The notes under the pieces were generated by a model. It was not told the DNA's origin and ran no database searches. It worked only from the letters and a program-made list of their open reading frames with translations. A stretch of DNA of 64,000 bases, from IMG/VR virus record IMGVR_UViG_3300006923_000016, positions 1 to 64,000 of that record. One strand, 5' to 3'. The DNA is from a virus. The position numbers and the translations under genes were made by a program. Below are positions 1 to 64,000 of this stretch, one piece after another. Each line of letters starts with the position of its first letter. Positions within the stretch are counted from its first letter, which is position 1.

Positions 1-56
1 TAGGACATTGGTTTTTCAAGCCAAGAATAGGGGTTCGATTCCCCTACGAAGGACCA
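1..56 (+). tRNA. tRNA-Glu (anticodon TTC), 5' part cut off
   Basis: The window begins inside this tRNA. The anticodon stem ttggt/gccaa closes a seven-base loop ttttcaa whose middle bases are TTC, which reads Glu codons. The T arm agggg-ttcgatt-cccct is complete, followed by the 3' acceptor strand acgaagg, discriminator A and an encoded CCA at 54-56. The 5' acceptor strand and D arm lie outside the window. Confidence 0.9.
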
Positions 57-64
57 AGCATCAT

Positions 65-140
65 GGGCATGTAGCTTAGCGGCCAAAGCACTGGTATTAC
101 AAACCAGACATCGTGGGTTCGAGTCCCCCCATGCCCACCA
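65..140 (+). tRNA. tRNA-Val (anticodon TAC)
   Basis: Full cloverleaf: acceptor gggcatg/catgccc, D stem gctt/aagc, anticodon stem ctggt/accag with loop attacaa (anticodon TAC, Val), T loop ttcgagt, discriminator A and encoded CCA at 138-140. The T stem gtggg/ccccc has one T-C mismatch. Only 8 bases separate it from tRNA-Glu, so the two are probably cotranscribed. A second Val tRNA with anticodon GAC lies at 8702. Confidence 0.95.
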
Positions 141-146
141 AACAAC

Positions 147-380
147 ATGCTACTAATAAGCTCAGCTCCAGAAGCAGAAGAGAAAGCTTTCGCAAGCTCA
201 GACTATGCACACACGGATGTAGCCGTGGCCGTAGCTGCTGACTCTCGGAAGTTTTATTCGCTCTACATCCACCTCCACGAAAAAGTTCTCTACAGCGTTA
301 CTCCCCGTAAGGTGGGCGATACTATCGTCTTCCGTTGGAGACTACCACCTACGATAAAGGAAAAACACTTTGCAAATTAA
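147..380 (+). CDS. Small protein of the M-h-h-h-S set (77 aa)
   Basis: I do not recognise this protein. It starts MLLISSAPEA, almost the same as the start of the protein at 2069 (MILISNAPEA), and belongs to a scattered set of tiny proteins with this type of N-terminus. The ATG lies six bases after tRNA-Val and no Shine-Dalgarno sequence is visible, so translation may depend on tRNA processing or on a leaderless message. The rest is predicted to be beta-rich with a YIHLHEK segment. It overlaps the GroES-like gene by 11 bases. Confidence 0.6.
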   Translation: MLLISSAPEAEEKAFASSDYAHTDVAVAVAADSRKFYSLYIHLHEKVLYSVTPRKVGDTIVFRWRLPPTIKEKHFAN

Positions 381-657
381 GCCAAAAGGTCCTTACATCC
401 TAGTTCAGCTTGACACTGTCCCCGATCAAACCGCTTCTGGTCTTTACCTAGGCAGCTCAGCCCGTAAGATGAAGCAATGCAAGGGAATTGTTACTGCTAT
501 TGGCACTGCCGTATTTGATGTAGAACTAGGAGACAGAGTAATTCTCACTGTTGACTACGAACCTAGCTTCTGTGTCACCAACGATGAACAAGAAGAATTC
601 GTTATCGTTGACGAAGAAGACGTCTGTGCAATCCTAACAGAAGAAGGGTCAAATTGA
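370..657 (+). CDS. GroES-like co-chaperonin
   Basis: A 95-residue protein with the layout of the GroES/Cpn10 family: an N-terminal strand IKPKGPYILVQL, a mobile-loop region around residues 18-32 (QTASGLYLGSSARK), a KGIVTAIGT strand, a V-GDRVIL segment and a C-terminal FVIVDEEDVCAIL strand. Family members cap GroEL-type rings and assist folding; phage versions such as T4 gp31 redirect the host GroEL to phage proteins. No GroEL gene is seen here, so host GroEL is the likely partner (inference). The start is TTG at 370 with AAAGGA eight bases upstream. It overlaps both neighbours. Confidence 0.8.
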   Translation: MQIKPKGPYILVQLDTVPDQTASGLYLGSSARKMKQCKGIVTAIGTAVFDVELGDRVILTVDYEPSFCVTNDEQEEFVIVDEEDVCAILTEEGSN

Positions 658-917
658 TTTACTTTGCTATTAGGCATAAAACAACCGGACTATTCATGGT
701 TGGTAGCTCTAGATATAGTTCATGGAGTCCCATAGGAAGGACATGGGCTAATCCTTCTTCAGCCAAAGGACACATAACTCGGGTAAGAAATCTCATTCCA
801 GGATTTAAGAAAAGACTAAACAGGGGGGCGATGAAGTGGCAAATTGATCAAGCTAACCTTAACCCCAGTGAATGGGAAATTGTTAAGGTTAAAATGATTG
901 TAGACGACACGGTTTAG
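654..917 (+). CDS. Unknown small phage protein (87 aa)
   Basis: Starts with TTG overlapping the stop of the GroES-like gene (TTGA), with AAGGG upstream. The N-terminus MIYFAIRHKTTGLFM resembles, from memory, a common type of small phage protein that begins YAIRHK-TG and has no known function. The middle is rich in Ser, Trp and Arg and the C-terminus is helical and basic. No catalytic motif is visible. It is the last gene before a 63-base gap preceding the NAD block. Confidence 0.6.
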   Translation: MIYFAIRHKTTGLFMVGSSRYSSWSPIGRTWANPSSAKGHITRVRNLIPGFKKRLNRGAMKWQIDQANLNPSEWEIVKVKMIVDDTV

Positions 918-980
918 TAGTAAGATAGACACGAACCCTGGATAGACCGGAGTTCAGACTTCCCAAAGGTGGAGGACAAC

Positions 981-2072
981 ATGAAGAAATATTCTCTCGG
1001 CGTCGTAATCGGACGCTTTCAGCCCGTACACCAGGGGCACATCGAAAACATACTGGTGCCTGCACTTGAGCAATGCGATAGAGTCCTAGTGACTCTCGGC
1101 TCGTGCCATAAGCCACGAACAATTAAAAATCCTTTCACTGCTATTCAGCGTGAAGGTATGATCCTTGAAGCTCTTCGTAGTCACTATGACTACCCCCAAC
1201 GAGCAGAATTCACCAGCTTGTCGTTCAGGGACGCACGTGACTTCCCTTACGACAACAACAGATGGCGTGCTCAGATCCTGAGATTCGCTCATGAATTTGA
1301 AGACAACGACTCGAAGATTGCTCTCTTCGGAGCAGAGAAGGATCATTCATCCTTCTACCTCAAGTTCTTCCCGCTATGGGCTCTGGTTGAGCCTGAAGGG
1401 CTTGGTAACGGTTACAGTTCGACTGTTATCCGAGAGTACTTCTTCAGCGATTCTTTCAAGATGGATGCTCTTCATGCTCCGGCTGACTTGTTCACGAAGA
1501 ACATGGTCAATCGAGGCCTTCCCTCTTGTAATATCGTAACTCTGAGTAACTGGGTCTTCACCGAGGAAGGTAAAAGACTTAAGACTGAGTACGATCACAT
1601 CAAGAAGTACAAAGCTCAGTTCGAATCCTACCCCTATCCACCCATCTTCCACACCGTAGATAATGTAGTCCTATACAACGGACACATTCTCCTGGTGCAG
1701 CGTGGAGCCATGCCTGGCAAGGGCCTGTGGGCTCTCCCAGGTGGCTTCCTTAACGCCAATGAGTGGGCATTCCAAGGAGCAATGCGTGAGCTTGCCGAAG
1801 AAACAGGGCTCAAGCCCAAGCCCGAATGGTATAACCCCGAACCAAAAACGTTCGATCACCCCGGCCGATCTCTTAGAGGCCGAACGATCACTACAGCTTT
1901 CCTCTGTGTTGTCCCCTCTAGGTTTCCCGCACCCTCTGTTAAGGGAATGGACGACGCCGATCGAGCCTCTTGGATCCCAATGGATAGAGTACTTGGGGAT
2001 TCCCCAGCTTATTCAAACATAATGTTCGAAGATCACATCGATATCATCAGAGAGATGGTGGAGAGGGCGTGA
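981..2072 (+). CDS. nadM: Bifunctional NMN adenylyltransferase / Nudix hydrolase
   Basis: The first half is a NadM-type nucleotidyltransferase: GRFQPVHQGH at residues 11-20 contains the (H/Q)xGH ATP-binding motif, and YSSTVIRE near residues 145-152 is the SxTxxR signature. The second half is a Nudix domain with a complete box (GG-x5-E-x7-RELAEETG, about residues 252-276). Fusions of this kind, known in cyanobacteria and some phages, make NAD+ from NMN and ATP, and their Nudix half cleaves ADP-ribose. I chose ATG at 981 because GGAGG lies five bases upstream; an in-frame GTG at 969 lacks a good site. With NadV at 2305 it can form a two-step route from nicotinamide to NAD+. Nudix substrate is inferred from the family. 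Confidence 0.9.
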   Translation: MKKYSLGVVIGRFQPVHQGHIENILVPALEQCDRVLVTLGSCHKPRTIKNPFTAIQREGMILEALRSHYDYPQRAEFTSLSFRDARDFPYDNNRWRAQILRFAHEFEDNDSKIALFGAEKDHSSFYLKFFPLWALVEPEGLGNGYSSTVIREYFFSDSFKMDALHAPADLFTKNMVNRGLPSCNIVTLSNWVFTEEGKRLKTEYDHIKKYKAQFESYPYPPIFHTVDNVVLYNGHILLVQRGAMPGKGLWALPGGFLNANEWAFQGAMRELAEETGLKPKPEWYNPEPKTFDHPGRSLRGRTITTAFLCVVPSRFPAPSVKGMDDADRASWIPMDRVLGDSPAYSNIMFEDHIDIIREMVERA

Positions 2073-2299
2073 TTCTAATAAGCAATGCACCTGAGGCTAG
2101 TCTTCAAGAACTTTGCTTTATAATGCCTCGGTTTTTGCCAAGAAAAAATGAACCCATCTTTCTCGCAGTCTACTTGCCGTGTCAAAAGAGGCCAACAACA
2201 GATGTTGAATGGTTTACTTTCAGCGTCTTAATCTCTAAAAAGTTTTGGAAAGCAGAAGACGTCCCTCATACCCAAGGCGATAGACGCCAAGGAGAATGA
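2069..2299 (+). CDS. Small protein of the M-h-h-h-S set (76 aa)
   Basis: GTG start overlapping the nadM stop (GTGA), so it is probably translationally coupled. The N-terminus MILISNAPEA pairs closely with MLLISSAPEA at 147. The body has hydrophobic strands (FLAVYLPC, WFTFSVLIS) and a basic, glycine-containing tail. No known domain is recognised. It lies between nadM and nadV, so it is expressed with the NAD genes, but nothing in it suggests a role in NAD metabolism. Confidence 0.6.
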   Translation: MILISNAPEASLQELCFIMPRFLPRKNEPIFLAVYLPCQKRPTTDVEWFTFSVLISKKFWKAEDVPHTQGDRRQGE

Positions 2300-2304
2300 C
2301 AAAA

Positions 2305-3813
2305 ATGTTCATTCATGAAATCCCAATTGCAGTATTATCTGATAGTTACAAGGCAGGGCACCCTCGCCAGTACCCCGACAACATCAAGCAAGCAACAGCC
2401 TACGGAGAGTTCCGTAAGGCTATGTTCGGCAACGATCATCGGATCGTGTTCTTCGGAGGCCGCTACTATACAGAGACATTCCTTAATCGGCAGTGGACGA
2501 TGGAAGATATAGATGCAGCAGCATTGTTCTACTCCACTCACAATGTTCCCTTCACCCCCTATCCCTTTCCAGAAGAACTGTTCAGAAAATTCGTCCGAGA
2601 AAACGATGGTTATTTCCCAGTTAAGGTGGAGATGATTCCAGATGGTACTGTTATCTACCCACACGTGCCTGTGTACCAAATCACCGCGTCTGATGATTAT
2701 TCACGGCTCGTCACTTTCATCGAAACGGTACTTACGATGGTATGGCACCCGACCAGCGTTGCGACTCTCGCGGCCCACACCAGGAATGCGATTGTTTCAT
2801 CGTTTGGACGTAGCGCTGACGAGGAATCGTCCTGGAAGATAGATTCAAGGCTTCATGATTTTGGTTTCCGAGGCACTTCTTCAATCGAAAGTGCAATATT
2901 GGGAGGTATGGGTCACCTACTCAGCTTTACAGGCAGTGACACCATGGCCGCCGCTTACTATGCTCAGATGGCATACAACGATGGGCGACCAGTGGCTATG
3001 TCAATCCCTGCCACAGAACATAGTGTAATGACAAGCTGGCCTGATGAACTCAGTGCCGTGCGAAACATGTTCAAGCGGTTCCCAGGAGGCTTGCTCGCCA
3101 CTGTGGGCGACTCCTATGACTGGAAGGGCTTCCTAGACACAGTCGTTCCCATCATGGCTAAGGAGAAGCCTGAGGACCTCTTCTGGGTAATTAGACCAGA
3201 CTCTGGTGACCCTCTTAAGTGTGTCCTTCAAGGGCTAGAAGCATTGGAGAAGAACTTTGATACTACTATCAACTCAAAGGGTTATAAGGTCATCAACGGA
3301 GCTGGGATCCTTCAAGGTGATGGCCTGGACATATCATCACTCCTCAAAATCCTATATGGAGTGGAGGCTGCTGGCTTCTCTGTCGAAAACGTCGCATTCG
3401 GAATGGGTGGTGGGCTTCTCCAGAAGCATAACCGAGACACGATGGCTTTCGCCACCAAGCTATCCCAAGTGGTACTTGACGACGGCACTATCGTGGACAA
3501 GATGAAGTACCCCAAGACAGACAAAGACAAAGCTTCCATGCCGGGTAGACTCAAGGTCATCACCATGGCTGGTCATCCCGTGACTGTTCCTGAAGAATTC
3601 CATGTCTGGAGTGACTACGCTATTGAGACTAATCTCCTTAGGGTTGTCTACGATCATGGACCAGTAGAGGTTGAGCATCTCACCTTTGATGAAATGCGGG
3701 CAAGTCTTCTCATCCAGTGGGATCGATGCAAAGATGGCTATAATGCCATCCACCCCAGCCTTAAACGGAAGATGGAAACAATCATGGAGGCACACCGTGC
3801 TAACGGAAATTAA
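2305..3813 (+). CDS. nadV: Nicotinamide phosphoribosyltransferase (NAMPT/NadV)
   Basis: A 502-residue protein matching the NAMPT family along its length. Visible family landmarks are SDSYKAGHPRQYP near residue 12, LHDFGFRG near 180, SIPATEHS near 233-240 (its His aligns with the phosphorylated catalytic His of NAMPT), IRPDSGDP near 297, QGDGLDI near 338 and FGMGGGLLQK near 366. It joins nicotinamide to PRPP to give NMN, the substrate of the NadM domain just upstream. An ATG at 2296 overlaps the preceding stop, but AAGGAG is spaced correctly only for ATG 2305, which I chose. Phage NadV-NadM pairs are known to rebuild NAD+ depleted by bacterial defence; that role here is inference. Confidence 0.93.
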   Translation: MFIHEIPIAVLSDSYKAGHPRQYPDNIKQATAYGEFRKAMFGNDHRIVFFGGRYYTETFLNRQWTMEDIDAAALFYSTHNVPFTPYPFPEELFRKFVRENDGYFPVKVEMIPDGTVIYPHVPVYQITASDDYSRLVTFIETVLTMVWHPTSVATLAAHTRNAIVSSFGRSADEESSWKIDSRLHDFGFRGTSSIESAILGGMGHLLSFTGSDTMAAAYYAQMAYNDGRPVAMSIPATEHSVMTSWPDELSAVRNMFKRFPGGLLATVGDSYDWKGFLDTVVPIMAKEKPEDLFWVIRPDSGDPLKCVLQGLEALEKNFDTTINSKGYKVINGAGILQGDGLDISSLLKILYGVEAAGFSVENVAFGMGGGLLQKHNRDTMAFATKLSQVVLDDGTIVDKMKYPKTDKDKASMPGRLKVITMAGHPVTVPEEFHVWSDYAIETNLLRVVYDHGPVEVEHLTFDEMRASLLIQWDRCKDGYNAIHPSLKRKMETIMEAHRANGN

Positions 3814-4351
3814 AAGCCTTCTTAGTTCTAATCATAAGCTTAGTGCAACCATCTCTGGTGGTGGTATTGGTTTTTTCTCTAAACTATTAGTTCATGGAGG
3901 AGGGAGTGCTCTTCTTGTAAGAGGCCACATCCCCTACGGAACATCAACACTACACACAGCAGCTGCACCATGGCAACACGGTCAAGGGGCAGTCAGCCAA
4001 AGGACGGCTGAGAACGTTACAATTAATCTAGAACAAACATCTCATTGGCTTGATCCCAACGAGAGAGTTAATCATGTTTCCCTTTGTTGCACAGCAACTA
4101 TGAAATCAGAAAGAGAACGTCAGGGAAGAGAGCATCGAGCTTGGATTTCCCTACGTGGAGACAAGAAGCCTAACAAAAGCCTTAAGATCTCCCTATCTCA
4201 CTATCTCACTCGTGAAGAGCAAGAAGATTTGCTTTCAGAACTACTCCTAAAATTACTCGCTGAGTATGTTGGAGTTAGTTCAGAAGGTAATGCTCTTGTC
4301 GAAGCGAAGAAGCAAGACAGCAACATCGTAGAACATAAGTCTCTAGAATAG
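3797..4351 (+). CDS. CinA-like (NMN amidohydrolase-type) domain protein
   Basis: A 184-residue protein. The segment SATISGGGIGFFSKLL near residues 16-31, followed by GHIPYGTS and then CCTATMKSERERQG near residue 97 with a following HRAWISL, matches the pattern of the CinA C-terminal family (TGG...PGAS, VPYS, G-CTA-tdR..rG.HR). Some CinA proteins deamidate NMN. Placed directly after nadV it probably acts on pyridine nucleotides, though whether it is an active amidohydrolase cannot be decided: the Ser-Cys-Thr-Gly-Gly active-site string is altered. The start is GTG 3797, with GGAGG six bases upstream inside the end of nadV; the open frame runs further 5' without a ribosome site. Confidence 0.7.
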   Translation: MLTEIKSLLSSNHKLSATISGGGIGFFSKLLVHGGGSALLVRGHIPYGTSTLHTAAAPWQHGQGAVSQRTAENVTINLEQTSHWLDPNERVNHVSLCCTATMKSERERQGREHRAWISLRGDKKPNKSLKISLSHYLTREEQEDLLSELLLKLLAEYVGVSSEGNALVEAKKQDSNIVEHKSLE

Positions 4352-4366
4352 GCATCAGCGTAAACA

Positions 4367-5266
4367 ATGGAACAAAAATATCTTGATCTTTTAGAAAACA
4401 TTTTAGAGAACGGAACAGATAAAGGTGATCGAACGGGGACTGGCACTCGAAGCTTATTCGGGCGTCAGCTCCGTTTTGATCTGTCGGAAGGGTTCCCACT
4501 CCTTACCACCAAGAAGATGTTCATGCGTGGGATTAAAGAGGAGCTGCTTTGGATTCTAAGTGGCTCAACAGACAATAGAAAGCTACAAGAAAAGAATGTA
4601 AACATCTGGAATGAATGGGCTACTGAAGAACAGTGTGCTAAGTTCGCTAGACAAGAAGGAGACCTAGGTCCAGTCTATGGACACCAGTGGCGTAACTTTG
4701 GAGCTAACTGGGACCCTACGGGTGATCAACCAGAAAAAGAATGGTATGACTACAAAGCTCAGCGCTGGGTTAATCCAGTCTACATGTCAGATGGCATGGA
4801 TCAGATAAGCAATGCCATTGATCTCATCAAAAACAATCCCAACTCTAGACGTATCATCGTCAACGGTTGGAATCCAAGTGAAGCAACGCAGGTCGCGCTA
4901 CCTCCTTGTCATACCCTTTTCCAATTCTATGTCATTGAGGGTAAGCTTTCAGGCCAGCTCTACCAGCGGAGTGGAGATGTGTTCCTTGGGGTTCCGTTCA
5001 ACATCGCATCCTACGCTCTTCTGCTTCACCTCACCGCTCAAGCGACAAACCTGGAAGCTGGTGACTTTGTCCATACGTTCGGTGACGTTCACATCTATAA
5101 CAACCACTTCAAGCAAGTAGAAGAGCAGCTCAGTCGCACACCGCTAGAACTACCTACACTCTGGCTTAATCCAGAGGTAGATGACATCTTTAACTTCACT
5201 AGTGAAGACATTAAGATTGTTAACTACAATTCTTATAAGTCAATCAAAGCACCAGTAGCAGTATGA
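4367..5266 (+). CDS. thyA: Thymidylate synthase
   Basis: Converts dUMP to dTMP with methylene-tetrahydrofolate. At 299 residues it is slightly longer than bacterial ThyA. The N-terminal [12 protein letters not shown] phosphate-binding loop, the catalytic [12 protein letters not shown] segment (Cys about 181), [13 protein letters not shown] (dUMP contacts) and the C-terminal APVAV ending are all present. An insertion of about 30 residues lies around residues 100-140, as in some phage enzymes. It works with the DHFR at 40356 and the ribonucleotide reductase at 24292. The Shine-Dalgarno site before ATG 4367 is weak. Confidence 0.97.
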
Positions 5267-5330
5267 GATTTCAAGGTCAGTTGGTGAGTAGCCTCACTGG
5301 TCCCCTTCCTACTGGTATCACTTATTGCAC

Positions 5331-6281
5331 TTATCCGTTAGGTAAGTTGTCGATAATGTAACCCATCTCAACTAGAGTCCCTGCTTCAGGAATTATATCG
5401 AAGAAAATCGTGTTAGTAGTCTCATCGTAATGCCAATATGGGAACTCTAGCGCATCTTCAAAAACGATAATACTATCTGGGACTGGTACAAACTCAAGCT
5501 CCCATGACTCATAAGGTTCTAACTGAACAGTAGCTTCGGCTACGCCAGGTGACCAATCAGTATCCATAATATCGATCATGACACCACCGAAGTGGTCTAC
5601 TACTTCTACATACCCAGCGTTGTCGTTGGGATTAGTAATTGCTGCTGCAAATGTAGACCCCTCAGGGCGGAGTCCCTCATACCAGGAAATCCATTCATTT
5701 AAAGGCATTGAAGACTGATCGTACTCGTCGCTAACAAAAACGGTTAGCAGGGTAACATCATCGCGCATCCATTCCCAAGAAGCCGGATTATTCTCAATGT
5801 ATTCGTAAGCAGAATCTCGTCCCGACTCCCACTGCCCTTGCATAATGGAGTTGTACATATCAAGAGCTTCGTCGATACCATCACCTGGTACAAGAGGGAA
5901 CTGGAAGGGTTCGTTAGCCGCATTGGACGGGGTAGCACTAATCATCATTAGTCGCCAACCGTGCGGCGGCAAAGCATTTATCATTGCTTCAATACCTGCT
6001 AGGACTCTTCCGGCATCGTTGTTCATAGAGCCAGAGAAGTCCAACACCCATAAAATATCAGTGCCATTAGAAGTAGATGGTTGGATAAAATGCTCAACCC
6101 AGACATCACCTTGAGGATCACCATTGGGAATCTCAACTTCAACCTCAACAATTACCTTAACAGGGACCTCAACAGGCACTTCAATATATTCAGTTTCCCC
6201 ACCATAAATAGCATAATCACTACAACCAATTAATATAAGAGGGATAAGGATTGTAAACAGTTTATTTAATAGACGCTTCAT
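5331..6281 (-). CDS. VWA-domain lipoprotein
   Basis: The first 20 residues form a lipoprotein signal peptide: MKRLLNKL, a hydrophobic run and the lipobox LIGC with Cys at 20. Next is a Val/Glu/Pro repeat tether (residues 33-52), then a von Willebrand A domain starting near 75 with the metal-site motif DFSGSM (Asp81, Ser83, Ser85) and, further on, a VSDEYD segment. The C-terminal 80 residues look beta-rich. Such domains bind protein ligands through a divalent metal. The start at 6281 was chosen for the signal peptide and a GGAGG nine bases upstream; it overlaps the protease gene by 20 bases. Likely anchored to the outer surface of a membrane of the infected cell. Confidence 0.82.
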   Translation of the reverse strand: MKRLLNKLFTILIPLILIGCSDYAIYGGETEYIEVPVEVPVKVIVEVEVEIPNGDPQGDVWVEHFIQPSTSNGTDILWVLDFSGSMNNDAGRVLAGIEAMINALPPHGWRLMMISATPSNAANEPFQFPLVPGDGIDEALDMYNSIMQGQWESGRDSAYEYIENNPASWEWMRDDVTLLTVFVSDEYDQSSMPLNEWISWYEGLRPEGSTFAAAITNPNDNAGYVEVVDHFGGVMIDIMDTDWSPGVAEATVQLEPYESWELEFVPVPDSIIVFEDALEFPYWHYDETTNTIFFDIIPEAGTLVEMGYIIDNLPNG

Positions 6282-7047
6282 CTGACTGTGCCTCCTCGAG
6301 TATCTTTTCAAGCTCAATAATTTTTAGGACCTGACTTAAAAAGTCTCTAATTCTATGTGCTGGTTCAGCAATAGAAATCTCAGACCAATCACTACCATTG
6401 GTACTTACAATAGCGATAAGCATCCCAATTATTTCACCGTCCTTGATTACAGGACTACCTGATGAGCCTTGAGCAGCAGGTAAGCTTAAGAAATAATCAC
6501 CGGTAAGAGGATCAACAAAGGAGAAGCTACCTTCCTTTTTAATGGGAAAGATACCAAAGGGTGCCTGAATACTGATGATTCTGTCATCAAATCGAGGTGT
6601 ATAGTTATCGCTGATTGGGTATGCTGGAAGACTAGTTTCAACCTCAAAGATACATAGATCAGGGTTAAGGTTAAACCAAATAACCTTACCTTCAGAGGTT
6701 GTGTCTAGCACAGTACGAATCTCAATAAACTCATGAGCTAGCTTAGTCAAGGGATTTACACATACATGCCCAGCGGTAAGCATGAGAGTCTTGCCGTTAG
6801 GCTGTAGCTTAACAGCCGTAGCTGTGCCACTGCCTCTAAGTGGAAGCTCTCCTGGTATAGTGTTACTTCTTACACGAACTAATGCCGTGCTTAAAGCTAA
6901 AGGGTTGCTTGTAGCTTGGGTTAGTGTTAGAGTATCTTCTACTTTAGGGGCCATCGCCTGGACTAAGCTTTCATCTGCAATGAAGGCTAAGTCCATCATA
7001 GGGACCAAAAGCAGTGCTACCAACACGCTTAAGAATTTCCTTTTCAA
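6262..7047 (-). CDS. Secreted trypsin-like serine protease
   Basis: A 261-residue protein with an N-terminal signal sequence (MKRKF, then a hydrophobic stretch to about residue 23). The catalytic triad of a chymotrypsin-fold protease can be read directly: His94 in TAGHVC, Asp130 in NPDLCIF and Ser196 in GSSGSP. The start is TTG 7047, with AAGGAG six bases upstream; the open frame extends 24 codons further without a better site. It is first in a two-gene minus-strand operon with the VWA lipoprotein, facing away from the gene at 7093. It would act in the periplasm or outside the cell. Its substrate is unknown. Confidence 0.85.
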   Translation of the reverse strand: MKRKFLSVLVALLLVPMMDLAFIADESLVQAMAPKVEDTLTLTQATSNPLALSTALVRVRSNTIPGELPLRGSGTATAVKLQPNGKTLMLTAGHVCVNPLTKLAHEFIEIRTVLDTTSEGKVIWFNLNPDLCIFEVETSLPAYPISDNYTPRFDDRIISIQAPFGIFPIKKEGSFSFVDPLTGDYFLSLPAAQGSSGSPVIKDGEIIGMLIAIVSTNGSDWSEISIAEPAHRIRDFLSQVLKIIELEKILEEAQSDEASIK

Positions 7048-7092
7048 TTTCGTCTCCTTTTCAGGGGCGGTACCCCTTATACTTAGCATATC
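7048..7092. promoter_or_regulatory. Divergent promoter region
   Basis: A 45-base gap between the divergent protease gene and the nucleotidyltransferase gene at 7093. On the plus strand TATACT at 7079-7084 resembles a -10 element and would place transcription start almost at ATG 7093, which has no Shine-Dalgarno site, so that message may be leaderless. On the minus strand TATAAG sits at a similar place. A short inverted repeat ggggcggtacccc lies at 7074 and to its left. These are pattern readings only. Confidence 0.35.
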
Positions 7093-7626
7093 ATGGTCAA
7101 CCAAGAACTTACCAGCCAACTATCTTTTTGGGACAGTATCCACGATGGGTATTACATTGCTGTAACCAGCGGAGGCTTTGATCCCCTACATGTAGGGCAC
7201 CTACGGTCTATCATCAATATGAAGCTCGCAGTTAGAGACTATCTTGTCCTTAAAAAAAAGAAAATCGACAAAATAGATAGGCCTATTCTTTCTGTTGTCA
7301 TTGTCAACGGACCCAATTTCTTAGCTCAGAAAAAGGGATATGAATTCATGCCTCTTGTAGAACGCATGGAAATCATCAAGAACCTCCAAGGTGTAGATTA
7401 TGTAGTCCCTTGGGATCAAGTAGGTGATGACTCTACTGTTATCAACGCTCTCTCCATTATTAAGCCTCACTTCTTTTGCAAGGGTGGAGACCGCACCAAA
7501 GAATCCGGACTAGCTGAACAAGCAGTGTGTGATAGTTTGGAGTGTGAAATCATATATAATGTAGGAGGCGGGAAGATTCAAAGCTCTTCCTGGTTAGTAG
7601 ATGCTGCTGATAAGCACAAAACTTAG
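7093..7626 (+). CDS. HldE/RfaE-type nucleotidyltransferase
   Basis: A 177-residue cytidylyltransferase-like protein: SGGFDPLHVGHL near residue 26 carries the HxGH motif, and ALSIIKPHFFCKGGDRT near residue 120 matches the C-terminal half of HldE (RPD-LVKGGDY), the domain that makes ADP-heptose from heptose 1-phosphate. Glycerol-3-phosphate cytidylyltransferase is an alternative, but the KGGD segment favours the HldE type. A matching HldE-type kinase is at 40823 and a GmhB-like phosphatase at 38632. No ribosome-binding site precedes ATG 7093. Confidence 0.75.
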   Translation: MVNQELTSQLSFWDSIHDGYYIAVTSGGFDPLHVGHLRSIINMKLAVRDYLVLKKKKIDKIDRPILSVVIVNGPNFLAQKKGYEFMPLVERMEIIKNLQGVDYVVPWDQVGDDSTVINALSIIKPHFFCKGGDRTKESGLAEQAVCDSLECEIIYNVGGGKIQSSSWLVDAADKHKT

Positions 7627-7807
7627 CTATCAAACCCTACCAAATGAACCACTAATCGCCTGGACTATTCGCCTAGATAAAGACCTTGTTCTTTTATTTG
7701 CTCGCCTTCATAAGGGGAGATGGTATGGTGAAAAAATCAGGAACTATCATATATGGAATAGAAAGCGGTCTAGACAACCAAGCTTGCTCCATGGCGACAA
7801 GGCCTAG
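7601..7807 (+). CDS. Small protein of the M-h-h-h-S set (68 aa)
   Basis: Starts MLLISTKLSYQ, inside the last 26 bases of the preceding gene, with no clear ribosome site. The sequence IAWTIRLDKDLVLLFARLHKGRWY is strand-like and aromatic, as in its relatives, and the C-terminus is basic. It is kept because of the shared start motif and because nothing else fills this stretch. A second reading frame at 7725 overlaps its end and competes with it. Confidence 0.45.
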   Translation: MLLISTKLSYQTLPNEPLIAWTIRLDKDLVLLFARLHKGRWYGEKIRNYHIWNRKRSRQPSLLHGDKA

Positions 7808-7901
7808 GCCTAAAAGTGAATATCCTTCATGGATTAAACGCCTTCCCCTTGCTCATAGGAAAAGATATGCTGTTGATATCCCAAGAGATGAGAATCTCTA
7901 A
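7725..7901 (+). CDS. Possible small protein (58 aa), uncertain
   Basis: ATG 7725 has a strong Shine-Dalgarno site (AGGGGAG, six bases upstream) and opens a 58-residue frame rich in Arg, Lys and Pro. It overlaps the end of the 7601 gene by 83 bases in another frame and the start of the 7867 gene by 35 bases. Two genes are unlikely to be real over the same 83 bases, so either this one or the tail of 7601 is spurious. Listed because the ribosome site is good. Confidence 0.3.
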   Translation: MVKKSGTIIYGIESGLDNQACSMATRPRPKSEYPSWIKRLPLAHRKRYAVDIPRDENL

Positions 7902-8103
7902 GCCTTGGTACACACGAATCTCTTTCATCCTAGGGGTTGATGATTATTGGATAGATACTTGGGAAGTCAATGCACTCTTTGCCTTCCTAGATATCACCGT
8001 AAGATCAGAGTGTGAAGACTCCCCCATAGATGTGTTCACTCTCGTACTCGAAGAGGACCACCCAATTCATGCAAAAAATAAAATTAGTAAAGTCAACCGA
8101 TAA
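7867..8103 (+). CDS. Small protein of the M-h-h-h-S set (78 aa)
   Basis: ATG 7867 (AGGA six bases upstream) gives MLLISQEMRISKPW, matching the shared N-terminal pattern; the frame is open to an ATG at 7816, which lacks a site. The middle, ISFILGVDDYWIDTW, is aromatic and acidic. The last 32 bases overlap the start of the deformylase gene. Function unknown. Confidence 0.55.
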   Translation: MLLISQEMRISKPWYTRISFILGVDDYWIDTWEVNALFAFLDITVRSECEDSPIDVFTLVLEEDHPIHAKNKISKVNR

Positions 8104-8695
8104 GATTCTGTCTACTCCGACAGAAATTGTTACCGACATAAGTACTCAAGTCATTCCCTACATTGCCACCATGAGGACCATCATGAGACAAAACAGTGGA
8201 GTAGCTATTGCTGCTAACCAAGTAGGATTGCCTTATCGATTCTTCCTTGACAGGGGTGAAATTTATATCAACCCTACAATTGAAGTAATTGATGCTACAG
8301 AAATCCAAGGACAAGAAGGATGTCTCTCCTTCCCTGGAGGCGCCTGGCTTTGTAAAAGATTCACAGCCATAGCCTTAACCTATGAGACAACCAAAGGGAA
8401 AGAGAAAATCATTACGGTTCGCCTTCCTGATATAGTTAAAACTAGAGCAGATCAAGCTACTGTCTCTAAATTACTCTCTTTCCAACATGAGGTAGACCAT
8501 TTAAATGGCATCCTCTTAACAAATCATGGAGAAAAAATTAAGCGCACCTTTGGTGAGCCTGAAGAGGAGCCTATCTCTTTGGTAGACGCTCGAAAACTTC
8601 CCGTGGTATCCTTGGCTCAGCTACAGAGGCTAATGGTAAGAGATAAAAAGCTTGCTGCACAAGCACAAGCAGCAGCAGCAGACAAAGACGAGTAA
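8072..8695 (+). CDS. def: Peptide deformylase
   Basis: Removes the formyl group from new proteins. All three family motifs are visible: GVAIAANQVG near residue 44 (GxGxAAxQ), EGCLSFPG near residue 82 (metal-binding Cys) and HEVDH at 139-143 (two metal-binding His and the catalytic Glu). The first motif has Val-Ala where bacteria usually have Gly-x-Gly, as in several phage enzymes. The C-terminal 50 residues, ending in an Ala-Gln-rich stretch, go beyond the core. ATG 8072 is the only sensible start, inside the preceding gene's end. Confidence 0.92.
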   Translation, partial: QKIKLVKSTDKILSTPTEIVTDISTQVIPYIATMRTIMRQNSGVAIAANQVGLPYRFFLDRGEIYINPTIEVIDATEIQGQEGCLSFPGGAWLCKRFTAIALTYETTKGKEKIITVRLPDIVKTRADQATVSKLLSFQHEVDHLNGILLTNHGEKIKRTFGEPEEEPISLVDARKLPVVSLAQLQRLMVRDKKLAAQAQAAAADKDE

Positions 8696-8701
8696 TAACA
8701 T

Positions 8702-8775
8702 CCCCGTATAGCTTAGCGGCTTAAAGCGCTTGCTCGACACGCAAGAGATCGGTGGTTTAGATCCACCTATGGGGA
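8702..8775 (+). tRNA. tRNA-Val (anticodon GAC)
   Basis: Acceptor ccccgta/tatgggg, D arm gctt...aagc, anticodon stem cttgc/gcaag with loop tcgacac (anticodon GAC, Val), T stem ggtgg/ccacc. The T loop is tttagat, so the normally invariant C56 is T. The 3' end reads A-ACA, so CCA is not encoded and must be added; a CCA-adding-type enzyme is encoded at 10869. It starts 6 bases after the deformylase stop. Confidence 0.85.
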
Positions 8776-8784
8776 ACATAAACA

Positions 8785-8961
8785 ATGCTTGTCATTTATC
8801 TAGTTTTAGTTACACTACTCGTTGCAGTAAGCGGTATTACGATTTGGCTTCGTGAAGATACAACCGAAGAGGAAATCTTTTGGACCCAATTACTCTATTG
8901 GCAGACCATACTTTTGATGGTGTTGGCTATAGCATTAGCTATCGTGATATTGCTAGCCTAA
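8785..8961 (+). CDS. Two-helix small membrane protein (58 aa)
   Basis: An unbroken 58-codon frame beginning MLVIYLVLVTLLVAV, then a polar linker WLREDTTEEEIF, then a second hydrophobic helix (about residues 41-57). The shape is a hairpin of two transmembrane segments with an acidic loop. It starts 9 bases after tRNA-Val with no clear ribosome site, like the gene at 147. A role as a small holin-like or host-membrane-acting protein is possible but unsupported. Confidence 0.6.
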   Translation: MLVIYLVLVTLLVAVSGITIWLREDTTEEEIFWTQLLYWQTILLMVLAIALAIVILLA

Positions 8962-8977
8962 ACCTAAAAGGTATAAT

Positions 8978-9310
8978 ATGGATGATAAAGAAGAACTAGG
9001 TCCGAAGATACACAGTAGAAGAGCCCCTTCGGGTATGCGAATCTTCACTGTCTGTCGACAAGCGGACGAAACAGGCGTTAGCGGTGAAGGAATCATCGCT
9101 GAAGGAGTAGAGTGGGGAGACGGTAGTGTAAGCCTTAGATGGTTGACACCGTGGCCCAAAGGAAGCATCGTCTATTGGCATACAATGCAAGACTTTCTTT
9201 CCGTTCACATCCTCCCTCACATGTCTAATGGAACTATCATTACCTTTGCCGACGGCGAACAGGTAGTGTATGGAACTCCACCTAAAGAAGAAGTTCCTCC
9301 GGAAGAATAA
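8978..9310 (+). CDS. Unknown phage protein (110 aa)
   Basis: ATG 8978 follows AAAGG at good spacing. The middle contains GVEWGDGSVSLRWLTPWP, reminiscent of small phage proteins with a VxWxDGxVxLRW segment whose function is unknown. The C-terminus is acidic and Pro/Glu-rich. It is probably a small beta-barrel-like fold by pattern. Its stop overlaps the next start (TAATG). Confidence 0.6.
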   Translation: MDDKEELGPKIHSRRAPSGMRIFTVCRQADETGVSGEGIIAEGVEWGDGSVSLRWLTPWPKGSIVYWHTMQDFLSVHILPHMSNGTIITFADGEQVVYGTPPKEEVPPEE

Positions 9311-9627
9311 TGTTCCTAGTCTCAGCTCCAATGCCTCAGCGATCACCTAGAACAATCTTTAGGCCTATCATCGTTGATCTAAACTGGCTAAGAGCAAGGG
9401 TAGGAGACAATACTCCTTGGGTTAACGCCTCAACTAGCTACAGATGGAAAATCTTGGAGATTGATACAGGGGAAACCCAGGTTGATTTCCTTGACATTAT
9501 TTTGTTAGCTTTTGAAATAGGTGCAGAGTTAAAGAACTGTACCTTAGAAATCGATGAAACCACAGAGACATTGGTCCTTGGAATTCACCGTCCTCCTATT
9601 CCCTGGCGTCCAGTCAGACATAAGTAG
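9310..9627 (+). CDS. Small protein, possible member of the M-h-h-h-S set (105 aa)
   Basis: Starts MFLVSAPMPQ, matching the shared N-terminal pattern, but is longer than its relatives. It has an IIVDLNWLRAR strand, a WKILEID segment and a Pro/Arg-rich tail ending RPVRHK. The start overlaps the previous stop as TAATG. Function unknown. Confidence 0.6.
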   Translation: MFLVSAPMPQRSPRTIFRPIIVDLNWLRARVGDNTPWVNASTSYRWKILEIDTGETQVDFLDIILLAFEIGAELKNCTLEIDETTETLVLGIHRPPIPWRPVRHK

Positions 9628-9654
9628 CTTTGCCCAAAGCAGAAAGAAGTTATC

Positions 9655-9975
9655 ATGACTATAAAGTTTAACCATCGTAACGTCGCTGGTGGTTACATCA
9701 CTATCGCATTCAACGAAACAGGCTCTGATACAGTTGAATATGGAGTTGCCTTCTGTTCTCCAGAAGACCATTCCAATTTCCGACGAGCTAAGGGTCGTAT
9801 GATTGCAACTAATCGCCTTGAATCCCGCAAGCGTATTGGAATCATTCCTATTCCAGAAGACACTGACCTGATTGTTGAATCCATCATTCAAGACATCGAG
9901 TCAGGCAATTATCAAACTCCTGCCTATAGGGAAGGTGAAGACCTAGCTCCAAAGTGGTTCTTCGGTACATTTTAA
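9655..9975 (+). CDS. Unknown conserved-type phage protein (106 aa)
   Basis: Contains VAFCSPEDHSNFRRAKGR near residue 30, a pattern (aFC-p-D-fnr-kGR-IA-nRL) that I recall from other phage and prophage hypothetical proteins, perhaps involved in nucleic-acid binding. The rest is mixed alpha/beta. It ends two bases before tRNA-Leu. Confidence 0.6.
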   Translation: MTIKFNHRNVAGGYITIAFNETGSDTVEYGVAFCSPEDHSNFRRAKGRMIATNRLESRKRIGIIPIPEDTDLIVESIIQDIESGNYQTPAYREGEDLAPKWFFGTF

Positions 9976-9977
9976 GA

Positions 9978-10054
9978 GGCCGCCTAGCCCAACTGGCAGA
10001 GGCAACGTTTTCAAACAACGTACAGTCCGAGTTCGAACCTCGGGGCGGCTACCA
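9978..10054 (+). tRNA. tRNA-Leu (anticodon CAA), short variable loop
   Basis: Acceptor ggccgcc/ggcggct (first pair G-T), anticodon stem acgtt/aacgt with loop ttcaaac (anticodon CAA, Leu codon TTG), T arm ccgag-ttcgaac-ctcgg, discriminator A, encoded CCA at 10052-10054. The variable loop is only acagt, five bases, whereas leucine tRNAs normally have a long variable arm. The fold is otherwise sound. The identity assignment follows the anticodon only. Confidence 0.85.
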
Positions 10055-10078
10055 TTCTTTTAACTAGAGGTAATAGCC

Positions 10079-10888
10079 ATGACCCGCATCGCCGTCTTCG
10101 GTGATGTCCACGGACATCTGCCAGTACTAGAAGTACTGTTTGACCGAGTAAATTCAAAGTACAAGCCTGATCAATGGTATAGCTGTGGTGATCTCTGTGA
10201 TAGAGGTCCAGACACTCCTGGCGTGGTTCAGTTCTGCATCGACAATAAGATCGAAGCAGTCTTAGGTAACCACGATGAGTGGCTACTGTCCGCCATCCGT
10301 AATGGCTTCAATGATCATATGCTTACAAGCACATGGTTGTATCCCTCTAATGGTGGACGTGAAACCGTAACCCAATACGGAGGGAACATCGTCATAGGCG
10401 GTAACGCCTGGGGTGGCCTTACTTATGGGGTCCATGACTTCAAGGTCCCCTCATCACATGAAGAGTACCTCTTCACCAGACCCACAGTCATTGAGACTGA
10501 GTATGGGTATGTTCTTCACGGAGGTATTGGTCCACAGCATGTCAAGCAAGCAGCCAATCAGATAAGAATGAAGCTTCGCAACCAGGGGCAGATCATTGAT
10601 AGACCAGAGGCTATGAAACTTGTTACTCCGTTTGATTGTGAAGAAGACACTATCAGATGGTTTAACCCAGGAAGGAACGCAGCCTACAAGGCTGTACACT
10701 ACTGGCACTTCGATAAGCCTCAGATTGTTGGCCACATTGGGGTCGACAAGCCAGTAATCAGTGACAATCATATTGCCCTAGACACAGGCTGCTCCTGGGA
10801 TGATGGAGCACTCACTGCCATAATTCTGCCCGAACGTAAGTTCGTGACAGTAACCAAGGAAGAAATCTATGGAAACCCCACAGCATAA
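10079..10888 (+). CDS. Serine/threonine phosphatase-like metallophosphoesterase
   Basis: A 269-residue protein with the calcineurin-like motif set: GDVHGH near residue 8, GDLCDRGPDT near 38 and GNHDEW near 66, followed by GHIGVD and a late DTGCSW segment. This is the lambda-phosphatase/PrpE type, which dephosphorylates proteins or small phosphoesters with two metal ions. AGAGG precedes ATG 10079. It overlaps the CCA-type nucleotidyltransferase by 20 bases. The substrate is unknown. Confidence 0.88.
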   Translation: MTRIAVFGDVHGHLPVLEVLFDRVNSKYKPDQWYSCGDLCDRGPDTPGVVQFCIDNKIEAVLGNHDEWLLSAIRNGFNDHMLTSTWLYPSNGGRETVTQYGGNIVIGGNAWGGLTYGVHDFKVPSSHEEYLFTRPTVIETEYGYVLHGGIGPQHVKQAANQIRMKLRNQGQIIDRPEAMKLVTPFDCEEDTIRWFNPGRNAAYKAVHYWHFDKPQIVGHIGVDKPVISDNHIALDTGCSWDDGALTAIILPERKFVTVTKEEIYGNPTA

Positions 10889-12074
10889 TATCCTTGGTAG
10901 CCAAGGAATAGATACTTATCCTCCCTATAAAGATACTATTCCACCCCTGATACGGGGAACCGCCAGTTTCGTTAAAGAGGCTGGCGGTTTCTTGTATCTA
11001 GTGGGAGGCTGCGTACGTGACCTACTATGGGACAAGTCTCCCTATGACTGGGACTGTGAAGCCTTTGGCCTAACCGAAGATCAGCTTGAGCTTGTCCTTA
11101 AGAACGTCGCCGCTTACTACCTTGGCAACATCAAGAAGCTCCAACGAGTAGGAAAGCTCTTTCCCGTATGGAAGCTAAGTGCCATGGACATTGCCCTTCC
11201 ACGTAAGGAGCGCAAGATTGCTGCTGGACATACTGGCTTTGACATTGAAGTAGATCCTTTCATGTCTCTAAGAAGCGCAGCTGAACGCAGAGACCTAACG
11301 GTCAATGCTATCTACCTTGATCCTCTCACAGGTGAAATACATGACCCAGTTGGTGGGAGACAAGATCTCTTCAACCATCTGGCTAGGCCTGTGTCTCCTA
11401 GGTTTAAAGAAGACCCTCTTCGAGTCATGAGAGCAGCTCAGTTCTGCTCTAGGTTTAGCCTACTCCCAACACAAGACCTAATTGGATACTCTATTGAGCT
11501 TCAAGAAGAATTTGATTCTCTTTCTATAGAACGTATCCATACCGAATGGGACAAGCTCCTACAACAGGGAGCACACCCATCCTATGGACTTCTTTTTCTA
11601 CAGAAATGTGGGTGGTCTAAGTTCTTCTGGAAGGGTAAGGTAAGCTATCAGCCTCCTAACCCATTCCACACTGCTAGAGATCATCTAGCTATGCTCTATG
11701 GGTCGGCTAACTCAGTCAATGTACCGTTCATTACTGCACGTACTTCAGATCTAAAGTTCATAACAGCACTAAGTAGTGCCTATTCAGCCCTTGAGGTTGG
11801 TGAGTATGACTGCAAGTTTGCTATAGCCCTTAGGCTTTGTTCTAAAGCCATAGACAACGTCTCTCTTCTGAAATGTTGGGCTATAGCCAAGGAACAAAAC
11901 ATTTCCGTATGGCTAGAGATGCTACATGAAGAAAAGATCTGGCGATCCTCTCACCCACCCAAGACCAACGGGACAGTTCTTGTGGACATGGGTTTCAAAG
12001 GGTCAGCAATTAAAAAAGAACTAGATAGACTCTATGTTCAGCAAATGGAGGCCCTCGATGATGTGTCAATGTGA
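10869..12074 (+). CDS. CCA-adding enzyme / poly(A) polymerase family nucleotidyltransferase
   Basis: A 401-residue class II nucleotidyltransferase: LVGGCVRDLL near residue 42 (GG-VRD), the catalytic DWDCE near 60, RRDLTVNAI near 140 and EDPLRVMRAAQF near 180 (the RNA-binding region of CCA enzymes). The C-terminal half is helical. It probably adds or repairs the 3' CCA of tRNAs; one phage tRNA (8702) lacks an encoded CCA, which fits. Poly(A) addition cannot be excluded. Confidence 0.85.
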   Translation: METPQHNILGSQGIDTYPPYKDTIPPLIRGTASFVKEAGGFLYLVGGCVRDLLWDKSPYDWDCEAFGLTEDQLELVLKNVAAYYLGNIKKLQRVGKLFPVWKLSAMDIALPRKERKIAAGHTGFDIEVDPFMSLRSAAERRDLTVNAIYLDPLTGEIHDPVGGRQDLFNHLARPVSPRFKEDPLRVMRAAQFCSRFSLLPTQDLIGYSIELQEEFDSLSIERIHTEWDKLLQQGAHPSYGLLFLQKCGWSKFFWKGKVSYQPPNPFHTARDHLAMLYGSANSVNVPFITARTSDLKFITALSSAYSALEVGEYDCKFAIALRLCSKAIDNVSLLKCWAIAKEQNISVWLEMLHEEKIWRSSHPPKTNGTVLVDMGFKGSAIKKELDRLYVQQMEALDDVSM

Positions 12075-12267
12075 CTGTCTAACTTGTCGTGATGATATCC
12101 TATGGCTTCAACGAGCCGTTCGTCGCCTTGACGAAAGAATTTCAAATCTTATAGATAACACCTCTTTTACTCAAATTCCCAAAGGTGTACAGGCTGCTGC
12201 TGTTGAAGCACCAGATATCGGAGTAAAGCATGTGGACCCGTTCAGCATCCCCAACAAAGAATCCTGA
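12058..12267 (+). CDS. Small Cys-rich protein (69 aa)
   Basis: ATG 12058 lies six bases after GGAGG inside the end of the preceding gene. The N-terminus MMCQCDCLTCRDDI carries four close cysteines that could bind a metal, followed by a helix LQRAVRRLDERISNL that could form a coiled coil. No known family recognised. Confidence 0.6.
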   Translation: MMCQCDCLTCRDDILWLQRAVRRLDERISNLIDNTSFTQIPKGVQAAAVEAPDIGVKHVDPFSIPNKES

Positions 12268-13072
12268 TCCTTGGGACTGTGGGGACTATGATGACACCAC
12301 GCACTGGCCCATGGGACAAGACTTTGTTCTTGTCTCAGAGAACGATGGCATCTATACCTATCTAGCAGAGTTCACCCCAGGAATGGTATGGGACCCTACA
12401 TGGATAGGTAAAAGACACCTCGTTATGGGCTTGTGGGAAACACTCTCTCATGTCACAGACAAACTGCCAGATAACCTATCTCTTAAGGTTATAGGTAATG
12501 CAGCAAACTCCTATGTCTTTAACTCTAATCAAGAGGTTCTAGACTTTGATGTGTTGTTGTACAAAAGAGTTAATTCTGATCAAGAAATCTCACTCTTTAA
12601 CCTTGAAGGAATCATGACATCTGTTGCTAGGGGACTCTCTGATGAGTCAGCCTTCGTAAGAAACAGGGCTGTCAGTTGGACCAAGAGTGGTTTCGATGGA
12701 AGCTATGTCATTGAGTGGACGTGTAAGGGTCTTCCCCGACCCGTTCAAATTCGCATTCTTCCTCACAATGGTACACTTAAAGAGTACATGACTGCCTGTC
12801 AATGGGGAGAAGACTCCATAGCCTTAGCTATTAAGGAGCTTCCTCCTAAGGGCAACCTCTATTTCATGTCAACACTTAAAGTAGATGCACTCCTTCATGG
12901 ACAGTGGCTTCATCTTACTGATGCCCACGAACCTGACCCGTCTGTGACTATTTCAGCAGGCATGGAACTTTGCAAACTATCAGGGAAAAGAATTCACATG
13001 GATGACTTCAATACCCTAGTCGGACTAGTAGGACTACAACATGACGAAGGACTCGAATTCATCGGAACCTAA
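12230..13072 (+). CDS. Unknown protein, possible nucleotidyltransferase-like fold (280 aa)
   Basis: Residues from about 85 read VIGNAANSYVF, and LDFDVLLYK follows 14 residues later. This resembles the hG[GS]...DhDh core of the nucleotidyltransferase superfamily, with Asn in place of Ser. It follows a true nucleotidyltransferase, which makes a related RNA-modifying or nucleotidyl-transfer role plausible but unproven. It overlaps both neighbours by about 30 bases. Confidence 0.55.
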   Translation: MWTRSASPTKNPDPWDCGDYDDTTHWPMGQDFVLVSENDGIYTYLAEFTPGMVWDPTWIGKRHLVMGLWETLSHVTDKLPDNLSLKVIGNAANSYVFNSNQEVLDFDVLLYKRVNSDQEISLFNLEGIMTSVARGLSDESAFVRNRAVSWTKSGFDGSYVIEWTCKGLPRPVQIRILPHNGTLKEYMTACQWGEDSIALAIKELPPKGNLYFMSTLKVDALLHGQWLHLTDAHEPDPSVTISAGMELCKLSGKRIHMDDFNTLVGLVGLQHDEGLEFIGT

Positions 13073-13739
13073 GAAGCCTAACCTTCCTGAAGGAATGGAG
13101 TTGGTTCCGGCAGATGGTTTTACTATTCCCATACGAAAACATCTTGATGCAATTGATGACATCGAGTATCTCCTAGCAGGTCCAGGTTTAACTAGCGATG
13201 TCTATGACATTAGTGCCCTTCCAAACACAGGCAAGATGTATTTTCTATTCACCAAAGACGTGGATAAAGTAGTAACATACTTTAATGATCTTGATGAGTT
13301 CACAGCCGGTAAGACACGAGATATCTTTAACGCATTTTTCGCTTGCGATGCTTATGTTTTCGGAGTCTTGGACCCCAGTACGAAAATTCCTCAAGGCTTT
13401 AGGCAAGAGAATCTTAGACCAACAAGCGCTGACTGCCTCGCAAGATTCACCAAGGTTGATGACGTCGAGCAACTCATGGTCCTCAAGCCAATCACCATCC
13501 CCACAACTGTAGGGTGGTCAAACCTAGTCTTAAGTAAAGACTATCTTAAGCTATTCTTTATGTCATTTATTCAAATGACGATCAAAAGCTTAGCAAGGAT
13601 GGGTTATGCCTTGGATGAAAAACTGTTAAGGGACATCTTCACCTATAGATGTTCTCTTCAGTATGTAGAACCAACCCCCAGGATGTGGCAAGCATTCCTT
13701 AAAGAATTTCCAGTAGAAAGGGTAACTCAAATTTCATGA
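13041..13739 (+). CDS. Unknown protein (232 aa)
   Basis: I do not recognise this protein. It is mixed alpha/beta with a Pro-rich N-terminus, an aromatic central region (YVFGVLDPSTKIPQGF) and a helical C-terminus. It lies immediately before the MoxR-like ATPase with an ATGA overlap, so it may be made together with the ATPase/VWA pair. Confidence 0.6.
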   Translation: MTKDSNSSEPKKPNLPEGMELVPADGFTIPIRKHLDAIDDIEYLLAGPGLTSDVYDISALPNTGKMYFLFTKDVDKVVTYFNDLDEFTAGKTRDIFNAFFACDAYVFGVLDPSTKIPQGFRQENLRPTSADCLARFTKVDDVEQLMVLKPITIPTTVGWSNLVLSKDYLKLFFMSFIQMTIKSLARMGYALDEKLLRDIFTYRCSLQYVEPTPRMWQAFLKEFPVERVTQIS

Positions 13740-14887
13740 AGCTTTCAGATTTCAAAAAGATCGCACAAGTCTGTATTACCGCTGATGTTCCATGCAGAGT
13801 GTGGGGTCCAGGCGGAATCGGCAAGTCACAACTACTCCAACAGCTAGCCGAAGAGCTAGGTATGAATTTCGAAGACCTTCGTCTCGCTACCCAAGAGGTA
13901 GGTGACCTTATTGGTCTTCCAGAAATTATTGTCATGGGTGACGACAAGCACGTCACTAGCTGGGCACAGCCATCATGGCTTGCTAAGATTTGGACCCTCC
14001 ACCACCAAGGCGTAGCAACAATCCTAGCCTTGGAAGAGAAAGCACGAGCACCCAAAGAGGTAACTCAGGCAGCTTTCCAAATCCTCACAGAGAAGAAGCT
14101 TCACCAGTATGAACTTCCTCCCGACTGTAGACTCTTCGCCTTGGACAATCCTCCAACAGAAGAATACCAAGTCACACCAGCTGACAGAGCAGAGAATACT
14201 CGTTGGGCAAATGTCTACGTCACAGCAGACGCTATTGACTGGATTGAAAACTACGGAGTTCTCCATGCTTCCGAAGAGCTAACCGCTTTTATCGCAGGCA
14301 ACAAGGAAGCCCTTTGCGCCAAGGACAAGAAGCAATGGAACGTCGAAACAGTCATCTACAATGTACCCAGAACGTGGGTACTTGCTGACCGCATCTGGAA
14401 AACCATCAAGCCTAATCTTGATCCAGATGACGAAGGACAACACATCCTTCTACTCACCGCTATTGGAGCTTGCGTAGGTAGTGGCCCAGCCACACTGTTC
14501 GTTGACTCTCTTGTCAATGAATGGGTTTCTATGGAAGAACTCCTTACTGGAGAAAAGACCTACGAAGATGTCAGAGACAAGCCAGAGCTGAGAGTTCGGG
14601 CCTTCCACCAGTTCCTTCACTTCCTTGACGATAAGGACCTTCTCCTAGAGAGTGGTCAAATGGATAAGGAACGTATCACTCGCTTTGGAGAGTTCATCGT
14701 TGGACTAGACAGCGAAGGGTATAGAGATCTATCCGTGAGCCTACTCAAGAAGTTCATGAGCAAGAAAACTACCGAAGGTAAGAGCTCTAACATCGTTAAG
14801 ATGCTCTTCAAATATGGACCTAAGTCCATTACCAAGCTAGTGATTGACACTGGCAACGATATCTCTAATTCGAACGAGGACTACTAA
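13736..14887 (+). CDS. MoxR-type AAA+ ATPase
   Basis: A 383-residue protein. GPGGIGKSQ near residue 24 is a Walker A motif, and ATQEVGDLIGLPE after it is typical of MoxR-like ATPases that pair with VWA proteins. The Walker B position reads TILALEEKARAP, so the usual Asp-Glu is Glu-Glu, and the sensor-like segment is ALDNPPTEEY. The helical C-terminal region is long. Such ATPases act as chaperones on a VWA partner; the partner here is the next gene, which overlaps by one base (TAATG). Confidence 0.82.
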   Translation: MKLSDFKKIAQVCITADVPCRVWGPGGIGKSQLLQQLAEELGMNFEDLRLATQEVGDLIGLPEIIVMGDDKHVTSWAQPSWLAKIWTLHHQGVATILALEEKARAPKEVTQAAFQILTEKKLHQYELPPDCRLFALDNPPTEEYQVTPADRAENTRWANVYVTADAIDWIENYGVLHASEELTAFIAGNKEALCAKDKKQWNVETVIYNVPRTWVLADRIWKTIKPNLDPDDEGQHILLLTAIGACVGSGPATLFVDSLVNEWVSMEELLTGEKTYEDVRDKPELRVRAFHQFLHFLDDKDLLLESGQMDKERITRFGEFIVGLDSEGYRDLSVSLLKKFMSKKTTEGKSSNIVKMLFKYGPKSITKLVIDTGNDISNSNEDY

Positions 14888-16089
14888 TGTCTTTAGACGA
14901 AGCAACAAGCAAGGTTCGATCTGCTATCGCGCAGCTCCTTATGTCTAAGGAAACCAACTGGTGGGGTTTCTTGCTGTGTAGTTTCGATCTAGAAGCAACC
15001 AATAGTTGTCCTACCATGGGTATTACATTCAATCTGAATACCCTTCGACCAAAAATCATATTCTCTCCACACTTTGTCCTACAGCTACCAACAGGAGAAG
15101 TGGGAGGTGTCCTCATACATGAGGCTCTCCACTATCTTCAGATGGTTTTCTTAAGACAAGGATTGAGAGAAATGAAAGAATGGAATGTCGCAGCAGACAT
15201 GCCCATCAACTGGCAAATCGACACCATCCTAGGTGAACATGCCAAGACTGACTGGGGCAAGAAGATTCGACTGCCCAACACATGGACCAATGAAAAAGGT
15301 GAAGAATGCAAGCCAGTCCGCGTACCAGACTCTATCGCAAACAATGAGCGTTATGCTGAGTGGCTCTATGCCAACATGAATGAGCATGAAGACCTCAAGG
15401 AGACAATGAGCAAGGTGGGAACTGAATACTTCCTTGTCGATGATCATTCCCTATGGGGTGACTTCAACAAGATTCCAGAGGAAGTTCTCAAGAGCGGTAT
15501 CGTTAAGTCAATCAATGATGCATCCAACACCGCAGGCACTATGCCAGGTGGAGTTAAACAAATCTTAGACCGTCTTCTTGACAGTAAAGTTTCATGGAAC
15601 CAAGAATTAAAAGATTTCGTTGGTCAGAACCAAGTCATCGGCAAGAGACAGAGTTGGAAGAAAACATCCCGTAGGTTTGGTAAGAGACAGCCAGGGAAGC
15701 TTGTGCTTCGATCTGGGGTCATTGTATTCATAATGGATACCTCAGCGTCAATGTCAGAAGAAGAGCTCGAACAGGGCCTTGCAGAAGCTGATGCGCTATC
15801 AACGATGTTCGACGTATGGATTGTTGACTGCGACACCAAGGTTCAGAGGGTCTATAAATACAGGCGAGGGCTTGAACTATCAGTCAAGGGAGGAGGAGGG
15901 ACAAACGTTAACCCTGCCCTTAAGCACGCAGACATAAAACTAAGAGCCGACATGATTATCTGTTTCACAGATGGCGGACTCTTTGAAAAGCCTATCGATA
16001 CTAGAGCCAAGCAGCTGTATGTCATCACGAAAGGAGGCACTACTTCCTATGTCGAGAACAAGCGACACGTCAAAATTGAGGATGATTAA
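14887..16089 (+). CDS. VWA-like protein with metallopeptidase-type N-terminal domain
   Basis: A 400-residue protein with two parts. Around residue 77 the string LIHEALHYLQ holds an HExxH zinc-binding motif, typical of the putative metallopeptidase domain found in this family (DUF2201 type, from memory). From about residue 280 a VWA-like domain starts with FIMDTSASMSEEE (DxSxS metal site) followed by GGGGTNVNPAL and a CFTDGG strand. It is encoded with a MoxR-like ATPase, a standard pair whose role in phages is unknown. Confidence 0.82.
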   Translation: MSLDEATSKVRSAIAQLLMSKETNWWGFLLCSFDLEATNSCPTMGITFNLNTLRPKIIFSPHFVLQLPTGEVGGVLIHEALHYLQMVFLRQGLREMKEWNVAADMPINWQIDTILGEHAKTDWGKKIRLPNTWTNEKGEECKPVRVPDSIANNERYAEWLYANMNEHEDLKETMSKVGTEYFLVDDHSLWGDFNKIPEEVLKSGIVKSINDASNTAGTMPGGVKQILDRLLDSKVSWNQELKDFVGQNQVIGKRQSWKKTSRRFGKRQPGKLVLRSGVIVFIMDTSASMSEEELEQGLAEADALSTMFDVWIVDCDTKVQRVYKYRRGLELSVKGGGGTNVNPALKHADIKLRADMIICFTDGGLFEKPIDTRAKQLYVITKGGTTSYVENKRHVKIEDD

Positions 16090-16708
16090 AAGTACAGAAG
16101 CTTTCCTCCAAGAAGACAAACGCCCCAAGAAGAGAACTCTTCAATTAGCTTACTATGAGAAAGTCGCTCTCTTTTCTGGTTTTGAACCAATACATGTATT
16201 AGACATGCCAAGCGCCAACGTCCAGTTAAGCATGGAGATGATGAATGATTCTGGTATCAGCTTCGATAGCTACACAGCTGTTGAATACGACCCGGCAGTC
16301 GCAAAGAGGATTACTAGGGAAGTTAATCATCTGGCACAAGACCGAGGGATTCGACGGGTATCCACACAGACCGGTGATGTACTGGAGGTACTTGATTCGA
16401 GATGCTGTACCAAGAATAATAATGCACCGATTGGATTCTTCAACTTGGATTTCTGCGGGGCGATGGGAAAGAGCTGGAGGTCATTCATGCTCCCACATCT
16501 TCTTGATAAAAATGGATCCGACAAGTTCGCCCTTGCCCTCACCTTTTGTCCTAGGTCGCCGTCTAGACCTGTCAAAAAAGCCGACCATGCCCTTAGGGTT
16601 ATCGCCCCAGAGTTCTATGGGCTCGACTTAGTCTATTTGGAGCAAAATAACTACAGTGATACGTCTGCGATGTGTAGTTGGCTAGTGTTCTATAAAAAGA
16701 GGAAATAA
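16082..16708 (+). CDS. Possible SAM-dependent methyltransferase-like protein (208 aa)
   Basis: ATG 16082 overlaps the previous stop; a longer open frame upstream lacks a ribosome site. Residues 35-70 read IHVLDMPSAN followed by YTAVEYDPAVAKRI, which looks like motifs I and II of a Rossmann-fold methyltransferase (the glycine-rich loop is weak, MPSAN). GFFNLDFCGAMGK near residue 120 would be the strand-4 region. No catalytic NPPY or PC motif is seen, so the target is unknown. Confidence 0.5.
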   Translation: MIKSTEAFLQEDKRPKKRTLQLAYYEKVALFSGFEPIHVLDMPSANVQLSMEMMNDSGISFDSYTAVEYDPAVAKRITREVNHLAQDRGIRRVSTQTGDVLEVLDSRCCTKNNNAPIGFFNLDFCGAMGKSWRSFMLPHLLDKNGSDKFALALTFCPRSPSRPVKKADHALRVIAPEFYGLDLVYLEQNNYSDTSAMCSWLVFYKKRK

Positions 16709-17277
16709 TGTCAGAAGAAAAGACCGATCTCTTGAAAGAGATCAAAGAAAAAGCAGCTTCAGAAGCCGTCAGCTCCATCTGGAACAGCAATATTGAAGTT
16801 CCAATGATAGGAGAAGAGGACGCCCATAGCTATAGACTCACCAATCCACCACACTATGCAATCATGACCTATGTGTTGTATAACGACACGGCTGTGATTG
16901 GTTTGTTCCCTAACATTAACCCTCATGACCCGGAGGATAAGACCTCTACCATTGCGGTGTCTCCCACCAATGTAAGTCATGAAGGGCTAGTAGCAATATT
17001 CGAAGCTTTGTTAGAAGTTAAACCTAATGAAGTAGTCGACGCATCCATCGTTCACTTGAGCGAGGAACAGCTTGCAACGGTTCTAGCTTGTGAGCTAGAC
17101 CAAGACCAAGTTTTCAGTTTCATCTATGCTGGCGAAGGCGAGCGAAACAAATGTTTCGACATGACGACGCTAGTCACTGTGGTGAAAAATATAGAAGACA
17201 TCCCCAAGGAGGAGCTTGATGCTATTTTGTCTCAACAACGTAGTTTACTCAGTAACATCACTGAGCCAAGTAGCTAA
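16708..17277 (+). CDS. Unknown protein (189 aa)
   Basis: TAATG overlap with the preceding gene. Acidic, mixed alpha/beta, with a helical N-terminus (LLKEIKEKAASEAV) and a YAIMTYVLYNDTAVIG strand. No motif recognised. Its 3' end carries the ribosome site of the next gene. Confidence 0.65.
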   Translation: MSEEKTDLLKEIKEKAASEAVSSIWNSNIEVPMIGEEDAHSYRLTNPPHYAIMTYVLYNDTAVIGLFPNINPHDPEDKTSTIAVSPTNVSHEGLVAIFEALLEVKPNEVVDASIVHLSEEQLATVLACELDQDQVFSFIYAGEGERNKCFDMTTLVTVVKNIEDIPKEELDAILSQQRSLLSNITEPSS

Positions 17278-17575
17278 AGCCTTAGGCCTTGAGGATGAGG
17301 ACTATACCATTGTCCTTAGTGTTATCTATGTGACAACGAGCAAAGCTCTTACAGCCAATACGGATACTCTATTGACCTTAGGAATCCACACCGGTGAACT
17401 AGAAAGGGAACAGGGTAACATCCTCACCGAAACCCAAGGCTTTAGAGAATTTTTAACAGCTGTAGAAGCTCAATACCCAACAGTACTTCTTGAAGCCTAT
17501 CAAGTTATGGAGGATGCCAAAGACGGCAAACTCTTACTCGATGGCGGGAAGATTGTTGTTATATCGGAGAAATAA
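17219..17575 (+). CDS. Unknown protein (118 aa)
   Basis: ATG 17219 lies six bases after AGGAGG, inside the 3' end of the preceding gene (59-base overlap). The protein starts MLFCLNNVVYSV and continues as an acidic alpha/beta protein with a helical C-terminal half. Function unknown. Confidence 0.6.
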   Translation: MLFCLNNVVYSVTSLSQVAKALGLEDEDYTIVLSVIYVTTSKALTANTDTLLTLGIHTGELEREQGNILTETQGFREFLTAVEAQYPTVLLEAYQVMEDAKDGKLLLDGGKIVVISEK

Positions 17576-17577
17576 TT

Positions 17578-17805
17578 TTGTCAAACTACAAGACAATGAG
17601 TGCAGGGCAAAAGGCTGCATTCACCCGAAAGGCACGGCAGAATGCGCGTGCTAACTACCCTATTGGTTACCAAGTTGCTGTACTTATGGCAAATGGAGCC
17701 GATACGGCTTCTTCAATCGTATCTACTCTTGGCCTTACCGACTACCAGGCCAGGGGTTACATGACGCGAGTTCGGAGAGGAGATTTTGACGACTGTAGGC
17801 TTTAA
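17578..17805 (+). CDS. Small basic protein, possible helix-turn-helix (75 aa)
   Basis: Starts with TTG 17578, eight bases after GGAG. Basic N-terminus (AAFTRKARQNAR) and a C-terminal part ASSIVSTLGLTDYQARGYMTR that looks like a helix-turn-helix: helix, a Gly-Leu turn, recognition-type helix. A DNA-binding regulator is plausible from shape alone. Confidence 0.55.
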   Translation: MSNYKTMSAGQKAAFTRKARQNARANYPIGYQVAVLMANGADTASSIVSTLGLTDYQARGYMTRVRRGDFDDCRL

Positions 17806-17872
17806 GCTGACTGTTGTCTTAATCTTAATGGCTGGCTTAGCGGCCTGGTCTGCATCAGACCTAAAACGCTAA
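17786..17872 (+). CDS. Possible micro-membrane protein (28 aa)
   Basis: TTG 17786 follows GGAGAGGAG at good spacing inside the end of the preceding gene. The product would be MTTVGFKLTVVLILM then AGLAAWSASDLKR: one hydrophobic helix with a charged C-terminus, the typical look of a single-span phage microprotein. Evidence is the ribosome site plus hydrophobicity. Confidence 0.4.
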   Translation: MTTVGFKLTVVLILMAGLAAWSASDLKR

Positions 17873-17887
17873 GGCGGTAGTCACCGA

Positions 17888-17972
17888 GGGGGTCTGGGTA
17901 TTTTCAATGCCCGACCCCCGACGTGCCCCAAGTCTGGTAGACTTTAAGGGATGGTCTGAGCAATTAGGCTCA
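17888..17972 (+). ncRNA. Structured leader RNA upstream of phoH
   Basis: The 128 bases between 17873 and the phoH start hold no convincing gene but three consecutive hairpins. Hairpin 1 (17888-17919) pairs gggggtc with gaccccc and, inside, gggta with tgccc around a seven-base loop ttttcaa. Hairpin 2 (17930-17944) is aagtct-ggt-agactt. Hairpin 3 (17957-17972) is tgagc-aattag-gctca. None is followed by a T tract, so they are not ordinary terminators. A 5'-UTR regulatory or processing element is the likely reading. Confidence 0.4.
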
Positions 17973-18000
17973 ACTCTCTATACATATGAGGACAATTATT

Positions 18001-18894
18001 TTGTCTATACAGGTTGATACACTGAGGACACTCGATGGAGTAGATCCTCAACTGATCAACGACTTGTACCACTCCAAGTCAATACCAGCTGAGCGCTTAA
18101 ATGGGAACGCTCCAAAGTTTCCGCACTCTGCAATCATTCTCAAGAATGGTTCCCAGTCTGTAATCGCAACTTTGTCAGGAGATTCGAAAACGATCAACCT
18201 TCTAACTAAGGTACAGGTCGGAAGCATCGAACCTAGAAATGCAGAACAGTCAGTCTTTGCTAGGCAGCTAATGGACCCCACCATTCCTATCAATATAGGA
18301 ATTGGTCGTGCAGGTACAGGTAAGACACTTCTAGCTTTGGCTGCTGCTTTAGAATTGACTATGGGAAAGGATAGAATCTATGATAGAATCCTTCTCTGTA
18401 AGCCACTTCACACTGTAACTGGACGAAATCTAGGAGCACTGCCTGGTGAGCTTAAAGACAAGATGGACCCCTACATGCAGTCCTATATGGACCAAGTAGA
18501 AGTCATTCTTGGAGCAAGAGGAAAGGGCTGGGTCAAGGGAATGCTTTTCCAAGGACAGTTAGAGTTCATTCCTTTTGAGTACATGCGAGGACGTTCTTTA
18601 AGAAACTCCTTTATCATTGGTGACGAGCTCCAGAACCTAGACAATCACGAGATGGAAACATTTGGTTCACGTCTAAGTGAGGGCAGCAAACTTGTTTTGC
18701 TTGGTGATTTGGGACAAAGAGACAATCTCAATCATAGAAAACCAGGAAGCCGCATCCTTCTTGAACATTGTGGACTTAACACAATGATTACCTCTCCCCA
18801 TGTTCAACAGTCGAGCCTTAGCTCTGTCTGTGTATTGGTGAAGAATGAGAGAAGCGATGTATCTGATCTCATCTACAAGGTTTTCAACGAATAA
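18001..18894 (+). CDS. phoH: PhoH-like ATPase
   Basis: A P-loop protein of the PhoH family: GRAGTGKT at residues 102-109 (Walker A), the family string ILLCKPLHTV after it and FIIGDELQN near residue 204 (Walker B). The family is common in phages; its exact role is unclear, with RNA-related ATPase activity proposed. TTG 18001 is the likely start, since GAGGA lies eight bases upstream; an ATG at 17986 in frame has no site. The leader carries three hairpins. The 3' end overlaps the gene at 18857. Confidence 0.9.
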   Translation: MSIQVDTLRTLDGVDPQLINDLYHSKSIPAERLNGNAPKFPHSAIILKNGSQSVIATLSGDSKTINLLTKVQVGSIEPRNAEQSVFARQLMDPTIPINIGIGRAGTGKTLLALAAALELTMGKDRIYDRILLCKPLHTVTGRNLGALPGELKDKMDPYMQSYMDQVEVILGARGKGWVKGMLFQGQLEFIPFEYMRGRSLRNSFIIGDELQNLDNHEMETFGSRLSEGSKLVLLGDLGQRDNLNHRKPGSRILLEHCGLNTMITSPHVQQSSLSSVCVLVKNERSDVSDLIYKVFNE

Positions 18895-19105
18895 CGTATG
18901 GTGGGGTGTCATTCAACATATTAGAATGGTTCCTTGTCAATTTGCTTACGCTGAAATCGGCTTCAATAAAAAACCTATTGTTTTATTAACTTCTAAGGAA
19001 AGACCCCTTCACGAAGGGAACCTCATCCTTAGCATTCCAATACGGAGTCTTGTTAGAAATGCTATAGACAGATTTTTCTACGACAAAGAATTCACGAAAG
19101 GATAA
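18857..19105 (+). CDS. Small protein of the M-h-h-h-S set (82 aa)
   Basis: ATG 18857 inside the phoH 3' end (38-base overlap) gives MYLISSTRFSTNN, matching the shared start. The body is strand-rich (KKPIVLLTSKERP, NLILSIPIRSLV) with a basic C-terminus. If the overlap is not used, ATG 18926 would give a shorter protein without the motif. Function unknown. Confidence 0.55.
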   Translation: MYLISSTRFSTNNVWWGVIQHIRMVPCQFAYAEIGFNKKPIVLLTSKERPLHEGNLILSIPIRSLVRNAIDRFFYDKEFTKG

Positions 19106-19112
19106 GAAAGCC

Positions 19113-19679
19113 ATGACTGCGAACCTCATCAAACTTAATAGGGTTCGAGTTCTAGTCCTTAACTCAACCTATGAACCGTTTAAGTTTCAAGACTGGATCA
19201 CAACCATCCATAATCTCTATGAGGAAGTTGCTGTTCCTATGGAACTCACTCACGACGGCGAAATAATTGCCGCTCGTAGCGCGAGAAACGAATGGGCCAT
19301 CCCTAGTGTAATTCGTCTGAAGAACTATGCACCAATCCCTCGTGGAAAGGTTGCTCCCTACACTCCACAAAACATTTACGTTCGTGATAACTGGCAGTGC
19401 CAGTTAAGAGTAAAGGATGTCTGTACAGCTCCTCTAGTAGGAGACCTCAAGTTCCAGAAGCGGACTATTGACCACGTCATTAGTCAATACTATGGTGGTG
19501 CAACTAACTTTACAAACTGTGTAGCTAGCTGCTCAGCATGTAATCAGTACAAGAAGTACCACCTAAGCATTAAGCCACGGAAAGTACCACACGTTCCGTC
19601 TTGGATGTCCATCTATCACAAGAAGTACATCAAGACTGCTACCGGTCCTGAAGAATGGGAAATATGGCTAGGGGATTAA
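19113..19679 (+). CDS. HNH endonuclease
   Basis: A 188-residue protein with an HNH/zinc-ribbon nuclease core near residue 125: TIDHVISQYYGG, then NFTNCVASCSACNQYKK, giving the H-N-(H) metal site with flanking CxxC. An earlier Cys pair (WQCQLRVKDVC) completes the zinc ribbon. The N-terminal region VLVLNSTYEP is shared by many free-standing HNH proteins. It may be a nicking enzyme, a homing endonuclease or a packaging helper; context does not decide. Confidence 0.87.
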   Translation: MTANLIKLNRVRVLVLNSTYEPFKFQDWITTIHNLYEEVAVPMELTHDGEIIAARSARNEWAIPSVIRLKNYAPIPRGKVAPYTPQNIYVRDNWQCQLRVKDVCTAPLVGDLKFQKRTIDHVISQYYGGATNFTNCVASCSACNQYKKYHLSIKPRKVPHVPSWMSIYHKKYIKTATGPEEWEIWLGD

Positions 19680-19702
19680 GCATAAAATCAAGGAGAAGTG
19701 GA

Positions 19703-19777
19703 ATGATAATGACACTTAATGATGCAATTAAACACGCAGAAGAAAAATCTGAAGAAGGCAACCAGCATGATCGTTAA
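19703..19777 (+). CDS. Truncated small gene (24 aa)
   Basis: AGGAG precedes ATG 19703. The product MIMTLNDAIKHAEEK continues for only nine more residues. Its start resembles, from memory, small phage proteins beginning TLNEAIKHAEE that are two to three times longer, so this appears to be a 3'-truncated copy. It stops just where a patch of richer G+C begins. Confidence 0.4.
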   Translation: MIMTLNDAIKHAEEKSEEGNQHDR

Positions 19778-20024
19778 GTTCAACGTAGATCACGCCTCCT
19801 ATGTCGGGAACGACGAGGATGGCTGCTACTACCAGACGGCTGGAACTGATGAGAGCTGGTACGTCACGGTGATCGTCGATTGCAGGTCGGCAAACTTCAC
19901 AGCTGATTATCTAGTCGACGAAGGTCCCTTCGACACCGAGCAAGAGGCCGAACTCGCAGGTGAGTCAGCCGCACAAGAGTGGTGCATCAACAACGAGGTG
20001 GATTGGAATAGAGATGACGGATAG
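19767..20024 (+). CDS. Unknown acidic protein (85 aa)
   Basis: ATG 19767 after AAGG. Acidic, with a WYVTVIVDC strand and a long helix rich in Glu and Ala (DTEQEAELAGESAAQEW). Codons favour G and C more than in neighbouring genes, suggesting separate origin. No family recognised. Confidence 0.6.
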   Translation: MIVKFNVDHASYVGNDEDGCYYQTAGTDESWYVTVIVDCRSANFTADYLVDEGPFDTEQEAELAGESAAQEWCINNEVDWNRDDG

Positions 20025-20214
20025 CCAGAAGAAGCAGGCCCCTGTTGATGCCCAAACGATGTGCTGGGGATGTGGGAAGTGGTCGACAACCTTGTACTGC
20101 GAAAAGTGCTTCAAGGAGGCCAAGTGCTCCCATGACAAGAAGATCGAGGACTGTGACACCTGCTACGTAGCAGGTGATCTGGCCTTCGACGCAGGGAGAG
20201 AACGTGGAAGGTAA
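20014..20214 (+). CDS. Small zinc-ribbon protein (66 aa)
   Basis: ATG 20014. Cysteine pairs CWGC, CEKC and CDTC plus a CSHD segment suggest one or two zinc-binding knuckles within 66 residues. It shares the richer G+C of this patch. Role unknown. Confidence 0.6.
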   Translation: MTDSQKKQAPVDAQTMCWGCGKWSTTLYCEKCFKEAKCSHDKKIEDCDTCYVAGDLAFDAGRERGR

Positions 20215-20394
20215 ACAAACCACAAAGTTCGTAACCTTCACAGGCCGGAACGTCAGGTTTTAATACCTGGCAAGACCGAGATCGTCTGGGACGACATCAT
20301 TTTCGCTCTGGGCAACGAGTGCAGGTTCAATGGGCACGTTCCTTGGACAGTGCTGCAGCACACGGGCTTGGTGATCAAATGGTCAAATAACTGA
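20204..20394 (+). pseudogene. Frameshifted and truncated HD-domain phosphohydrolase remnant
   Basis: GTG 20204 has GGGAG upstream and encodes 19 codons including FVTFTGRNVRF before a stop at 20261. In the -1 frame, from about 20257 to 20394, the protein continues VLIPGKTEIVWDDI then FALGNECRFNGHV and VLQHTGLV. Together these match the start of small HD-domain phosphohydrolases (FTGR...DIAHALS..CRFNGH...SVAQHS). The true HD motif that should follow is absent. So the reading frame is broken and the 3' part is missing. Confidence 0.5.
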
Positions 20395-20398
20395 AATT

Positions 20399-20430
20399 GA
20401 GAGGCGCTTGTGTCTCTCTTTCTTTGTTTT
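20399..20430 (+). terminator. Rho-independent terminator
   Basis: Stem gagaggcg(c) with (g)tgtctctc around a cttg-type loop, with two G-T pairs, followed by the T-rich run tttctttgtttt. It closes the patch of richer G+C and precedes the gene at 20484, which has a 90-base upstream gap that probably holds a promoter. Confidence 0.7.
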
Positions 20431-20483
20431 AAGACTATCAATGTTTGAAGAGATGTTGTTTAAAATTAAGTTCGGAGGTTTGA

Positions 20484-20831
20484 ATGGGGCTTTCTAAGAG
20501 AGAGAAGCTTGTAAATGTCATACATGCTATAATTAAGGATGAGCGAATGTCTCTACCAGAGGTATTGCTAGCTCTTAGTCAAGTCATGACAGACATTGGA
20601 CTAACACTGTGGAACTTTAGAGGATCATCGCAAGGTTTGAAGACAACCTTAGACGTTGAGCTACTGAAGCACATAGAGCAAAAGCACTACGAGAACCCTG
20701 GAATAGACAGCGCACTTATACTACAAGCCGCACTTATGGTGACCTGGGCTGAAGATTGGATGAAGAGATTAAGAGAGGAGAAGAAGAAAGAAGATGCAGG
20801 CACTACAGTTCCGAAGGCTAAAGGTAAGTGA
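20484..20831 (+). CDS. Unknown helical protein (115 aa)
   Basis: GGAGG lies seven bases before ATG 20484. Mostly helical, with a basic Lys-rich C-terminus (EEKKKEDAG). First gene after a terminator, at the head of the recombination and replication region. No motif recognised. Confidence 0.65.
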   Translation: MGLSKREKLVNVIHAIIKDERMSLPEVLLALSQVMTDIGLTLWNFRGSSQGLKTTLDVELLKHIEQKHYENPGIDSALILQAALMVTWAEDWMKRLREEKKKEDAGTTVPKAKGK

Positions 20832-21459
20832 TCAACTAACTCACTTGGTTGAAGAAGCATGTTTGAAGCTGGAAATGTTCGGCTTCACTGGTGTTAGTCT
20901 TATTGTCAAAATGGGTGGGCACAAATATCACATCGTAGTAGACAGTCTCTATCTTCATAGCATAAAAGACTCGTCCTACCTCACTAGCATTAGAAAAGCC
21001 AAAGAAGTATGTCTCCGTCGAATTAAGATCGATGGAGAAGACTGTAAAGTCTTGCAATCCAAACGTCTCAGTTGGGTGGAAACCAATGCCCTACAGCCAT
21101 TCTGGAAGAAGGTTGGAGGGAAAAAGGAAACAACCTGGGGAATGTTCTTCAAACGAGTTAGCTCTATCAAGCTAGACAAGTATAAAGCTCGCGACAACTG
21201 CTTCCTTATTGTTAATGGCACCAAGTGCTATGGGAAAAACAACACTCGTAATGCAGTCATTGCATTGCTATCCAAATTTTTAGTTCAGCTAGACGCTGAA
21301 AAGTTTAGCTATCTCGTAGAGGTGGTTGACTATTACGACGCATTCATTGCGTTATCCGAAGGCAGCTTAACTAAACTGCCAAACTGTAAACTATCTAAGA
21401 AATATCTAGATCAAGGAGAGGAAAATGAGCGAAGACAAGTATCTAAAGGAACCAGTTAA
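20794..21459 (+). CDS. Unknown protein (221 aa)
   Basis: Basic alpha/beta protein overlapping both neighbours by over 30 bases. Segments SLIVKMGGHKYHIVVD and CFLIVNGTKCYGKNNT look like beta-strand cores with lysines. No catalytic motif. Could bind nucleic acid, judging by charge and by neighbours. Confidence 0.62.
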   Translation: MQALQFRRLKVSDQLTHLVEEACLKLEMFGFTGVSLIVKMGGHKYHIVVDSLYLHSIKDSSYLTSIRKAKEVCLRRIKIDGEDCKVLQSKRLSWVETNALQPFWKKVGGKKETTWGMFFKRVSSIKLDKYKARDNCFLIVNGTKCYGKNNTRNAVIALLSKFLVQLDAEKFSYLVEVVDYYDAFIALSEGSLTKLPNCKLSKKYLDQGEENERRQVSKGTS

Positions 21460-21910
21460 GTACTGCATCTACAAGGGCATGGGCGGAAAGAATGGAGCAG
21501 CACAGTTCCAGCTAATTCGCTTCAGCCCTCGTCGTGAGTACAACGGTAAGGCAAAGCCTCAGGGCGGTGTCCTCCTAGAGATGGCCCCCACTAGTGGAAA
21601 GAACCTCTATGACTGGAGTAAGAAGGTAAGTTTCTGGATGACCCCAGAAGATTGTGCAGCCTTTCTTATCTTCAAGACCATGACCAGTGACGACCCCAAT
21701 AACAAGGGAATCTTTCACAAGCATGGTGATGTAAACAAGAAGCTCAACATTTGTAAGGGCAACATCCGTGATGGACTACCAACTTGGATGCTAAGCCTAA
21801 GGTCAGGTGAACAGGTGGCCGTACCAATTAGCGCTGTTGAAATGACAGTACTAAGTAAGCTTCTCGAAGCTGCTATCCCAGCAATGTTGGGTTGGCATAC
21901 AGAGGAATAG
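21425..21910 (+). CDS. Unknown protein, possible single-strand DNA-binding role (161 aa)
   Basis: AAGGAGAGG-type site (ggagagg) precedes ATG 21425. Strand-rich N-terminal half (AAQFQLIRFSPRR, GGVLLEMAPTSG, VSFWMTPEDCAAF) with many basic and aromatic residues, as in small OB- or whirly-type DNA-binding proteins. That assignment is inference from pattern and from its place near the SpoVG-like gene and recA. Confidence 0.55.
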   Translation: MSEDKYLKEPVKYCIYKGMGGKNGAAQFQLIRFSPRREYNGKAKPQGGVLLEMAPTSGKNLYDWSKKVSFWMTPEDCAAFLIFKTMTSDDPNNKGIFHKHGDVNKKLNICKGNIRDGLPTWMLSLRSGEQVAVPISAVEMTVLSKLLEAAIPAMLGWHTEE

Positions 21911-21912
21911 TA

Positions 21913-22149
21913 ATGGCAGCATACACGGTCTGGATTCGAGAAGTCCAGGCGGTTCCAGTTAAGGTTGAAGCAGAAAATGTTCACGATGCAGTAAATAGCG
22001 TATGGATGGGTAGTTTTGAAGCCAACTATAACCGTGCTGTTTGGTGTAATCGTCTTGACTCCAAGACATGGAGTGTTGATCTTCCAGATGGAAGAGAGAT
22101 TTACTGTGATAACCTTGACAACTTTGTTGAAGGAGATTCAAATGAGTAA
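21913..22149 (+). CDS. Unknown small protein (78 aa)
   Basis: ATG 21913 just after the previous stop. Begins MAAYTVWIREVQAVPV and is strand-rich with several Trp residues. An ATG-TAA overlap with the next gene. Function unknown. Confidence 0.6.
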   Translation: MAAYTVWIREVQAVPVKVEAENVHDAVNSVWMGSFEANYNRAVWCNRLDSKTWSVDLPDGREIYCDNLDNFVEGDSNE

Positions 22150-22552
22150 GAAGCATCCATTCAATTGCTATTCCTTTATTAAAAGAGAGGGTGGTAATTG
22201 GGTAAGCCTAGGCTTAATTCAAGATGAAACCGTTGGAGACTTCCAAAGGTTTGACTACACGCTTCCTATGAGTGGTGGGCTAGACCGTACCAGAGCAGAA
22301 GCTCTTGCACTGAGCATGCTTGCAGACACCGCAAAACTTAGCTTTCCCGTACAGGGAATTAATAACATCAAGGTGTCCTGGCGAGTCAGCTCTGATGCAA
22401 CCAGAAACTGCGTTCTTAACGATGGAGACATCCTAGCTAAGCTTGGAATGGCTTCCCCCTATTGGGATGTATGTTTGATGTCAGCTGAGCAGCAGGAAGT
22501 TTTTGAAAAGGAAATTTCAGATGAAGCAAACACTGACAGTGAAACGGAGTGA
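22142..22552 (+). CDS. Unknown protein (136 aa)
   Basis: AAGGAG precedes ATG 22142, which overlaps the previous gene; the open frame extends upstream but only as a shadow of that gene. Mixed alpha/beta, acidic C-terminus. No motif recognised. Confidence 0.62.
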   Translation: MSKKHPFNCYSFIKREGGNWVSLGLIQDETVGDFQRFDYTLPMSGGLDRTRAEALALSMLADTAKLSFPVQGINNIKVSWRVSSDATRNCVLNDGDILAKLGMASPYWDVCLMSAEQQEVFEKEISDEANTDSETE

Positions 22553-22889
22553 TGGGACTGAAGTCAATCTTCATTCCCTTACAAAGAAAGTCTTAGAAAA
22601 GGCTTTAAATAATCCTCAAGATGAGGTAATGTTGCTAGCAATGGAATCAGGGACTATGGCTATGGGAGCTGTGATCTCAAAAGATCCAAAATTGCAAGCA
22701 GCCTTGTTACTAGGTGGGCAGGATCTCGCTGACTGGTTCCTCAATTTTTATTTGTTGGGGACAATGATGGCACAAACCATTGAACGTAATGGGTTAGACC
22801 TTGAAGTTGTCAACGAGGATGTGAATGAGCATAGTTCTAAAGAAACTAGTGACAGAGACAGTCAAACTAACAGTACCAGTACTGATTGA
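22521..22889 (+). CDS. Unknown helical protein (122 aa)
   Basis: ATG 22521 with AAAGGA upstream. Begins with a strand (MKQTLTVKRSDGTEV), then helices with Met-rich hydrophobic faces, then an acidic Ser/Thr/Asp tail. Function unknown. Confidence 0.6.
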   Translation: MKQTLTVKRSDGTEVNLHSLTKKVLEKALNNPQDEVMLLAMESGTMAMGAVISKDPKLQAALLLGGQDLADWFLNFYLLGTMMAQTIERNGLDLEVVNEDVNEHSSKETSDRDSQTNSTSTD

Positions 22890-22977
22890 TTGGCTATACA
22901 GAAAACATAAAGATCGTAAGTACAAAATGGAACACACGATCAGCTACAGTGAACTCAAAAAAGAGAGTAAGAGGTAA
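22825..22977 (+). CDS. Small basic protein (50 aa)
   Basis: ATG 22825 lies six bases after GAGG and opens a 50-codon frame that bridges the gap between the genes ending at 22889 and starting at 22983. It begins MSIVLKKLVTETVK, has a hydrophobic VPVLIDWLY patch and ends in a Lys/Arg/Glu-rich stretch. An amphipathic or peripheral membrane protein is possible. Confidence 0.5.
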   Translation: MSIVLKKLVTETVKLTVPVLIDWLYRKHKDRKYKMEHTISYSELKKESKR

Positions 22978-22982
22978 GAAAG

Positions 22983-23345
22983 ATGAACGGACTAAAGGTA
23001 ACCAGAGTTTTCTTCAAGGAAGTGGGCGGCAGCAGCTCGCTAAAGGCATTTGCAGACGTACAGTTTAACGGTTGTATGACTATTCGAGGATTTAAGGTCT
23101 TCGAAAGTCGATACGGACCCTTCATTAAGGAGCCTTCCGAGGCCTATGAGAAGGATGGCGAGACTAAGTACTCGTCTCGTATTGGATTCCCAGATGACTG
23201 GTATGGCAGGGATAATACTAACCCTGTGTTTGACGCCGTCCTTGAAGAGTGGACAGCACATTCTGGTTCAGGGGCTAAGAAGCCCGCTGCGGGAAAGGGT
23301 AAGTCCTCTTCCGGTAACAGCGAATACTCTGACATGCCGTACTAA
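22983..23345 (+). CDS. SpoVG-family DNA-binding protein
   Basis: Residues 3-90 follow the SpoVG pattern: LKVTRVFFKEVGGSSSLKAF, then FADVQFNGCMTIRGFKV, a YGPFIKEPS segment and a final PVFDAVLEEW helix. SpoVG proteins are small site-specific DNA- or RNA-binding proteins in bacteria. The last 30 residues are a flexible Gly/Ser/Lys tail ending SDMPY. Such tails in phage DNA-binding proteins recruit partners, so a role in DNA metabolism is plausible. Confidence 0.72.
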   Translation: MNGLKVTRVFFKEVGGSSSLKAFADVQFNGCMTIRGFKVFESRYGPFIKEPSEAYEKDGETKYSSRIGFPDDWYGRDNTNPVFDAVLEEWTAHSGSGAKKPAAGKGKSSSGNSEYSDMPY

Positions 23346-23365
23346 TAAGGACGAGGAGTAAAGTT

Positions 23366-23403
23366 GCCAGTGGGGATTGTAACAAATCCTCACTGGCATT
23401 CTT
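23366..23403 (+). terminator. Strong hairpin, probable terminator
   Basis: A 13-base-pair stem gccagtggggatt / aatcctcactggc with one G-T pair and a small loop. It is followed by attctta, a poor T tract, so it may slow or partly stop transcription after the SpoVG-like gene or protect its mRNA end. Confidence 0.55.
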
Positions 23404-23420
23404 ATCTTTAGGAGACAAAC

Positions 23421-23996
23421 ATGTCTGATACAGATGCCATTGGAGCTGTTAGCTCCGATCAAAAGACACTAAATGAACTTGTAAATCGACTCAAAACTGG
23501 TAAGCATCTCATGGAACTTGTTTCCGCACACATGGATGAATACTTTCAGGTTGACGGTCGAACACTCAAACAGTGGCGAATATATTTTGACATCAAGCTT
23601 CCCAAAAGCGAGATGCTCAACCCAGAAAACCTAGCTGAAGCTAATACAAAACTTTGTGACGCAATCAATGAGGCAGGGTTCTGGCATGCACGAGCTCTTC
23701 TTATCGAGCAGTCTATTCGTAGTGGTGCTCAAGGTAAGTTTGATGAAGCTTTCTCCCTTTTAGTGGAAGACTATCGTGCCAAGGGAACCGGAAAACTTCC
23801 AGCAGAAGCAACATTGAGAACTCTCTCACAAGCTAACGGTGGAGGTTTGAAGTCAGCAATTGCAACAGCCGCTACTCGAGCCAAGTTCTGGAAGTCTATT
23901 GTTGAAACTCTAGACAGTCAACGCAAGTCACTCGAACAGCAGCGTTGGATCATGTACACTCAGCTGAAGCTTGATACCGACGGACTTACAACTTAA
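23421..23996 (+). CDS. Unknown helical protein (191 aa)
   Basis: AGGAG-type site (ttaggaga) before ATG 23421. Almost entirely helical with several coiled-coil-like stretches and a Trp-Arg helix near the C-terminus (SLEQQRWIMYTQ). Size and position near recA would suit a recombination mediator, but no sequence motif supports that. Confidence 0.62.
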   Translation: MSDTDAIGAVSSDQKTLNELVNRLKTGKHLMELVSAHMDEYFQVDGRTLKQWRIYFDIKLPKSEMLNPENLAEANTKLCDAINEAGFWHARALLIEQSIRSGAQGKFDEAFSLLVEDYRAKGTGKLPAEATLRTLSQANGGGLKSAIATAATRAKFWKSIVETLDSQRKSLEQQRWIMYTQLKLDTDGLTT

Positions 23997-24007
23997 AAGG
24001 AATACCA

Positions 24008-24292
24008 ATGACAGATACCGAAAAGAAAGAAACAGCCTTCACCGTTAGGTTTGCGGAAGGTGAGGGGTTTAACCTCGATAACCTTGGAGCTAACCTACAG
24101 ATGGCTGAGATGGTAGCTATGATGGATGCTTGTGGACGACAGATGCTACACAGCCGCCTATCTACAATAGAAAAGGCTCTCCAGCTACACTCTGGGCTGC
24201 TTAAGCAAGTCCTTGCCCTCATTAATCCTCCTGAGACTGAAGATGATGTCCTACCTCCTTCAGAGACTGAAGAGGTAACTAAGGAAGAATAA
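24008..24292 (+). CDS. Unknown small acidic protein (94 aa)
   Basis: Helical with a Glu/Pro-rich tail. Overlaps the ribonucleotide reductase start by one base (TAATG). No motif recognised. Confidence 0.6.
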   Translation: MTDTEKKETAFTVRFAEGEGFNLDNLGANLQMAEMVAMMDACGRQMLHSRLSTIEKALQLHSGLLKQVLALINPPETEDDVLPPSETEEVTKEE

Positions 24293-26268
24293 TGGGAAGA
24301 TTTGATGGCTTTCGTTTATCTGACAATTTCCTAGCAAGGTTTGAAGGCAAACAACCCCAATGGGGACCGCTAGGATACGTTACCTTTAAGAGAACCTACG
24401 CACGTAGGCTCCCTAAGGGTGGAACAGAAGAGTTCTGGCAAACATGCAAGAGGGTCGTTGAAGGAACCTATTCAGTTCAACGAAACCACTGCAAGCAGCT
24501 AGGTCTTCCATGGAATGGACACAAGGCTCAGCATTCAGCACAACGAATGTTTGATCTGATGTGGCAAATGAAATGGCTTCCTCCGGGTCGGGGACTGTGG
24601 ATGATGGGGACTGAGTTCATTGAAAAACATGGCTCAGCAGCCTTAAACAACTGCGGTTTTATTAGCACAAGAGATATCAAGAGCGACTTCTCGTTTCCAT
24701 TTATTTGGTTAATGGACATGTCCATGTTGGGCGTAGGGGTTGGTAGCGATACAAGAGGTGCAGGAACCGTAACTATTAGGGAACCCAAGCGTACCGATGA
24801 GATTTTTCTCATTCCAGATACGCGTGAAGGGTGGTACGAGGCAGTAAGAATTGTCCTCAATGCCTATGTCGGTAAAGGAACAATCCCAAGCTTCGATTAC
24901 ACCGCCATCCGTAAGGCTGGAGAACTCATCCACGGGTTTGGCGGAATTGCCGCAGGCCCAGGCCCACTAAAGCAGCTAATTGAGATTGACATCTCCTATG
25001 TCTTGGATCAATTGCCTGGAAAACTTATCACCTCTGAAGCTATCACTGACCTTCTCAACTATATTGGGAAGTGTGTGGTAAGTGGAAATGTGCGACGTAG
25101 TGCTGAATTAGTTCTAGGTAACCCTGAAGACAAGAACTTCTTGTCTCTTAAGGACCCCGAGACTAATGGAAAAGCACTAGCAGACAGGCGATGGGCATCA
25201 AACAATTCTGTCATCGTTAATACTTTGACAGACTTCTCGGATCTCGCTTGGCGTACCCAGAAGAATGGAGAGCCTGGTTACTACTGGCTAAACAATGCAC
25301 GAGCCTTTGGGCGAATGATTGATATGCCAGACTATAGAGATCATCGAGTAATGGGAGCCAACCCTTGTGTTGAGCAACCCCTAGAACACGGTGAGCTTTG
25401 TAACCTTGTTGAAAACTTCATGGCTAGGTGTGACTCTCAGGAAGAATTCCTTGAGGTGTTGAAGTATTCCTATCTCTATGCAAAGACTGTTACTCTCATT
25501 CCCACACATTGGGAGATAACTAATGCAGTTATGCTTCGCAATAGACGTATTGGTTGTAGCCTCAGTGGCATCACAAGAGCAAAGAATAAGCTAGGCACAG
25601 GAAAGTTTATCCAATGGCTAGACAAGGGCTATAATCGCATCAGAGAGCTCGATAAGATCTACTCTGAATGGTTGTGTTGTCCTGAATCTATTAAGGTCAC
25701 TAGCGTTAAGCCTTCCGGAACTGTGAGTCTGCTACCTGGTGAACCGCCCGGTGTTCACTACCCACATTCTGAATACTACAATCGAATCATTCGTATTGGA
25801 GTTCAGTCTCCCCTCATCCCAAAGCTGGAGGCTGCGGGATATTATATGGAGCCAGACACCTATGCTCCTAATTCTATCTGTGTTTACTTCCCTGTAAGGG
25901 AACAGGACTTTGATAGGTCTAAGACTGAGGTGTCTATGTGGGAACAGTTAGAGCTTGTAGCATTGCTGCAGTCTTTCTGGGCAGACAATATGGTTTCAGC
26001 TACTGTTACATTCAATGAGGTAGAAGGCAAGCAGATGAAGCATGCCTTGGAGATGTTTAGTCATAGACTCAAATCAATCTCCTTCCTGCCATTGAAGGAC
26101 CACCAATATGAGCAAGCTCCCTATCAGGAGATTACTGGAGAGCAGTATCTCTCTTTTATCAAGAGCTTGGATCGTTTGGATCTAGATGACAGCGTTCATG
26201 AACACACTGAACGTTTCTGTGATACTGATGTTTGTGAGATTAAGGCCTTTACATTACAGAATCGTTAG
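24292..26268 (+). CDS. nrdJ: Class II (B12-dependent) ribonucleotide reductase
   Basis: A 658-residue monomeric adenosylcobalamin-dependent reductase of the Lactobacillus leichmannii type. Landmarks: GRGLWMMGTEF then ALNNCGF (first redox Cys, about residue 119), VSGNVRRSAELVLG near 265, NPCVEQPLEHGELCN near 358 (radical Cys and Glu, then the second redox Cys), KPSGTVSLLPGEPPG near 476, and a C-terminal Cys pair in RFCDTDVCEIK that would relay electrons. It makes dNTPs without oxygen but needs host cobalamin. No glutaredoxin or thioredoxin gene is seen in the window. A terminator follows. Confidence 0.92.
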   Translation: MGRFDGFRLSDNFLARFEGKQPQWGPLGYVTFKRTYARRLPKGGTEEFWQTCKRVVEGTYSVQRNHCKQLGLPWNGHKAQHSAQRMFDLMWQMKWLPPGRGLWMMGTEFIEKHGSAALNNCGFISTRDIKSDFSFPFIWLMDMSMLGVGVGSDTRGAGTVTIREPKRTDEIFLIPDTREGWYEAVRIVLNAYVGKGTIPSFDYTAIRKAGELIHGFGGIAAGPGPLKQLIEIDISYVLDQLPGKLITSEAITDLLNYIGKCVVSGNVRRSAELVLGNPEDKNFLSLKDPETNGKALADRRWASNNSVIVNTLTDFSDLAWRTQKNGEPGYYWLNNARAFGRMIDMPDYRDHRVMGANPCVEQPLEHGELCNLVENFMARCDSQEEFLEVLKYSYLYAKTVTLIPTHWEITNAVMLRNRRIGCSLSGITRAKNKLGTGKFIQWLDKGYNRIRELDKIYSEWLCCPESIKVTSVKPSGTVSLLPGEPPGVHYPHSEYYNRIIRIGVQSPLIPKLEAAGYYMEPDTYAPNSICVYFPVREQDFDRSKTEVSMWEQLELVALLQSFWADNMVSATVTFNEVEGKQMKHALEMFSHRLKSISFLPLKDHQYEQAPYQEITGEQYLSFIKSLDRLDLDDSVHEHTERFCDTDVCEIKAFTLQNR

Positions 26269-26297
26269 GTGGTTGAAAGAGTCTAGCTAAGCCAAGA

Positions 26298-26324
26298 GGG
26301 AGTAGGTTATGCCTGCTCCCTTTT
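26298..26324 (+). terminator. Rho-independent terminator after nrdJ
   Basis: Stem gggagtaggt-tat-gcctgctccc (10 base pairs with G-T wobbles) followed by TTTT. Directly downstream, tatgtt at 26327 could serve as a -10 element for the next gene. Confidence 0.75.
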
Positions 26325-26334
26325 GGTATGTTAA

Positions 26335-27084
26335 ATGGGCATGATTATTTATGAAGGGCCATCAAGGCTCGATAAAAACCCCATCGTAGTTATAGCAACC
26401 AAGAAATCTAACAACTCCAAAACAGGTAATATGATTCAGACTTGGATCATTCGCTCAGACATTAAGCCATCTGAAGCTATTCAGCAGGGGCTTGACAGTA
26501 CCGTTTGTGGAGACTGTCCTTCTCGTCCCATTATGAAGAAGCTAGACAAAGGTCCGGGCGATTGCTACGTTACCATGATGGCACCTGCTGCTATCTATAA
26601 AACCTATAAAGAGAATCGCTACACGAAAGCACTTCTTAATTCAGAAATCTCTTCCTTTGCCAAGGGGAGAGTAGTAAGGTTGGGAGCCTATGGTGACCCA
26701 GCTGCTGTTCCAGTCAAAGTTTGGAAGGCACTGCTTGCAGAAGCTAGTGGCTACACAGGCTATACACATCAGTGGGAAAACAAGGTTGCCAAAGACCTTA
26801 AGCCACTGTGTATGGCTTCTTGTGACTCATTCGAAGACTGGGGAAAGGCAACGGCTCAAGGATGGAGAACCTTTAGGGTTGTTCGAGACACTGCCACTAT
26901 TGGCAAGAGAGAATTCCGATGCCCATCGGACCCACTACTAGCAACAGCCATTCCTTGCGCAAAGTGCAAGGCGTGCGATGGAGCTGACATCAACAAACCA
27001 CTAAAAGGGTCTCCCTACATCGTGGCACACGGCTATCGAAGTAAGAAGGTCCAGAGAAGAACAGCAAAATTAATGGTCTTATGA
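26335..27084 (+). CDS. Conserved phage protein of unknown function (249 aa)
   Basis: Contains YEGPSRLDKNPIVVIAT at the start, CGDCPSRP near 58 and VVRLGAYGDPAAVPVKVW near 120, with later CAKCKAC. I recall this combination as a family widespread in phages (DUF7227 type) with no known activity. Cys pairs suggest metal binding. No Shine-Dalgarno site precedes ATG 26335 or the in-frame ATG 26341, so the start is uncertain. Confidence 0.7.
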   Translation: MGMIIYEGPSRLDKNPIVVIATKKSNNSKTGNMIQTWIIRSDIKPSEAIQQGLDSTVCGDCPSRPIMKKLDKGPGDCYVTMMAPAAIYKTYKENRYTKALLNSEISSFAKGRVVRLGAYGDPAAVPVKVWKALLAEASGYTGYTHQWENKVAKDLKPLCMASCDSFEDWGKATAQGWRTFRVVRDTATIGKREFRCPSDPLLATAIPCAKCKACDGADINKPLKGSPYIVAHGYRSKKVQRRTAKLMVL

Positions 27085-27509
27085 GTACAGAAGAATATCT
27101 AAATGAACTAACAGGCCCTCTGATAAGGTCCTTCATATGGAACAATAAAACGTTCTATGTGGTAAGCGCTGAGTGTACGATTGCAGACACAGCAAAGCTT
27201 ATGACAGAAATCATTCACCAAGCTGTGAAAGATTTTGAGCGACTAGCTCTACCGTCAGCCCGTAAGGATAAGGCTAGTCGAGAGAACTGGACCACAGCAC
27301 GTGGACTCCTATTTGAAGACGACTACACAATTGACTACGGAGACATCCCAGTTACATTCAAAGACATGCTTGAGTTTATCTCAACAGACGGAAGCTTTAG
27401 CGTGTCTTCGATGAGAAAGTCTCTGATAACACAAACCTTTGGATACTGGAAAATTAAAGGCGAACAATTAGAGGAAGAATTTTGGAAACAGGAGCAACAG
27501 AAACAATGA
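27081..27509 (+). CDS. Unknown protein (142 aa)
   Basis: ATGA overlap with the previous gene and with recA, so all three are translationally linked. Mixed alpha/beta with a Gln/Glu-rich helical C-terminus. No motif recognised. The position suggests a recombination accessory role, which is inference only. Confidence 0.62.
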
Positions 27510-28591
27510 GCCCAGCCCCATTCAACAACGCAAACATTATGAGAACCCCAAAAGAGGTTGCCCAAGACCAAGCTTCTATTGACCTTATCTTTAAGGTAAT
27601 CAATAAGGAGTTTGGAAAAGGAACGATTGGAATACTAGGGAACTATGAAGTAGTCCCCTGCCCCACCATCTCTACTGGTTCTATTGGTCTTGACCTAGCT
27701 ACCGGTGTTGGCGGGATTCCTAGAGGACGTATCATAGAAATCTATGGACCTGAATCTAGTGGTAAGACAACCCTATCTCTACAAATCATTGCAGAAGCTC
27801 AGAAAAGAGGTGGACGGTGTGCATTCATTGACGCTGAGCACGCACTTGATGTTGAATATGCACAAAAGCTTGGAGTTCACCTAGAGGGTCTCACTATCCA
27901 CCAGCCAGACTGGGGAGAGATGGGTTTGAACGTAACCGAAAAGCTAACAACCACTGGTGCTTTCGACATCATTGTCATCGACTCTGTCGCTAACCTTGTT
28001 CCTAAGAAGGAACTTGAAGCAGACATGGGCAAGCAGCTACCAGGTCTGCAAGCAAGGATGATGGCCCAGGCCCTTAGAAAGCTTACTGCTATTGCAGAGA
28101 AAACCAACACCACTATCATCTTCATCAATCAGATTCGATACAAGATTGGTGTGATGTTTGGTAGTCCAGAAACTACTCCAGGCGGTAATGCCCTTAAGTT
28201 CTACTGTTCTATGCGTCTAGATATTAGGCGTACAGGAAAGATTCAGAAGGACGGAGAGTTCCTTGGATGTAGTACCAAGGTGACTATTGTGAAGAACAAG
28301 GTGGCCGCACCATTTAAGAAGGCTGAGTTCAACATTCTCTTTGGTCAGGGAGTCGATCGAACAGCTGAACTAATTGACTTGGCTATTGAAAACAATGTAG
28401 TCAAGAAGAGCGGTAGCTGGTTCTCCTATAATGGAGCACAGCTAGGACAAGGCTCCGAAAAGGTTAAGGCTCTCTTCCTTAGTCAGCCTGACATCCGTGA
28501 AGAAATTGAGACCAAGGTCTTCAATATCCTATTCCCCTCTCCAACAGGAGTGAGCAATGACAAAGAAGAGGCCACAGCGACCGGAAGTTAA
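27506..28591 (+). CDS. recA: RecA recombinase
   Basis: A bacterial-type RecA of 361 residues. GPESSGKT near residue 81 is the Walker A motif, followed by [23 protein letters not shown] (Walker B) and the L2 region [16 protein letters not shown]. It catalyses strand pairing and exchange for phage recombination and repair. ATG 27506 overlaps the previous stop (ATGA); ATG 27539 is an alternative. The RusA-like resolvase at 50388 and the Cas4-like nuclease at 36432 are likely partners in the same pathway. Confidence 0.95.
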
Positions 28592-29363
28592 AGACTGTTC
28601 AAAGTTGATATGTAGCTGGCTTGATGAATTTAGGGCTGTGGTTGGTGTCGAAGAAGACATCGCCACACACCCTAGGCCATTTTATCCTTCACTACCTATT
28701 ACAGCATGGACTGGACCTATTCTAGGAAGCTGGTCTGACAGTCCAGAACATATGTTTTTCTCTATCTCTAAGCGTATGGTTAGGGGAAAGACAGGACGCA
28801 TAAAGTTCCAAGCCAAAAGGTTAAAGGAAGTAACTGCTCGTAATTATAGGCCAACATGGATTCTAGAATACATTCTGGCTTCTCTATATCAAAATGAAGG
28901 ACAAGCCCACATGATTAGACCTAACTCGAAGACTAATCTTCGAATAGGTTTGACTAAAGGTTTCAGCCTGACTGACATGTCCCTCTATATCTATTCTGTT
29001 TATGAAAACATGAGAGATGCAGAGAATAATGACTACATGCTAACCCTGAAAGAAGAATATGATGGACCACCCCGTAGCCCTAGAGTCTACGGTCACTGGA
29101 CAATCTATCCTGCACTTCTTAATGACCACACTCACCCCTATGTTTTGGATGAGATTCGTAGAAGAGTTAAGGGGAGCGTAAAGCGTTTCATTCTCCTCCA
29201 CGCAATCAACCTACACAGAACAGAAAGACGATTTTTTAATTGGATAGAGCGACACGGAGCTATGGAAGTTCTCGCTATGGATGATGACATCATCACCAAG
29301 ACACTAGCCAAAGGTTTGAAGTCCTTTGTCGAGGAATGTGAAGTCTATGACAGACCGAAGTAA
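28557..29363 (+). CDS. Unknown protein (268 aa)
   Basis: AGGAG lies six bases before ATG 28557, inside the recA end. Basic, helical and aromatic ([27 protein letters not shown]). No catalytic motif. Placed between recA and the IMPDH/GMPR-family gene. Confidence 0.62.
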
Positions 29364-29376
29364 TTGGAAAGAATAG

Positions 29377-30387
29377 ATGTTAAATATTATTGATAAGGAA
29401 TACCTTACTTTTGATGATGTCATGATGCTCCCTCAAACAAGTGATATTTCTTCACGAAGCCTAGTCGATGTATCTACTAAAGTAGGGCCGCTTGAACTGA
29501 ATAATCCTATCATCTCTGCCAACATGGATACTATTACTGGACCAGTAATGTTAGAAGCAATGCAAAAGGCTGGAGGATGGGGCTATCTGCATAGATTTGT
29601 AGACGAGACTACTCGTAAGCAATGGGCCTGTACACGTCGTCGCCCCGTCACCGTTGGCGTAGGAGAGGGAGAGCGTGAGTTCCTAAGGCAAATTATGGAC
29701 TTTGACATCAGTCATTTTCTTATCGATATCGCTCACGGTGACTCTAGGCAAACCATGGACATGATTAAGTTCATTCGATATGACTGGCCCGATGCAATCA
29801 TCTGTGCGGGCAACGTAGCTACAGCTAATGCTGCCCTTATGTTAGCCGAAACAGGAGCTGACATTATCAAGGTAGGAGTAGGTCCAGGCAGTGTATGTAT
29901 TACACGCTCTGTTACGGGCCATGGGGTCCCACAGTTAACAGCGATTGCAGACGTTGCTGAAGCCCTCAGGCCTCTCAACGTGGGCATTATTGCTGACGGA
30001 GGGATCCGGACATCAGGAGACATTGTAAAGGCCTTAGCTGCCGGTGCAGACGCTGTAATGATAGGGGGATTGTTCGCTGGCTGCGTGGAGACACCTGGTG
30101 AAAACATTATCACCCCTAGTGGAAATTTTAAGGTCTATCGAGGCATGGCATCTAAGGAAGCCTATGCTGATAACCCTAATCGTAAAAGTAAGCATCCAAC
30201 AGCAGAAGGAATCAACACCATGGTCCCCTCCAATGGACCAGCACAAGAAGTAGTTAGCAGATTAGTAGGTGGTATTCAATCAGGACTGACTTACTCTGGT
30301 GTAGCTAATCTTACTGCCCTTAGAGAAAAGGCACAATTCATTCGGGTAACTCCCACTACATTGATTGAATCAGGAGTAAGACTATGA
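29377..30387 (+). CDS. IMP dehydrogenase / GMP reductase family enzyme
   Basis: A 336-residue TIM-barrel enzyme without the CBS domains of most IMP dehydrogenases. The catalytic loop GPGSVCITR has Cys at about 174, [13 protein letters not shown] and [11 protein letters not shown] bind the phosphate, and the C-terminus has [12 protein letters not shown] then [11 protein letters not shown]. The flap that in IMP dehydrogenase carries the Arg-Tyr pair reads [13 protein letters not shown], so Arg and Tyr are Met and Ser. GMP reductases also lack that pair. The enzyme therefore shifts purines between IMP, XMP and GMP, direction undecided. Confidence 0.82.
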
Positions 30388-30422
30388 AAGTACCAATGAG
30401 TGTCGACACGCGAGGCTAAACA

Positions 30423-30866
30423 ATGAAGAAATACACACTAGGCTTTGCCTTCATACCAAAAGTTGAGCTAATGGTGATGATTCATAAGAACCGAGGACCC
30501 CGTGGGGTAAAGGGACTATGGAATGGATTAGGCGGTAAGCTTGAAGAAGGTGAAACCCTACACGAATGCATGACTAGAGAGTTCCAAGAAGAGTGCGGTC
30601 TTTATATACCAGAGGAAGACTGGAGTCACTTCGCCACATTTGGTGACGGTGAAACCTGGGAAGTTTACTGCTTTAAGACGGTACTGCCTGAAGGGCATGC
30701 CAACCCACAAACAATGGAGGACGAAGAGGTCGATTATCAAGCTGTATGGGATGATGTTGTTTTAAATGAATGCATTACCACATCTCGACACTTCAAGTAC
30801 CTAACCTTGCTAGCGAAAGACAGCAGGCTAGTTAATCCACCTCCATACTTTAGATTCAATTTCTAA
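30423..30866 (+). CDS. Nudix hydrolase (MutT/MTH1 type)
   Basis: A 147-residue single-domain protein with a complete Nudix box at residues 38-60: G-K-L-E-E-G-E then REFQEECG. The preceding KGLWNGLGGKLEEGE resembles MTH1 and other 8-oxo-dGTPases. A role in cleaning the dNTP pool fits the surrounding nucleotide genes. Confidence 0.88.
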   Translation: MKKYTLGFAFIPKVELMVMIHKNRGPRGVKGLWNGLGGKLEEGETLHECMTREFQEECGLYIPEEDWSHFATFGDGETWEVYCFKTVLPEGHANPQTMEDEEVDYQAVWDDVVLNECITTSRHFKYLTLLAKDSRLVNPPPYFRFNF

Positions 30867-30877
30867 GAGGAAAGATC

Positions 30878-31489
30878 ATGGGAGCACACGATTACACCGT
30901 AACCTACGGACCAATGAGCAAGAGCAAAGTCAGAAAAGAATGGGCCCTACAGATCGAAGACGATCGTGCTGAGACTGGAGGCGGTGCTTACGCAGGAAAC
31001 GCCACGACAATGCATGGTCCTGTTTGGTTTGAAGACCGAAAGTTTGCTTCCTACAACAGGGCCGTGGACTTTGTCCTAGACAACCACCAGAAATGGACAG
31101 GCCCAATTGCCTGCTCCTATGCCATTGCCTATGCCCCTACCGACAGAGAGCTAGCCAAACGGCAGAAGCTTAGCGATGCAGTCAGAGCCAGCCAGCAGAA
31201 ACTGGTTGATATGAGACAGAAGATGACAAAGGACTTCTATGAAAGGAAGTCTAGGTTTGTTGGTTGTCAAGAGTGTAAGTCAAGGATAAGCATTGACTAT
31301 ATGCAGAAGAAAAAACACAGCCTTAGCTGTCCTGTGTGTGGACACTCATTCATTAGCAAGACCAATCAAGATAAACTAACCGCTGCCGATATTAAGGTAG
31401 CCAAAGCAAACGACAGACTAGCTCTCGCAAACAAGCCAAGACCAAGCAAGGAGTTTGGTTGGGTTGTAGGCGGCTGGGCAGCCTGTTAA
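30878..31489 (+). CDS. Unknown zinc-ribbon protein (203 aa)
   Basis: A helical middle region and, near residue 129, CQECKSRISIDYMQ then LSCPVCGHSF, forming a four-cysteine zinc ribbon. Basic and Lys-rich overall. May bind nucleic acid. It lies just before dnaE. AGAGGAAAG precedes ATG 30878. Confidence 0.65.
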   Translation: MGAHDYTVTYGPMSKSKVRKEWALQIEDDRAETGGGAYAGNATTMHGPVWFEDRKFASYNRAVDFVLDNHQKWTGPIACSYAIAYAPTDRELAKRQKLSDAVRASQQKLVDMRQKMTKDFYERKSRFVGCQECKSRISIDYMQKKKHSLSCPVCGHSFISKTNQDKLTAADIKVAKANDRLALANKPRPSKEFGWVVGGWAAC

Positions 31490-31538
31490 ATCATAACTAG
31501 CTGCCATCTAGTTTTATCAACTGGCATCAGGAGATAGC

Positions 31539-34500
31539 ATGAGCTTCGTACATCTACACAATCACACAGAGTATTCTCTTCTTGACGGGATCACCCGTAT
31601 CAGCGAGCTCCCTTCGGCTGTAAAGGAAATGGGAATGCCAGCCATCAGTATTACTGATCATGGTTCCCTAGCAGGAACACTCAGGTTTTATGACGAGTGT
31701 GTTAAGGCTAATATCAAGCCCATCATAGGGCTTGAAGCATACTTCAGTGAAGAGCGTTCCTTAAGGGCTGTTGATGAATTAGAAAAGTCATTCTATCACC
31801 TGGTGCTACTTGCTAAGACCGAGCAAGGCTTTCGCAATCTAATCAAAATGAACTCCCTAGGTTGGGAGACGGGCTTCTATAAGAAGGGCCGTATTGATGA
31901 CAAACTCCTTGAAGAGTACGGTGATGGGATCATTGCTACTTCAGCCTGTCTGGGTGGACGGATAGCTCAGCTGTTCCGCCGTGGCTCCAGAAAAGCTGCA
32001 GAGCATAAGATTCTCTATTACCGTGAACTCTTCAGGGAGAATTTCTTTCTAGAGATTCAGGACCACGACATCCCTGAACAAGTAGAGCTGAATAAGTTCC
32101 TTCTAGAAATTGGAGCCAAGTATGACATTCCTCCTATCCTTACAGGAGACTGTCACTATCTAAACCGTGTTGACGGTGGCGGTACTGACTCACCCCATGA
32201 GTTACTGCTTGGTGTTCAGACAAACAAGACAGTTAACGATCCTAAGAAGTTCTCCTTCGACCAAAGGGAGCACTGGGTTAAGTCTCCAAGAGAAATCCAA
32301 GAGGTAATCGACCGTAATGGTTGGCCTCAGGATCTCATGACGAACACGTTATCTATTGCCAACATGTGTGACGGAGATTACTTCGGGACCATTCGAGGCA
32401 ACTACATGCCCAAGGTGGAGGACTTCACCAAGTGGCCTAAGTTCCTCAAGAAGGATGCCAGTAAGATTCTAGAGTACGAAGCCAAGTGTGGATTAGTGAA
32501 GCGCTTTGGTGATGTTAGCTCTATTCCTGACAAATATAAGGAACGACTTAACTATGAGCTTGGAGTTATCTCTGAGCTTGGATACTCTGACTATTTCCTC
32601 ATCGTACAGGACTATACCGAGTGGGCCAAGGAACGAGAAATCCAAATTGGCCCTGGTCGAGGTAGTGTTGGGGGTAGCCTGGTGGCATGGGCTCTTGCCC
32701 TTACCTCCAGGGCTTGTGATCCTATTAAGAATGGTCTCTACTTTGAGAGGTTCCTCAACAAGTCACGAGTAAGTCCCCCAGATATTGACTCTGACTTTCA
32801 GAGGTCTAGACGAGAAGAGGTCTTGGAATATGTCCGCTCCAAGTATGGAGAAGATTATGTTGCTCATATCGGGACAAACGGAACGTTCCATCCTCGATCC
32901 GCAGCTAAAGACATGGCGCGTATTTACGGAATGTCCAGCTACGACATTAAGCAGTTGCAGGACGGTATTCCAGAGACGTGGCGAGGACTCCCTCCTACTA
33001 TTGAAGATTGTGAACGGCAGTTTCCAGCTCTCACCACCGGTAAGTTCTCAGAGATCTGGGCCAAGGCTGTTAGAATCGTCGGCCTACCGCGCACTGCGGG
33101 AAGTCATGCAAGCGGAGTTGTTATTGGAACGGGTGCACCTCTTAGGGATGTAGTCCCCATGTACAAAAGAGCCAAAGGCAAGATGATGATCACCGAGTTC
33201 GACATGAACGAACTCGAAGACCTAGGCTTTTTCAAATTTGACTTCCTTGGACTCAAGAACCTCGATGTCGTTGACAAGAGCCTTGAATTCATTGAGCAAA
33301 ATCATGGAAAGAGAATTGATCTAGATGCTGTTAGTCACAAAGACCCCGCAGTCTTCGACCTTATGTGTCGTGGAAAACTCAGTGGGGTTTTTCAGTTGGA
33401 GAAATCCCTTCGTAATATCACGATCAGAGTCCAGCCAAGAAGTCTTGATCATCTTTCTGCTATCAATGCACTTGGAAGGCCGGGACCACGAGACGCGGGT
33501 CTTGTCGAACAATACGTATCAAATAGACACGCTGCTAGCTATGAACTCCCCTACTCTGAGAAACTCTCTGAAGTTCTTCGGCCCATTCTTGAAGAATCTT
33601 TTGGGGTGATGGCCTATCAGGAACAAATCATGCGCATGGCTCAGGAGATTAGTGGCTTCTCATTGGTAGAAGCTGACAATCTTCGTAAAGCTATTGGCAA
33701 GAAGAAGCGTGACCTCATGGATAAGATGAGGTTCCAGTTTGTAGAAGGTGCCGTAGATAACGGACACAACCGAAAAGAAGTAGAAACCCTTTGGGGTAGT
33801 CGAGATGAAGTCACAGGCAAGGGTAGTGGCATCGTTGGCTTCGCTGACTATTGCTTTAACAAAGCTCACTCCTTTGCTTACAGCATCCTCTCCTACAGAG
33901 AGGCATGGCTTAAGTGCTTCTATCCTGCTGAATTCATGGCAGCTCTTATGTCCTATGAAGAGAATCATGACCTTATCAGTGCCTATGTCGCAGAAGCTAA
34001 GTCTCTTGACGTAGAGGTGAGAGGCCCCAGTGTTAACATCTCTAGGAACGGCTTCACATTCGATAACCAAAGAGCTATCGTCTTTGGTCTTGACTCTATC
34101 AAGGGGCTAGGCAAGCAAGCCGTAGCCGCTATTGTCAAGGCTAGGGGGAAGAAGGGATTTAGTTCCTTCGAGGACTTCTACGGTAGGGTTGACCAACGTA
34201 AGGTTAACCGTGGAGTCATTGAGAAGCTCATCTTTGCAGGAGCTTTCGATGAGTTCAAGTACTCTAGGCAAACACTGCTTGACCATCTCGATGGACATAA
34301 TAAATATTATTCAGACGTAGTCAAATATCATGAAAGACTGTTAGAGTGTGCAAAGCGTGATGATGAAGTTGCAATTGCAAAAGGTAAACTCTTTGAAATT
34401 GAGGCCGCTATGGCATTAATTCCAATGAGGAGAAAGGACAAGGTTACCAAGTCTCCAGACGATCAGGAAACCTTTGACGCCCTAAGAGCAAAGAAAATGC

Positions 34501-34961
34501 TTTGGAGAAAGGCAAGACCGCTAAAAGTTCCAGAGCAGCCAGTCCTTGAGACTATTCCTGTTCACTCAGGACCCAGACCAATCACCCTTGACCTATTGGG
34601 CAAGGAACGAGAGGTACTTGGGTATTATGTCTCTTTGCATCCAACTGACTTTATTACAACAGACAACCAAACTAACCACATCAACGAGATCCTGTCCGGT
34701 GACACTGGCATTTGTAACGGTGTGATTACAAGCATTAAGCGAATTATTACAAAGAGAACACGTCAACCGATGTGCTTCTTAACCATTGAGGATGCCACAG
34801 GGATGGCGGAAGTCGTAGTCTTCTCCTCTCTGTATGTGAAGTGTGCAAATAGTTTAGAAGTTGGTAGGGTAGTTCGGCTCATTTTTGATGCTGAAACTGA
34901 AGATATTCAGCCTATCAAGCTGAAAGCAAAGAGCATTCGCCTAGTGGAAGTGGAGGACTAG
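31539..34961 (+). CDS. dnaE: DNA polymerase III alpha subunit
   Basis: At 1140 residues it is a full bacterial-type C-family polymerase. The N-terminal PHP domain begins HLHNHTEYSLLDG (His5, His7, His9) and keeps SITDHGS, so its metal site looks intact. The catalytic core has GRGSVGGSLVAW near 370, PDIDSDF with Asp415 and Asp417, and the third Asp568 in KFDFLGL. A C-terminal OB domain (VITSIKRIITK...) ends the protein. It replicates the phage genome. No separate proofreading exonuclease gene is visible nearby. Confidence 0.96.
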   Translation: MSFVHLHNHTEYSLLDGITRISELPSAVKEMGMPAISITDHGSLAGTLRFYDECVKANIKPIIGLEAYFSEERSLRAVDELEKSFYHLVLLAKTEQGFRNLIKMNSLGWETGFYKKGRIDDKLLEEYGDGIIATSACLGGRIAQLFRRGSRKAAEHKILYYRELFRENFFLEIQDHDIPEQVELNKFLLEIGAKYDIPPILTGDCHYLNRVDGGGTDSPHELLLGVQTNKTVNDPKKFSFDQREHWVKSPREIQEVIDRNGWPQDLMTNTLSIANMCDGDYFGTIRGNYMPKVEDFTKWPKFLKKDASKILEYEAKCGLVKRFGDVSSIPDKYKERLNYELGVISELGYSDYFLIVQDYTEWAKEREIQIGPGRGSVGGSLVAWALALTSRACDPIKNGLYFERFLNKSRVSPPDIDSDFQRSRREEVLEYVRSKYGEDYVAHIGTNGTFHPRSAAKDMARIYGMSSYDIKQLQDGIPETWRGLPPTIEDCERQFPALTTGKFSEIWAKAVRIVGLPRTAGSHASGVVIGTGAPLRDVVPMYKRAKGKMMITEFDMNELEDLGFFKFDFLGLKNLDVVDKSLEFIEQNHGKRIDLDAVSHKDPAVFDLMCRGKLSGVFQLEKSLRNITIRVQPRSLDHLSAINALGRPGPRDAGLVEQYVSNRHAASYELPYSEKLSEVLRPILEESFGVMAYQEQIMRMAQEISGFSLVEADNLRKAIGKKKRDLMDKMRFQFVEGAVDNGHNRKEVETLWGSRDEVTGKGSGIVGFADYCFNKAHSFAYSILSYREAWLKCFYPAEFMAALMSYEENHDLISAYVAEAKSLDVEVRGPSVNISRNGFTFDNQRAIVFGLDSIKGLGKQAVAAIVKARGKKGFSSFEDFYGRVDQRKVNRGVIEKLIFAGAFDEFKYSRQTLLDHLDGHNKYYSDVVKYHERLLECAKRDDEVAIAKGKLFEIEAAMALIPMRRKDKVTKSPDDQETFDALRAKKMLWRKARPLKVPEQPVLETIPVHSGPRPITLDLLGKEREVLGYYVSLHPTDFITTDNQTNHINEILSGDTGICNGVITSIKRIITKRTRQPMCFLTIEDATGMAEVVVFSSLYVKCANSLEVGRVVRLIFDAETEDIQPIKLKAKSIRLVEVED

Positions 34962-34975
34962 GGGTTAACCCCTAG
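34958..34975. repeat. Perfect 18-base palindrome at the dnaE stop
   Basis: ctaggggtt followed directly by its complement aacccctag. The left arm includes the dnaE stop codon. As RNA it would form a seven-pair stem with a TTAA loop, followed by a C/T-rich but not T-only tract. It may be a weak terminator, mRNA end or protein-binding site. Confidence 0.6.
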
Positions 34976-34995
34976 TTCCTCCCAAAGGAATATAT

Positions 34996-36141
34996 ATGGC
35001 TAAAAGTAAGTTTAGATTTTGGACAAAGGAAGAAGACACCGTTGTTATTGATAACAGAGATACCCACACAGATGCAGAAATCGTGGTGCTCCTTGCATCG
35101 GAAGGCTATATGCGGAGTAGAGATGCAGTGGGACGCCGCGCAAGACGCCTCGGGCTCAATTCGGCCAGTGTCCAAGCGGTGGCTACTGACTCTGGATTCG
35201 GGGTGGCGGCTGTTAAGCCTCCTACGAAGCTCGAACTCAAAAGAATCGAAGTAGCCAAGGACATTGATGTTCAGTGGAAGAAAATCCTTGAGATGAGTAA
35301 GACCTTTAAGGAGTACCCAGTTAATAGGACGAGGGGATTTGCCCAGCCACAGCGACGTATCGTCAGCTTGTCTGATATTCACTTCCCCTTCCAGCATGAC
35401 GAATTCCTTGAGGAAGCTGTCGACATGGCCAAGGGCTGTGACGTACTGGTACTTAATGGTGACATCTTTGACTGCTATGGAATCTCTACCTTCAAGAAGG
35501 CTAAGAAAATCCCTCTGCTTAGAGAGTATGCAATCGTTCTTGAGTTCCTAAAGGGCCTAGTCAATCAGTTCCCTATTATTGTTCTCAATGCAGGCAATCA
35601 CGAAGAAAGGTTCTCTGGAACCTTACAGACAGCATTGCAGATGACAACTGAACCACCAGTAGGTGATGACCTTATGACTCGCCTAGCTCGTGGAGATATT
35701 TACGATGAGGACGGAACTCTTGCAGGAAACTACAACTGGGACAACGTCATCTACAATCCTCTACAGTCATGGTGGACTAAGATTGGCAAGACAATCTTCT
35801 GTCACCCAAGGAACTTCTCTCGTCGTCCAGGAGCCACCGTTAAACAAGCAGCTGACTGGTTCCATCAGGTAGATCATGTGGGAGAGTGGGACTCAATCGT
35901 AATGGGTCATACTCACCAGGCAGCAAAGTTCATCTATGAGGGACGTCTCATGATGGAGCAAGCTTGTCTCACCGCAGTCCACGCCTATCAGTGGGCATCA
36001 CACATTCGCTATGTTGGACAAGCCAACGGCTTCGCTGAAGTCTGGCAAGACAAGGACGGCAATACAAACTATGACAAGTCTAGGATTATTTATCTTGGAC
36101 AGCAGAGTCCACCAGCGACAAAGGTAATATTAGATGACTAA
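34996..36141 (+). CDS. Metallophosphoesterase with N-terminal Myb/SANT-like helix
   Basis: A 381-residue protein. Residues 5-50 (RFWTKEEDTVVIDN ... AVGRRARRLG) look like a SANT/Myb-type DNA-binding helix bundle. The phosphoesterase core has SLSDIHFPF near 122, NGDIFDCYG near 153, AGNHEERF near 196, CHPRNFSR near 270 and GHTHQA near 305. The combination suggests a nuclease or phosphatase acting on DNA. It follows dnaE and could serve in replication or repair. Confidence 0.82.
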   Translation: MAKSKFRFWTKEEDTVVIDNRDTHTDAEIVVLLASEGYMRSRDAVGRRARRLGLNSASVQAVATDSGFGVAAVKPPTKLELKRIEVAKDIDVQWKKILEMSKTFKEYPVNRTRGFAQPQRRIVSLSDIHFPFQHDEFLEEAVDMAKGCDVLVLNGDIFDCYGISTFKKAKKIPLLREYAIVLEFLKGLVNQFPIIVLNAGNHEERFSGTLQTALQMTTEPPVGDDLMTRLARGDIYDEDGTLAGNYNWDNVIYNPLQSWWTKIGKTIFCHPRNFSRRPGATVKQAADWFHQVDHVGEWDSIVMGHTHQAAKFIYEGRLMMEQACLTAVHAYQWASHIRYVGQANGFAEVWQDKDGNTNYDKSRIIYLGQQSPPATKVILDD

Positions 36142-36418
36142 AGACGGATTTAAAGACCTCCTAGGCATGGTAAATGCCACAGATGAAAAGATTGATGACC
36201 TGGCCTTCGCCGTGAGGGAGTCTATAACTGCCTTGGGCGGAGACGCTGTGAAGATGGCTGTTCAGATTGTCACCATCTATCGTCTGCTATTGGAACTAGA
36301 CTTAACAACGGAAGAGAAATTTAAGGAGATGTTCCTTAACACAGCAGCAACTATGCAAGAGCAAAACCTCGCCAACACAGCGCAGGAAACAGACGAGCTA
36401 TCAGACATTAGTGTCTAA
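36134..36418 (+). CDS. Unknown small helical protein (94 aa)
   Basis: ATG 36134 overlaps the previous gene. Helical throughout, acidic C-terminus (ETDELSDISV). No motif recognised. Probably cotranscribed with the Cas4-like nuclease that follows. Confidence 0.6.
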   Translation: MTKDGFKDLLGMVNATDEKIDDLAFAVRESITALGGDAVKMAVQIVTIYRLLLELDLTTEEKFKEMFLNTAATMQEQNLANTAQETDELSDISV

Positions 36419-36431
36419 GGAATAAGGAAAC

Positions 36432-37436
36432 ATGGGAGAAATATTTGACGTACTCGACCAATCGAAAATGAGCCGTGGTCCCATCAAGGGGGACTACACA
36501 ACAAACCTTTACCCAAGTGAAGGCGCGGCTGAGGTGGGAGGCGTAGTCTATGGCAAGTGTATGCGTGCCTGCTTCTTCCGTTACATGGGAAGTACCGGAC
36601 AGGAAGTAAAGCTTGAAGACGGTACAGTGGCTGTTCCACAGTCAACAAGACCTGGGCCCAAGGCACAGTGGATCTTTAAAGCAGGCAACATGTTTGAGGA
36701 TGCAATCCTTGAAGCTGCCCGAGATGCACGTATTCTTTTACAGGGTCATCTCAAAATCTCTATCCCTATTGCTGGACTTAAGCTTAACGGTGAAGTCGAC
36801 ATGGTCTTTCAAGATAAGAACGGAGACCCAGTAGGGATTGAAGTTAAGTCTGTTCATGGATCTATGGCTGAGTCTCATATCATTGGGACTGCAGGAATGA
36901 GGCGGAAGGGGCTCAAGGGTGAGCCTAAGCCTGAGCACGTCATCCAGACTGCTATCTATGCTTGGCATTTACGTGAGCAAATCCCAAGGTTCAAGCTTCT
37001 CTACATTATGAGAGGTAAATGTTTCAGGGAAGAGTTTGAGGTCATAGTTAAGAAGGACGCAGAGGGACGTCGTCAGATTTATATCGACGGCAAGCTCTGG
37101 AAGTACTTCAATCTTGACGATGTCTTTGACAGGTATAAGAAGCTTGCTTTCAACATCAATTCAGGTAAGTTGCCTGGTCGCGACTACACTCTTCTTTATG
37201 ATGATGATGCCATGAACCAGCTACTCAAGGATGGAAAGCTTACTCGTGGAGTCAAGGCCGACTGGACCAAGTACTGGGGCAGAGAGACGGACCATGCTAA
37301 GTGGACCGAGGCTGATAAAGAACTAAGAGGCAAAGAGCCTCGCAGACTGAAGCGCCCCCTAAAGGGAGACTGGCAATGTAGTTACTGCGACTTCCAAAGC
37401 CTATGCTGGAAGAAGGACGCTTCACCAAGGAAATAA
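36432..37436 (+). CDS. Cas4/RecB-like PD-(D/E)XK nuclease with Fe-S cysteines
   Basis: A 334-residue protein. Nuclease motifs are LNGEVDMVF near 118 (Asp), GIEVKSV near 134 (ExK) and HVIQTAIYAWH near 172 (QxxxY). Cys43 in GKCMRAC plus Cys316, Cys319 and Cys325 in CSYCDFQSLC form the Cas4/AddB arrangement that holds an iron-sulfur cluster. It should be a 5'-3' or single-strand nuclease for recombination. The A-type iron-sulfur carrier at 54124 could supply clusters. Confidence 0.85.
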   Translation: MGEIFDVLDQSKMSRGPIKGDYTTNLYPSEGAAEVGGVVYGKCMRACFFRYMGSTGQEVKLEDGTVAVPQSTRPGPKAQWIFKAGNMFEDAILEAARDARILLQGHLKISIPIAGLKLNGEVDMVFQDKNGDPVGIEVKSVHGSMAESHIIGTAGMRRKGLKGEPKPEHVIQTAIYAWHLREQIPRFKLLYIMRGKCFREEFEVIVKKDAEGRRQIYIDGKLWKYFNLDDVFDRYKKLAFNINSGKLPGRDYTLLYDDDAMNQLLKDGKLTRGVKADWTKYWGRETDHAKWTEADKELRGKEPRRLKRPLKGDWQCSYCDFQSLCWKKDASPRK

Positions 37437-37438
37437 AG

Positions 37439-37654
37439 ATGCTTCAAGCGAATGATCTACCTAGCCTCGCCCTTACCGTTAAGAGACCACAAACTCCAAT
37501 CTGTCATGGAGGAAAACTTGTGGAATTCATGACAGGCAGAACGAGCTACTACATTAACGATGATCTTGTTAGTGAAGACACCTTCCGTAAAGTCAGCTTC
37601 TATGTTCAGGTAGCTTATGACTCTTGTGGAGGCGATGATAATGCAGAGACTTAG
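37439..37654 (+). CDS. Unknown small protein (71 aa)
   Basis: ATG 37439 is preferred over the in-frame ATG 37403 because AAGGA sits seven bases upstream and only one base then separates it from the previous stop region. Contains TGRTSYYINDDLVSED and a KVSFYVQVAYD strand. Function unknown. Confidence 0.6.
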   Translation: MLQANDLPSLALTVKRPQTPICHGGKLVEFMTGRTSYYINDDLVSEDTFRKVSFYVQVAYDSCGGDDNAET

Positions 37655-37943
37655 ACGAACACAGCTTGTCTTTGATGATATCGAAGACCTAACAGCAATT
37701 ATAATTGAAGTTATTGTTGAAGCTATGGATATCTTTGGTGAACTTGATGGTCGAGACCCAGACGTTGTTGACTTGATCGAAGACCTAACAGACCTAGAGG
37801 TGTGGGAGGTCGTTGAGATTTTCAAGGGACTGCTCGAAGCAAATGAAGACATGTTTTTGTTTGAATTTGAAGCTCTCACACGGTGGGAGGTTGTCGACCC
37901 AGACTTCCATGAACGGGTAGTTGATTGTCTTGATGACGAATAA
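37641..37943 (+). CDS. Unknown very acidic protein (100 aa)
   Basis: ATG 37641, eight bases after GGAGG, inside the previous gene's end. After a basic start (MQRLRRTQL) the protein is dominated by Asp and Glu on helices, with few positive charges. DNA mimicry is a thought raised by the charge only. No family recognised. Confidence 0.6.
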   Translation: MQRLRRTQLVFDDIEDLTAIIIEVIVEAMDIFGELDGRDPDVVDLIEDLTDLEVWEVVEIFKGLLEANEDMFLFEFEALTRWEVVDPDFHERVVDCLDDE

Positions 37944-38214
37944 GCTCCACTATCATGAAGTTTTATTTTATCGCCTAAAGTGGCCAGTTAAACAAGAGCT
38001 GATGCGTTTGTTTGGTTGGAAAACAGTAGAAGAAGCTGCGCAGGAATTTGATTTCCTACCTCAAGACTACCTGCCATACATACTAACAACTCCTCCCATA
38101 TGGGAGGGAGACATTCTCTACTATGAAGGTGACATCTTCATGAGTAGGTACAAAGGAAAGACACATGATCTCACGCAATCAGCTGACAGATTATCTTCGA
38201 ACACACTGGATTAA
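37933..38214 (+). CDS. Unknown small protein (93 aa)
   Basis: ATG 37933 overlaps the previous stop. Contains LMRLFGWKTVEEAA and aromatic Tyr/Trp/Pro segments (LPYILTTPPIWEGD). No motif recognised. Overlaps the next gene by 50 bases. Confidence 0.55.
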   Translation: MTNKLHYHEVLFYRLKWPVKQELMRLFGWKTVEEAAQEFDFLPQDYLPYILTTPPIWEGDILYYEGDIFMSRYKGKTHDLTQSADRLSSNTLD

Positions 38215-38632
38215 TGACGTTGACAGCGTAGCTACGGGCATTCAGGCCTGGCTAAGCACTATTAACGTTCCCGCTAAGACAGTGGTAACACATACAACAA
38301 CCCCAAGCACTTCTCGTTCTGAAGCTGGTCGGAAGGCAGCTGCAACGCGTACAGCAGCTCGAACTTGGGTCTCCAGAGACGGTAAGAGCTACGTAGTATT
38401 CTCTCGTGATGACACCAATGGTGTGAGAGTTCCGCGTACTTTTGTTCGGGACCGTCTGGGTGCAAGCCCTGGTGACAATGTATTAATCGTTGGAACTAAG
38501 GGAATCAGTTCAACCTCCTTAACCGTTAGACGTGATGGTAGCCTGTACGTAGGCTCTAGCATTATTAACGGATTTAAGAACTTGAGCTTCCGGTTCCGGA
38601 CAGACAACGGTAAGCTTGTAATCAAGGCGTAA
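38165..38632 (+). CDS. Unknown protein with basic beta-domain (155 aa)
   Basis: A helical N-terminus, a Ser/Thr/Ala-rich linker, then a repeated strand-turn pattern (GKSYVVFSRDD, TSLTVRRDGSLYVG) that looks like a small beta-barrel or AbrB-like swapped barrel. DNA binding is a guess from charge. Confidence 0.6.
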   Translation: MISRNQLTDYLRTHWINDVDSVATGIQAWLSTINVPAKTVVTHTTTPSTSRSEAGRKAAATRTAARTWVSRDGKSYVVFSRDDTNGVRVPRTFVRDRLGASPGDNVLIVGTKGISSTSLTVRRDGSLYVGSSIINGFKNLSFRFRTDNGKLVIKA

Positions 38633-39183
38633 TGACAAAGATTGGGATCTTCTTAGACCGGGATGGTGTGTTGAATATCAACACCCATTACCCACACCTT
38701 ATTGAAGATTGTTACCCGGCACCTACGGCCAAGAAGGCTATGGAACGAATCCTCGCGGACGATAGGTTTATTCCTATTGTGGTAACAAACCAAGGAGGAG
38801 TGGGTCAGGGGCACTACTCTAAAAGGGACTGCTTTAGCTTTCAGCTAGAGCTAATGAGGCAGCTTGACTGCACGATCCCTCGAAGACAGTGGTATCACAG
38901 CTGGGCCACAGAAGATAATCACTTCCTAAGGAAGCCCAATCCAGGCATGTTGTTGAGGGCTGCCCAGGATCATGATATTGATCTTGGGCAGTCCGCTATG
39001 TTTGGGGATAAAGAGTCGGACATGCTAGCTGGAATAAAAGCTGGCTGTTGTGCGGTATACTTAATAGGAGAGGGACGACCGTCTCTCTTTTCACAAGTAG
39101 ACGCATTCATGGAGGCCACATGTCAGACTACGAACGACCTCACCTCAGACTCCCGGTACCCGAAAGGAAGATTACCGAGGTAG
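38632..39183 (+). CDS. HAD phosphatase, GmhB/histidinol-phosphatase type
   Basis: A 183-residue HAD subfamily IIIA enzyme: FLDRDGVLN near residue 7 (catalytic Asp), VVTNQGGVGQG near 50, RKPNPGM near 100 and FGDKESD near 122. The set matches D-glycero-D-manno-heptose-1,7-bisphosphate phosphatase (GmhB) and HisB-N phosphatases. HldE-type kinase and nucleotidyltransferase genes are present in the window, which favours GmhB. The zinc-loop Cys set is not obvious. Confidence 0.8.
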   Translation: MTKIGIFLDRDGVLNINTHYPHLIEDCYPAPTAKKAMERILADDRFIPIVVTNQGGVGQGHYSKRDCFSFQLELMRQLDCTIPRRQWYHSWATEDNHFLRKPNPGMLLRAAQDHDIDLGQSAMFGDKESDMLAGIKAGCCAVYLIGEGRPSLFSQVDAFMEATCQTTNDLTSDSRYPKGRLPR

Positions 39184-39314
39184 CAGACAACAGGGAAACT
39201 ATCCCTGATAAGGCTGTTATCGAAAAGAATACATTTGTTGTTGACCTTACAGTCGACTTCGATGCTTACGGAGAGTACGACGCCAACAATGGGAAGAACG
39301 TATTCGATATGTAG
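39120..39314 (+). CDS. Unknown small acidic protein (64 aa)
   Basis: GGAGG lies four bases before ATG 39120, within the end of the GmhB-like gene. Begins MSDYERPHLRLPVPE, then strand-rich and acidic. No motif. Confidence 0.55.
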   Translation: MSDYERPHLRLPVPERKITEVADNRETIPDKAVIEKNTFVVDLTVDFDAYGEYDANNGKNVFDM

Positions 39315-39322
39315 GACACACC

Positions 39323-39604
39323 ATGGAAGAATCTAACGACCTTAACGTCACTGAAAAGCTAGCCGAGCTTGATGACGCAATGGAGAGCCTTGGCTTTCAC
39401 CAAGCAAACTCAGTAGAAGAAGCTCTTGAAGCTGCTCCTGAGCAAGCCCCAGTACCAGAGAAGTCTAACTTCACACCTATTCCTAAGAAGATGAACGGTG
39501 TTTACTTTCAGCTAAAGAGAGTAAGCCCAAACCGAACTGAGATCTTCATGCATGGGCCTGACGGTGATGCATTCCCTACAGGTGTTGGTTGGGATAAGAG
39601 ATAG
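39323..39604 (+). CDS. Unknown small acidic protein (93 aa)
   Basis: AGGA six bases before ATG 39323. Helical acidic N-terminal half, Pro/Glu linker, then a short beta part (GVYFQLKRVSPN). The stop overlaps the GTG start of the next gene. Confidence 0.58.
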   Translation: MEESNDLNVTEKLAELDDAMESLGFHQANSVEEALEAAPEQAPVPEKSNFTPIPKKMNGVYFQLKRVSPNRTEIFMHGPDGDAFPTGVGWDKR

Positions 39605-39891
39605 TGAGTATCCTTAATGAGGTTAATGGGTGGGGTGAACCTGCTCCTATTCGCAACGAACTACCTGGCTGTTGGCAAGCTGTCATTGAAGACATGAAAA
39701 GCCGAGACAGGTTTGGTCGAGAAAAGTATGGAACACCACTTCAACCTAACAATGGAAGGAATGCCTTGCAGGATGCATACGAAGAAGTCCTTGACTTAGC
39801 TGTGTATTTGAAGCAAAAGATTATGGAAGAGGAGATGAAAGATGCTGAAAGAAAAGGGACCAAAGCCGTGGGAAACCCAAGTACTGATTGA
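39604..39891 (+). CDS. Conserved-type phage protein, MazG-like helices (95 aa)
   Basis: GTG 39604. The segment FGREKYGTPLQPNNGR followed by DAYEEVLDLAVYLKQ recalls a common phage family and resembles the ExxE/ExxD helices of MazG-type nucleotide pyrophosphohydrolases. The activity is not proven from motifs. It lies beside a deoxynucleotidase-like protein and DHFR, which fits nucleotide metabolism. Confidence 0.6.
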   Translation: MSILNEVNGWGEPAPIRNELPGCWQAVIEDMKSRDRFGREKYGTPLQPNNGRNALQDAYEEVLDLAVYLKQKIMEEEMKDAERKGTKAVGNPSTD

Positions 39892-40387
39892 TTGTGATGG
39901 AGTTCTAGCAGAACTCATCATTCCAGCAGAGTTCTTTGCTGGAGATCGCAATCGGCCTGAACTCAAGCCACTAGACGAACCAAACTGGGCCTATGCAATG
40001 AATCCAGTAAAGGGGAGTCGTGAGCTTATCGACTCTATCGAAGAGATGGGGCTTGAAACAACCGTACTCACCTCACCCTGGGACACTAGCATGACCTGGG
40101 ACTGGGACCGTAAGAGATGGCTACTTCAGATATATGGGATTGATAAGTACCACGTTATTTTTGCTAAGCAGAAATGGCTAGTGGGTGGACTAACCCTCAT
40201 AGAGGACAAGGCAGAGAATGCTAACTGGTGGTCGGAACAACACAACCGTCCATCCATCCTAATCAACCAATATTGGAATGTAGAAGAAGAACTAGACCCT
40301 AGAGTTATTCGAGTGGATAACCTAGAGGAGGCTACTGCAGCCGTAAGGAGCCTACATGCTTGGCATCATTGTCGCAGTAAGCGATAA
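39842..40387 (+). CDS. HAD-type 5'(3')-deoxyribonucleotidase-like protein
   Basis: A 181-residue HAD protein: LIDCDGVLAEL near residue 15 (catalytic Asp pair), LTSPWDTS near 75, FAKQKWLV near 105 and LIEDKAENANWW near 117. The layout follows the NT5C deoxyribonucleotidase family, which removes phosphate from dNMPs. Overlaps both neighbours by 30 to 50 bases. GGAG precedes ATG 39842. Confidence 0.78.
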   Translation: MLKEKGPKPWETQVLIDCDGVLAELIIPAEFFAGDRNRPELKPLDEPNWAYAMNPVKGSRELIDSIEEMGLETTVLTSPWDTSMTWDWDRKRWLLQIYGIDKYHVIFAKQKWLVGGLTLIEDKAENANWWSEQHNRPSILINQYWNVEEELDPRVIRVDNLEEATAAVRSLHAWHHCRSKR

Positions 40388-40841
40388 CAACGTCATTGGG
40401 AAGAACAATGAAATTCCTTGGGACTGTCCAGAAGACATGGCAAGATTTGTTACCATCACCAAGCGCCACCCTATTATCATGGGAAGACGAACGTTTAAGT
40501 CTATTGGTAAACCTCTCCCAGGACGCATTAACATCGTTGTGACTAGAAAGTACATCGATTTGATTAATGTCCACTCCGTAAACAGCTTGGAGAACGCCCT
40601 AAGGGTTGCTGAGTCCTTTTCTCCAATGATGCCTTTCGTCATTGGTGGGACTAGGCTTTATGCCGAAGCTCTACCTATCGCAACACACTTGTTCTTTACT
40701 AGAATCCATCAAGAAGTAGAGGGAGATACTTTCTTCCCACCAATCGAATGGACTCACTGGGAACAAACAGAAGAAGAGAAGCATACCAGCTTTACCTTCT
40801 CCACTTGGGAGCATAAAGATCCATGGGACATCGAATACTAG
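40356..40841 (+). CDS. folA: Dihydrofolate reductase
   Basis: A 161-residue DHFR: IIVAVSDNNVIGKNNEIPW at the start, then the catalytic acidic residue in EDMARF, IIMGRRTFKSIG near 40, LPGRINIVVTR near 54 and FVIGGTRLYAEA near 93. It regenerates tetrahydrofolate used by ThyA (4367). AAGGAG precedes ATG 40356 at good spacing. Confidence 0.95.
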   Translation: MLGIIVAVSDNNVIGKNNEIPWDCPEDMARFVTITKRHPIIMGRRTFKSIGKPLPGRINIVVTRKYIDLINVHSVNSLENALRVAESFSPMMPFVIGGTRLYAEALPIATHLFFTRIHQEVEGDTFFPPIEWTHWEQTEEEKHTSFTFSTWEHKDPWDIEY

Positions 40842-41593
40842 TTGTAGGTGATCATATCTATGATGACTACATTCAGGGCACAATTGATGAAGCTAATGAG
40901 GGTGGCCCAAGGTTCAGGGCAAACGAATATCTAGCGAGAACAGAACAGGGAGGCGCGGCGTTCGTTAGAGACGCTGTGGCCTCCTTTTCTCATGTTAATC
41001 ACTCCAACGTTGACTACATTAGAACGTCTATCAGTCGCATTAAGCGCTTTCAGAATCAAGAGACAAAGGAAACTCTCCTTACTGTTGATGACTTTGAAGA
41101 TCACTACTTCGAGACTGATAAGTGTAGAGGTTATACACATGACGCAGCTATTGTATGGGATGACAGCAGGTGTGAAGATTCATACCCGTGGGGAGACGCC
41201 CTAACTACTCTTCACCCTGAGGCCTTAACCGTAGTTGATAGCGTCCGCGCCAAGAGCTGGGACACACCCTTCACCTGCTACATTAAGATGACACTAAGTG
41301 ACTGGGATGGATACAGGCCCAAGCATGCAACATTAATTCTAACTAGCTCTAGAGCTGTCTCTCTTTATGAGCCTCGCAAACCTCTTCGAGTCTATAATGT
41401 AAATGAAATCGACCCCATTGATCCTATTGGAGCAGGCGATGTGTTCCTTAGTGTGTTTGTAACCATACTTCTCGAAGGATGGGGCGAGGATAAGGCAATT
41501 CGAGAAGCCATACATTATGCCAGTAAGTCAGTGACTTACCATGGCTGCCGTATCCCGAGGCGAGACCGTGCCAGAACATTTAGTACTGTTTGA
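40823..41593 (+). CDS. PfkB-family kinase, HldE kinase-domain type
   Basis: A 256-residue sugar kinase. ILVVGDHIYDDYIQG at the start and RTEQGGAAFVRDAV near 40 match the HldE/RfaE N-terminal domain (VVGD..LD.Y...GGAANVA), and DPIGAGDVFLSVF near 202 is the PfkB catalytic GAGD motif. HldE kinases phosphorylate heptose 7-phosphate. It is shorter than usual (about 310), mainly by losses in the middle. The nucleotidyltransferase half of HldE is a separate gene at 7093. Confidence 0.8.
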   Translation: MGHRILVVGDHIYDDYIQGTIDEANEGGPRFRANEYLARTEQGGAAFVRDAVASFSHVNHSNVDYIRTSISRIKRFQNQETKETLLTVDDFEDHYFETDKCRGYTHDAAIVWDDSRCEDSYPWGDALTTLHPEALTVVDSVRAKSWDTPFTCYIKMTLSDWDGYRPKHATLILTSSRAVSLYEPRKPLRVYNVNEIDPIDPIGAGDVFLSVFVTILLEGWGEDKAIREAIHYASKSVTYHGCRIPRRDRARTFSTV

Positions 41594-42395
41594 TTTTGAC
41601 GGAACTCTTACCCTGCCTAGAGAAGCAATAGATTCAGCTGCGCTCAAAGCTCTTTATAAGCTTTGGGAAGCTTGTTCTACTGGAATCGTTACTGGTTCCA
41701 CTATTGAACATGTTGAAGAACAACTAGGTAGCTACCTTAAAGACCCCAAATATACAGAAATGTGGGAAGACATGCTCTTCCTGCCATGTAATGGAACCCA
41801 GCAATGGGGTTGGGAAGCTGATGTTCAAGAGTTCAGGCTCATTAGAGGTGCCAACATGATTGATAAGCTAGGTGAGTATAACTATAGACGTCTCATTAGC
41901 TATGTCCTAGAGCTTCAGTGTACTCTCATCCGAAGGAATGAATCCGTACCCCTTACTGGAGAGTTCATCCAGTATAGAGACTCAATGGTGAACTGGTGTC
42001 CCATTGGTAGAGCAGCTGGTACTGCCTACCGTAAGCAGTTCAAAGAGCTTGACGCTAAGCATAACATCAGGACTCAATACCTCCGAGACCTTAATGCTTG
42101 GCTTGCCAAAAGAGAAATCGAAGTAACCTGTGCTCGTGGGGGAAATACTTCATTTGACATTTATCCTACTGGCTGGAATAAGTCTTATGTTCTAGATCAC
42201 TTAGACGGTGGGGACTATGATATCTGGTTCGTAGGGGACAGATGTACCGGTGACGGCAACGATAAGGCCCTGTATGATGTCCTTCCAGAGGGTCGTCGTT
42301 GGGAAACAACAGGCCCTAAGAACACAGTAAATATCATCTTGAAAGAGATACTCCCAAGAGTAGAAAATAATGAAACAACATCCTTCGATTACTAG
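41568..42395 (+). CDS. Eukaryotic-type phosphomannomutase (HAD family)
   Basis: A 275-residue protein matching HAD-type phosphomannomutases along its length: VLFDFDGTLTLPRE near residue 5 (two catalytic Asp), IVTGSTIEHVEEQLG near 38, FIQYRDSMVNWCPIGR near 135, and GGNTSFDIYPTGWNKSY near 197, then FVGDRCTGDGNDKALY. It turns mannose 6-phosphate into mannose 1-phosphate for GDP-mannose. GTG 41568 has GAGG seven bases upstream; an in-frame ATG at 41541 does not. Next to a cupin isomerase. Confidence 0.87.
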   Translation: MPEHLVLFDFDGTLTLPREAIDSAALKALYKLWEACSTGIVTGSTIEHVEEQLGSYLKDPKYTEMWEDMLFLPCNGTQQWGWEADVQEFRLIRGANMIDKLGEYNYRRLISYVLELQCTLIRRNESVPLTGEFIQYRDSMVNWCPIGRAAGTAYRKQFKELDAKHNIRTQYLRDLNAWLAKREIEVTCARGGNTSFDIYPTGWNKSYVLDHLDGGDYDIWFVGDRCTGDGNDKALYDVLPEGRRWETTGPKNTVNIILKEILPRVENNETTSFDY

Positions 42396-42774
42396 AGACG
42401 ATAAGCAAACAAGAGTAAAGAAAACATGGGGAGAAGAAGTTTGGCTTGCCAACTCTCCCCTCTATTGTGGAAAGAGGCTATTCATCCGTAAGGGATATGG
42501 ATCAAGCATGCACTTCCACGTACTCAAGACTGAAACTATAAGTGTAGAGAGCGGTTCTTTGGAACTGAAAATACTGGAAGAAGGGGAGGAGGCCCGGTAC
42601 ATCTTATATTCTGGTGATTCAATCTTGATAACACCAGGGCTTATGCATCAGCTTATAGCTAAGACCGAGGATGTCGTTCTATATGAGTTTTCTACTCAGC
42701 ACTTCGATACGGATTCATACAGAGTCAGGCTTCATGCCCCTCTTGCTTCCCGTAACGTTAGCGCCGACTTATAA
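42370..42774 (+). CDS. Cupin, mannose-6-phosphate isomerase-like
   Basis: A 134-residue single cupin: KKTWGEEVWLANS near residue 17, RKGYGSSMHFHVLKTE (first cupin motif) near 40 and GDSILITPGLMHQL (second motif) near 80. The KxWG-E pattern is that of type II mannose-6-phosphate isomerase cupins. With the mutase just upstream it would supply mannose 1-phosphate from fructose 6-phosphate. Another sugar-phosphate isomerase role is possible. Confidence 0.78.
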   Translation: MKQHPSITRDDKQTRVKKTWGEEVWLANSPLYCGKRLFIRKGYGSSMHFHVLKTETISVESGSLELKILEEGEEARYILYSGDSILITPGLMHQLIAKTEDVVLYEFSTQHFDTDSYRVRLHAPLASRNVSADL

Positions 42775-42952
42775 GGTTACACTTCCACTAACCCCACCAA
42801 TACCAAAATCAGATTACTGTCTCGTTTACGTGGCCTGGCCCCAAGGGGAAAGGACAGCGGTGGGAGAGTATTACTATCTTCGGGTCGAAAGCGATATGCT
42901 CGTACCCAATGGACGATTACTAAGGGAGCCGTATGCGTATAGAAAACATTGA
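42734..42952 (+). CDS. Possible small protein (72 aa)
   Basis: ATG 42734 inside the cupin gene gives MPLLLPVTLAPTYKV, then strands with aromatic residues (CLVYVAWPQGERT, EYYYLRVESD). It fills the gap up to the primase-helicase. The hydrophobic start is similar in style to the M-h-h-h-S set but lacks Ser at position 5. Ribosome site weak. Confidence 0.42.
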   Translation: MPLLLPVTLAPTYKVTLPLTPPIPKSDYCLVYVAWPQGERTAVGEYYYLRVESDMLVPNGRLLREPYAYRKH

Positions 42953-45428
42953 TGAGGTCATGGGAAAGCTTAAGGGTAAGCTCTCCGAATACATGACACA
43001 TCTCCTGGGCAGAGACCCAGGTAAGAGCAAATTCATTTGTCCACACCCAGACCACGACGACCACAACCCCAGTGCATGCCTGAATCATCATGAAGACTTT
43101 ACCGAGGGGAAGTGCTTCACCTGTGGTGCTAACTTTGACATCTTTACTGTCGCTCACTGGAATGAAGGGCTCCCTGCAGAAGGACCAGAGTTCTTCGAGA
43201 TAACCGTCAGAGAGCTTGCTGACCGCTTCGGAATTACTCTAGTAGAGGCAGAGCTGACGGACGCAGAAAAGAAGCTCTACGGAACCTACAGGGCTCTCAG
43301 GAGAGCCTCTGAATATGTAGCTAGCTTTGACCATGGAACATGGCCAGAAGCTACTCTAGAATATATTGAAGAACGAAACTGGACCAAGCAAGAACTCCAT
43401 GACCAAGGCATTGGCGTAGGCGATAGAGAAGGTCTCATCAACTACATGAATGACTATGGCTATAGTCCTGAATACCTCCACCAGCTGGGGCTAGTTAGTA
43501 TTGCTTCAGGTGATGGTGTTCCACAAGTTATTGACGATGGACGGCTTATCTTTACTCTACACAACCATGTAGGTAGGGTGGTAGCGTTTGCGTCTAGAGG
43601 ATTTGGCGGAGTCGGTCCCAAGTACCTGAATTCATCAGCATCCATGAATCTCTACAACAAGTCAGAGCTTCTCTATGGATTGAACGTAGCCCGTAAGGTC
43701 AAGAGGAAGCCCCTCTACCTATTTGAAGGCTATGGTGATGTAGTCACCGCCCGTAAGGGTGGATTACAGAACTGTGCAGCGGTATGTGGCACAGCCCTTA
43801 CTGTTGATCAGGTCCTACAGGCTAAGCAGCTTGGGTTCCAGACAATCATCCTTGCATTTGATTTCGATGATGCAGGCAGAAAGGCTACCGACAGAGCTGT
43901 AGTTAACATTTGCGACGTCGTTCGTGACTTAAGCCTTAAGATCCTTCAGCCAACTACCGACTACAATGACCCAGATGAATACATCAGAGCTAATGATATC
44001 TCTAAGTTCATCCTTGAAGAAACTGAAAGTACATTCTCATGGACCCTTAGGCGTAAGAAAGAAGAAGGCCTGGGCAATGAAGAACTAGCTAACCTTATGG
44101 TAAGCGTGATTGCTGCAGAGCCTAACGCCATCTCTAGAGAGGTCCAGATTCGAGAGCTTTCAGACGTTACGTCTGTTCCGTTCCATGCTATTGAGATTGA
44201 AGTCTTGAAGAAGACCGATATCAAGCTAGATGAGCGGCGCTTACGACAGAACGCTGTAGTCAAGCGGCTAGCAATGGACATCGATAACGATCCCAACGCA
44301 GCCCTTATGTCTACGCACGAGGCTCTTCTAGAGTTCGAGAAGATTAGTCAAGAAGTAGACGCAGACGCTGTCACTAACAAGTCCTTCATTACAATGATCG
44401 AGCTTCAGCAGAAGCAAGAGCAGGTAAGGCTTGAGGAAGGGGCTTCTATAGGTTTCAACCTGCCGCTTATGAAAGACTTCCAGACTATTCTGGATGGTGG
44501 TGACGATTGGTCCTTCCAGAACCTATGGCTTTTGGGTGGACTAGAAAACACTGGCAAGTCCAGCTTCCTTAGCTGGATGGGTGCCAACATCATCAGTGAT
44601 GACATGAACGATGCTATGTGGATTTGTTTCACTATCGATGATACAGGTCAGCAGATTCTACCTAAGATTGTAACTTCGTTGGACTCAATCATCAATGGAG
44701 CTTATTTCCCATCAGATCCACTAACTATCGGTAATGTAAGAAACCCTAGAACCATCCAAACTCCAACACTTGCAAAAAGAAGAGCTGCAGCGTATGATGT
44801 ACTGGAAGGCCTGGCAGCCGACGAGAGAATCATCCTTAAAGACGCCAAGGAGGGTAATACCCTGTCTTATCTTGAGAATGTCGTACGTCATTACAGACGA
44901 AGGTATCCTTCGAGAAGAATCTTCATTACAGTAGACAACACACACAACCTCGGTGACTTTGGTCACATGGATGATAGGTCAGAGCGCTACAAGCGTCTTG
45001 CTAACGTCGAAAAGGGTATTGTAAACAAGTATGACGCAATGATGCTTGCAACCGTTGAGTACAAAAAGGTTGGCCTCAGAGAGAATTCTGACATCCGTAA
45101 GATGATGCCCCAGAATGATGACATCGCTGAGACCAGAGCCCTCAAGTACTTGGCAAACTTCATTGGTCACCTTTACAACGATATTCATTCTCGCCCTAAC
45201 ATCTTTGACACTTTCCATATAGACCCAAGAACCGGACAAAAGCTCCCTCGAATCATGATGAACGTAGGTAAGACTAAGTTCAATGACTACAAGGGTGCAG
45301 TCTCGTTTGACTTCTTTCCAGGGTCCTCTACGTTCTTGCCTGTGAGCAACACAGACGTTAAGCTACAAAGAGAAAGGTTTCTTAAGGATAGAGACGAAGG
45401 CGACGAGATGAAGGACGAGAAATGGTAA
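42933..45428 (+). CDS. Primase-helicase
   Basis: An 831-residue fusion like T7 gp4. The N-terminus has a zinc-binding domain (Cys36, a His in PHPDH, Cys61 and Cys64 in KCFTCG). A DnaG-type core follows, with the TOPRIM strands LFEGYGDVVTA near 268 and AFDFDDAGRKA near 308. The C-terminal half is a DnaB/RecA-type helicase with Walker A GGLENTGKSS near 535 and a FITVDNTHNL Walker B-like strand near 667. It unwinds DNA and makes primers for DnaE. AGGGAG precedes ATG 42933. Confidence 0.9.
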   Translation: MRIENIDEVMGKLKGKLSEYMTHLLGRDPGKSKFICPHPDHDDHNPSACLNHHEDFTEGKCFTCGANFDIFTVAHWNEGLPAEGPEFFEITVRELADRFGITLVEAELTDAEKKLYGTYRALRRASEYVASFDHGTWPEATLEYIEERNWTKQELHDQGIGVGDREGLINYMNDYGYSPEYLHQLGLVSIASGDGVPQVIDDGRLIFTLHNHVGRVVAFASRGFGGVGPKYLNSSASMNLYNKSELLYGLNVARKVKRKPLYLFEGYGDVVTARKGGLQNCAAVCGTALTVDQVLQAKQLGFQTIILAFDFDDAGRKATDRAVVNICDVVRDLSLKILQPTTDYNDPDEYIRANDISKFILEETESTFSWTLRRKKEEGLGNEELANLMVSVIAAEPNAISREVQIRELSDVTSVPFHAIEIEVLKKTDIKLDERRLRQNAVVKRLAMDIDNDPNAALMSTHEALLEFEKISQEVDADAVTNKSFITMIELQQKQEQVRLEEGASIGFNLPLMKDFQTILDGGDDWSFQNLWLLGGLENTGKSSFLSWMGANIISDDMNDAMWICFTIDDTGQQILPKIVTSLDSIINGAYFPSDPLTIGNVRNPRTIQTPTLAKRRAAAYDVLEGLAADERIILKDAKEGNTLSYLENVVRHYRRRYPSRRIFITVDNTHNLGDFGHMDDRSERYKRLANVEKGIVNKYDAMMLATVEYKKVGLRENSDIRKMMPQNDDIAETRALKYLANFIGHLYNDIHSRPNIFDTFHIDPRTGQKLPRIMMNVGKTKFNDYKGAVSFDFFPGSSTFLPVSNTDVKLQRERFLKDRDEGDEMKDEKW

Positions 45429-46438
45429 CGAAAGCTAAAGGTTTGCTTCGTAAGCCCGCATTCTGGCTTACTGTGGCCCTAATCATTTTCCTATCAGCTA
45501 ATGCTGTACAGGCATTTGTTCACTACAACAAAGCTAGGTTGTTTAAAGATCAAATAACAGAGCTTACAGATTCAAGCCTTAACCTTTCCGAAAACCTTGC
45601 CCGAAGCAAGGCCGTACACGTAACCGTAGTAGACCTAAAGGATGCTATCGATGACCTCATTGAAGATAACCAAGCGCTTCGAGCAGATCTTGCTGAGCTT
45701 AAGGCAAAGCCGACGTCAGTCACATATGTCCTCGGCTCCACAGGTGAAGAAACTACCGAGACTTTCAGGCCTAACCCTGGTGACACAACCTCATCCGACC
45801 TACTTGCCTGGGTGCCGGATATATATGAGTACCGTACTCCTAACGGACTACCTGTTGCACGGCACGAGCTGGACAGAGAACGGCAAACGTTCGATGCTAC
45901 AACGGCTGAGCTTCAATTTGAATCTACAACAGTTCTTTCAGCGAGAGAAGATGATAGTCAAGTCGCGCATACTCAGGTCCGTGTTGTCTCTTCACTCGAC
46001 CCCGAAAATATGGTCACATTAGATACAATCGAAAGCGAGACTAAATTTGTCGATACTCTTAAGCGCAGCATGCGAGTCGCACCTCACCTTAATCTTGGGG
46101 CTTCAGTCGGGGGAAACTTCGCCGCACCGCCTGGGCTTACAGTGGGAGTCCAAGCAGGGGTTAGCCCTTTTGCTTATGGCAGAACTGATAGAGATAACAC
46201 ACTCAGGTTCGTTAACATCCGTGGCGAAGTGGGCAGTCAAGTTGGCGTGGGCGATGGACAGAGTAGGCCCTACATCGGAGTCGGCATTGATCCAGTCCTT
46301 GTTAACATTGGGGAATTCCTCCCACTACTTGATGACCTGTGGCTTGGGATTGGCCCAACCGTTGACATCATCCCTGGAACTGAAGGTGTACCCACCATCG
46401 GAGCCGGACTCAGCTTCGGAATTACTTCCACCATTTGA
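45422..46438 (+). CDS. Membrane-anchored coiled-coil protein with beta-rich C-terminus
   Basis: A 338-residue protein. A single transmembrane helix at residues 14-32 follows a basic start, so the bulk faces the periplasm. Residues 36-95 form a coiled coil, then comes a variable linker with RTPNGLPVARHE, and the last 120 residues repeat Gly-rich strands (LNLGASVGGNF, PYIGVGIDPVLV, PTIGAGLSFGI) as in small beta-barrels. An envelope-spanning, spanin-like or exclusion role is conceivable. Not recognised as a known family. Confidence 0.65.
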   Translation: MVTKAKGLLRKPAFWLTVALIIFLSANAVQAFVHYNKARLFKDQITELTDSSLNLSENLARSKAVHVTVVDLKDAIDDLIEDNQALRADLAELKAKPTSVTYVLGSTGEETTETFRPNPGDTTSSDLLAWVPDIYEYRTPNGLPVARHELDRERQTFDATTAELQFESTTVLSAREDDSQVAHTQVRVVSSLDPENMVTLDTIESETKFVDTLKRSMRVAPHLNLGASVGGNFAAPPGLTVGVQAGVSPFAYGRTDRDNTLRFVNIRGEVGSQVGVGDGQSRPYIGVGIDPVLVNIGEFLPLLDDLWLGIGPTVDIIPGTEGVPTIGAGLSFGITSTI

Positions 46439-46526
46439 GATTAACTTCTTCAGAGGGTTTTATCATTGGGGGAAGGCCTCACCATGGGAGTTTCGTTACG
46501 CTAGAAAGATCGTAAAAGGAAAATAA
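46386..46526 (+). CDS. Possible small protein (46 aa)
   Basis: GTG 46386 inside the previous gene's end opens a frame to 46526: MYPPSEPDSASELL, then INFFRGFYHWGK and a basic end RYARKIVKGK. It fills the 89-base gap before the next gene. A much longer frame upstream is only a shadow. Ribosome site poor. Confidence 0.42.
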   Translation: MYPPSEPDSASELLPPFEINFFRGFYHWGKASPWEFRYARKIVKGK

Positions 46527-46527
46527 C

Positions 46528-47037
46528 ATGAGCACTATCACAAGAATCGGAGAAGGAAGAGGCTACTCTCAAAGAGAGGCCCTTCTTGACTGGCTAACCA
46601 ATGATGAAACCCTACGGGCTGAAGGCATTTCCTTTGGACAAGAGGCTCTCGTCACAACTGAGCCTATTACTGTAGAGGAGCTTGTCTCTCCCCGTAGAGC
46701 TAAGCGTATTCACACGGATACTTTCCCTCAAAAGGGACAGCGTAAGTTTGTCACCTCCTATTACGTATGGGACAATGTGGTTGAGAGCAAAGTTGAGTTC
46801 AATCTCGATTGTAATCTCCACCTCAACATAGCCACAGACAAAGTCAATACTGGTGTCTACTTTAGGCGTCAAATGGATGCTATTGCAGCGGCCAAAGAGC
46901 TGTCTAAGCACACTCACCAATCTTATGAAATCATCATTGCTAAGGTCCTTGTTAGCGGTAACTCAACCGTTGCTAAGATAACCCCAGGCAAGTCACGACC
47001 AGGAACATACAAGTTCACAGGTCAATTCAAATACTAG
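46528..47037 (+). CDS. Unknown protein (169 aa)
   Basis: AGGA precedes ATG 46528. Strand-rich middle (KFVTSYYVWDNVV) and basic C-terminus. No motif recognised. Confidence 0.65.
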   Translation: MSTITRIGEGRGYSQREALLDWLTNDETLRAEGISFGQEALVTTEPITVEELVSPRRAKRIHTDTFPQKGQRKFVTSYYVWDNVVESKVEFNLDCNLHLNIATDKVNTGVYFRRQMDAIAAAKELSKHTHQSYEIIIAKVLVSGNSTVAKITPGKSRPGTYKFTGQFKY

Positions 47038-47048
47038 GAACCATATCA

Positions 47049-47318
47049 ATGGGACGCAGAATCGTTAAACCACTACAAGGCTTACCTAAAGTAGACCCCC
47101 GACGTGGAGGTAAAGATATTACCAATAGGCTTGAGGCAGAGAAGCTTTTCTTCAAGGAAGGAAGCAAGGAGGCTCGCCTTGTTGTCAAGGCAATTCCAGT
47201 GTTAAGGCTACTTCAGCGCACTGAAACTATGCTGAAGTCCCTTGCGGGAGCTACTGCTGAGGAAAGACAATTAATCGATGAGCTCGGCAAGATGCTGGAC
47301 TATATCGAATTCGGATAG
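47049..47318 (+). CDS. Unknown small basic helical protein (89 aa)
   Basis: AGGA before ATG 47049. Starts MGRRIVKPLQGLPKV and is helical after residue 25. No motif recognised. Confidence 0.6.
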   Translation: MGRRIVKPLQGLPKVDPRRGGKDITNRLEAEKLFFKEGSKEARLVVKAIPVLRLLQRTETMLKSLAGATAEERQLIDELGKMLDYIEFG

Positions 47319-47321
47319 CCT

Positions 47322-47501
47322 ATGATCTACGAGTACAAATGTAAAGACATCACCTGCGGGACAATCTTTGAGCTTATTCGTAAGCTATCAGAGAAGGACG
47401 AACCTGCAGAGTGTCCTACTTGTGGGAAAGATGATTGTCGAAAACTTCTGTCTATCTTTGGGAAGCATTTAAGCTGGTCACAATGGCGAGCATTGGACTA
47501 G
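47322..47501 (+). CDS. FmdB-type zinc-ribbon protein (59 aa)
   Basis: ATG 47322 starts three bases after the previous stop. MIYEYKCKDITCGTIFE followed by AECPTCGKDD is the FmdB zinc-ribbon pattern (YeYkC..Cg..fe......CP.Cg). The C-terminus is a short helix. Such proteins bind zinc and are often called regulators, without much proof. Confidence 0.65.
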   Translation: MIYEYKCKDITCGTIFELIRKLSEKDEPAECPTCGKDDCRKLLSIFGKHLSWSQWRALD

Positions 47502-47568
47502 AGTACGGCTTCATACAGGGATTCGTTGGAGGATACAAGGGGACGGGCATTACCATTGGACTAGACAT

Positions 47569-48276
47569 ATGTTGGTATCAGAAACCGACCTCGCCCTCTT
47601 CAGGGAATGCCCTGCAGGGTATGAAAAATATAAAATGGGTAAGCCTAATAGACAATTGGGGAGCTTTTCGGCGGGCATTATCCTTGAAACTCCAGTCCAA
47701 GCAGTCACAAGATGGCTCTGGGCTAGCCAACTGCGCACTGGTTTCCAGTCAACCCTGCGCGCTACTAAGCATAAGTGGGGACAACTAGTTACACAATGGG
47801 GTACAGAGTGTGGACTAGCACACCGTCAAACGAGAGATTACCTGACATTACACATGTCCGCTCTCATTGCCTATCACCACTTCTACCTCACATCAGGATG
47901 TGTACCACTGTCAGTGGGGAATCCTACTCGGGTGAAGGTGGGAAGGCACACACTCATAACTCTACCCCAAGCAGTAGTCGCCTCAGGCGACACACCCTTA
48001 TTGCTTAACACTAGCTGTGATTCTTCTAACAGGGATACCTCGAATAACTTCGTCTACAGGGCACGGTTGCACGCTGTGGTTCATTTATCAAAACGACCTA
48101 TGGCAATGCTCAGCCATAGATTTGCAGGAAGACTGGAGTCTGCAGGATTTCGACACAGCCATATGTGTAGTGAGGGGTTTCTTAACAACCTTGAGCTTAC
48201 ATTGGACTTAATGGAAGCAGGTTTCAATGCACCTTCTGTTATATGTAAAAGTAAGTGCCCCTGTAAGGAGAGCTAA
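47569..48276 (+). CDS. Unknown protein, RecB-like N-terminus (235 aa)
   Basis: The start MLVSETDLALFRECPAGYEK resembles the opening of RecB/Cas4-family PD-(D/E)XK nucleases (S-xDL-FRxCP), but no clear ExK motif follows and the Cys cluster at the end (CKSKCPC) is differently spaced. So this is either a degenerate nuclease or an unrelated protein. There is no good ribosome site at ATG 47569 and 67 bases precede it without a gene. Confidence 0.5.
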   Translation: MLVSETDLALFRECPAGYEKYKMGKPNRQLGSFSAGIILETPVQAVTRWLWASQLRTGFQSTLRATKHKWGQLVTQWGTECGLAHRQTRDYLTLHMSALIAYHHFYLTSGCVPLSVGNPTRVKVGRHTLITLPQAVVASGDTPLLLNTSCDSSNRDTSNNFVYRARLHAVVHLSKRPMAMLSHRFAGRLESAGFRHSHMCSEGFLNNLELTLDLMEAGFNAPSVICKSKCPCKES

Positions 48277-48491
48277 TGAAATACCTAGGTGAAGCAGTGG
48301 TAACTGTAGCACTAGCAACAATCACCGGTGTCGTGACATGGATCAAGACACAACAGTACCAAAAACGGAGAGAAGAATACTATGCCAATAGAACAAATGA
48401 TCAGCATTTGCGAATGCAAGAAGTGCAAGAGCACCCTGTTCGAATCAGTCGAGGCGGCTATTATCCAGCAGAACGAGAACGGGACGTATAA
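48276..48491 (+). CDS. Small single-span membrane protein (71 aa)
   Basis: TAATG overlap. One N-terminal helix (AVVTVALATITGVVTWI), then a basic, Glu/Arg/Tyr-rich cytoplasmic-type tail. The last 110 bases overlap the next gene in another frame. Confidence 0.5.
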   Translation: MKYLGEAVVTVALATITGVVTWIKTQQYQKRREEYYANRTNDQHLRMQEVQEHPVRISRGGYYPAERERDV

Positions 48492-48741
48492 CTCTGTTAT
48501 TACCACCCTTGTCTATAGGTGTTTGGACTGTGGCATGATGCTTAAGCCTAAGCGTATCATTGGTCAAGGCCAGGTAAGCTCTATCAAGCGTACAATCCAT
48601 GGACTTCTGCCCGAAGACGCTACCGATGAGCCAGGCTCTAAGCGTGTTGATTTGGGTGTGCTGACTGGGACGAGGAAGAAGCCTCTAAGAGTCCCTGGAG
48701 GCCTCACAGGAGCTAACATGGGCTTCCCCAGCGCCAAGTAA
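48382..48741 (+). CDS. Zinc-ribbon-like protein (119 aa)
   Basis: GGAGAG precedes ATG 48382. CECKKC near residue 10 and CLDC near 47 form a four-cysteine pair; the C-terminal half is basic and Gly/Pro-rich. Its stop overlaps the next ATG. Nucleic-acid binding plausible. Confidence 0.6.
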   Translation: MPIEQMISICECKKCKSTLFESVEAAIIQQNENGTYNSVITTLVYRCLDCGMMLKPKRIIGQGQVSSIKRTIHGLLPEDATDEPGSKRVDLGVLTGTRKKPLRVPGGLTGANMGFPSAK

Positions 48742-48986
48742 TGATCTTAGTCTCACAGTCACCCCTAGCGAATAAGGCAAACCTAGTCTCCCACAAGTGG
48801 GAACGCTACATAGGGGGTAAAATAGCGCTTTGTATTGGGACAAATCCTTTGGGGATTCTCTTTAATGAGCCCTTCACTAGTCAGGATATGATTGACAGTT
48901 TCGTCAAGATGTCCAAGGTAAAGCTAAGGCCTCAAGCCACCATTATCCACCCTAAACAGTGGAAACTCTTCACCAGTGGCCTCTAA
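48741..48986 (+). CDS. Small protein of the M-h-h-h-S set (81 aa)
   Basis: Starts MILVSQSPLANKAN as the previous gene stops. The body has ALCIGTNPLGILF and a helix with Met and Lys. Ends just inside the GTG start of the nuclease gene. Function unknown. Confidence 0.6.
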   Translation: MILVSQSPLANKANLVSHKWERYIGGKIALCIGTNPLGILFNEPFTSQDMIDSFVKMSKVKLRPQATIIHPKQWKLFTSGL

Positions 48987-49563
48987 AAGACACAAGAAAG
49001 TAGGGGAACTCCTCGATTCTATACCCCTTACTGCCAACATGCAGAAGAAGGAAGAGGTAAGCGTTAAAGAGCTAGTCCCCAGCTTTCCAGGCGGTAGAAA
49101 GAAGATTGATTGGTATGTTAAAGAGTTAAAGTTAGTAATTGAAGTTCATGGTCGACAACATTATGAACCCGTAGCATTCGGTAATAGAGGAGACGCCAAG
49201 TTTCAATATGGGAAGCAAGTAAGACATGATATTGATAAGCAAAACGCCCTCCTCGGAGCAGGGTATCTTTACCTCGAAATACCGTACTGGATTAAACTCA
49301 CCAAAGATTGGTTCCTTCAGGCGATCACAGAGCTGGAACACGAATCACGTACCAAGCCTGATGTTGGGCCTACAGCTAAGCCTGTTCGACAACCTAGAGT
49401 TGGTAATAAACTCCTATCTAGGGGGTTTGAACCTCCCTCAAAGCACAATCTTCTGTCAGGAAATCGTCTCAGATCTAGAGGTTTTCCGAAGAAAGATACT
49501 CCTAAAGACACCTGGAAGCAGGATTTAGAAAAAATAAAGGATACGCATGATCTCAATGACTGA
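48976..49563 (+). CDS. VSR/DUF559-like PD-(D/E)XK endonuclease
   Basis: A 195-residue protein. GRKKIDWYVKELKLVIEVHG near residue 39 has the Asp then Glu-x-(His) core of restriction-like nucleases, followed by QHYEP, KQVRHDIDKQNALLGAG and YLYLEIPYW, the usual order in VSR/DUF559 enzymes. The C-terminal 70 residues are basic with two SRGF repeats. Could be a repair, homing or packaging nuclease. GTG 48976 is the likely start. Confidence 0.7.
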   Translation: MASKRHKKVGELLDSIPLTANMQKKEEVSVKELVPSFPGGRKKIDWYVKELKLVIEVHGRQHYEPVAFGNRGDAKFQYGKQVRHDIDKQNALLGAGYLYLEIPYWIKLTKDWFLQAITELEHESRTKPDVGPTAKPVRQPRVGNKLLSRGFEPPSKHNLLSGNRLRSRGFPKKDTPKDTWKQDLEKIKDTHDLND

Positions 49564-50206
49564 TGCGGAAGCGACAGAAACACTTCCAGAAGAAATGGAC
49601 ATCATGTCCTTTGAAGCTGGTGGGTTACCACCAGAACTACTCAAGGCTCTCAGTGAGAGCGGAAAAGATAATAGAATCATTGGCCTATTTGGCGATATTG
49701 GACCAGAGATCTCATCTGCTGTGTTAAGTGCACTTGTTTCACTACAGATGGAGAGTCCTGACGAAGAAATAACTATCTTCATTAATTCAGGTGGCGGTAA
49801 TGTTACCGACGCTCTTGCTATATGGGATGCAATTGAAGCCTGTACTTGCCCTATCGTCATGGTTGGCGTTGGAAGAGTCATGAGCGCAGCTGCTTTCCTT
49901 ATGTATGCAGGAGATAAGGGACGGCGCTACCTTTCCCCCAACACACTGGTTATGGCTCACCAAGTAAGTTATGGAGCTATGGGAACATACTCTGAAATGA
50001 AGGTTCAGCACCGTGCAGCAAGCATGCTCAAGGAAAGAATGATTGACCTCATGGCAAAGAGAGCTAACCTTAAGGGTTCTATTGTCTCTCGTAGGAAGAA
50101 GCTCGCAAAGGTTTGGGAAGATGCACATGACCAGTATTTCTGGCCCGAAGAGGGCATCGAGGCACTAGGCCTAGCAGATAATATCGGCCTGCCTCACTCG
50201 GAATAA
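49547..50206 (+). CDS. clpP: ClpP-like protease
   Basis: A 219-residue ClpP/crotonase-fold serine protease: FINSGGGNVTDALAIWDAI near residue 79, catalytic Ser113 in GRVMSAAAFLMYAG and His138 in MAHQVSYG. The N-terminal 40 residues are acidic and differ from bacterial ClpP. It may act alone or with the host unfoldases ClpX or ClpA. AAGGA lies five bases before ATG 49547. Confidence 0.9.
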   Translation: MISMTDAEATETLPEEMDIMSFEAGGLPPELLKALSESGKDNRIIGLFGDIGPEISSAVLSALVSLQMESPDEEITIFINSGGGNVTDALAIWDAIEACTCPIVMVGVGRVMSAAAFLMYAGDKGRRYLSPNTLVMAHQVSYGAMGTYSEMKVQHRAASMLKERMIDLMAKRANLKGSIVSRRKKLAKVWEDAHDQYFWPEEGIEALGLADNIGLPHSE

Positions 50207-50209
50207 CAC

Positions 50210-50410
50210 ATGCACCTTAAGTCATACGTTGAAACAAGCCATGTCTGGGACGAGGACACTCAGAAGTTTGTCCCCGTCCCCACTGAAACCTACTATATCG
50301 ATGGACAAGAAGTAACTCGTGATACCTACATGGAGAAAATCGCAGAGTGGGAGAGCACGCTTCTTCTAACCGATCCAATTGAGGATAATGAGCAATCCAA
50401 AGCAGATTAA
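50210..50410 (+). CDS. Unknown small acidic protein (66 aa)
   Basis: Starts three bases after the clpP stop. Contains KFVPVPTETYYIDGQ and an acidic tail. Overlaps the resolvase start. No motif recognised. Confidence 0.55.
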   Translation: MHLKSYVETSHVWDEDTQKFVPVPTETYYIDGQEVTRDTYMEKIAEWESTLLLTDPIEDNEQSKAD

Positions 50411-50939
50411 GGTAGTCCACTACGGTGAGCCAATTACCAAAAGTAATGCTCACCACTATAAGTGGAACCATAGAAAGAAGAAGATGGATGTTTTCATCGA
50501 CACCCCTAAGGTGGAGTATGAGAATGCCCTTCGGGAGACCGCTATCAAAACGGTAGAGGCCTTGGGACTGACGGAGCCAATAGCTGGACCAGTTATCATC
50601 TCTATCCGATACTTTCTAGGGTCACGACGTGCGAAAGACCTGACGAACCTTCCGAAAACAACCTGTGATGCCCTAAATGGAGTGGTCTACGATGATGACT
50701 CGATGATCGTCAAGGCTACCCTCGCCAAATATTATGATAAAAACAATCCGCGAGTCGAGATCGTAGTCACTCCAGCTAAGGACCTTAAAACACATGAATG
50801 GCCTATCGCAGAACGTTTCCTTGGTGAGAACCCAGATCGTGCAAAGTCTCGAAGAGCAACTGAAGTTAATTCTGCCCCCAAACCAGCCTATAAGCCCAAG
50901 CGTAAGCGAACTTATAAGCGAAAGCTTAAGAAACGTTAA
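50388..50939 (+). CDS. rusA: RusA-like Holliday junction resolvase
   Basis: A 183-residue protein with the RusA signature DLTNLPKTTCDALNGVVYDDD near residue 83: the conserved Asp and Lys-x-x-x-Asp-x-Leu-Asn core that binds metal and DNA. It cuts four-way junctions formed by recombination. The C-terminus is very basic (KPKRKRTYKRKLKKR), probably for DNA binding. ATG 50388 has GAGG close upstream. Confidence 0.85.
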   Translation: MSNPKQIKVVHYGEPITKSNAHHYKWNHRKKKMDVFIDTPKVEYENALRETAIKTVEALGLTEPIAGPVIISIRYFLGSRRAKDLTNLPKTTCDALNGVVYDDDSMIVKATLAKYYDKNNPRVEIVVTPAKDLKTHEWPIAERFLGENPDRAKSRRATEVNSAPKPAYKPKRKRTYKRKLKKR

Positions 50940-51330
50940 TACAGAGTCAGTTGAAGATGACTTCCAGATTATTGTAACTAAAATCTGGGAGCTGTTGTCT
51001 CTGTATCGAGGAAACCGAAGCCAAGCATATGAATACATTTGCAGGCATCTTTCTACCTTCATTTCCACATTTTCTAATTCTAGCGATCCTTGTCTCTGTG
51101 TTTATTCTCCTAGCGAGAGTAAAAAGCAATTGACACCACCTCCAATGGAGGCTATTATAGACCTATGGTACATGCATCCGTGGGATCAGTATCTTTTGTG
51201 GCAATACAACGTCGAAGAACGCAGTGTCCGAGACATTCAAAAACTAACTAGTGTTAGTAAAACACTAATAGCTAGAGATTTAAGGAATATACATGGCTAT
51301 TCTGAGAAAAAACATTTCCAAGGGCTATGA
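50794..51330 (+). CDS. Probable helix-turn-helix DNA-binding protein (178 aa)
   Basis: The C-terminal 55 residues (RSVRDIQKLTSVSKTLIARDL) look like a sigma-region-4-type helix-turn-helix. The N-terminal part overlaps the rusA tail by 146 bases, and the start (ATG 50794, or GTG 50825) cannot be fixed. A regulator of later transcription or a small terminase-like protein are both possible. Confidence 0.58.
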   Translation: MNGLSQNVSLVRTQIVQSLEEQLKLILPPNQPISPSVSELISESLRNVNTESVEDDFQIIVTKIWELLSLYRGNRSQAYEYICRHLSTFISTFSNSSDPCLCVYSPSESKKQLTPPPMEAIIDLWYMHPWDQYLLWQYNVEERSVRDIQKLTSVSKTLIARDLRNIHGYSEKKHFQGL

Positions 51331-51757
51331 GCCCCAGACCCAGGCAGACATTGTCGCCCAAAAGTTCCCACGAGAGGACACTAGAATCGCTACCTTTAAG
51401 GCAGAGCACAACACAGATATGGGCATTGGCAGTTTGCCAGCCCTGAGTGGTGATTTTAACGACGAAGACCAGTTCACGGCATTCACTATTAACACGATGA
51501 GAATGAGACGGTGCTATGAATGGCAGTATACGGCCTGTGACCCTGGTAAGGAGCTTCAGTGGCGATCTGTTTTGAATGCACGCTCAGCTTCACGACTCGA
51601 CCTACAGGCACAGGCAGAAAAAGCAGCCGACGTTATCTTCTCCCAGGAAAATTGTTTGGGTATTAGAATTAGTGTCGAGAATGGAATTGAAGCAGCCTTC
51701 AGTAATGAAGTGCCAGCAGAGGACCCAACCCTGGTCCTCACATACCGTAGAATCTAA
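51293..51757 (+). CDS. Unknown protein (154 aa)
   Basis: Overlaps the previous gene by 38 bases. Basic N-terminus, central helix rich in Arg and Met, C-terminal strand. No motif. Followed by a strong terminator. Confidence 0.62.
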   Translation: MAILRKNISKGYEPQTQADIVAQKFPREDTRIATFKAEHNTDMGIGSLPALSGDFNDEDQFTAFTINTMRMRRCYEWQYTACDPGKELQWRSVLNARSASRLDLQAQAEKAADVIFSQENCLGIRISVENGIEAAFSNEVPAEDPTLVLTYRRI

Positions 51758-51785
51758 TCCCCCTTAGACATCTACTACTCCCTGG

Positions 51786-51819
51786 AAGGTCATCTCGGCA
51801 TAGCTGAGGTGGCCTTTTC
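51786..51819 (+). terminator. Rho-independent terminator
   Basis: A 14-pair stem aaggtcatctcggc-ata-gctgaggtggcctt (several G-T pairs) followed by a short T run. It separates the replication and recombination genes from the tandem array of tiny genes that starts at 51841. Confidence 0.8.
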
Positions 51820-51840
51820 TAGTTTCCTTTAGGGGTTCTT

Positions 51841-52059
51841 ATGATAATGCTGAGCAACAAGACAGAATTTAGACCAGTAGTAGCGTTAGTCTGGGAGATG
51901 GGTGTGCAGCACGGTGCTGAAAACCCTGTCTCAGCAGCTATGTGGGTCATACCTACCAAGCTCGAATGCTCCTACCATTCATGGATGCCTAGCCCTCCTG
52001 AGAAGGTTCATCTATGCTGGGGAAATAAGGATCTTCACGAGGGAATGTGCTCTTTATAA
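51841..52059 (+). CDS. Small protein of the M-h-h-h-S set (72 aa), array gene 1
   Basis: First of five tandem tiny genes after a terminator. AGGGG lies seven bases before ATG 51841. Begins MIMLSNKTEFRPV and has AMWVIPTKLECSYHSW with several Trp and His. It overlaps the next gene by 13 bases. Function unknown. Confidence 0.6.
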   Translation: MIMLSNKTEFRPVVALVWEMGVQHGAENPVSAAMWVIPTKLECSYHSWMPSPPEKVHLCWGNKDLHEGMCSL

Positions 52060-52241
52060 GCCACAATCCTACCTACAGGATAATACCCCTAGAGGAGTGG
52101 AGTCGGTGGAGCTTCAAGGCTATGGGACTCGAACGCTACCTCTACTTTTACGACACTATCTACAAACGCCATCCTCTTATCTCTCATCTTTACCTTACAT
52201 TGAGAGCCCGTGCTGGTTACGATCTTCTAGGTCGCTGGTAG
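52047..52241 (+). CDS. Small protein of the M-h-h-h-S set (64 aa), array gene 2
   Basis: Begins MLFISHNPTYRIIP. Rich in Tyr, Trp, Arg and Leu (YLYFYDTIYKRHP). Overlaps gene 1. A competing 118-codon frame over the same bases is considered a shadow because it has no fitting start signal. Confidence 0.55.
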   Translation: MLFISHNPTYRIIPLEEWSRWSFKAMGLERYLYFYDTIYKRHPLISHLYLTLRARAGYDLLGRW

Positions 52242-52266
52242 AGTCTGATACACTATAAGGACATGT

Positions 52267-52452
52267 ATGTTATTCATGACTTTAGATAAACCAACCTCTC
52301 CTTCAATCAGGCTACGATGGGGCCGCTTTGATTGGTGGGAGAACGATAAGATTGTATGGCACATTCCTTTGAATGAACATGGAGTCATATGCTTTAAAAA
52401 CATCCATCTCAACTACGCAAAATATCGGTTGGTACTGGCCATATATAAATGA
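52267..52452 (+). CDS. Small protein of the M-h-h-h-S set (61 aa), array gene 3
   Basis: AAGGA five bases before ATG 52267. Begins MLFMTLDKPTSPS with Thr at position 5. Contains WGRFDWWENDKIVWHIP, then FKNIHLNY, where the IHL echoes the HLHL/HLHF segments of array genes 4 and 5. Its stop overlaps the next ATG (ATGA). Confidence 0.6.
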   Translation: MLFMTLDKPTSPSIRLRWGRFDWWENDKIVWHIPLNEHGVICFKNIHLNYAKYRLVLAIYK

Positions 52453-52673
52453 TCTTACTGACTTGTGGGCGACCAATTTATACCCCGGCAAAGCTGGGTA
52501 AATTCACCTTTTACCCTGGCACAGCTAAGCCTCGTGAGTTCATCCACCGCTTTAGATTCAAGACAGATGTGTGCTTCGAGATCAATTCCTGTAAAGACAT
52601 TGTCTATGATCAACACATCTTCACTTTTACCCGGCATTTGCATCTACGCTGCGTGAATGATCTTCCTATCTAA
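52449..52673 (+). CDS. Small protein of the M-h-h-h-S set (74 aa), array gene 4
   Basis: Begins MILLTCGRPIYTP. Near the end FTFTRHLHLRCVND parallels LTKHLHFYLGAIND at the end of array gene 5, which shows these two are true relatives. Strand-rich and basic. Confidence 0.62.
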   Translation: MILLTCGRPIYTPAKLGKFTFYPGTAKPREFIHRFRFKTDVCFEINSCKDIVYDQHIFTFTRHLHLRCVNDLPI

Positions 52674-52872
52674 CACACTTAAGCGCGCGCCGACGTTAGT
52701 CGGACGCTACACTTGGGCCTCAGGCTCATCTAGAGTTACGACTCACCACTTCAAGGCTCATGAGCACTGCATCTGCTGGGATATAGAGACTGAGGTTCAG
52801 ATCGCAATAACCCTGGGTGCTCTTGTGCTTACTAAGCATCTTCACTTCTACCTAGGAGCCATCAATGATTGA
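52657..52872 (+). CDS. Small protein of the M-h-h-h-S set (71 aa), array gene 5
   Basis: Begins MIFLSNTLKRAPT and ends LTKHLHFYLGAIND, close to the end of array gene 4. Starts inside gene 4. The middle has Cys-Trp-Asp and hydrophobic strands (IAITLGALVLT). Confidence 0.62.
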   Translation: MIFLSNTLKRAPTLVGRYTWASGSSRVTTHHFKAHEHCICWDIETEVQIAITLGALVLTKHLHFYLGAIND

Positions 52873-53353
52873 TTTATATACTTCCGAAGGTTACTTTACG
52901 CAGACTCGACGAGTCCTTGATCTACTATCAAAAGGAAACACCGAAGAGCTCGCGAACTTTGAGCTAAGCCCTCTCAATCACCCCTATTGGTCTCCATACT
53001 TCCTTCCATTTGAGGATGAAGTCTATGCCATCAATTTTGCCAAGACTCACACCTATATTATCCTCGAAGAGACTGGTGAATTTACTTGGGCTCAAGCGCT
53101 TTGGGAACATGAACTCCCCACACGCAAAAAAGCTCCCCGTACCCACGAGGAGCCTTGCTTTTTGTGCATGCCAGGGCTTACGGTCTGGTCGAACCGATGG
53201 GTTGCTTCAGACCCCGATCAGTGTGCCTGGTACATAGGGATAAAGATTATGTCCGATGATAACTTTCTAGAATCGCGAGGCGTGCCTCTGTACCCGTTAG
53301 GCGTACAGAATGCTCTGCTACCTCCGTCTGCCGTAGCAAACCTAGTTGGGTAA
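52865..53353 (+). CDS. Unknown protein ending the plus-strand array (162 aa)
   Basis: ATG 52865 overlaps array gene 5. Aromatic and acidic (HPYWSPYFLPFEDEVY), with CFLCMPG in the middle. Its 3' part contains a bidirectional terminator-like hairpin (53126-53163) and overlaps the minus-strand gene at 53247 by 107 bases. Function unknown. Confidence 0.55.
   Translation: MIDLYTSEGYFTQTRRVLDLLSKGNTEELANFELSPLNHPYWSPYFLPFEDEVYAINFAKTHTYIILEETGEFTWAQALWEHELPTRKKAPRTHEEPCFLCMPGLTVWSNRWVASDPDQCAWYIGIKIMSDDNFLESRGVPLYPLGVQNALLPPSAVANLVG
53126..53163. terminator. Bidirectional terminator-like hairpin
   Basis: Stem gctcc (53132-53136) with ggagc (53149-53153), six A residues on its left and a T-rich run on its right. 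Read on the minus strand it is GC stem plus TTTTTT, a good intrinsic terminator for the minus-strand operon. It lies within the plus-strand gene at 52865. Confidence 0.6.
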
Positions 53354-53462
53354 CTTGGTCTACTGTTACGAACTTCGTGATAGCAGTGAGAATGCTATTT
53401 ACAGCAGACTCTAGAGCCCTGACTCGTCTTTCTAAGTCTAGGTATTCATTAGTGGTTGGCAT
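53247..53462 (-). CDS. Coiled-coil small protein (71 aa)
   Basis: Helical with heptad-like hydrophobic spacing (LERRVRALESAVNSIL) throughout. Last gene of the minus-strand operon; the final 107 bases oppose the plus-strand gene ending at 53353. Possibly soluble partner of the membrane proteins just upstream. Ribosome site weak. Confidence 0.55.
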   Translation of the reverse strand: MPTTNEYLDLERRVRALESAVNSILTAITKFVTVDQVTQLGLLRQTEVAEHSVRLTGTEARLAILESYHRT

Positions 53463-53768
53463 TTATAGTAGGTCTCCATCGATCTCCTCTTCAGTGATCG
53501 TTATTGTTGCGCCTTGAGCATCAAGGTCGGCGTTGTATTGATGGTCAGGAAGGAAGCTGGTATGCTTTTCAACAACATTAGCTCCAAAATAAGCAGCCCA
53601 TAAAAGGGTAAGCACGGCAGCCCAAGTAGATTCCCCAATCAATACCCAAGTAAAGTTAACACCCAAAGCAACAGCACTAGCACTGGCTAACGTAGGAGCA
53701 ATAAGCATAGCAGTAGCAAGGCTAGTTAAAAGCCAAGCTGCTCTAAGCTTTCTATTCCCTCGTTTCAT
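53463..53768 (-). CDS. Two-helix membrane protein, holin-like in shape (101 aa)
   Basis: A basic start (MKRGNRKLRAAW), two hydrophobic segments (about residues 12-35 and 39-63) and an acidic soluble tail of about 35 residues. This is the general shape of a class II holin, but no lysin is seen beside it, so the role remains open. Confidence 0.55.
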   Translation of the reverse strand: MKRGNRKLRAAWLLTSLATAMLIAPTLASASAVALGVNFTWVLIGESTWAAVLTLLWAAYFGANVVEKHTSFLPDHQYNADLDAQGATITITEEEIDGDLL

Positions 53769-53770
53769 AG

Positions 53771-54100
53771 TTAAGATCTATCGTGTTGGTCCTTCATCAT
53801 CTGCTTAAGCTCAAGGAGCGTAGCTTCAATGTGAACAAGCCGAGAACTCACCTCTACAAAGGCTTCCTTTTTAACAGTGTGTTCTTCTAGGTTGGTAAAC
53901 TTTAATTCAAGTGCCTGAATCTTTAGATTTATCTTATTGTGAGTAGTAGTAGCATCCTTTTCATGCTTGTCTAGCTGTGTCTCAACAATAGCGTCCATGT
54001 CTGCCGTAAAGCTTGACTTAAGCCTGTAGTAGATTGTAAGCAAGCCGCCAAACAGTCCGACAAGACCAATAGCGCTAGTTCCGATTGTAATAGGCTCCAT
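53771..54100 (-). CDS. Membrane-anchored coiled-coil protein (109 aa)
   Basis: One N-terminal transmembrane helix (IGTSAIGLVGLFGGLLTIYY), then about 75 residues of coiled coil (LKIQALELKFTNLEE). AGAGGGGA precedes the ATG. The shape resembles haemolysin XhlA or inner-membrane spanin components; that is a shape match only. Confidence 0.6.
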   Translation of the reverse strand: MEPITIGTSAIGLVGLFGGLLTIYYRLKSSFTADMDAIVETQLDKHEKDATTTHNKINLKIQALELKFTNLEEHTVKKEAFVEVSSRLVHIEATLLELKQMMKDQHDRS

Positions 54101-54123
54101 CTAGTATCCCCTCTGTAAGACGA

Positions 54124-54444
54124 TCAAGACCAACTCGAACCACATCTGCATGTTGTTTTCGCATTAGGGTTATTAAATTGAAACCCCTTACTGAAGGGCT
54201 CATCAATGTAATCAATCTCAGTGTCCTCTAACAAAGCATATGAATGACTATCCACACACACCGTCAGATCCCCGGCACTAAAGACTATATCCTCTTCGTC
54301 TGGCTCATCAAAATCTAATGCATAACTATATCCAGAACATCCACCACCCCTTACGGCTACCCGTAGGGCTTTCCCTTGGCATTCAGAATCTTCTTGCATT
54401 GTCTGTAAGATTGTTGTCGTTGCTATTTGAGTTAGGCTTATCAT
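54124..54444 (-). CDS. A-type iron-sulfur carrier (IscA/ErpA/HesB)
   Basis: A 106-residue protein with the three family cysteines: Cys36 in RGGGCSGYSY, Cys99 and Cys101 in TTCRCGSSW. LRVAVRGGGCSGYSYALDF and the later FQFNNPNA are standard for the family. It binds a cluster and hands it to target enzymes. Candidate clients are the Cas4-like nuclease at 36432 and host proteins. Confidence 0.9.
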   Translation of the reverse strand: MISLTQIATTTILQTMQEDSECQGKALRVAVRGGGCSGYSYALDFDEPDEEDIVFSAGDLTVCVDSHSYALLEDTEIDYIDEPFSKGFQFNNPNAKTTCRCGSSWS

Positions 54445-54450
54445 ATAATT

Positions 54451-55608
54451 TTATTCCTTAAGTAGGCGAGAAAGCTCTTCTAGTCTTTTTTCTGGACGTT
54501 TTAAGCCAGCTACTACCGTATAGACACGAAGCTTGCCCCTACCAGATTCATAGATTCCTCTGTGAACAAGCGCATCTCCGACAATATTAGCAGTCGTGTC
54601 GAAGCCAAATTCAATAGCATCCATTAATCCCTCAACTTCTGCGAAAAGATCTCTACCTCCGACGACTACAGTAGCTACGCCCTCAGCCGTACTAAGGTCA
54701 AAGCCTCCTGCAAGCAAAGTCTTTCCAAGGTTATCCTTCAGTGCCTTACTAATAGAGGTATGAGAAGATACATCCCTTACGGTAGTAATGCCTAATAGCA
54801 TACAACCACTTAGGGAGAGTAGGGAGTCGAAATCAGCAGGATCAAAAGACGTGTACTCACTGTTCTTGATTGTAATAACGTTAAGTGTATGGAAAAGTCC
54901 AGCCACAGTGTTATTGACGGTCGGCCAGAACTGCTTGACTGTCATACGAGGATAAAGCTTCTTAATCTTATCGTTATCAACAATTAATAGTGGAGCAATC
55001 TGACCTACTTCTGCCATAGTGCACAGATCAGTCACTAGATTCTTAGCATTCTGAGCTACTCTAGGAGAGGCACACTCTCCTGAGGTTGGTAGAGCAATCA
55101 CTACGCCAGTTCTTCGTTCAGCATCAACATGACCAATATAGCGTAAATATCTCTGAGCCAGGTCGATCAAAACTTTACAAGATCCACCGCCAGATCCACC
55201 GCCTGCTCCAGCAGCCACGAAGATCCTATCAACCTTACCGAAGGTCTTAAGCATTAGGTTGTAGATGTCCTGATCACAGGATTCAGCGGCCAGTCGACCA
55301 GCTTCCATGTTCTTTCCAGCACCCTTCAAGTCACCACCTAGATGAACCTTCTGATTCTCTGGTAGCTGTATGTGATGAAGGTCGTGCTTAGCTGTGTTGA
55401 CTACAAGAGCTTTCTTATATCCAAGCTTATAGAAAGCCTCTACTAAGCGACTACCACCCTGGCCACCACCTAGGAAGGCAATTTCAATAGAGCCACCATG
55501 AGTAGACTCAAGACCGATGTCCTCATCTTCAGGGATTTCAAAATCTTCAATAGGAAGATCAGGAATACCTAAATCAAAGTCATCTTCTTCGTTAAATTCT
55601 TCAGTCAT
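54451..55608 (-). CDS. FtsZ/tubulin-superfamily GTPase
   Basis: A 385-residue protein. After a 38-residue acidic N-terminal tail, LGGGQGGSRL (47-56) matches the first nucleotide loop, VNTAKHDL follows, and VAAGAGGGSGGGS (131-143) is the tubulin/FtsZ signature loop. SFDPADFD (254-261) resembles the T7 synergy loop of FtsZ (DxAD) that completes the GTPase site of the neighbouring subunit. So a filament-forming GTPase is likely. It differs from classic FtsZ and phage PhuZ in the signature. GGAG lies eight bases before the ATG. Confidence 0.82.
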   Translation of the reverse strand: MTEEFNEEDDFDLGIPDLPIEDFEIPEDEDIGLESTHGGSIEIAFLGGGQGGSRLVEAFYKLGYKKALVVNTAKHDLHHIQLPENQKVHLGGDLKGAGKNMEAGRLAAESCDQDIYNLMLKTFGKVDRIFVAAGAGGGSGGGSCKVLIDLAQRYLRYIGHVDAERRTGVVIALPTSGECASPRVAQNAKNLVTDLCTMAEVGQIAPLLIVDNDKIKKLYPRMTVKQFWPTVNNTVAGLFHTLNVITIKNSEYTSFDPADFDSLLSLSGCMLLGITTVRDVSSHTSISKALKDNLGKTLLAGGFDLSTAEGVATVVVGGRDLFAEVEGLMDAIEFGFDTTANIVGDALVHRGIYESGRGKLRVYTVVAGLKRPEKRLEELSRLLKE

Positions 55609-55647
55609 AGTAGTGACTCCTTTTTGTAGAGTAGAGTAGAGCTCTTA

Positions 55648-56622
55648 TTATACCAGATCAGTCTCTATCATCATCTTTACTAAGTCGTCAACGGTGTGCG
55701 TTGCCTCCCAGCCTAGTACCTGGTTAATTTTAGTTGGATTGCCTAACAGATTGGGGACTTCAGATGGCCTCATGAAACGTGGATCGTAATCCACATACTT
55801 TTCCCAGGCCGAATCGTCCAATCCAGCGGATCGAATTGCACTGCGTAGGAAGTCTCGAACTGAGATGGACTTGCCTGTAGCAACAATGAACTCGTCTGGC
55901 TCATCTGCATCCAGCATAAGATCCATAGCCTGCACATAATCTCCAGCGAAACCCCAATCTCTTCGGGCGTCAATGTTTCCAAGGCTGATTGTTTCCGCCT
56001 TTCCCTGTGCGATTGCAGAAATTCCAAGAGTAATTTTTCTTGTAACGAAGTCGCTCCCACGACGAGGTGACTCATGATTGAAGAGAATCCCGTTGCAGGC
56101 AAAAAGACCATACGCTTCGCGGTAGTTTTTAACAGCCCAGTAGGCTGCAAGCTTAGCAACACCATAGGGACTCCTAGGGTAAAGAGGACTGTCTTCAGTG
56201 TAGCCAGTAGAGGGACAGTCAAGTCCACCAAATAGCTCACTAGTAGATGCCTGGTAGAACCTAGTCTCGGGAGAGTTCCTCCGAATGGAATCCAAGACTA
56301 CAATGACCGCTCTAGCATCTGTATCAAAAGTCTCTAAGGGTTCCTTAAAGGATTGCCCAACGTGAGATTGAGCAGCTAGATTGAAGTACTTCTCAGGCTT
56401 ATACTCTTGAACTATCCAGTTGATAAATGAGGCGTCCTTTATGTCTCCAAAGCAGGAGATGAAGGATGGGTGATCAGCAAAAAGGGTTGTATTTTCCCCC
56501 AGCCCAACCCGGGTACTTTTTCTCCTGTCGATCCCGACGACCGTATAGCCCTTGGCTAGAAGATGCTCGGCCAAATACGACCCGTCCTGACCCGAAATGC
56601 CTGTTATCACAGCTGTTTTCAT
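55648..56622 (-). CDS. gmd: GDP-mannose 4,6-dehydratase-like epimerase/dehydratase
   Basis: A 324-residue short-chain dehydrogenase. TGISGQDGSYLAEHL near residue 7 is the GxxGxxG NAD(P) site, QASTSELFGG near 120 and SPYGVAKLAAYW near 150 give the catalytic Ser/Tyr/Lys region, and NHESPRRGSDFVTRKI follows, all typical of Gmd. It makes GDP-4-keto-6-deoxymannose. AAGGAG six bases before ATG 56622 supports this start, though the frame stays open to a second start at 56781. Confidence 0.88.
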   Translation of the reverse strand: MKTAVITGISGQDGSYLAEHLLAKGYTVVGIDRRKSTRVGLGENTTLFADHPSFISCFGDIKDASFINWIVQEYKPEKYFNLAAQSHVGQSFKEPLETFDTDARAVIVVLDSIRRNSPETRFYQASTSELFGGLDCPSTGYTEDSPLYPRSPYGVAKLAAYWAVKNYREAYGLFACNGILFNHESPRRGSDFVTRKITLGISAIAQGKAETISLGNIDARRDWGFAGDYVQAMDLMLDADEPDEFIVATGKSISVRDFLRSAIRSAGLDDSAWEKYVDYDPRFMRPSEVPNLLGNPTKINQVLGWEATHTVDDLVKMMIETDLV

Positions 56623-56781
56623 TTTAATCTCCTTAGCAAGTAACCAAGCCTTAAACTCCTCTAAGCCAGAGCATCGCTTTCGAGAGAAATGAACACTAAG
56701 CCCCTGGAAAGTAGTGAAATGCTTGCCACAACAATCAAAACCATCCTGTCCACTGACTCCAGTTACTATTGCTGTCTTCAT
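56623..56781 (-). other. In-frame duplicated gmd start with zinc-finger-like insert
   Basis: Translation from ATG 56781 (AGGAG six bases upstream, TAATG overlap with the aminotransferase) begins MKTAIVTGVSGQDG, nearly the same as the true gmd start MKTAVITGISGQDG 53 codons later. Between them is FDCCGKHFTTFQGLSVHFSRK, a Cys-Cys-His(-Cys) zinc-finger-like piece, and a short helix. The frame is open throughout, so either a 53-residue longer protein is made or a scar of an insertion or fusion is seen. Confidence 0.6.
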
Positions 56782-57890
56782 TACTGACTCCTGTACGCTT
56801 CTACGGCTGCAATGACTTCATCAACCTGTTCATTGGTCATTGTTGGGAACACAGGCAGACTAAGGAGACGATCACAAAGATCTCGGGCCACCCTGAATCC
56901 TCCCTTATCCTTTGTAAGATAGGGAGTAGAGTCAGTGATAATCGATGGATAGTGTAAACCACAAGCAACACCAGCCTCACCTAGCCAAGCCATAAGGGCC
57001 TCTCTATCCTCCTTACTATCACACTTATACTCATACAAGTGAAAGACAGGAACAGCTATTGGATCAATGAATGGAGCCCTATTCCCAAAGGCTTTATCAT
57101 AACGCGCAGCAACCTCTCGTCGCCTAGCATTCCATGAATCCAAAGACTTAAGTGCATGTCTGAGCTGAGCAGCATGAATAGAGTCCAAGCGATGGTTATG
57201 TCCAATAATTACATGATCATATTTTGAAGCGCTTCCTTGGTTAATGATTTGTCGAGCAACTTCAGCCAAACCAGGGCTTTTGGTAATAATTGCTCCACCC
57301 TGTCCACAGGTTCCTAAATTCTTAGCCGGGTAAAAGGACGTACAAGCTATATCACTTAACTCACCCACCCCATAGCCCCCAGACCGGGCTCCAATCGCCT
57401 GTGCAGCATCTTCAATAAGAGCGACGCCGTAGTCCTTGGCTAGCTCTGCAAAGAGCTTCATATCAACCATCTGTCCATATAGATGAACGGGCATGATGGC
57501 CTTAATACTCTTCGCATCCTGTTTAGATAGTTCCTTGATACACCCATCAACACTCATTAGGTAGGTAGACGGATCTACATCCACAAACACAGGCGTAGCA
57601 CCTGCTGCGGTAATAGCAAAGGCGCTTGCAATGAAAGTGTTAACGGGAACAAGAACTCTATCCCCAGGCCCAATCTCCAAGGCGCGTAGAGCAACCTCTA
57701 GAGCTGATGTTCCACTACTACAACCAATAGCAAAATCTACACCCATGTATTCGGCAAACTCTTCTTCAAACTTATTCAAAAACGGACCACCAACAACCCA
57801 CCACGATCGAAGCACTTCTAGTACATCGTTTTCGATAGCTTGCTGAATGGGGAGATACTGACCCTTAAGGTCAACGAAGGGAACTGTCAT
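56781..57890 (-). CDS. DegT/DnrJ/EryC1-family sugar aminotransferase
   Basis: A 369-residue PLP enzyme: GCSSGTSALEVALRAL near residue 57, FVDVDPSTYLM near 102, EDAAQAIGA near 160 and SFYPAKNLGTCGQGG near 185 with the catalytic Lys. It transfers an amino group to a keto-sugar nucleotide. Next to gmd it could make GDP-perosamine, or work with the Gfo/Idh oxidoreductase on a 3-keto sugar. Confidence 0.9.
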   Translation of the reverse strand: MTVPFVDLKGQYLPIQQAIENDVLEVLRSWWVVGGPFLNKFEEEFAEYMGVDFAIGCSSGTSALEVALRALEIGPGDRVLVPVNTFIASAFAITAAGATPVFVDVDPSTYLMSVDGCIKELSKQDAKSIKAIMPVHLYGQMVDMKLFAELAKDYGVALIEDAAQAIGARSGGYGVGELSDIACTSFYPAKNLGTCGQGGAIITKSPGLAEVARQIINQGSASKYDHVIIGHNHRLDSIHAAQLRHALKSLDSWNARRREVAARYDKAFGNRAPFIDPIAVPVFHLYEYKCDSKEDREALMAWLGEAGVACGLHYPSIITDSTPYLTKDKGGFRVARDLCDRLLSLPVFPTMTNEQVDEVIAAVEAYRSQ

Positions 57891-58077
57891 TATAATAATT
57901 CCTTAATATGATACGAACCTTCTCGATAAGCTCTAAGTTAGCCCAAAGCTTACCTTTGGTTGCATCAATTGCTAATTGATTAAAAGGTCCTCTCAAGGGC
58001 AAGTTATGTCTTAGATACTTGCAAGCCATATCGGCAAACTCAACCAGCAGAGCAATTTCTTCAGGAGTGAGTTCCAA
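57871..58077 (-). CDS. Small helical protein (68 aa)
   Basis: TTG start at 58077 with only a weak ribosome site. Helical (LTPEEIALLVEFADMAC), with a basic C-terminus. Overlaps the aminotransferase start by 20 bases. No motif recognised. Confidence 0.5.
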   Translation of the reverse strand: MELTPEEIALLVEFADMACKYLRHNLPLRGPFNQLAIDATKGKLWANLELIEKVRIILRNYYNDSSLR

Positions 58078-58085
58078 AACTAATA

Positions 58086-58829
58086 CTACTTCTTATAGTC
58101 CCCAGTTCTTCCGGGGAGATTTCCGTAAAGGCCGAACTCATATCTAAAGTCCTCCGGCCAATACTCTCGATCAAGCATCCATGTTTGTGCATCGGTTGAA
58201 TGTTTAAAGTTTCGAGGGATAGGTGCTAATTCCATACCAGGACCTGGTCTACATTTCTTGGGACCAAAGCCATGATGGTAATGAACTAAATAATCATCAA
58301 CAACATGGGCAGGAATGGTTTCCCCATCTCCCATATCTGATGTTGGTAGGCAATGCCTATTAATTCCATCTGGAAATCTTACACCATTGTAGGCAGTCCT
58401 ATCAAATAATCTAAGCTGTGAATCTGGAAACCAAGTAGGAGCATAAGCCTTTCTTGAAAACAATGAATATCTAGGAAAACGATAAGCTGAAGATAACCCA
58501 CTTAGGGCTAGGGTGGAAAGGTTTGCGCTATCACTAAGGCATTCGTCAGCACCTAGGAGAAAAACCCAATCAGTGGAAGACATATCTATAAGAAGATTTA
58601 ATCGACCTGACTGATCCCAACTGTCATCATACATCCGGCGTACCTTTTGCGGCTTACTTATGTAGGTTACCCGAGAATCTTTCTCTGCAACTTCAGCTAG
58701 ATATTTTTCTGTTCCATCTGTACTACCGCCATCCAAAACTATTACATGGTGACAATGCCTTGTAGCATTATGTAATGATGCCCTAATATAAAACATCTCA
58801 TTCAACGTCAAAACTAGACCTGTAATTTT
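58086..58829 (-). CDS. Family 2 glycosyltransferase
   Basis: A 247-residue GT2 enzyme: LVLTLNEMFYIRASL at the start, VLDGGSTDGTEKYL near residue 34 and WVFLLGADECL near 88, the acidic metal site. ATG 58829 overlaps the upstream stop (ATGA). The C-terminal part has His/Tyr-rich segments. Transfers a sugar from a nucleotide donor to an unknown acceptor. Confidence 0.85.
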   Translation of the reverse strand, partial: KITGLVLTLNEMFYIRASLHNATRHCHHVIVLDGGSTDGTEKYLAEVAEKDSRVTYISKPQKVRRMYDDSWDQSGRLNLLIDMSSTDWVFLLGADECLSDSANLSTLALSGLSSAYRFPRYSLFSRKAYAPTWFPDSQLRLFDRTAYNGVRFPDGINRHCLPTSDMGDGETIPAHVVDDYLVHYHHGFGPKKCRPGPGMELAPIPRNFKHSTDAQTWMLDREYWPEDFRYEFGLYGNLPGRTGDYKK

Positions 58830-59668
58830 CATACTTGAGCCTCTAATATAGCCCACTCTTTGGGATGAGGGTTAATAGGAAACCACAAATCTTGAAAATG
58901 ATTAGGGTGTCGTCCGTTGTATCTTTTAAGATTAGGTAAGCTTTTCTTCATCTCGTAGTCGAACTCATTAAACTTTTCAGGAAGCTCTACTTCAAATTCT
59001 TTATCGTTCGTATACCAAGCCTTTCCTAGGATGCGTCTCATTCCCATAGCGCGAGCTGACCGTACCCATCCATAGTGCCAAAGTGGAATAGATAGGCTAA
59101 GCATTTCTTTACCCCCATAGTTATGAAGAGTAATCTCTTTTCCGTTAACCCTTCCAACTACATCACAAACAGGTCTACGGTTATCGTCTGTGCGGAAGTT
59201 CTTAACAGCAAAACCACTAGAACGATGACCTATTCGACAGTGACGCTTATAGAATGCAGGCCCCTGTGCAATATAGCGAGGCGTCCCATAAAAATGAGTA
59301 ACCGGAAGGGAGGCAAATTGTGTTCCCCCTTTTCCCAACTGGTCTTTAAGGGTAGCCATGTGGTCTTCATGAATACCCTCGTCAGCATCCACAGCAAAAA
59401 CCCAATCACAGGAACTCATCTGGAAGGCTACATCCCAGGCCTTCTCTTGCCAGTGACGATTAAATTCAAATCCATATACCTTATAGCGAATGCGTCCTCG
59501 ATACTTTGCTGCCAAATCTTCAACAATACCAACAGTATTATCTTGTGATAGGCCGACACTAATAGAAACCTCATCACAACCAACCAAGGCTTGCTCAATA
59601 GCAGCCTCCAGCCCGTAGTCCATAATTTCTACGTTCCGGGCTTTCATAATAGCTGTGATAGAAGTCAT
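58829..59668 (-). CDS. Family 2 glycosyltransferase
   Basis: A 279-residue GT2-like protein: ITAIMKARNVEIMDYGL at the start, SQDNTVGIVEDL near 41 and WVFAVDADEGIHED near 88 (DxD-type site). The rest is Trp/His/Arg-rich. Paired with the next GT2 by an ATGA overlap. Confidence 0.83.
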   Translation of the reverse strand: MTSITAIMKARNVEIMDYGLEAAIEQALVGCDEVSISVGLSQDNTVGIVEDLAAKYRGRIRYKVYGFEFNRHWQEKAWDVAFQMSSCDWVFAVDADEGIHEDHMATLKDQLGKGGTQFASLPVTHFYGTPRYIAQGPAFYKRHCRIGHRSSGFAVKNFRTDDNRRPVCDVVGRVNGKEITLHNYGGKEMLSLSIPLWHYGWVRSARAMGMRRILGKAWYTNDKEFEVELPEKFNEFDYEMKKSLPNLKRYNGRHPNHFQDLWFPINPHPKEWAILEAQV

Positions 59669-59670
59669 AA

Positions 59671-60594
59671 TTAGATAGCACTCACTACAGCATATCCATG
59701 CTCAAAACTAATTCGGTTTACTTCCTCAGGATTAATCCCTGCAACTAGACTTAACCAAAAATCTAATTCGGCCCTGAGTGGCTCGGAGTGATCTTTTACT
59801 TCAAGAACCTTAAGAATACCAGGCTTATTTTCACCAATAATTCGTTGATCCCAGAAGGCTAACTCCTTAGGCTTAGACATGTCATACTCTATGATACCAT
59901 CAGTTCCTAGAATACTTATTTTTCTTACCTTTTCAGTATGAGCCCAACTGTAGTTAACAAGGGCATCAACCCCTGACGCCAGCCTATACAGAGAAGAGCC
60001 GGCCACCGAGATAGACTCATTGTCTAGCGATGTTCTTGACAAAAGAACAGGGTTATCTCCTGTAAGGTACTGGATAATACTAAGGTCATGAGGCAAGAGG
60101 TCTAGCTCTACACCACACTCTTGAAACTTACCCCAGTTAAGACGACTAATATTAATAGCCTTAACCTTTCCTACCTTTCCACTATCTATAAGCCTTTTAA
60201 GCTCAAGGATCTCAGGACTGAAAACGAAAATATGACCAACACAACAAGTAAGGTGACTAAAGGTTCGACTTAAAGAAAGCAACTGACTAGCATCACTATC
60301 AGACGCAGCAAGAGGCTTCTCTACAAAAATATGTTTACCCGCCATTAAGCAAAGCCTAGCGATAGCTAGGTGTGTGGACGGAGGGGTAACAATAGCTACA
60401 GCATTAACCGTATTGTCACTAAGGATTGTTTCAATAGAAGCAACCTCCACCCCTGGATATTTGTCAGCCTGAGCTTGGGCTAGATCTGGGTCCAGATCGC
60501 ATACATACTTAAGGTCAGATATAGTGTTAAGGTTTCGAGTAATGTTGGGGCCCCAATAGCCACAACCAATAACAGCAGTCCCTAGGTTTTTCAT
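59671..60594 (-). CDS. Gfo/Idh/MocA-family oxidoreductase
   Basis: A 307-residue Rossmann enzyme: VIGCGYWGPNITRNL (residues 8-22) binds NAD(P), IVTPPSTHLAIARL near 70 and IFVEKPLAAS near 90 are family landmarks, and DLLPHDLSIIQYL near 165 carries the active-site Asp/His. In glycan clusters such enzymes (WbpB/WlbA type) oxidise a sugar nucleotide at C3 ahead of a DegT aminotransferase. Its start overlaps the GSCFA gene (ATGA). Confidence 0.88.
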   Translation of the reverse strand: MKNLGTAVIGCGYWGPNITRNLNTISDLKYVCDLDPDLAQAQADKYPGVEVASIETILSDNTVNAVAIVTPPSTHLAIARLCLMAGKHIFVEKPLAASDSDASQLLSLSRTFSHLTCCVGHIFVFSPEILELKRLIDSGKVGKVKAINISRLNWGKFQECGVELDLLPHDLSIIQYLTGDNPVLLSRTSLDNESISVAGSSLYRLASGVDALVNYSWAHTEKVRKISILGTDGIIEYDMSKPKELAFWDQRIIGENKPGILKVLEVKDHSEPLRAELDFWLSLVAGINPEEVNRISFEHGYAVVSAI

Positions 60595-61559
60595 AGACTG
60601 GTAGCTCCTTTAATTCTGTATTTACGCAAAAAGATCTTCATCATAGCTGAGATGACATGAGGCTTTACGTGACGATTATCATCTGTAAAGGGATCTTTGA
60701 TTGCTTGGGTAATAATGTCATACGATTCAAAATATGTTGTGTTGTTATAGCTTTGACAAAAATATTCAGCAGCGGTGCGTAACGTACACTTACTGAGCCC
60801 ATTAGCCACCCAGGTATTAACGTTACGGCGGAAAGTTGCATGTAGAGGAACAGGACTTACACTCAAAATAATCTGAGCTGAAGGGTTGTGCTCTTTAAGG
60901 AGCTCACGACACCGATTGAGATCACCCAAAACTTCATCAACCGTTTGAATATGGAACTCATGTATTTTTGGATCATAAAGCCCTATGCTAACTGGAGGCA
61001 TAAGACTAAAAGTAGAGTGATCTCTCGAATCCCTCCAAGTTTCCGTTAGTCCTAGGGTAAGAATAACTACCTTAGCTGTTGTAAGGGCCTTTCTAGAGGC
61101 ACTAACATGTTTTTGGAAGTCAATCTCTTTAGACTCCCAGTCATAGTATGAGTACTCTCTAAAAGGATCAATAGCCCTTTTATCAGGATGTCTCCACCAA
61201 CGCTGAACTGGATTAAAATTACCCAAAGAGTACTCAAAGATTTGTCTCATTGAAGCACTGTTGTAAACCCTATTCCATCCACAACTAGCATGGAGACAAT
61301 TGTGAGGTTCAGTTATCAAATAGTTGTATTTGGCTTTGCGCAAGAAGGTTGCAATATTTCTAGCGAAACAAGACCCCATACTTGTAATTGGGGTTCGCTG
61401 ATCAATTAGATGGCATCTTCCATACTTAGCAAACTGATGAATATCTATTTTCCCTGGATTAATAAGATCAGTCAACTGAAAACGACCACCAGAAAAAGGG
61501 ACAAGCCTATTACTCAGCTCTGTCGTCAACCCACTCTCCTCGCTTAATTGTAGTTTCAT
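60591..61559 (-). CDS. GSCFA-domain protein
   Basis: A 322-residue protein with the family name string GSCFARNIATFL near residue 62 and LTLGLTETW near 167, LSVSPVPLHAT near 231 and a late DDNRHVKP segment, giving an SGNH-hydrolase-like Ser, Asn and His set. GSCFA proteins occur in polysaccharide clusters; they may act as sugar O-acetyl esterases or transferases. Overlaps the upstream gene by 50 bases. Confidence 0.82.
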   Translation of the reverse strand: MKLQLSEESGLTTELSNRLVPFSGGRFQLTDLINPGKIDIHQFAKYGRCHLIDQRTPITSMGSCFARNIATFLRKAKYNYLITEPHNCLHASCGWNRVYNSASMRQIFEYSLGNFNPVQRWWRHPDKRAIDPFREYSYYDWESKEIDFQKHVSASRKALTTAKVVILTLGLTETWRDSRDHSTFSLMPPVSIGLYDPKIHEFHIQTVDEVLGDLNRCRELLKEHNPSAQIILSVSPVPLHATFRRNVNTWVANGLSKCTLRTAAEYFCQSYNNTTYFESYDIITQAIKDPFTDDNRHVKPHVISAMMKIFLRKYRIKGATSL

Positions 61560-62262
61560 TTGATTGTCGAATTAGCTCAGTTAGCATTGTTGCTGTTAGC
61601 TGGTCTAGCAGTGGAAGGTTCTGCATAATGCAGTGTCCGCCAATAACACCAGGGAACTTATTCTGAATATCATAATCGCTAGCTTGAAGCTTCCAAATCT
61701 GACTAACAAAGTCATAGTCCGCCTGTGCCGTGTCGCATAGTTGTTGAGCCATTTGAGTCCAGGCAATGAGGTACCCAACCAAAGTTGTTTGGAGGATCTT
61801 AGCTAGCTCTGCGTTCTCTGGTTTGTTACCCATCCATCGTGGCTTAAACCCAGCAGCACTTAGCTTAGCCATAAGGTCAGGCTTAAAGTGGGTTCCACTA
61901 ATGAACTTAGGATACTTGAGCATGTCCGAAGTCATCTGATCATTAGCATGCTTTCCTAGTACTGGGGAATGGTATACGAAAGACTGGGTCTGTTCCTGAA
62001 TACGACGCGTAGTTCCAACGGGAACAGTAGCGTGAATAACTGTATAGAGGGGGGTATAGGTTCGAATATATTCTGAAACAATATTCTCAAATCCCTTTAA
62101 CTCTCCAGGGATACAGATATGCATGCAAAACACATTCTCATCCCTTTTGGGCGGATGAAAGCCCTGAGCTGGGTCGATAGCTTTTACGTCATCACAAGCA
62201 GCAGCTAGCAAATGATAAATAGGATTACCAATCTCGCCTAAACCAATAACAAGATGTTTCAT
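61510..62262 (-). CDS. Short UDP-sugar dehydrogenase-like protein
   Basis: A 250-residue protein. IGLGEIGNPIYHLL near residue 6 is a Rossmann loop, VIHATVPVGTTRRI near 74 and NAELAKILQTT near 154 are UDP-glucose-dehydrogenase landmarks, and FPGVIGGHCIM near 203 matches the GGHC active-site Cys (Cys211). The C-terminal UDP-binding domain, about 150 residues, is missing, so it may have a changed substrate or be inactive. Confidence 0.75.
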   Translation of the reverse strand: MKHLVIGLGEIGNPIYHLLAAACDDVKAIDPAQGFHPPKRDENVFCMHICIPGELKGFENIVSEYIRTYTPLYTVIHATVPVGTTRRIQEQTQSFVYHSPVLGKHANDQMTSDMLKYPKFISGTHFKPDLMAKLSAAGFKPRWMGNKPENAELAKILQTTLVGYLIAWTQMAQQLCDTAQADYDFVSQIWKLQASDYDIQNKFPGVIGGHCIMQNLPLLDQLTATMLTELIRQSNETTIKRGEWVDDRAE

Positions 62263-62897
62263 TAATAGCTCCTTCTATTGGGACGCCGACATTTCTCCCA
62301 CTCTGCTTCTAGTCCAGAAATGAAACTATCATCTCCACTAGGGAGATTCCACTTCTTAAAGCTATAAGTGTTCTGGCCTAGCGGCTTGCCGGGAATATAT
62401 TTAGCAAGGGGTGGAATGTCTTTAACTATTGTAGAGTTCATAGCAGTCATACTATAAGCGCCCACCGTAGTAAACTGATGAGTTATAACCCCAAGCCCAA
62501 CATTGGCTGCTCGCATGATGCGAGTCCAGCCTCCTAAGCATACGTTCGTACTTAAGATAGCGTATGGCTCTAAGTAACAATCGTGACTAATATGGCAACG
62601 AGCCATGACATAGCAATCATCCCCAATAAAGGTAAGGTCTTTCATTGGAGAGTTCACAGTCGTAAACTCCCTAATGACAATACGATCCCCAATAACAATC
62701 TTACCCGGAGATCTGTATACAGGATTAAGCTCATACTTATCACTAGAGTGCTCAGCCCATTGACCTATACTTACGTGTGGACCAATGTGACAATTTTCCC
62801 CAATGAACGTATTGCCTTCAATAACACAATAAGGACCGATATAGGTACTTCTAGGAACACTAATATGAGGAGCAACCAAAGCAGTAGAATGAATCAT
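62262..62897 (-). CDS. LpxA-like left-handed beta-helix acyltransferase
   Basis: A 211-residue hexapeptide-repeat protein: IGPYCVIEGNTFIGENCHIGPH near the start shows the repeat, then GDRIVIREFTTVN near 70, RCHISHDCYL near 100 (His105 aligns with the catalytic His of LpxA) and HQFTTVGAYSM near 140. Residues fit LpxA rather than the WbpD type. It lacks the C-terminal helices. In this cluster it probably acylates a sugar nucleotide. Confidence 0.82.
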   Translation of the reverse strand: MIHSTALVAPHISVPRSTYIGPYCVIEGNTFIGENCHIGPHVSIGQWAEHSSDKYELNPVYRSPGKIVIGDRIVIREFTTVNSPMKDLTFIGDDCYVMARCHISHDCYLEPYAILSTNVCLGGWTRIMRAANVGLGVITHQFTTVGAYSMTAMNSTIVKDIPPLAKYIPGKPLGQNTYSFKKWNLPSGDDSFISGLEAEWEKCRRPNRRSY

Positions 62898-62906
62898 AGT
62901 TTACCT

Positions 62907-64000
62907 TTAGGCTGTCAAATCTACTTCTTTTGTATCCCACCAGCGAACCATTTCAGTTACTAGGCCAAGCTGTCCTACAAATGAACCAGTCTTCTTTAAG
63001 TCTACAGTGAGGCGACCCTCTACAACTTCACCAACTTTAAGCTCCTTAGGCAATTCGTATAACCCATAGCTTGGATCAGACGCTTCCTTTCCGTTCTTAC
63101 CAACAGCTCTGCTGAACCGAACATGAAGCTTATTGTCGGAAGCGTAAACTTTTCCACTATCGTTTGTAACTTTGAAATAGATATAGCGCTTAGAGCTTCT
63201 CTTGGTAATCTTAATGATTTCGATTTTCATATAATTCTCTCCTTTAAGGATAGGCTTAGTCTCTTCTAAAATCACCAACCTATCTGGGACAGTGATATTC
63301 AGAAGGCTTTTAGCCGCTTGGTTATAGGTATTATTTTCCCGAATCCATTTCGCAGCAGCAAGCCCTACTTTATGGGCCTTGTCTTGCTCACGGTAAACCT
63401 GACGCATCTTCTGGGCCAGAGCGGGGACATCGATCTCTGCAAATTGTCCGAAAACTTCAGACCCATTATTCTCTGCCTGAAGCCAGCCAGGAATTCTAGC
63501 ATCCTGAAGACCCTTAGGATTAACCCAATAGCTTACACCCCTGATACAAATGTCTTCTAAAGCACTCCACTTACATAAAATAACTGGAAGTCCAGTAGAC
63601 ATTGCTTCACGGGGAGGAAGGCCGAAACCCTCCCCAGAAGAAGCAAAGACCAAACAGTCGACATTCTGCAACAAGCTTAGCATCTTAGGCTGGGATAGCC
63701 TCCCATCTATGATCTTTTCATTAGGCCTTAATCGAGGAACGTTTCCCCCAAAAGAAGTCTTAATGATAAGCTCCACATTTTTGTCTTTAGGAAACGCTGT
63801 CCGAAAAGCTTGAAGGGTAAGATCGGCGTTTTTTCTAGGACAATCCCATCGAGTATTGCTATAGAGTAAAAAGCGAAATGGTCTATCCTTAGTGAGCGAT
63901 CTCTTAAGTAGTGGCCAACGTTCAGGATCAACTCCAAGGGGTGAAACCTTAATAGGTATTCTTACTCCAGAGTCTTCAAAGACAGTCTTATTAAACTCAG
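62907..64000 (-). CDS. GT4 glycosyltransferase with beta-sandwich domain, start outside window
   Basis: The frame is open to the window edge, so the N-terminal (acceptor) domain is missing. Visible parts are the donor domain, with RFLLYSNTRWDCPRKN, then DCLVFASSGEGFGLPPREAM (the EX7E-type nucleotide-sugar site of GT4) and SALEDI. The last 107 residues form a separate beta-rich module with LPKELKVGE and LGLVTEMVRWW. An ATG at 63230 with AAAGGAG upstream could make this module as its own protein. Confidence 0.82.
   Translation of the reverse strand, partial: EFNKTVFEDSGVRIPIKVSPLGVDPERWPLLKRSLTKDRPFRFLLYSNTRWDCPRKNADLTLQAFRTAFPKDKNVELIIKTSFGGNVPRLRPNEKIIDGRLSQPKMLSLLQNVDCLVFASSGEGFGLPPREAMSTGLPVILCKWSALEDICIRGVSYWVNPKGLQDARIPGWLQAENNGSEVFGQFAEIDVPALAQKMRQVYREQDKAHKVGLAAAKWIRENNTYNQAAKSLLNITVPDRLVILEETKPILKGENYMKIEIIKITKRSSKRYIYFKVTNDSGKVYASDNKLHVRFSRAVGKNGKEASDPSYGLYELPKELKVGEVVEGRLTVDLKKTGSFVGQLGLVTEMVRWWDTKEVDLTA

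Follow-up and report, generated by a model that had tools for sequence, protein, structure and literature searches.

In this study, we describe a tubulin gene from a large phage, and a clade of phage tubulins to which it belongs, in which the layout of the tails is mirrored: an acidic N-terminal tail carries a conserved short peptide, and the C-terminal tail is absent. The gene lies in the window, a stretch of 64,000 nucleotides corresponding to positions 1 to 64,000 of the IMG/VR record IMGVR_UViG_3300006923_000016. It is near certain that its 385-aa product is a genuine member of the tubulin superfamily of GTPases, and the protein would be expected from its sequence to hydrolyse GTP and to polymerise. 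Being a phage tubulin is in itself ordinary; what is new is a clade with the mirrored tail layout in phages without the known tubulin-dependent systems. The clade is wide and apparently undescribed, since no description of it was found in the open-access literature. We tentatively propose, with a probability of about 0.45, that the protein forms a cytomotive filament of the lytic cycle, with a role like that of PhuZ but in phages that lack a nucleus. The features of the gene and its product were as follows:

54451..55608, minus strand: phage tubulin gene, 385 aa, ATG start (Pfam, PDB sequence and fold matches, AlphaFold2 model, at least 94 viral relatives)
55492..55608, minus strand: N-terminal tail, acidic and for the most part disordered, residues 1-39, with 16 D/E and no K/R (AlphaFold2, sequence)
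55549..55566, minus strand: conserved N-terminal short motif IPDLPI, residues 15-20 (18 of 19 non-redundant clade members)
55450..55470, minus strand: T1 nucleotide loop GGGQGGS, residues 47-53 (alignments)
55180..55209, minus strand: T4 tubulin signature loop GAGGGSGGGS, residues 134-143 (sequence, alignments)
54823..54849, minus strand: T7 synergy loop SFDPADFDS, residues 254-262 (alignments)

The open reading frame scored above the curated Pfam cut-offs for the Tubulin domain (PF00091, E=4.8e-10, 40.5 bits against a cut-off of 33) and for the TubZ-like_C domain (PF22453, E=2.3e-6, 28.1 bits against 26), and below the cut-off for the FtsZ_C domain (23.7 bits against 27). A sequence search of the PDB returned RepX/TubZ of B. 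cereus as the top match (7e-12), followed by many FtsZs. Because the Pfam cut-offs were passed, the PDB gave matches and at least 94 viral loci encode relatives, these features lie far above chance. The sequence-only reading had assigned the protein to the tubulin/FtsZ superfamily, and the assignment was borne out by the Pfam and PDB matches and by structure comparison of the predicted fold.

An AlphaFold2 model built from a two-row alignment was poor (pLDDT 48.8) and was set aside; the model built from a 42-row alignment reached a pLDDT of 89.9 and a pTM of 0.88, with residues 1-24 disordered (pLDDT <50). Structure prediction had been named beforehand as a check, and it returned a tubulin fold: the best Foldseek matches of the model were TubZ protofilament subunits (E=5e-23, TM about 0.75), and FtsZ and CetZ came next at about 1e-20. 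GAGGGSGGGS at residues 134-143 and DPAD at 256-259 were found exactly where they had been reported, and mapping onto FtsZ, TubZ and PhuZ confirmed that the nucleotide loops and the synergy loop are intact. In the T7 loop, D256 and D259 are equivalent to D209 and D212 of FtsZ, so that both catalytic aspartates of FtsZ are present. N43, T44, the T4 glycines, N165 and N186 of E. coli FtsZ are matched by N71, T72, G136-G138 with G140, N212 and N232, and the position of FtsZ N207 is occupied by serine, likewise in phiKZ PhuZ. Across the 42 family members the loops contain invariant residues, D256 among them.

The T4 loop had been described as an unusual signature. It does differ from that of FtsZ, with serine for threonine and glycine for the second threonine, but only mildly so: phiKZ PhuZ and roughly half of the relatives share the serine at the position of FtsZ T108, whereas the three closest ones carry threonine. 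The last 24 nt of the loop (55180-55203, minus strand) consist of a perfect 12-nt tandem repeat, two copies of GGCGGTGGATCT, which encodes GGGSGGGS; relatives encode the loop without this repeat.

The two ends of the protein set the clade apart. It had been claimed that an acidic N-terminal tail replaces the C-terminal tail, and this held: an acidic extension of 39 residues precedes the first beta strand, and a short helix behind the last strand closes the chain. Close members of the family also stop at this helix, whereas FtsZ, PhuZ and TubZ continue beyond this point for 51, 33 and 62 residues, respectively. The expression [IVLM]P[DEN][ILM]x[ILMV] was found in the N-tails of 18 of the 19 non-redundant group 1 proteins (the clade that holds the 385-aa protein), the one exception being locus L070 with MDIPMP. 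In shuffled N-tails it occurred 0.3 times on average and three times at most in 2000 runs, a figure that flatters the motif, as the expression was derived from the same 19 sequences. The motif always stands 21-28 residues before the core, though the tails vary in sequence and in length (29-98 residues), and its proline column stands at 18 of 18 and its aspartate column at 15 of 18. The near-fixed spacing and these strong columns may be taken as further signs of a functional peptide. The N-tail shows no basic or obvious amphipathic membrane-binding character, for which reason protein docking is the better guess for its role, and the conserved peptide is probably the hook by which the filament holds its cargo or anchor. 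The C-tail of TubZ is required for GTPase activity and partner binding (PMC5322520), which makes its loss or replacement here functionally meaningful. An N-terminal attachment is known elsewhere in the superfamily, as Odinarchaeota have an FtsZ with an N-terminal membrane anchor (PMC12583498). For FtsZ, the direction in which the membrane bends and the rotation runs depends on the side where the anchor exits (PMC5979038). The mirrored layout, with a putative docking peptide at the N-terminus and none at the C-terminal end, predicts the side of the filament on which partners bind.

A scan with the single protein recovered nothing beyond the same phage, and relatives surfaced only through stepwise alignment building and rescans of IMG/VR. 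These gave at least 94 loci with a relative, of which 80 were kept (29-67% identity, on contigs of up to 481 kb), and each of 15 large carriers has one tubulin copy. Elsewhere matches were few. The phage record collection yielded only Bacillus phage G gp138 (27% identity over 61%), the plasmid search only TubZ-like genes of Bacilli (25-30% identity), and the scan of bacterial genomes a single weak match on a short contig of a Mollicutes MAG. The relatives fall into two groups. Phylogeny had likewise been named beforehand as a check, and a tree with FtsZ, TubZ and PhuZ placed the 385-aa protein in a separate clade, group 1, with support of 100/98 whether or not PhuZ was in the tree, separated from FtsZ by a 100/100 branch. 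The second, sister-like group, with proteins of about 450 aa, was supported at 100/100 in the tree without PhuZ. With support of 92/64, group 1 falls with other phage tubulins and not with TubZ, which leaves the branching order of the two groups and TubZ unsettled. PhuZ fell within the sister group, which was attributed to its long branch, and a second tree was built without PhuZ.

Members of group 2 (L098-L127, e.g. L112:7818-9176) have a different N-tail of mixed charge and a C-terminal extension of their own with the conserved end FGKLVGGVVDRRK. Their conserved neighbours are a sugar epimerase directly upstream and a membrane coiled coil about 2 kb upstream, and a lysozyme-like gene, a helicase and DnaB are also conserved nearby, on contigs of up to 481 kb; candidate partners may exist in this group. 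The top structural match in BFVD to the 385-aa protein, UniProt A0A6J5RW92 from an uncultured Caudovirales phage, has a length that fits this sister group and is only 27% identical to the 385-aa protein. It is annotated as 'FtsZ Cell division GTPase' and, to our knowledge, has no described function.

The source of the window had been read as a phage, correctly so: the window belongs to a virus contig of 78 kb, which matches a section of the 189,645-bp contig IMGVR_UViG_3300025066_000008 at 99.994% identity. The longer contig encodes terminase, portal, major capsid and tail sheath, together with DNA polymerase III alpha, RecA, a DnaG-type primase and a B12-dependent ribonucleotide reductase, a gene content from which the source is judged to be a contractile-tailed phage of lytic type. 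The tubulin gene lies close to the end of a long block of genes that share its strand, in which virion genes (portal, capsid, sheath and terminase) come first and a sugar/glycosyltransferase cassette follows; the replication genes are oriented the opposite way. A position at the end of this late block would fit late expression, of which it is no proof. No convincing tubulin turned up in the phages that are related to this one by their capsid, sheath or terminase gene, three isolates and three long contigs among them, and the gene is therefore regarded as accessory. The named relatives found in this way were only the distant Acinetobacter phage ME3, Moorella phage MTATph1 and Bacillus phage KLEB27-3, none of which has a tubulin; a weak tubulin match in KLEB27-3 fell on a ThiF gene. 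The genes next to the tubulin gene in the window were:

55648..56781, minus strand: GDP-mannose 4,6-dehydratase-like gene, directly upstream (Pfam PF16363, 5.8e-113)
54124..54444, minus strand: A-type iron-sulfur carrier, directly downstream (Pfam PF01521, 1.2e-15)
53771..54100, minus strand: 109-aa protein with an N-terminal membrane helix and a coiled coil (sequence)
53463..53768, minus strand: 101-aa protein with two membrane helices (sequence)

The suggestion that these neighbours include a membrane tether was rejected, as the flanking genes differ around the closest relatives: the iron-sulfur carrier, the membrane coiled coil and the two-helix protein are absent beside the tubulin gene in relatives that are 65-67% identical. 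The GDP-mannose 4,6-dehydratase-like gene is the last of the sugar cassette and stands outside the tubulin system. A sugar epimerase adjoins the tubulin gene both in this phage and in the sister group, and it was rejected as a partner because such genes are common in phages and were clustered by generic similarity. No neighbour is common to all group 1 loci, so no partner was identified, and the carriers are different phage lineages. In the 22 loci of a marine-type subgroup, the gene directly upstream of the tubulin encodes a 628-aa protein of unknown function; 18 of these loci also have the large terminase gene some 3 kb upstream, which links the tubulin gene to the virion block there. In some carriers the gene adjoins lysis or replication genes. 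A promoter scan did no better than shuffles.

In the proposed mechanism, a dynamic cytomotive filament of the kind known from TubZ, PhuZ and FtsZ would arise by head-to-tail stacking: D256/D259 in the T7 loop of each subunit would complete the GTPase site that the adjoining subunit forms with its loops T1-T6. The IPDLPI peptide, about 25 residues from the core, would serve as a docking site for the capsid, a complex of phage DNA or a host protein, in place of the C-terminal tail used by FtsZ and TubZ. The filament would then position or move phage DNA or capsids late in infection, a reading for which our estimate is again slightly short of even. A late role in positioning or transport is proposed because the phage is of lytic type, has no nucleus shell and carries the gene near the end of its late/structural block. 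A function is known for two phage tubulins, PhuZ, which centres the phage nucleus, and phage TubZ, which partitions plasmids. As the clade is widespread in environmental large phages without a detectable PhuZ or TubZ system, it suggests that phage cytomotive filaments are commoner than these cases and have roles beyond that of the nucleus spindle.

That the protein is instead a TubZ-type partition motor, by which the phage in a carrier or plasmid-prophage state would segregate its genome like a plasmid, is unlikely. In its favour, the best PDB and fold matches are TubZ/RepX, the TubZ-like_C domain is present, Bacilli plasmid TubZs are among the nearest annotated relatives, and Clostridium botulinum phage c-st carries a TubZ with a partition role (PMC7950403). 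The partners of such a motor were nevertheless not detected. No TubR-like gene was found in the 190-kb contig or beside the 80 relatives with an HMM of limited sensitivity; plasmid TubZs and phage G do have small upstream genes. There is no iteron array within 4 kb of the gene and no repeat family of more than two copies in window positions 52800-57000, and no tyrosine integrase in 12 large carriers. The lytic-type gene content and the absence of the TubZ C-tail also argue against partition. Centring of a phage nucleus by a PhuZ-like spindle is very improbable. The phage is large and its T4 loop shares a serine with PhuZ, but chimallin was not found in the 190-kb contig (G001) or in 11 other large carriers by a search that did find the phiKZ and Goslar controls, with the caveat that the contig may be incomplete. 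The PhuZ family phrog_4733 gave weak matches to the relatives in L043 and phage G but none to the 385-aa protein up to E=1, and the placement of PhuZ in the tree depends on long branches.

Homology to FtsZ raises two other readings. The protein could be an effector of host division, its filament or N-terminal peptide binding host FtsZ or its adaptors to block or redirect septation, which we consider rather improbable. A D-[ILM]-P core is present in 13 of the 19 N-tails (DIP in 10 of 19, against about 1 in shuffles) and recalls the FtsZ C-terminal peptide LDIPAFLR; the phage peptide, however, lacks the F/L/R residues that fill the adaptor pockets, the likeness may be a matter of chance in a proline-rich acidic motif, and an intact GTPase site exceeds the needs of a simple division inhibitor. 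The narrower idea that the DIP-type peptide is a relocated mimic of the FtsZ peptide, capturing the host adaptors FtsA, SepF and ZipA, is quite improbable. If true, the peptide would sit on the opposite side of the filament and bend or act on the membrane in a sense opposite to FtsZ; in vitro, moving the membrane anchor of FtsZ from the C- to the N-terminus reverses the sense of its action on the membrane (PMC5979038). Least credible of all is a host-derived FtsZ moron that is now non-catalytic or decaying. Superfamily membership and the accessory distribution would fit it, but the ORF is intact, the loops and catalytic aspartates are conserved across the family, and the protein is excluded from the FtsZ clade at 100/100.

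The protein resembles several named systems in part. TubZ/RepX of the Bacilli plasmids (type III partition) is the best sequence and fold match and shares the TubZ-like C-terminal domain and the tubulin loops; at 25-30% identity, the phage protein differs in having the N-terminal motif and no long C-terminal tail, adjacent TubR gene or centromere-like repeats. Bacillus phage G gp138, a putative FtsZ-like protein, is also a large-phage tubulin and the only relative among phage records, but besides its low identity it lacks the N-tail and groups with a plasmid TubZ (100/99). PhuZ of the nucleus-forming jumbo phages, a phage tubulin with the same serine at the T108 position, is extended at the C-terminus and lacks an N-tail of this kind, and chimallin was not found in 12 large carriers of the phage tubulin. 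FtsZ shares the fold, the loops and both T7 aspartates; its linker and C-terminal peptide are missing from the phage tubulin, which has its tail and peptide at the N-terminus instead.

Several further observations were made on these genomes. In phage G (L003:4692-6119) the TubR-sized gp137 directly precedes the tubulin gene gp138, as in plasmid TubZ operons, an arrangement that suggests a partition-type system in a giant phage. The sugar cassette of the window (55648-63776, minus strand) comprises, with the GDP-mannose dehydratase-like gene, a DegT aminotransferase, a GFO/IDH oxidoreductase, a GSCFA protein, a UDP-glucose/GDP-mannose dehydrogenase-like protein and glycosyltransferases, and a phosphomannomutase is encoded at 41541-42395 (plus strand). 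A 658-aa ORF at 24292-26268 (plus strand) holds the N-terminal part of a B12-dependent (class II) ribonucleotide reductase. At 969-2072 (plus strand) lies a fused nucleotidyltransferase-NUDIX gene, adjoined at 2296-3813 (plus strand) by a nicotinamide/nicotinate phosphoribosyltransferase (Pfam); the pair likely encodes a two-step NAD+ salvage pathway. Phages have been reported to use NAD+ salvage pairs against NAD-depleting defences. Finally, in L043 (IMGVR_UViG_3300018080_000002, 4752-9124) the tubulin gene is located within a run of several neighbouring genes that begin with a similar peptide, MRxEYLxEMxxI..., which resembles the shared N-terminal sorting peptides of the internal head proteins of T4-like phages.
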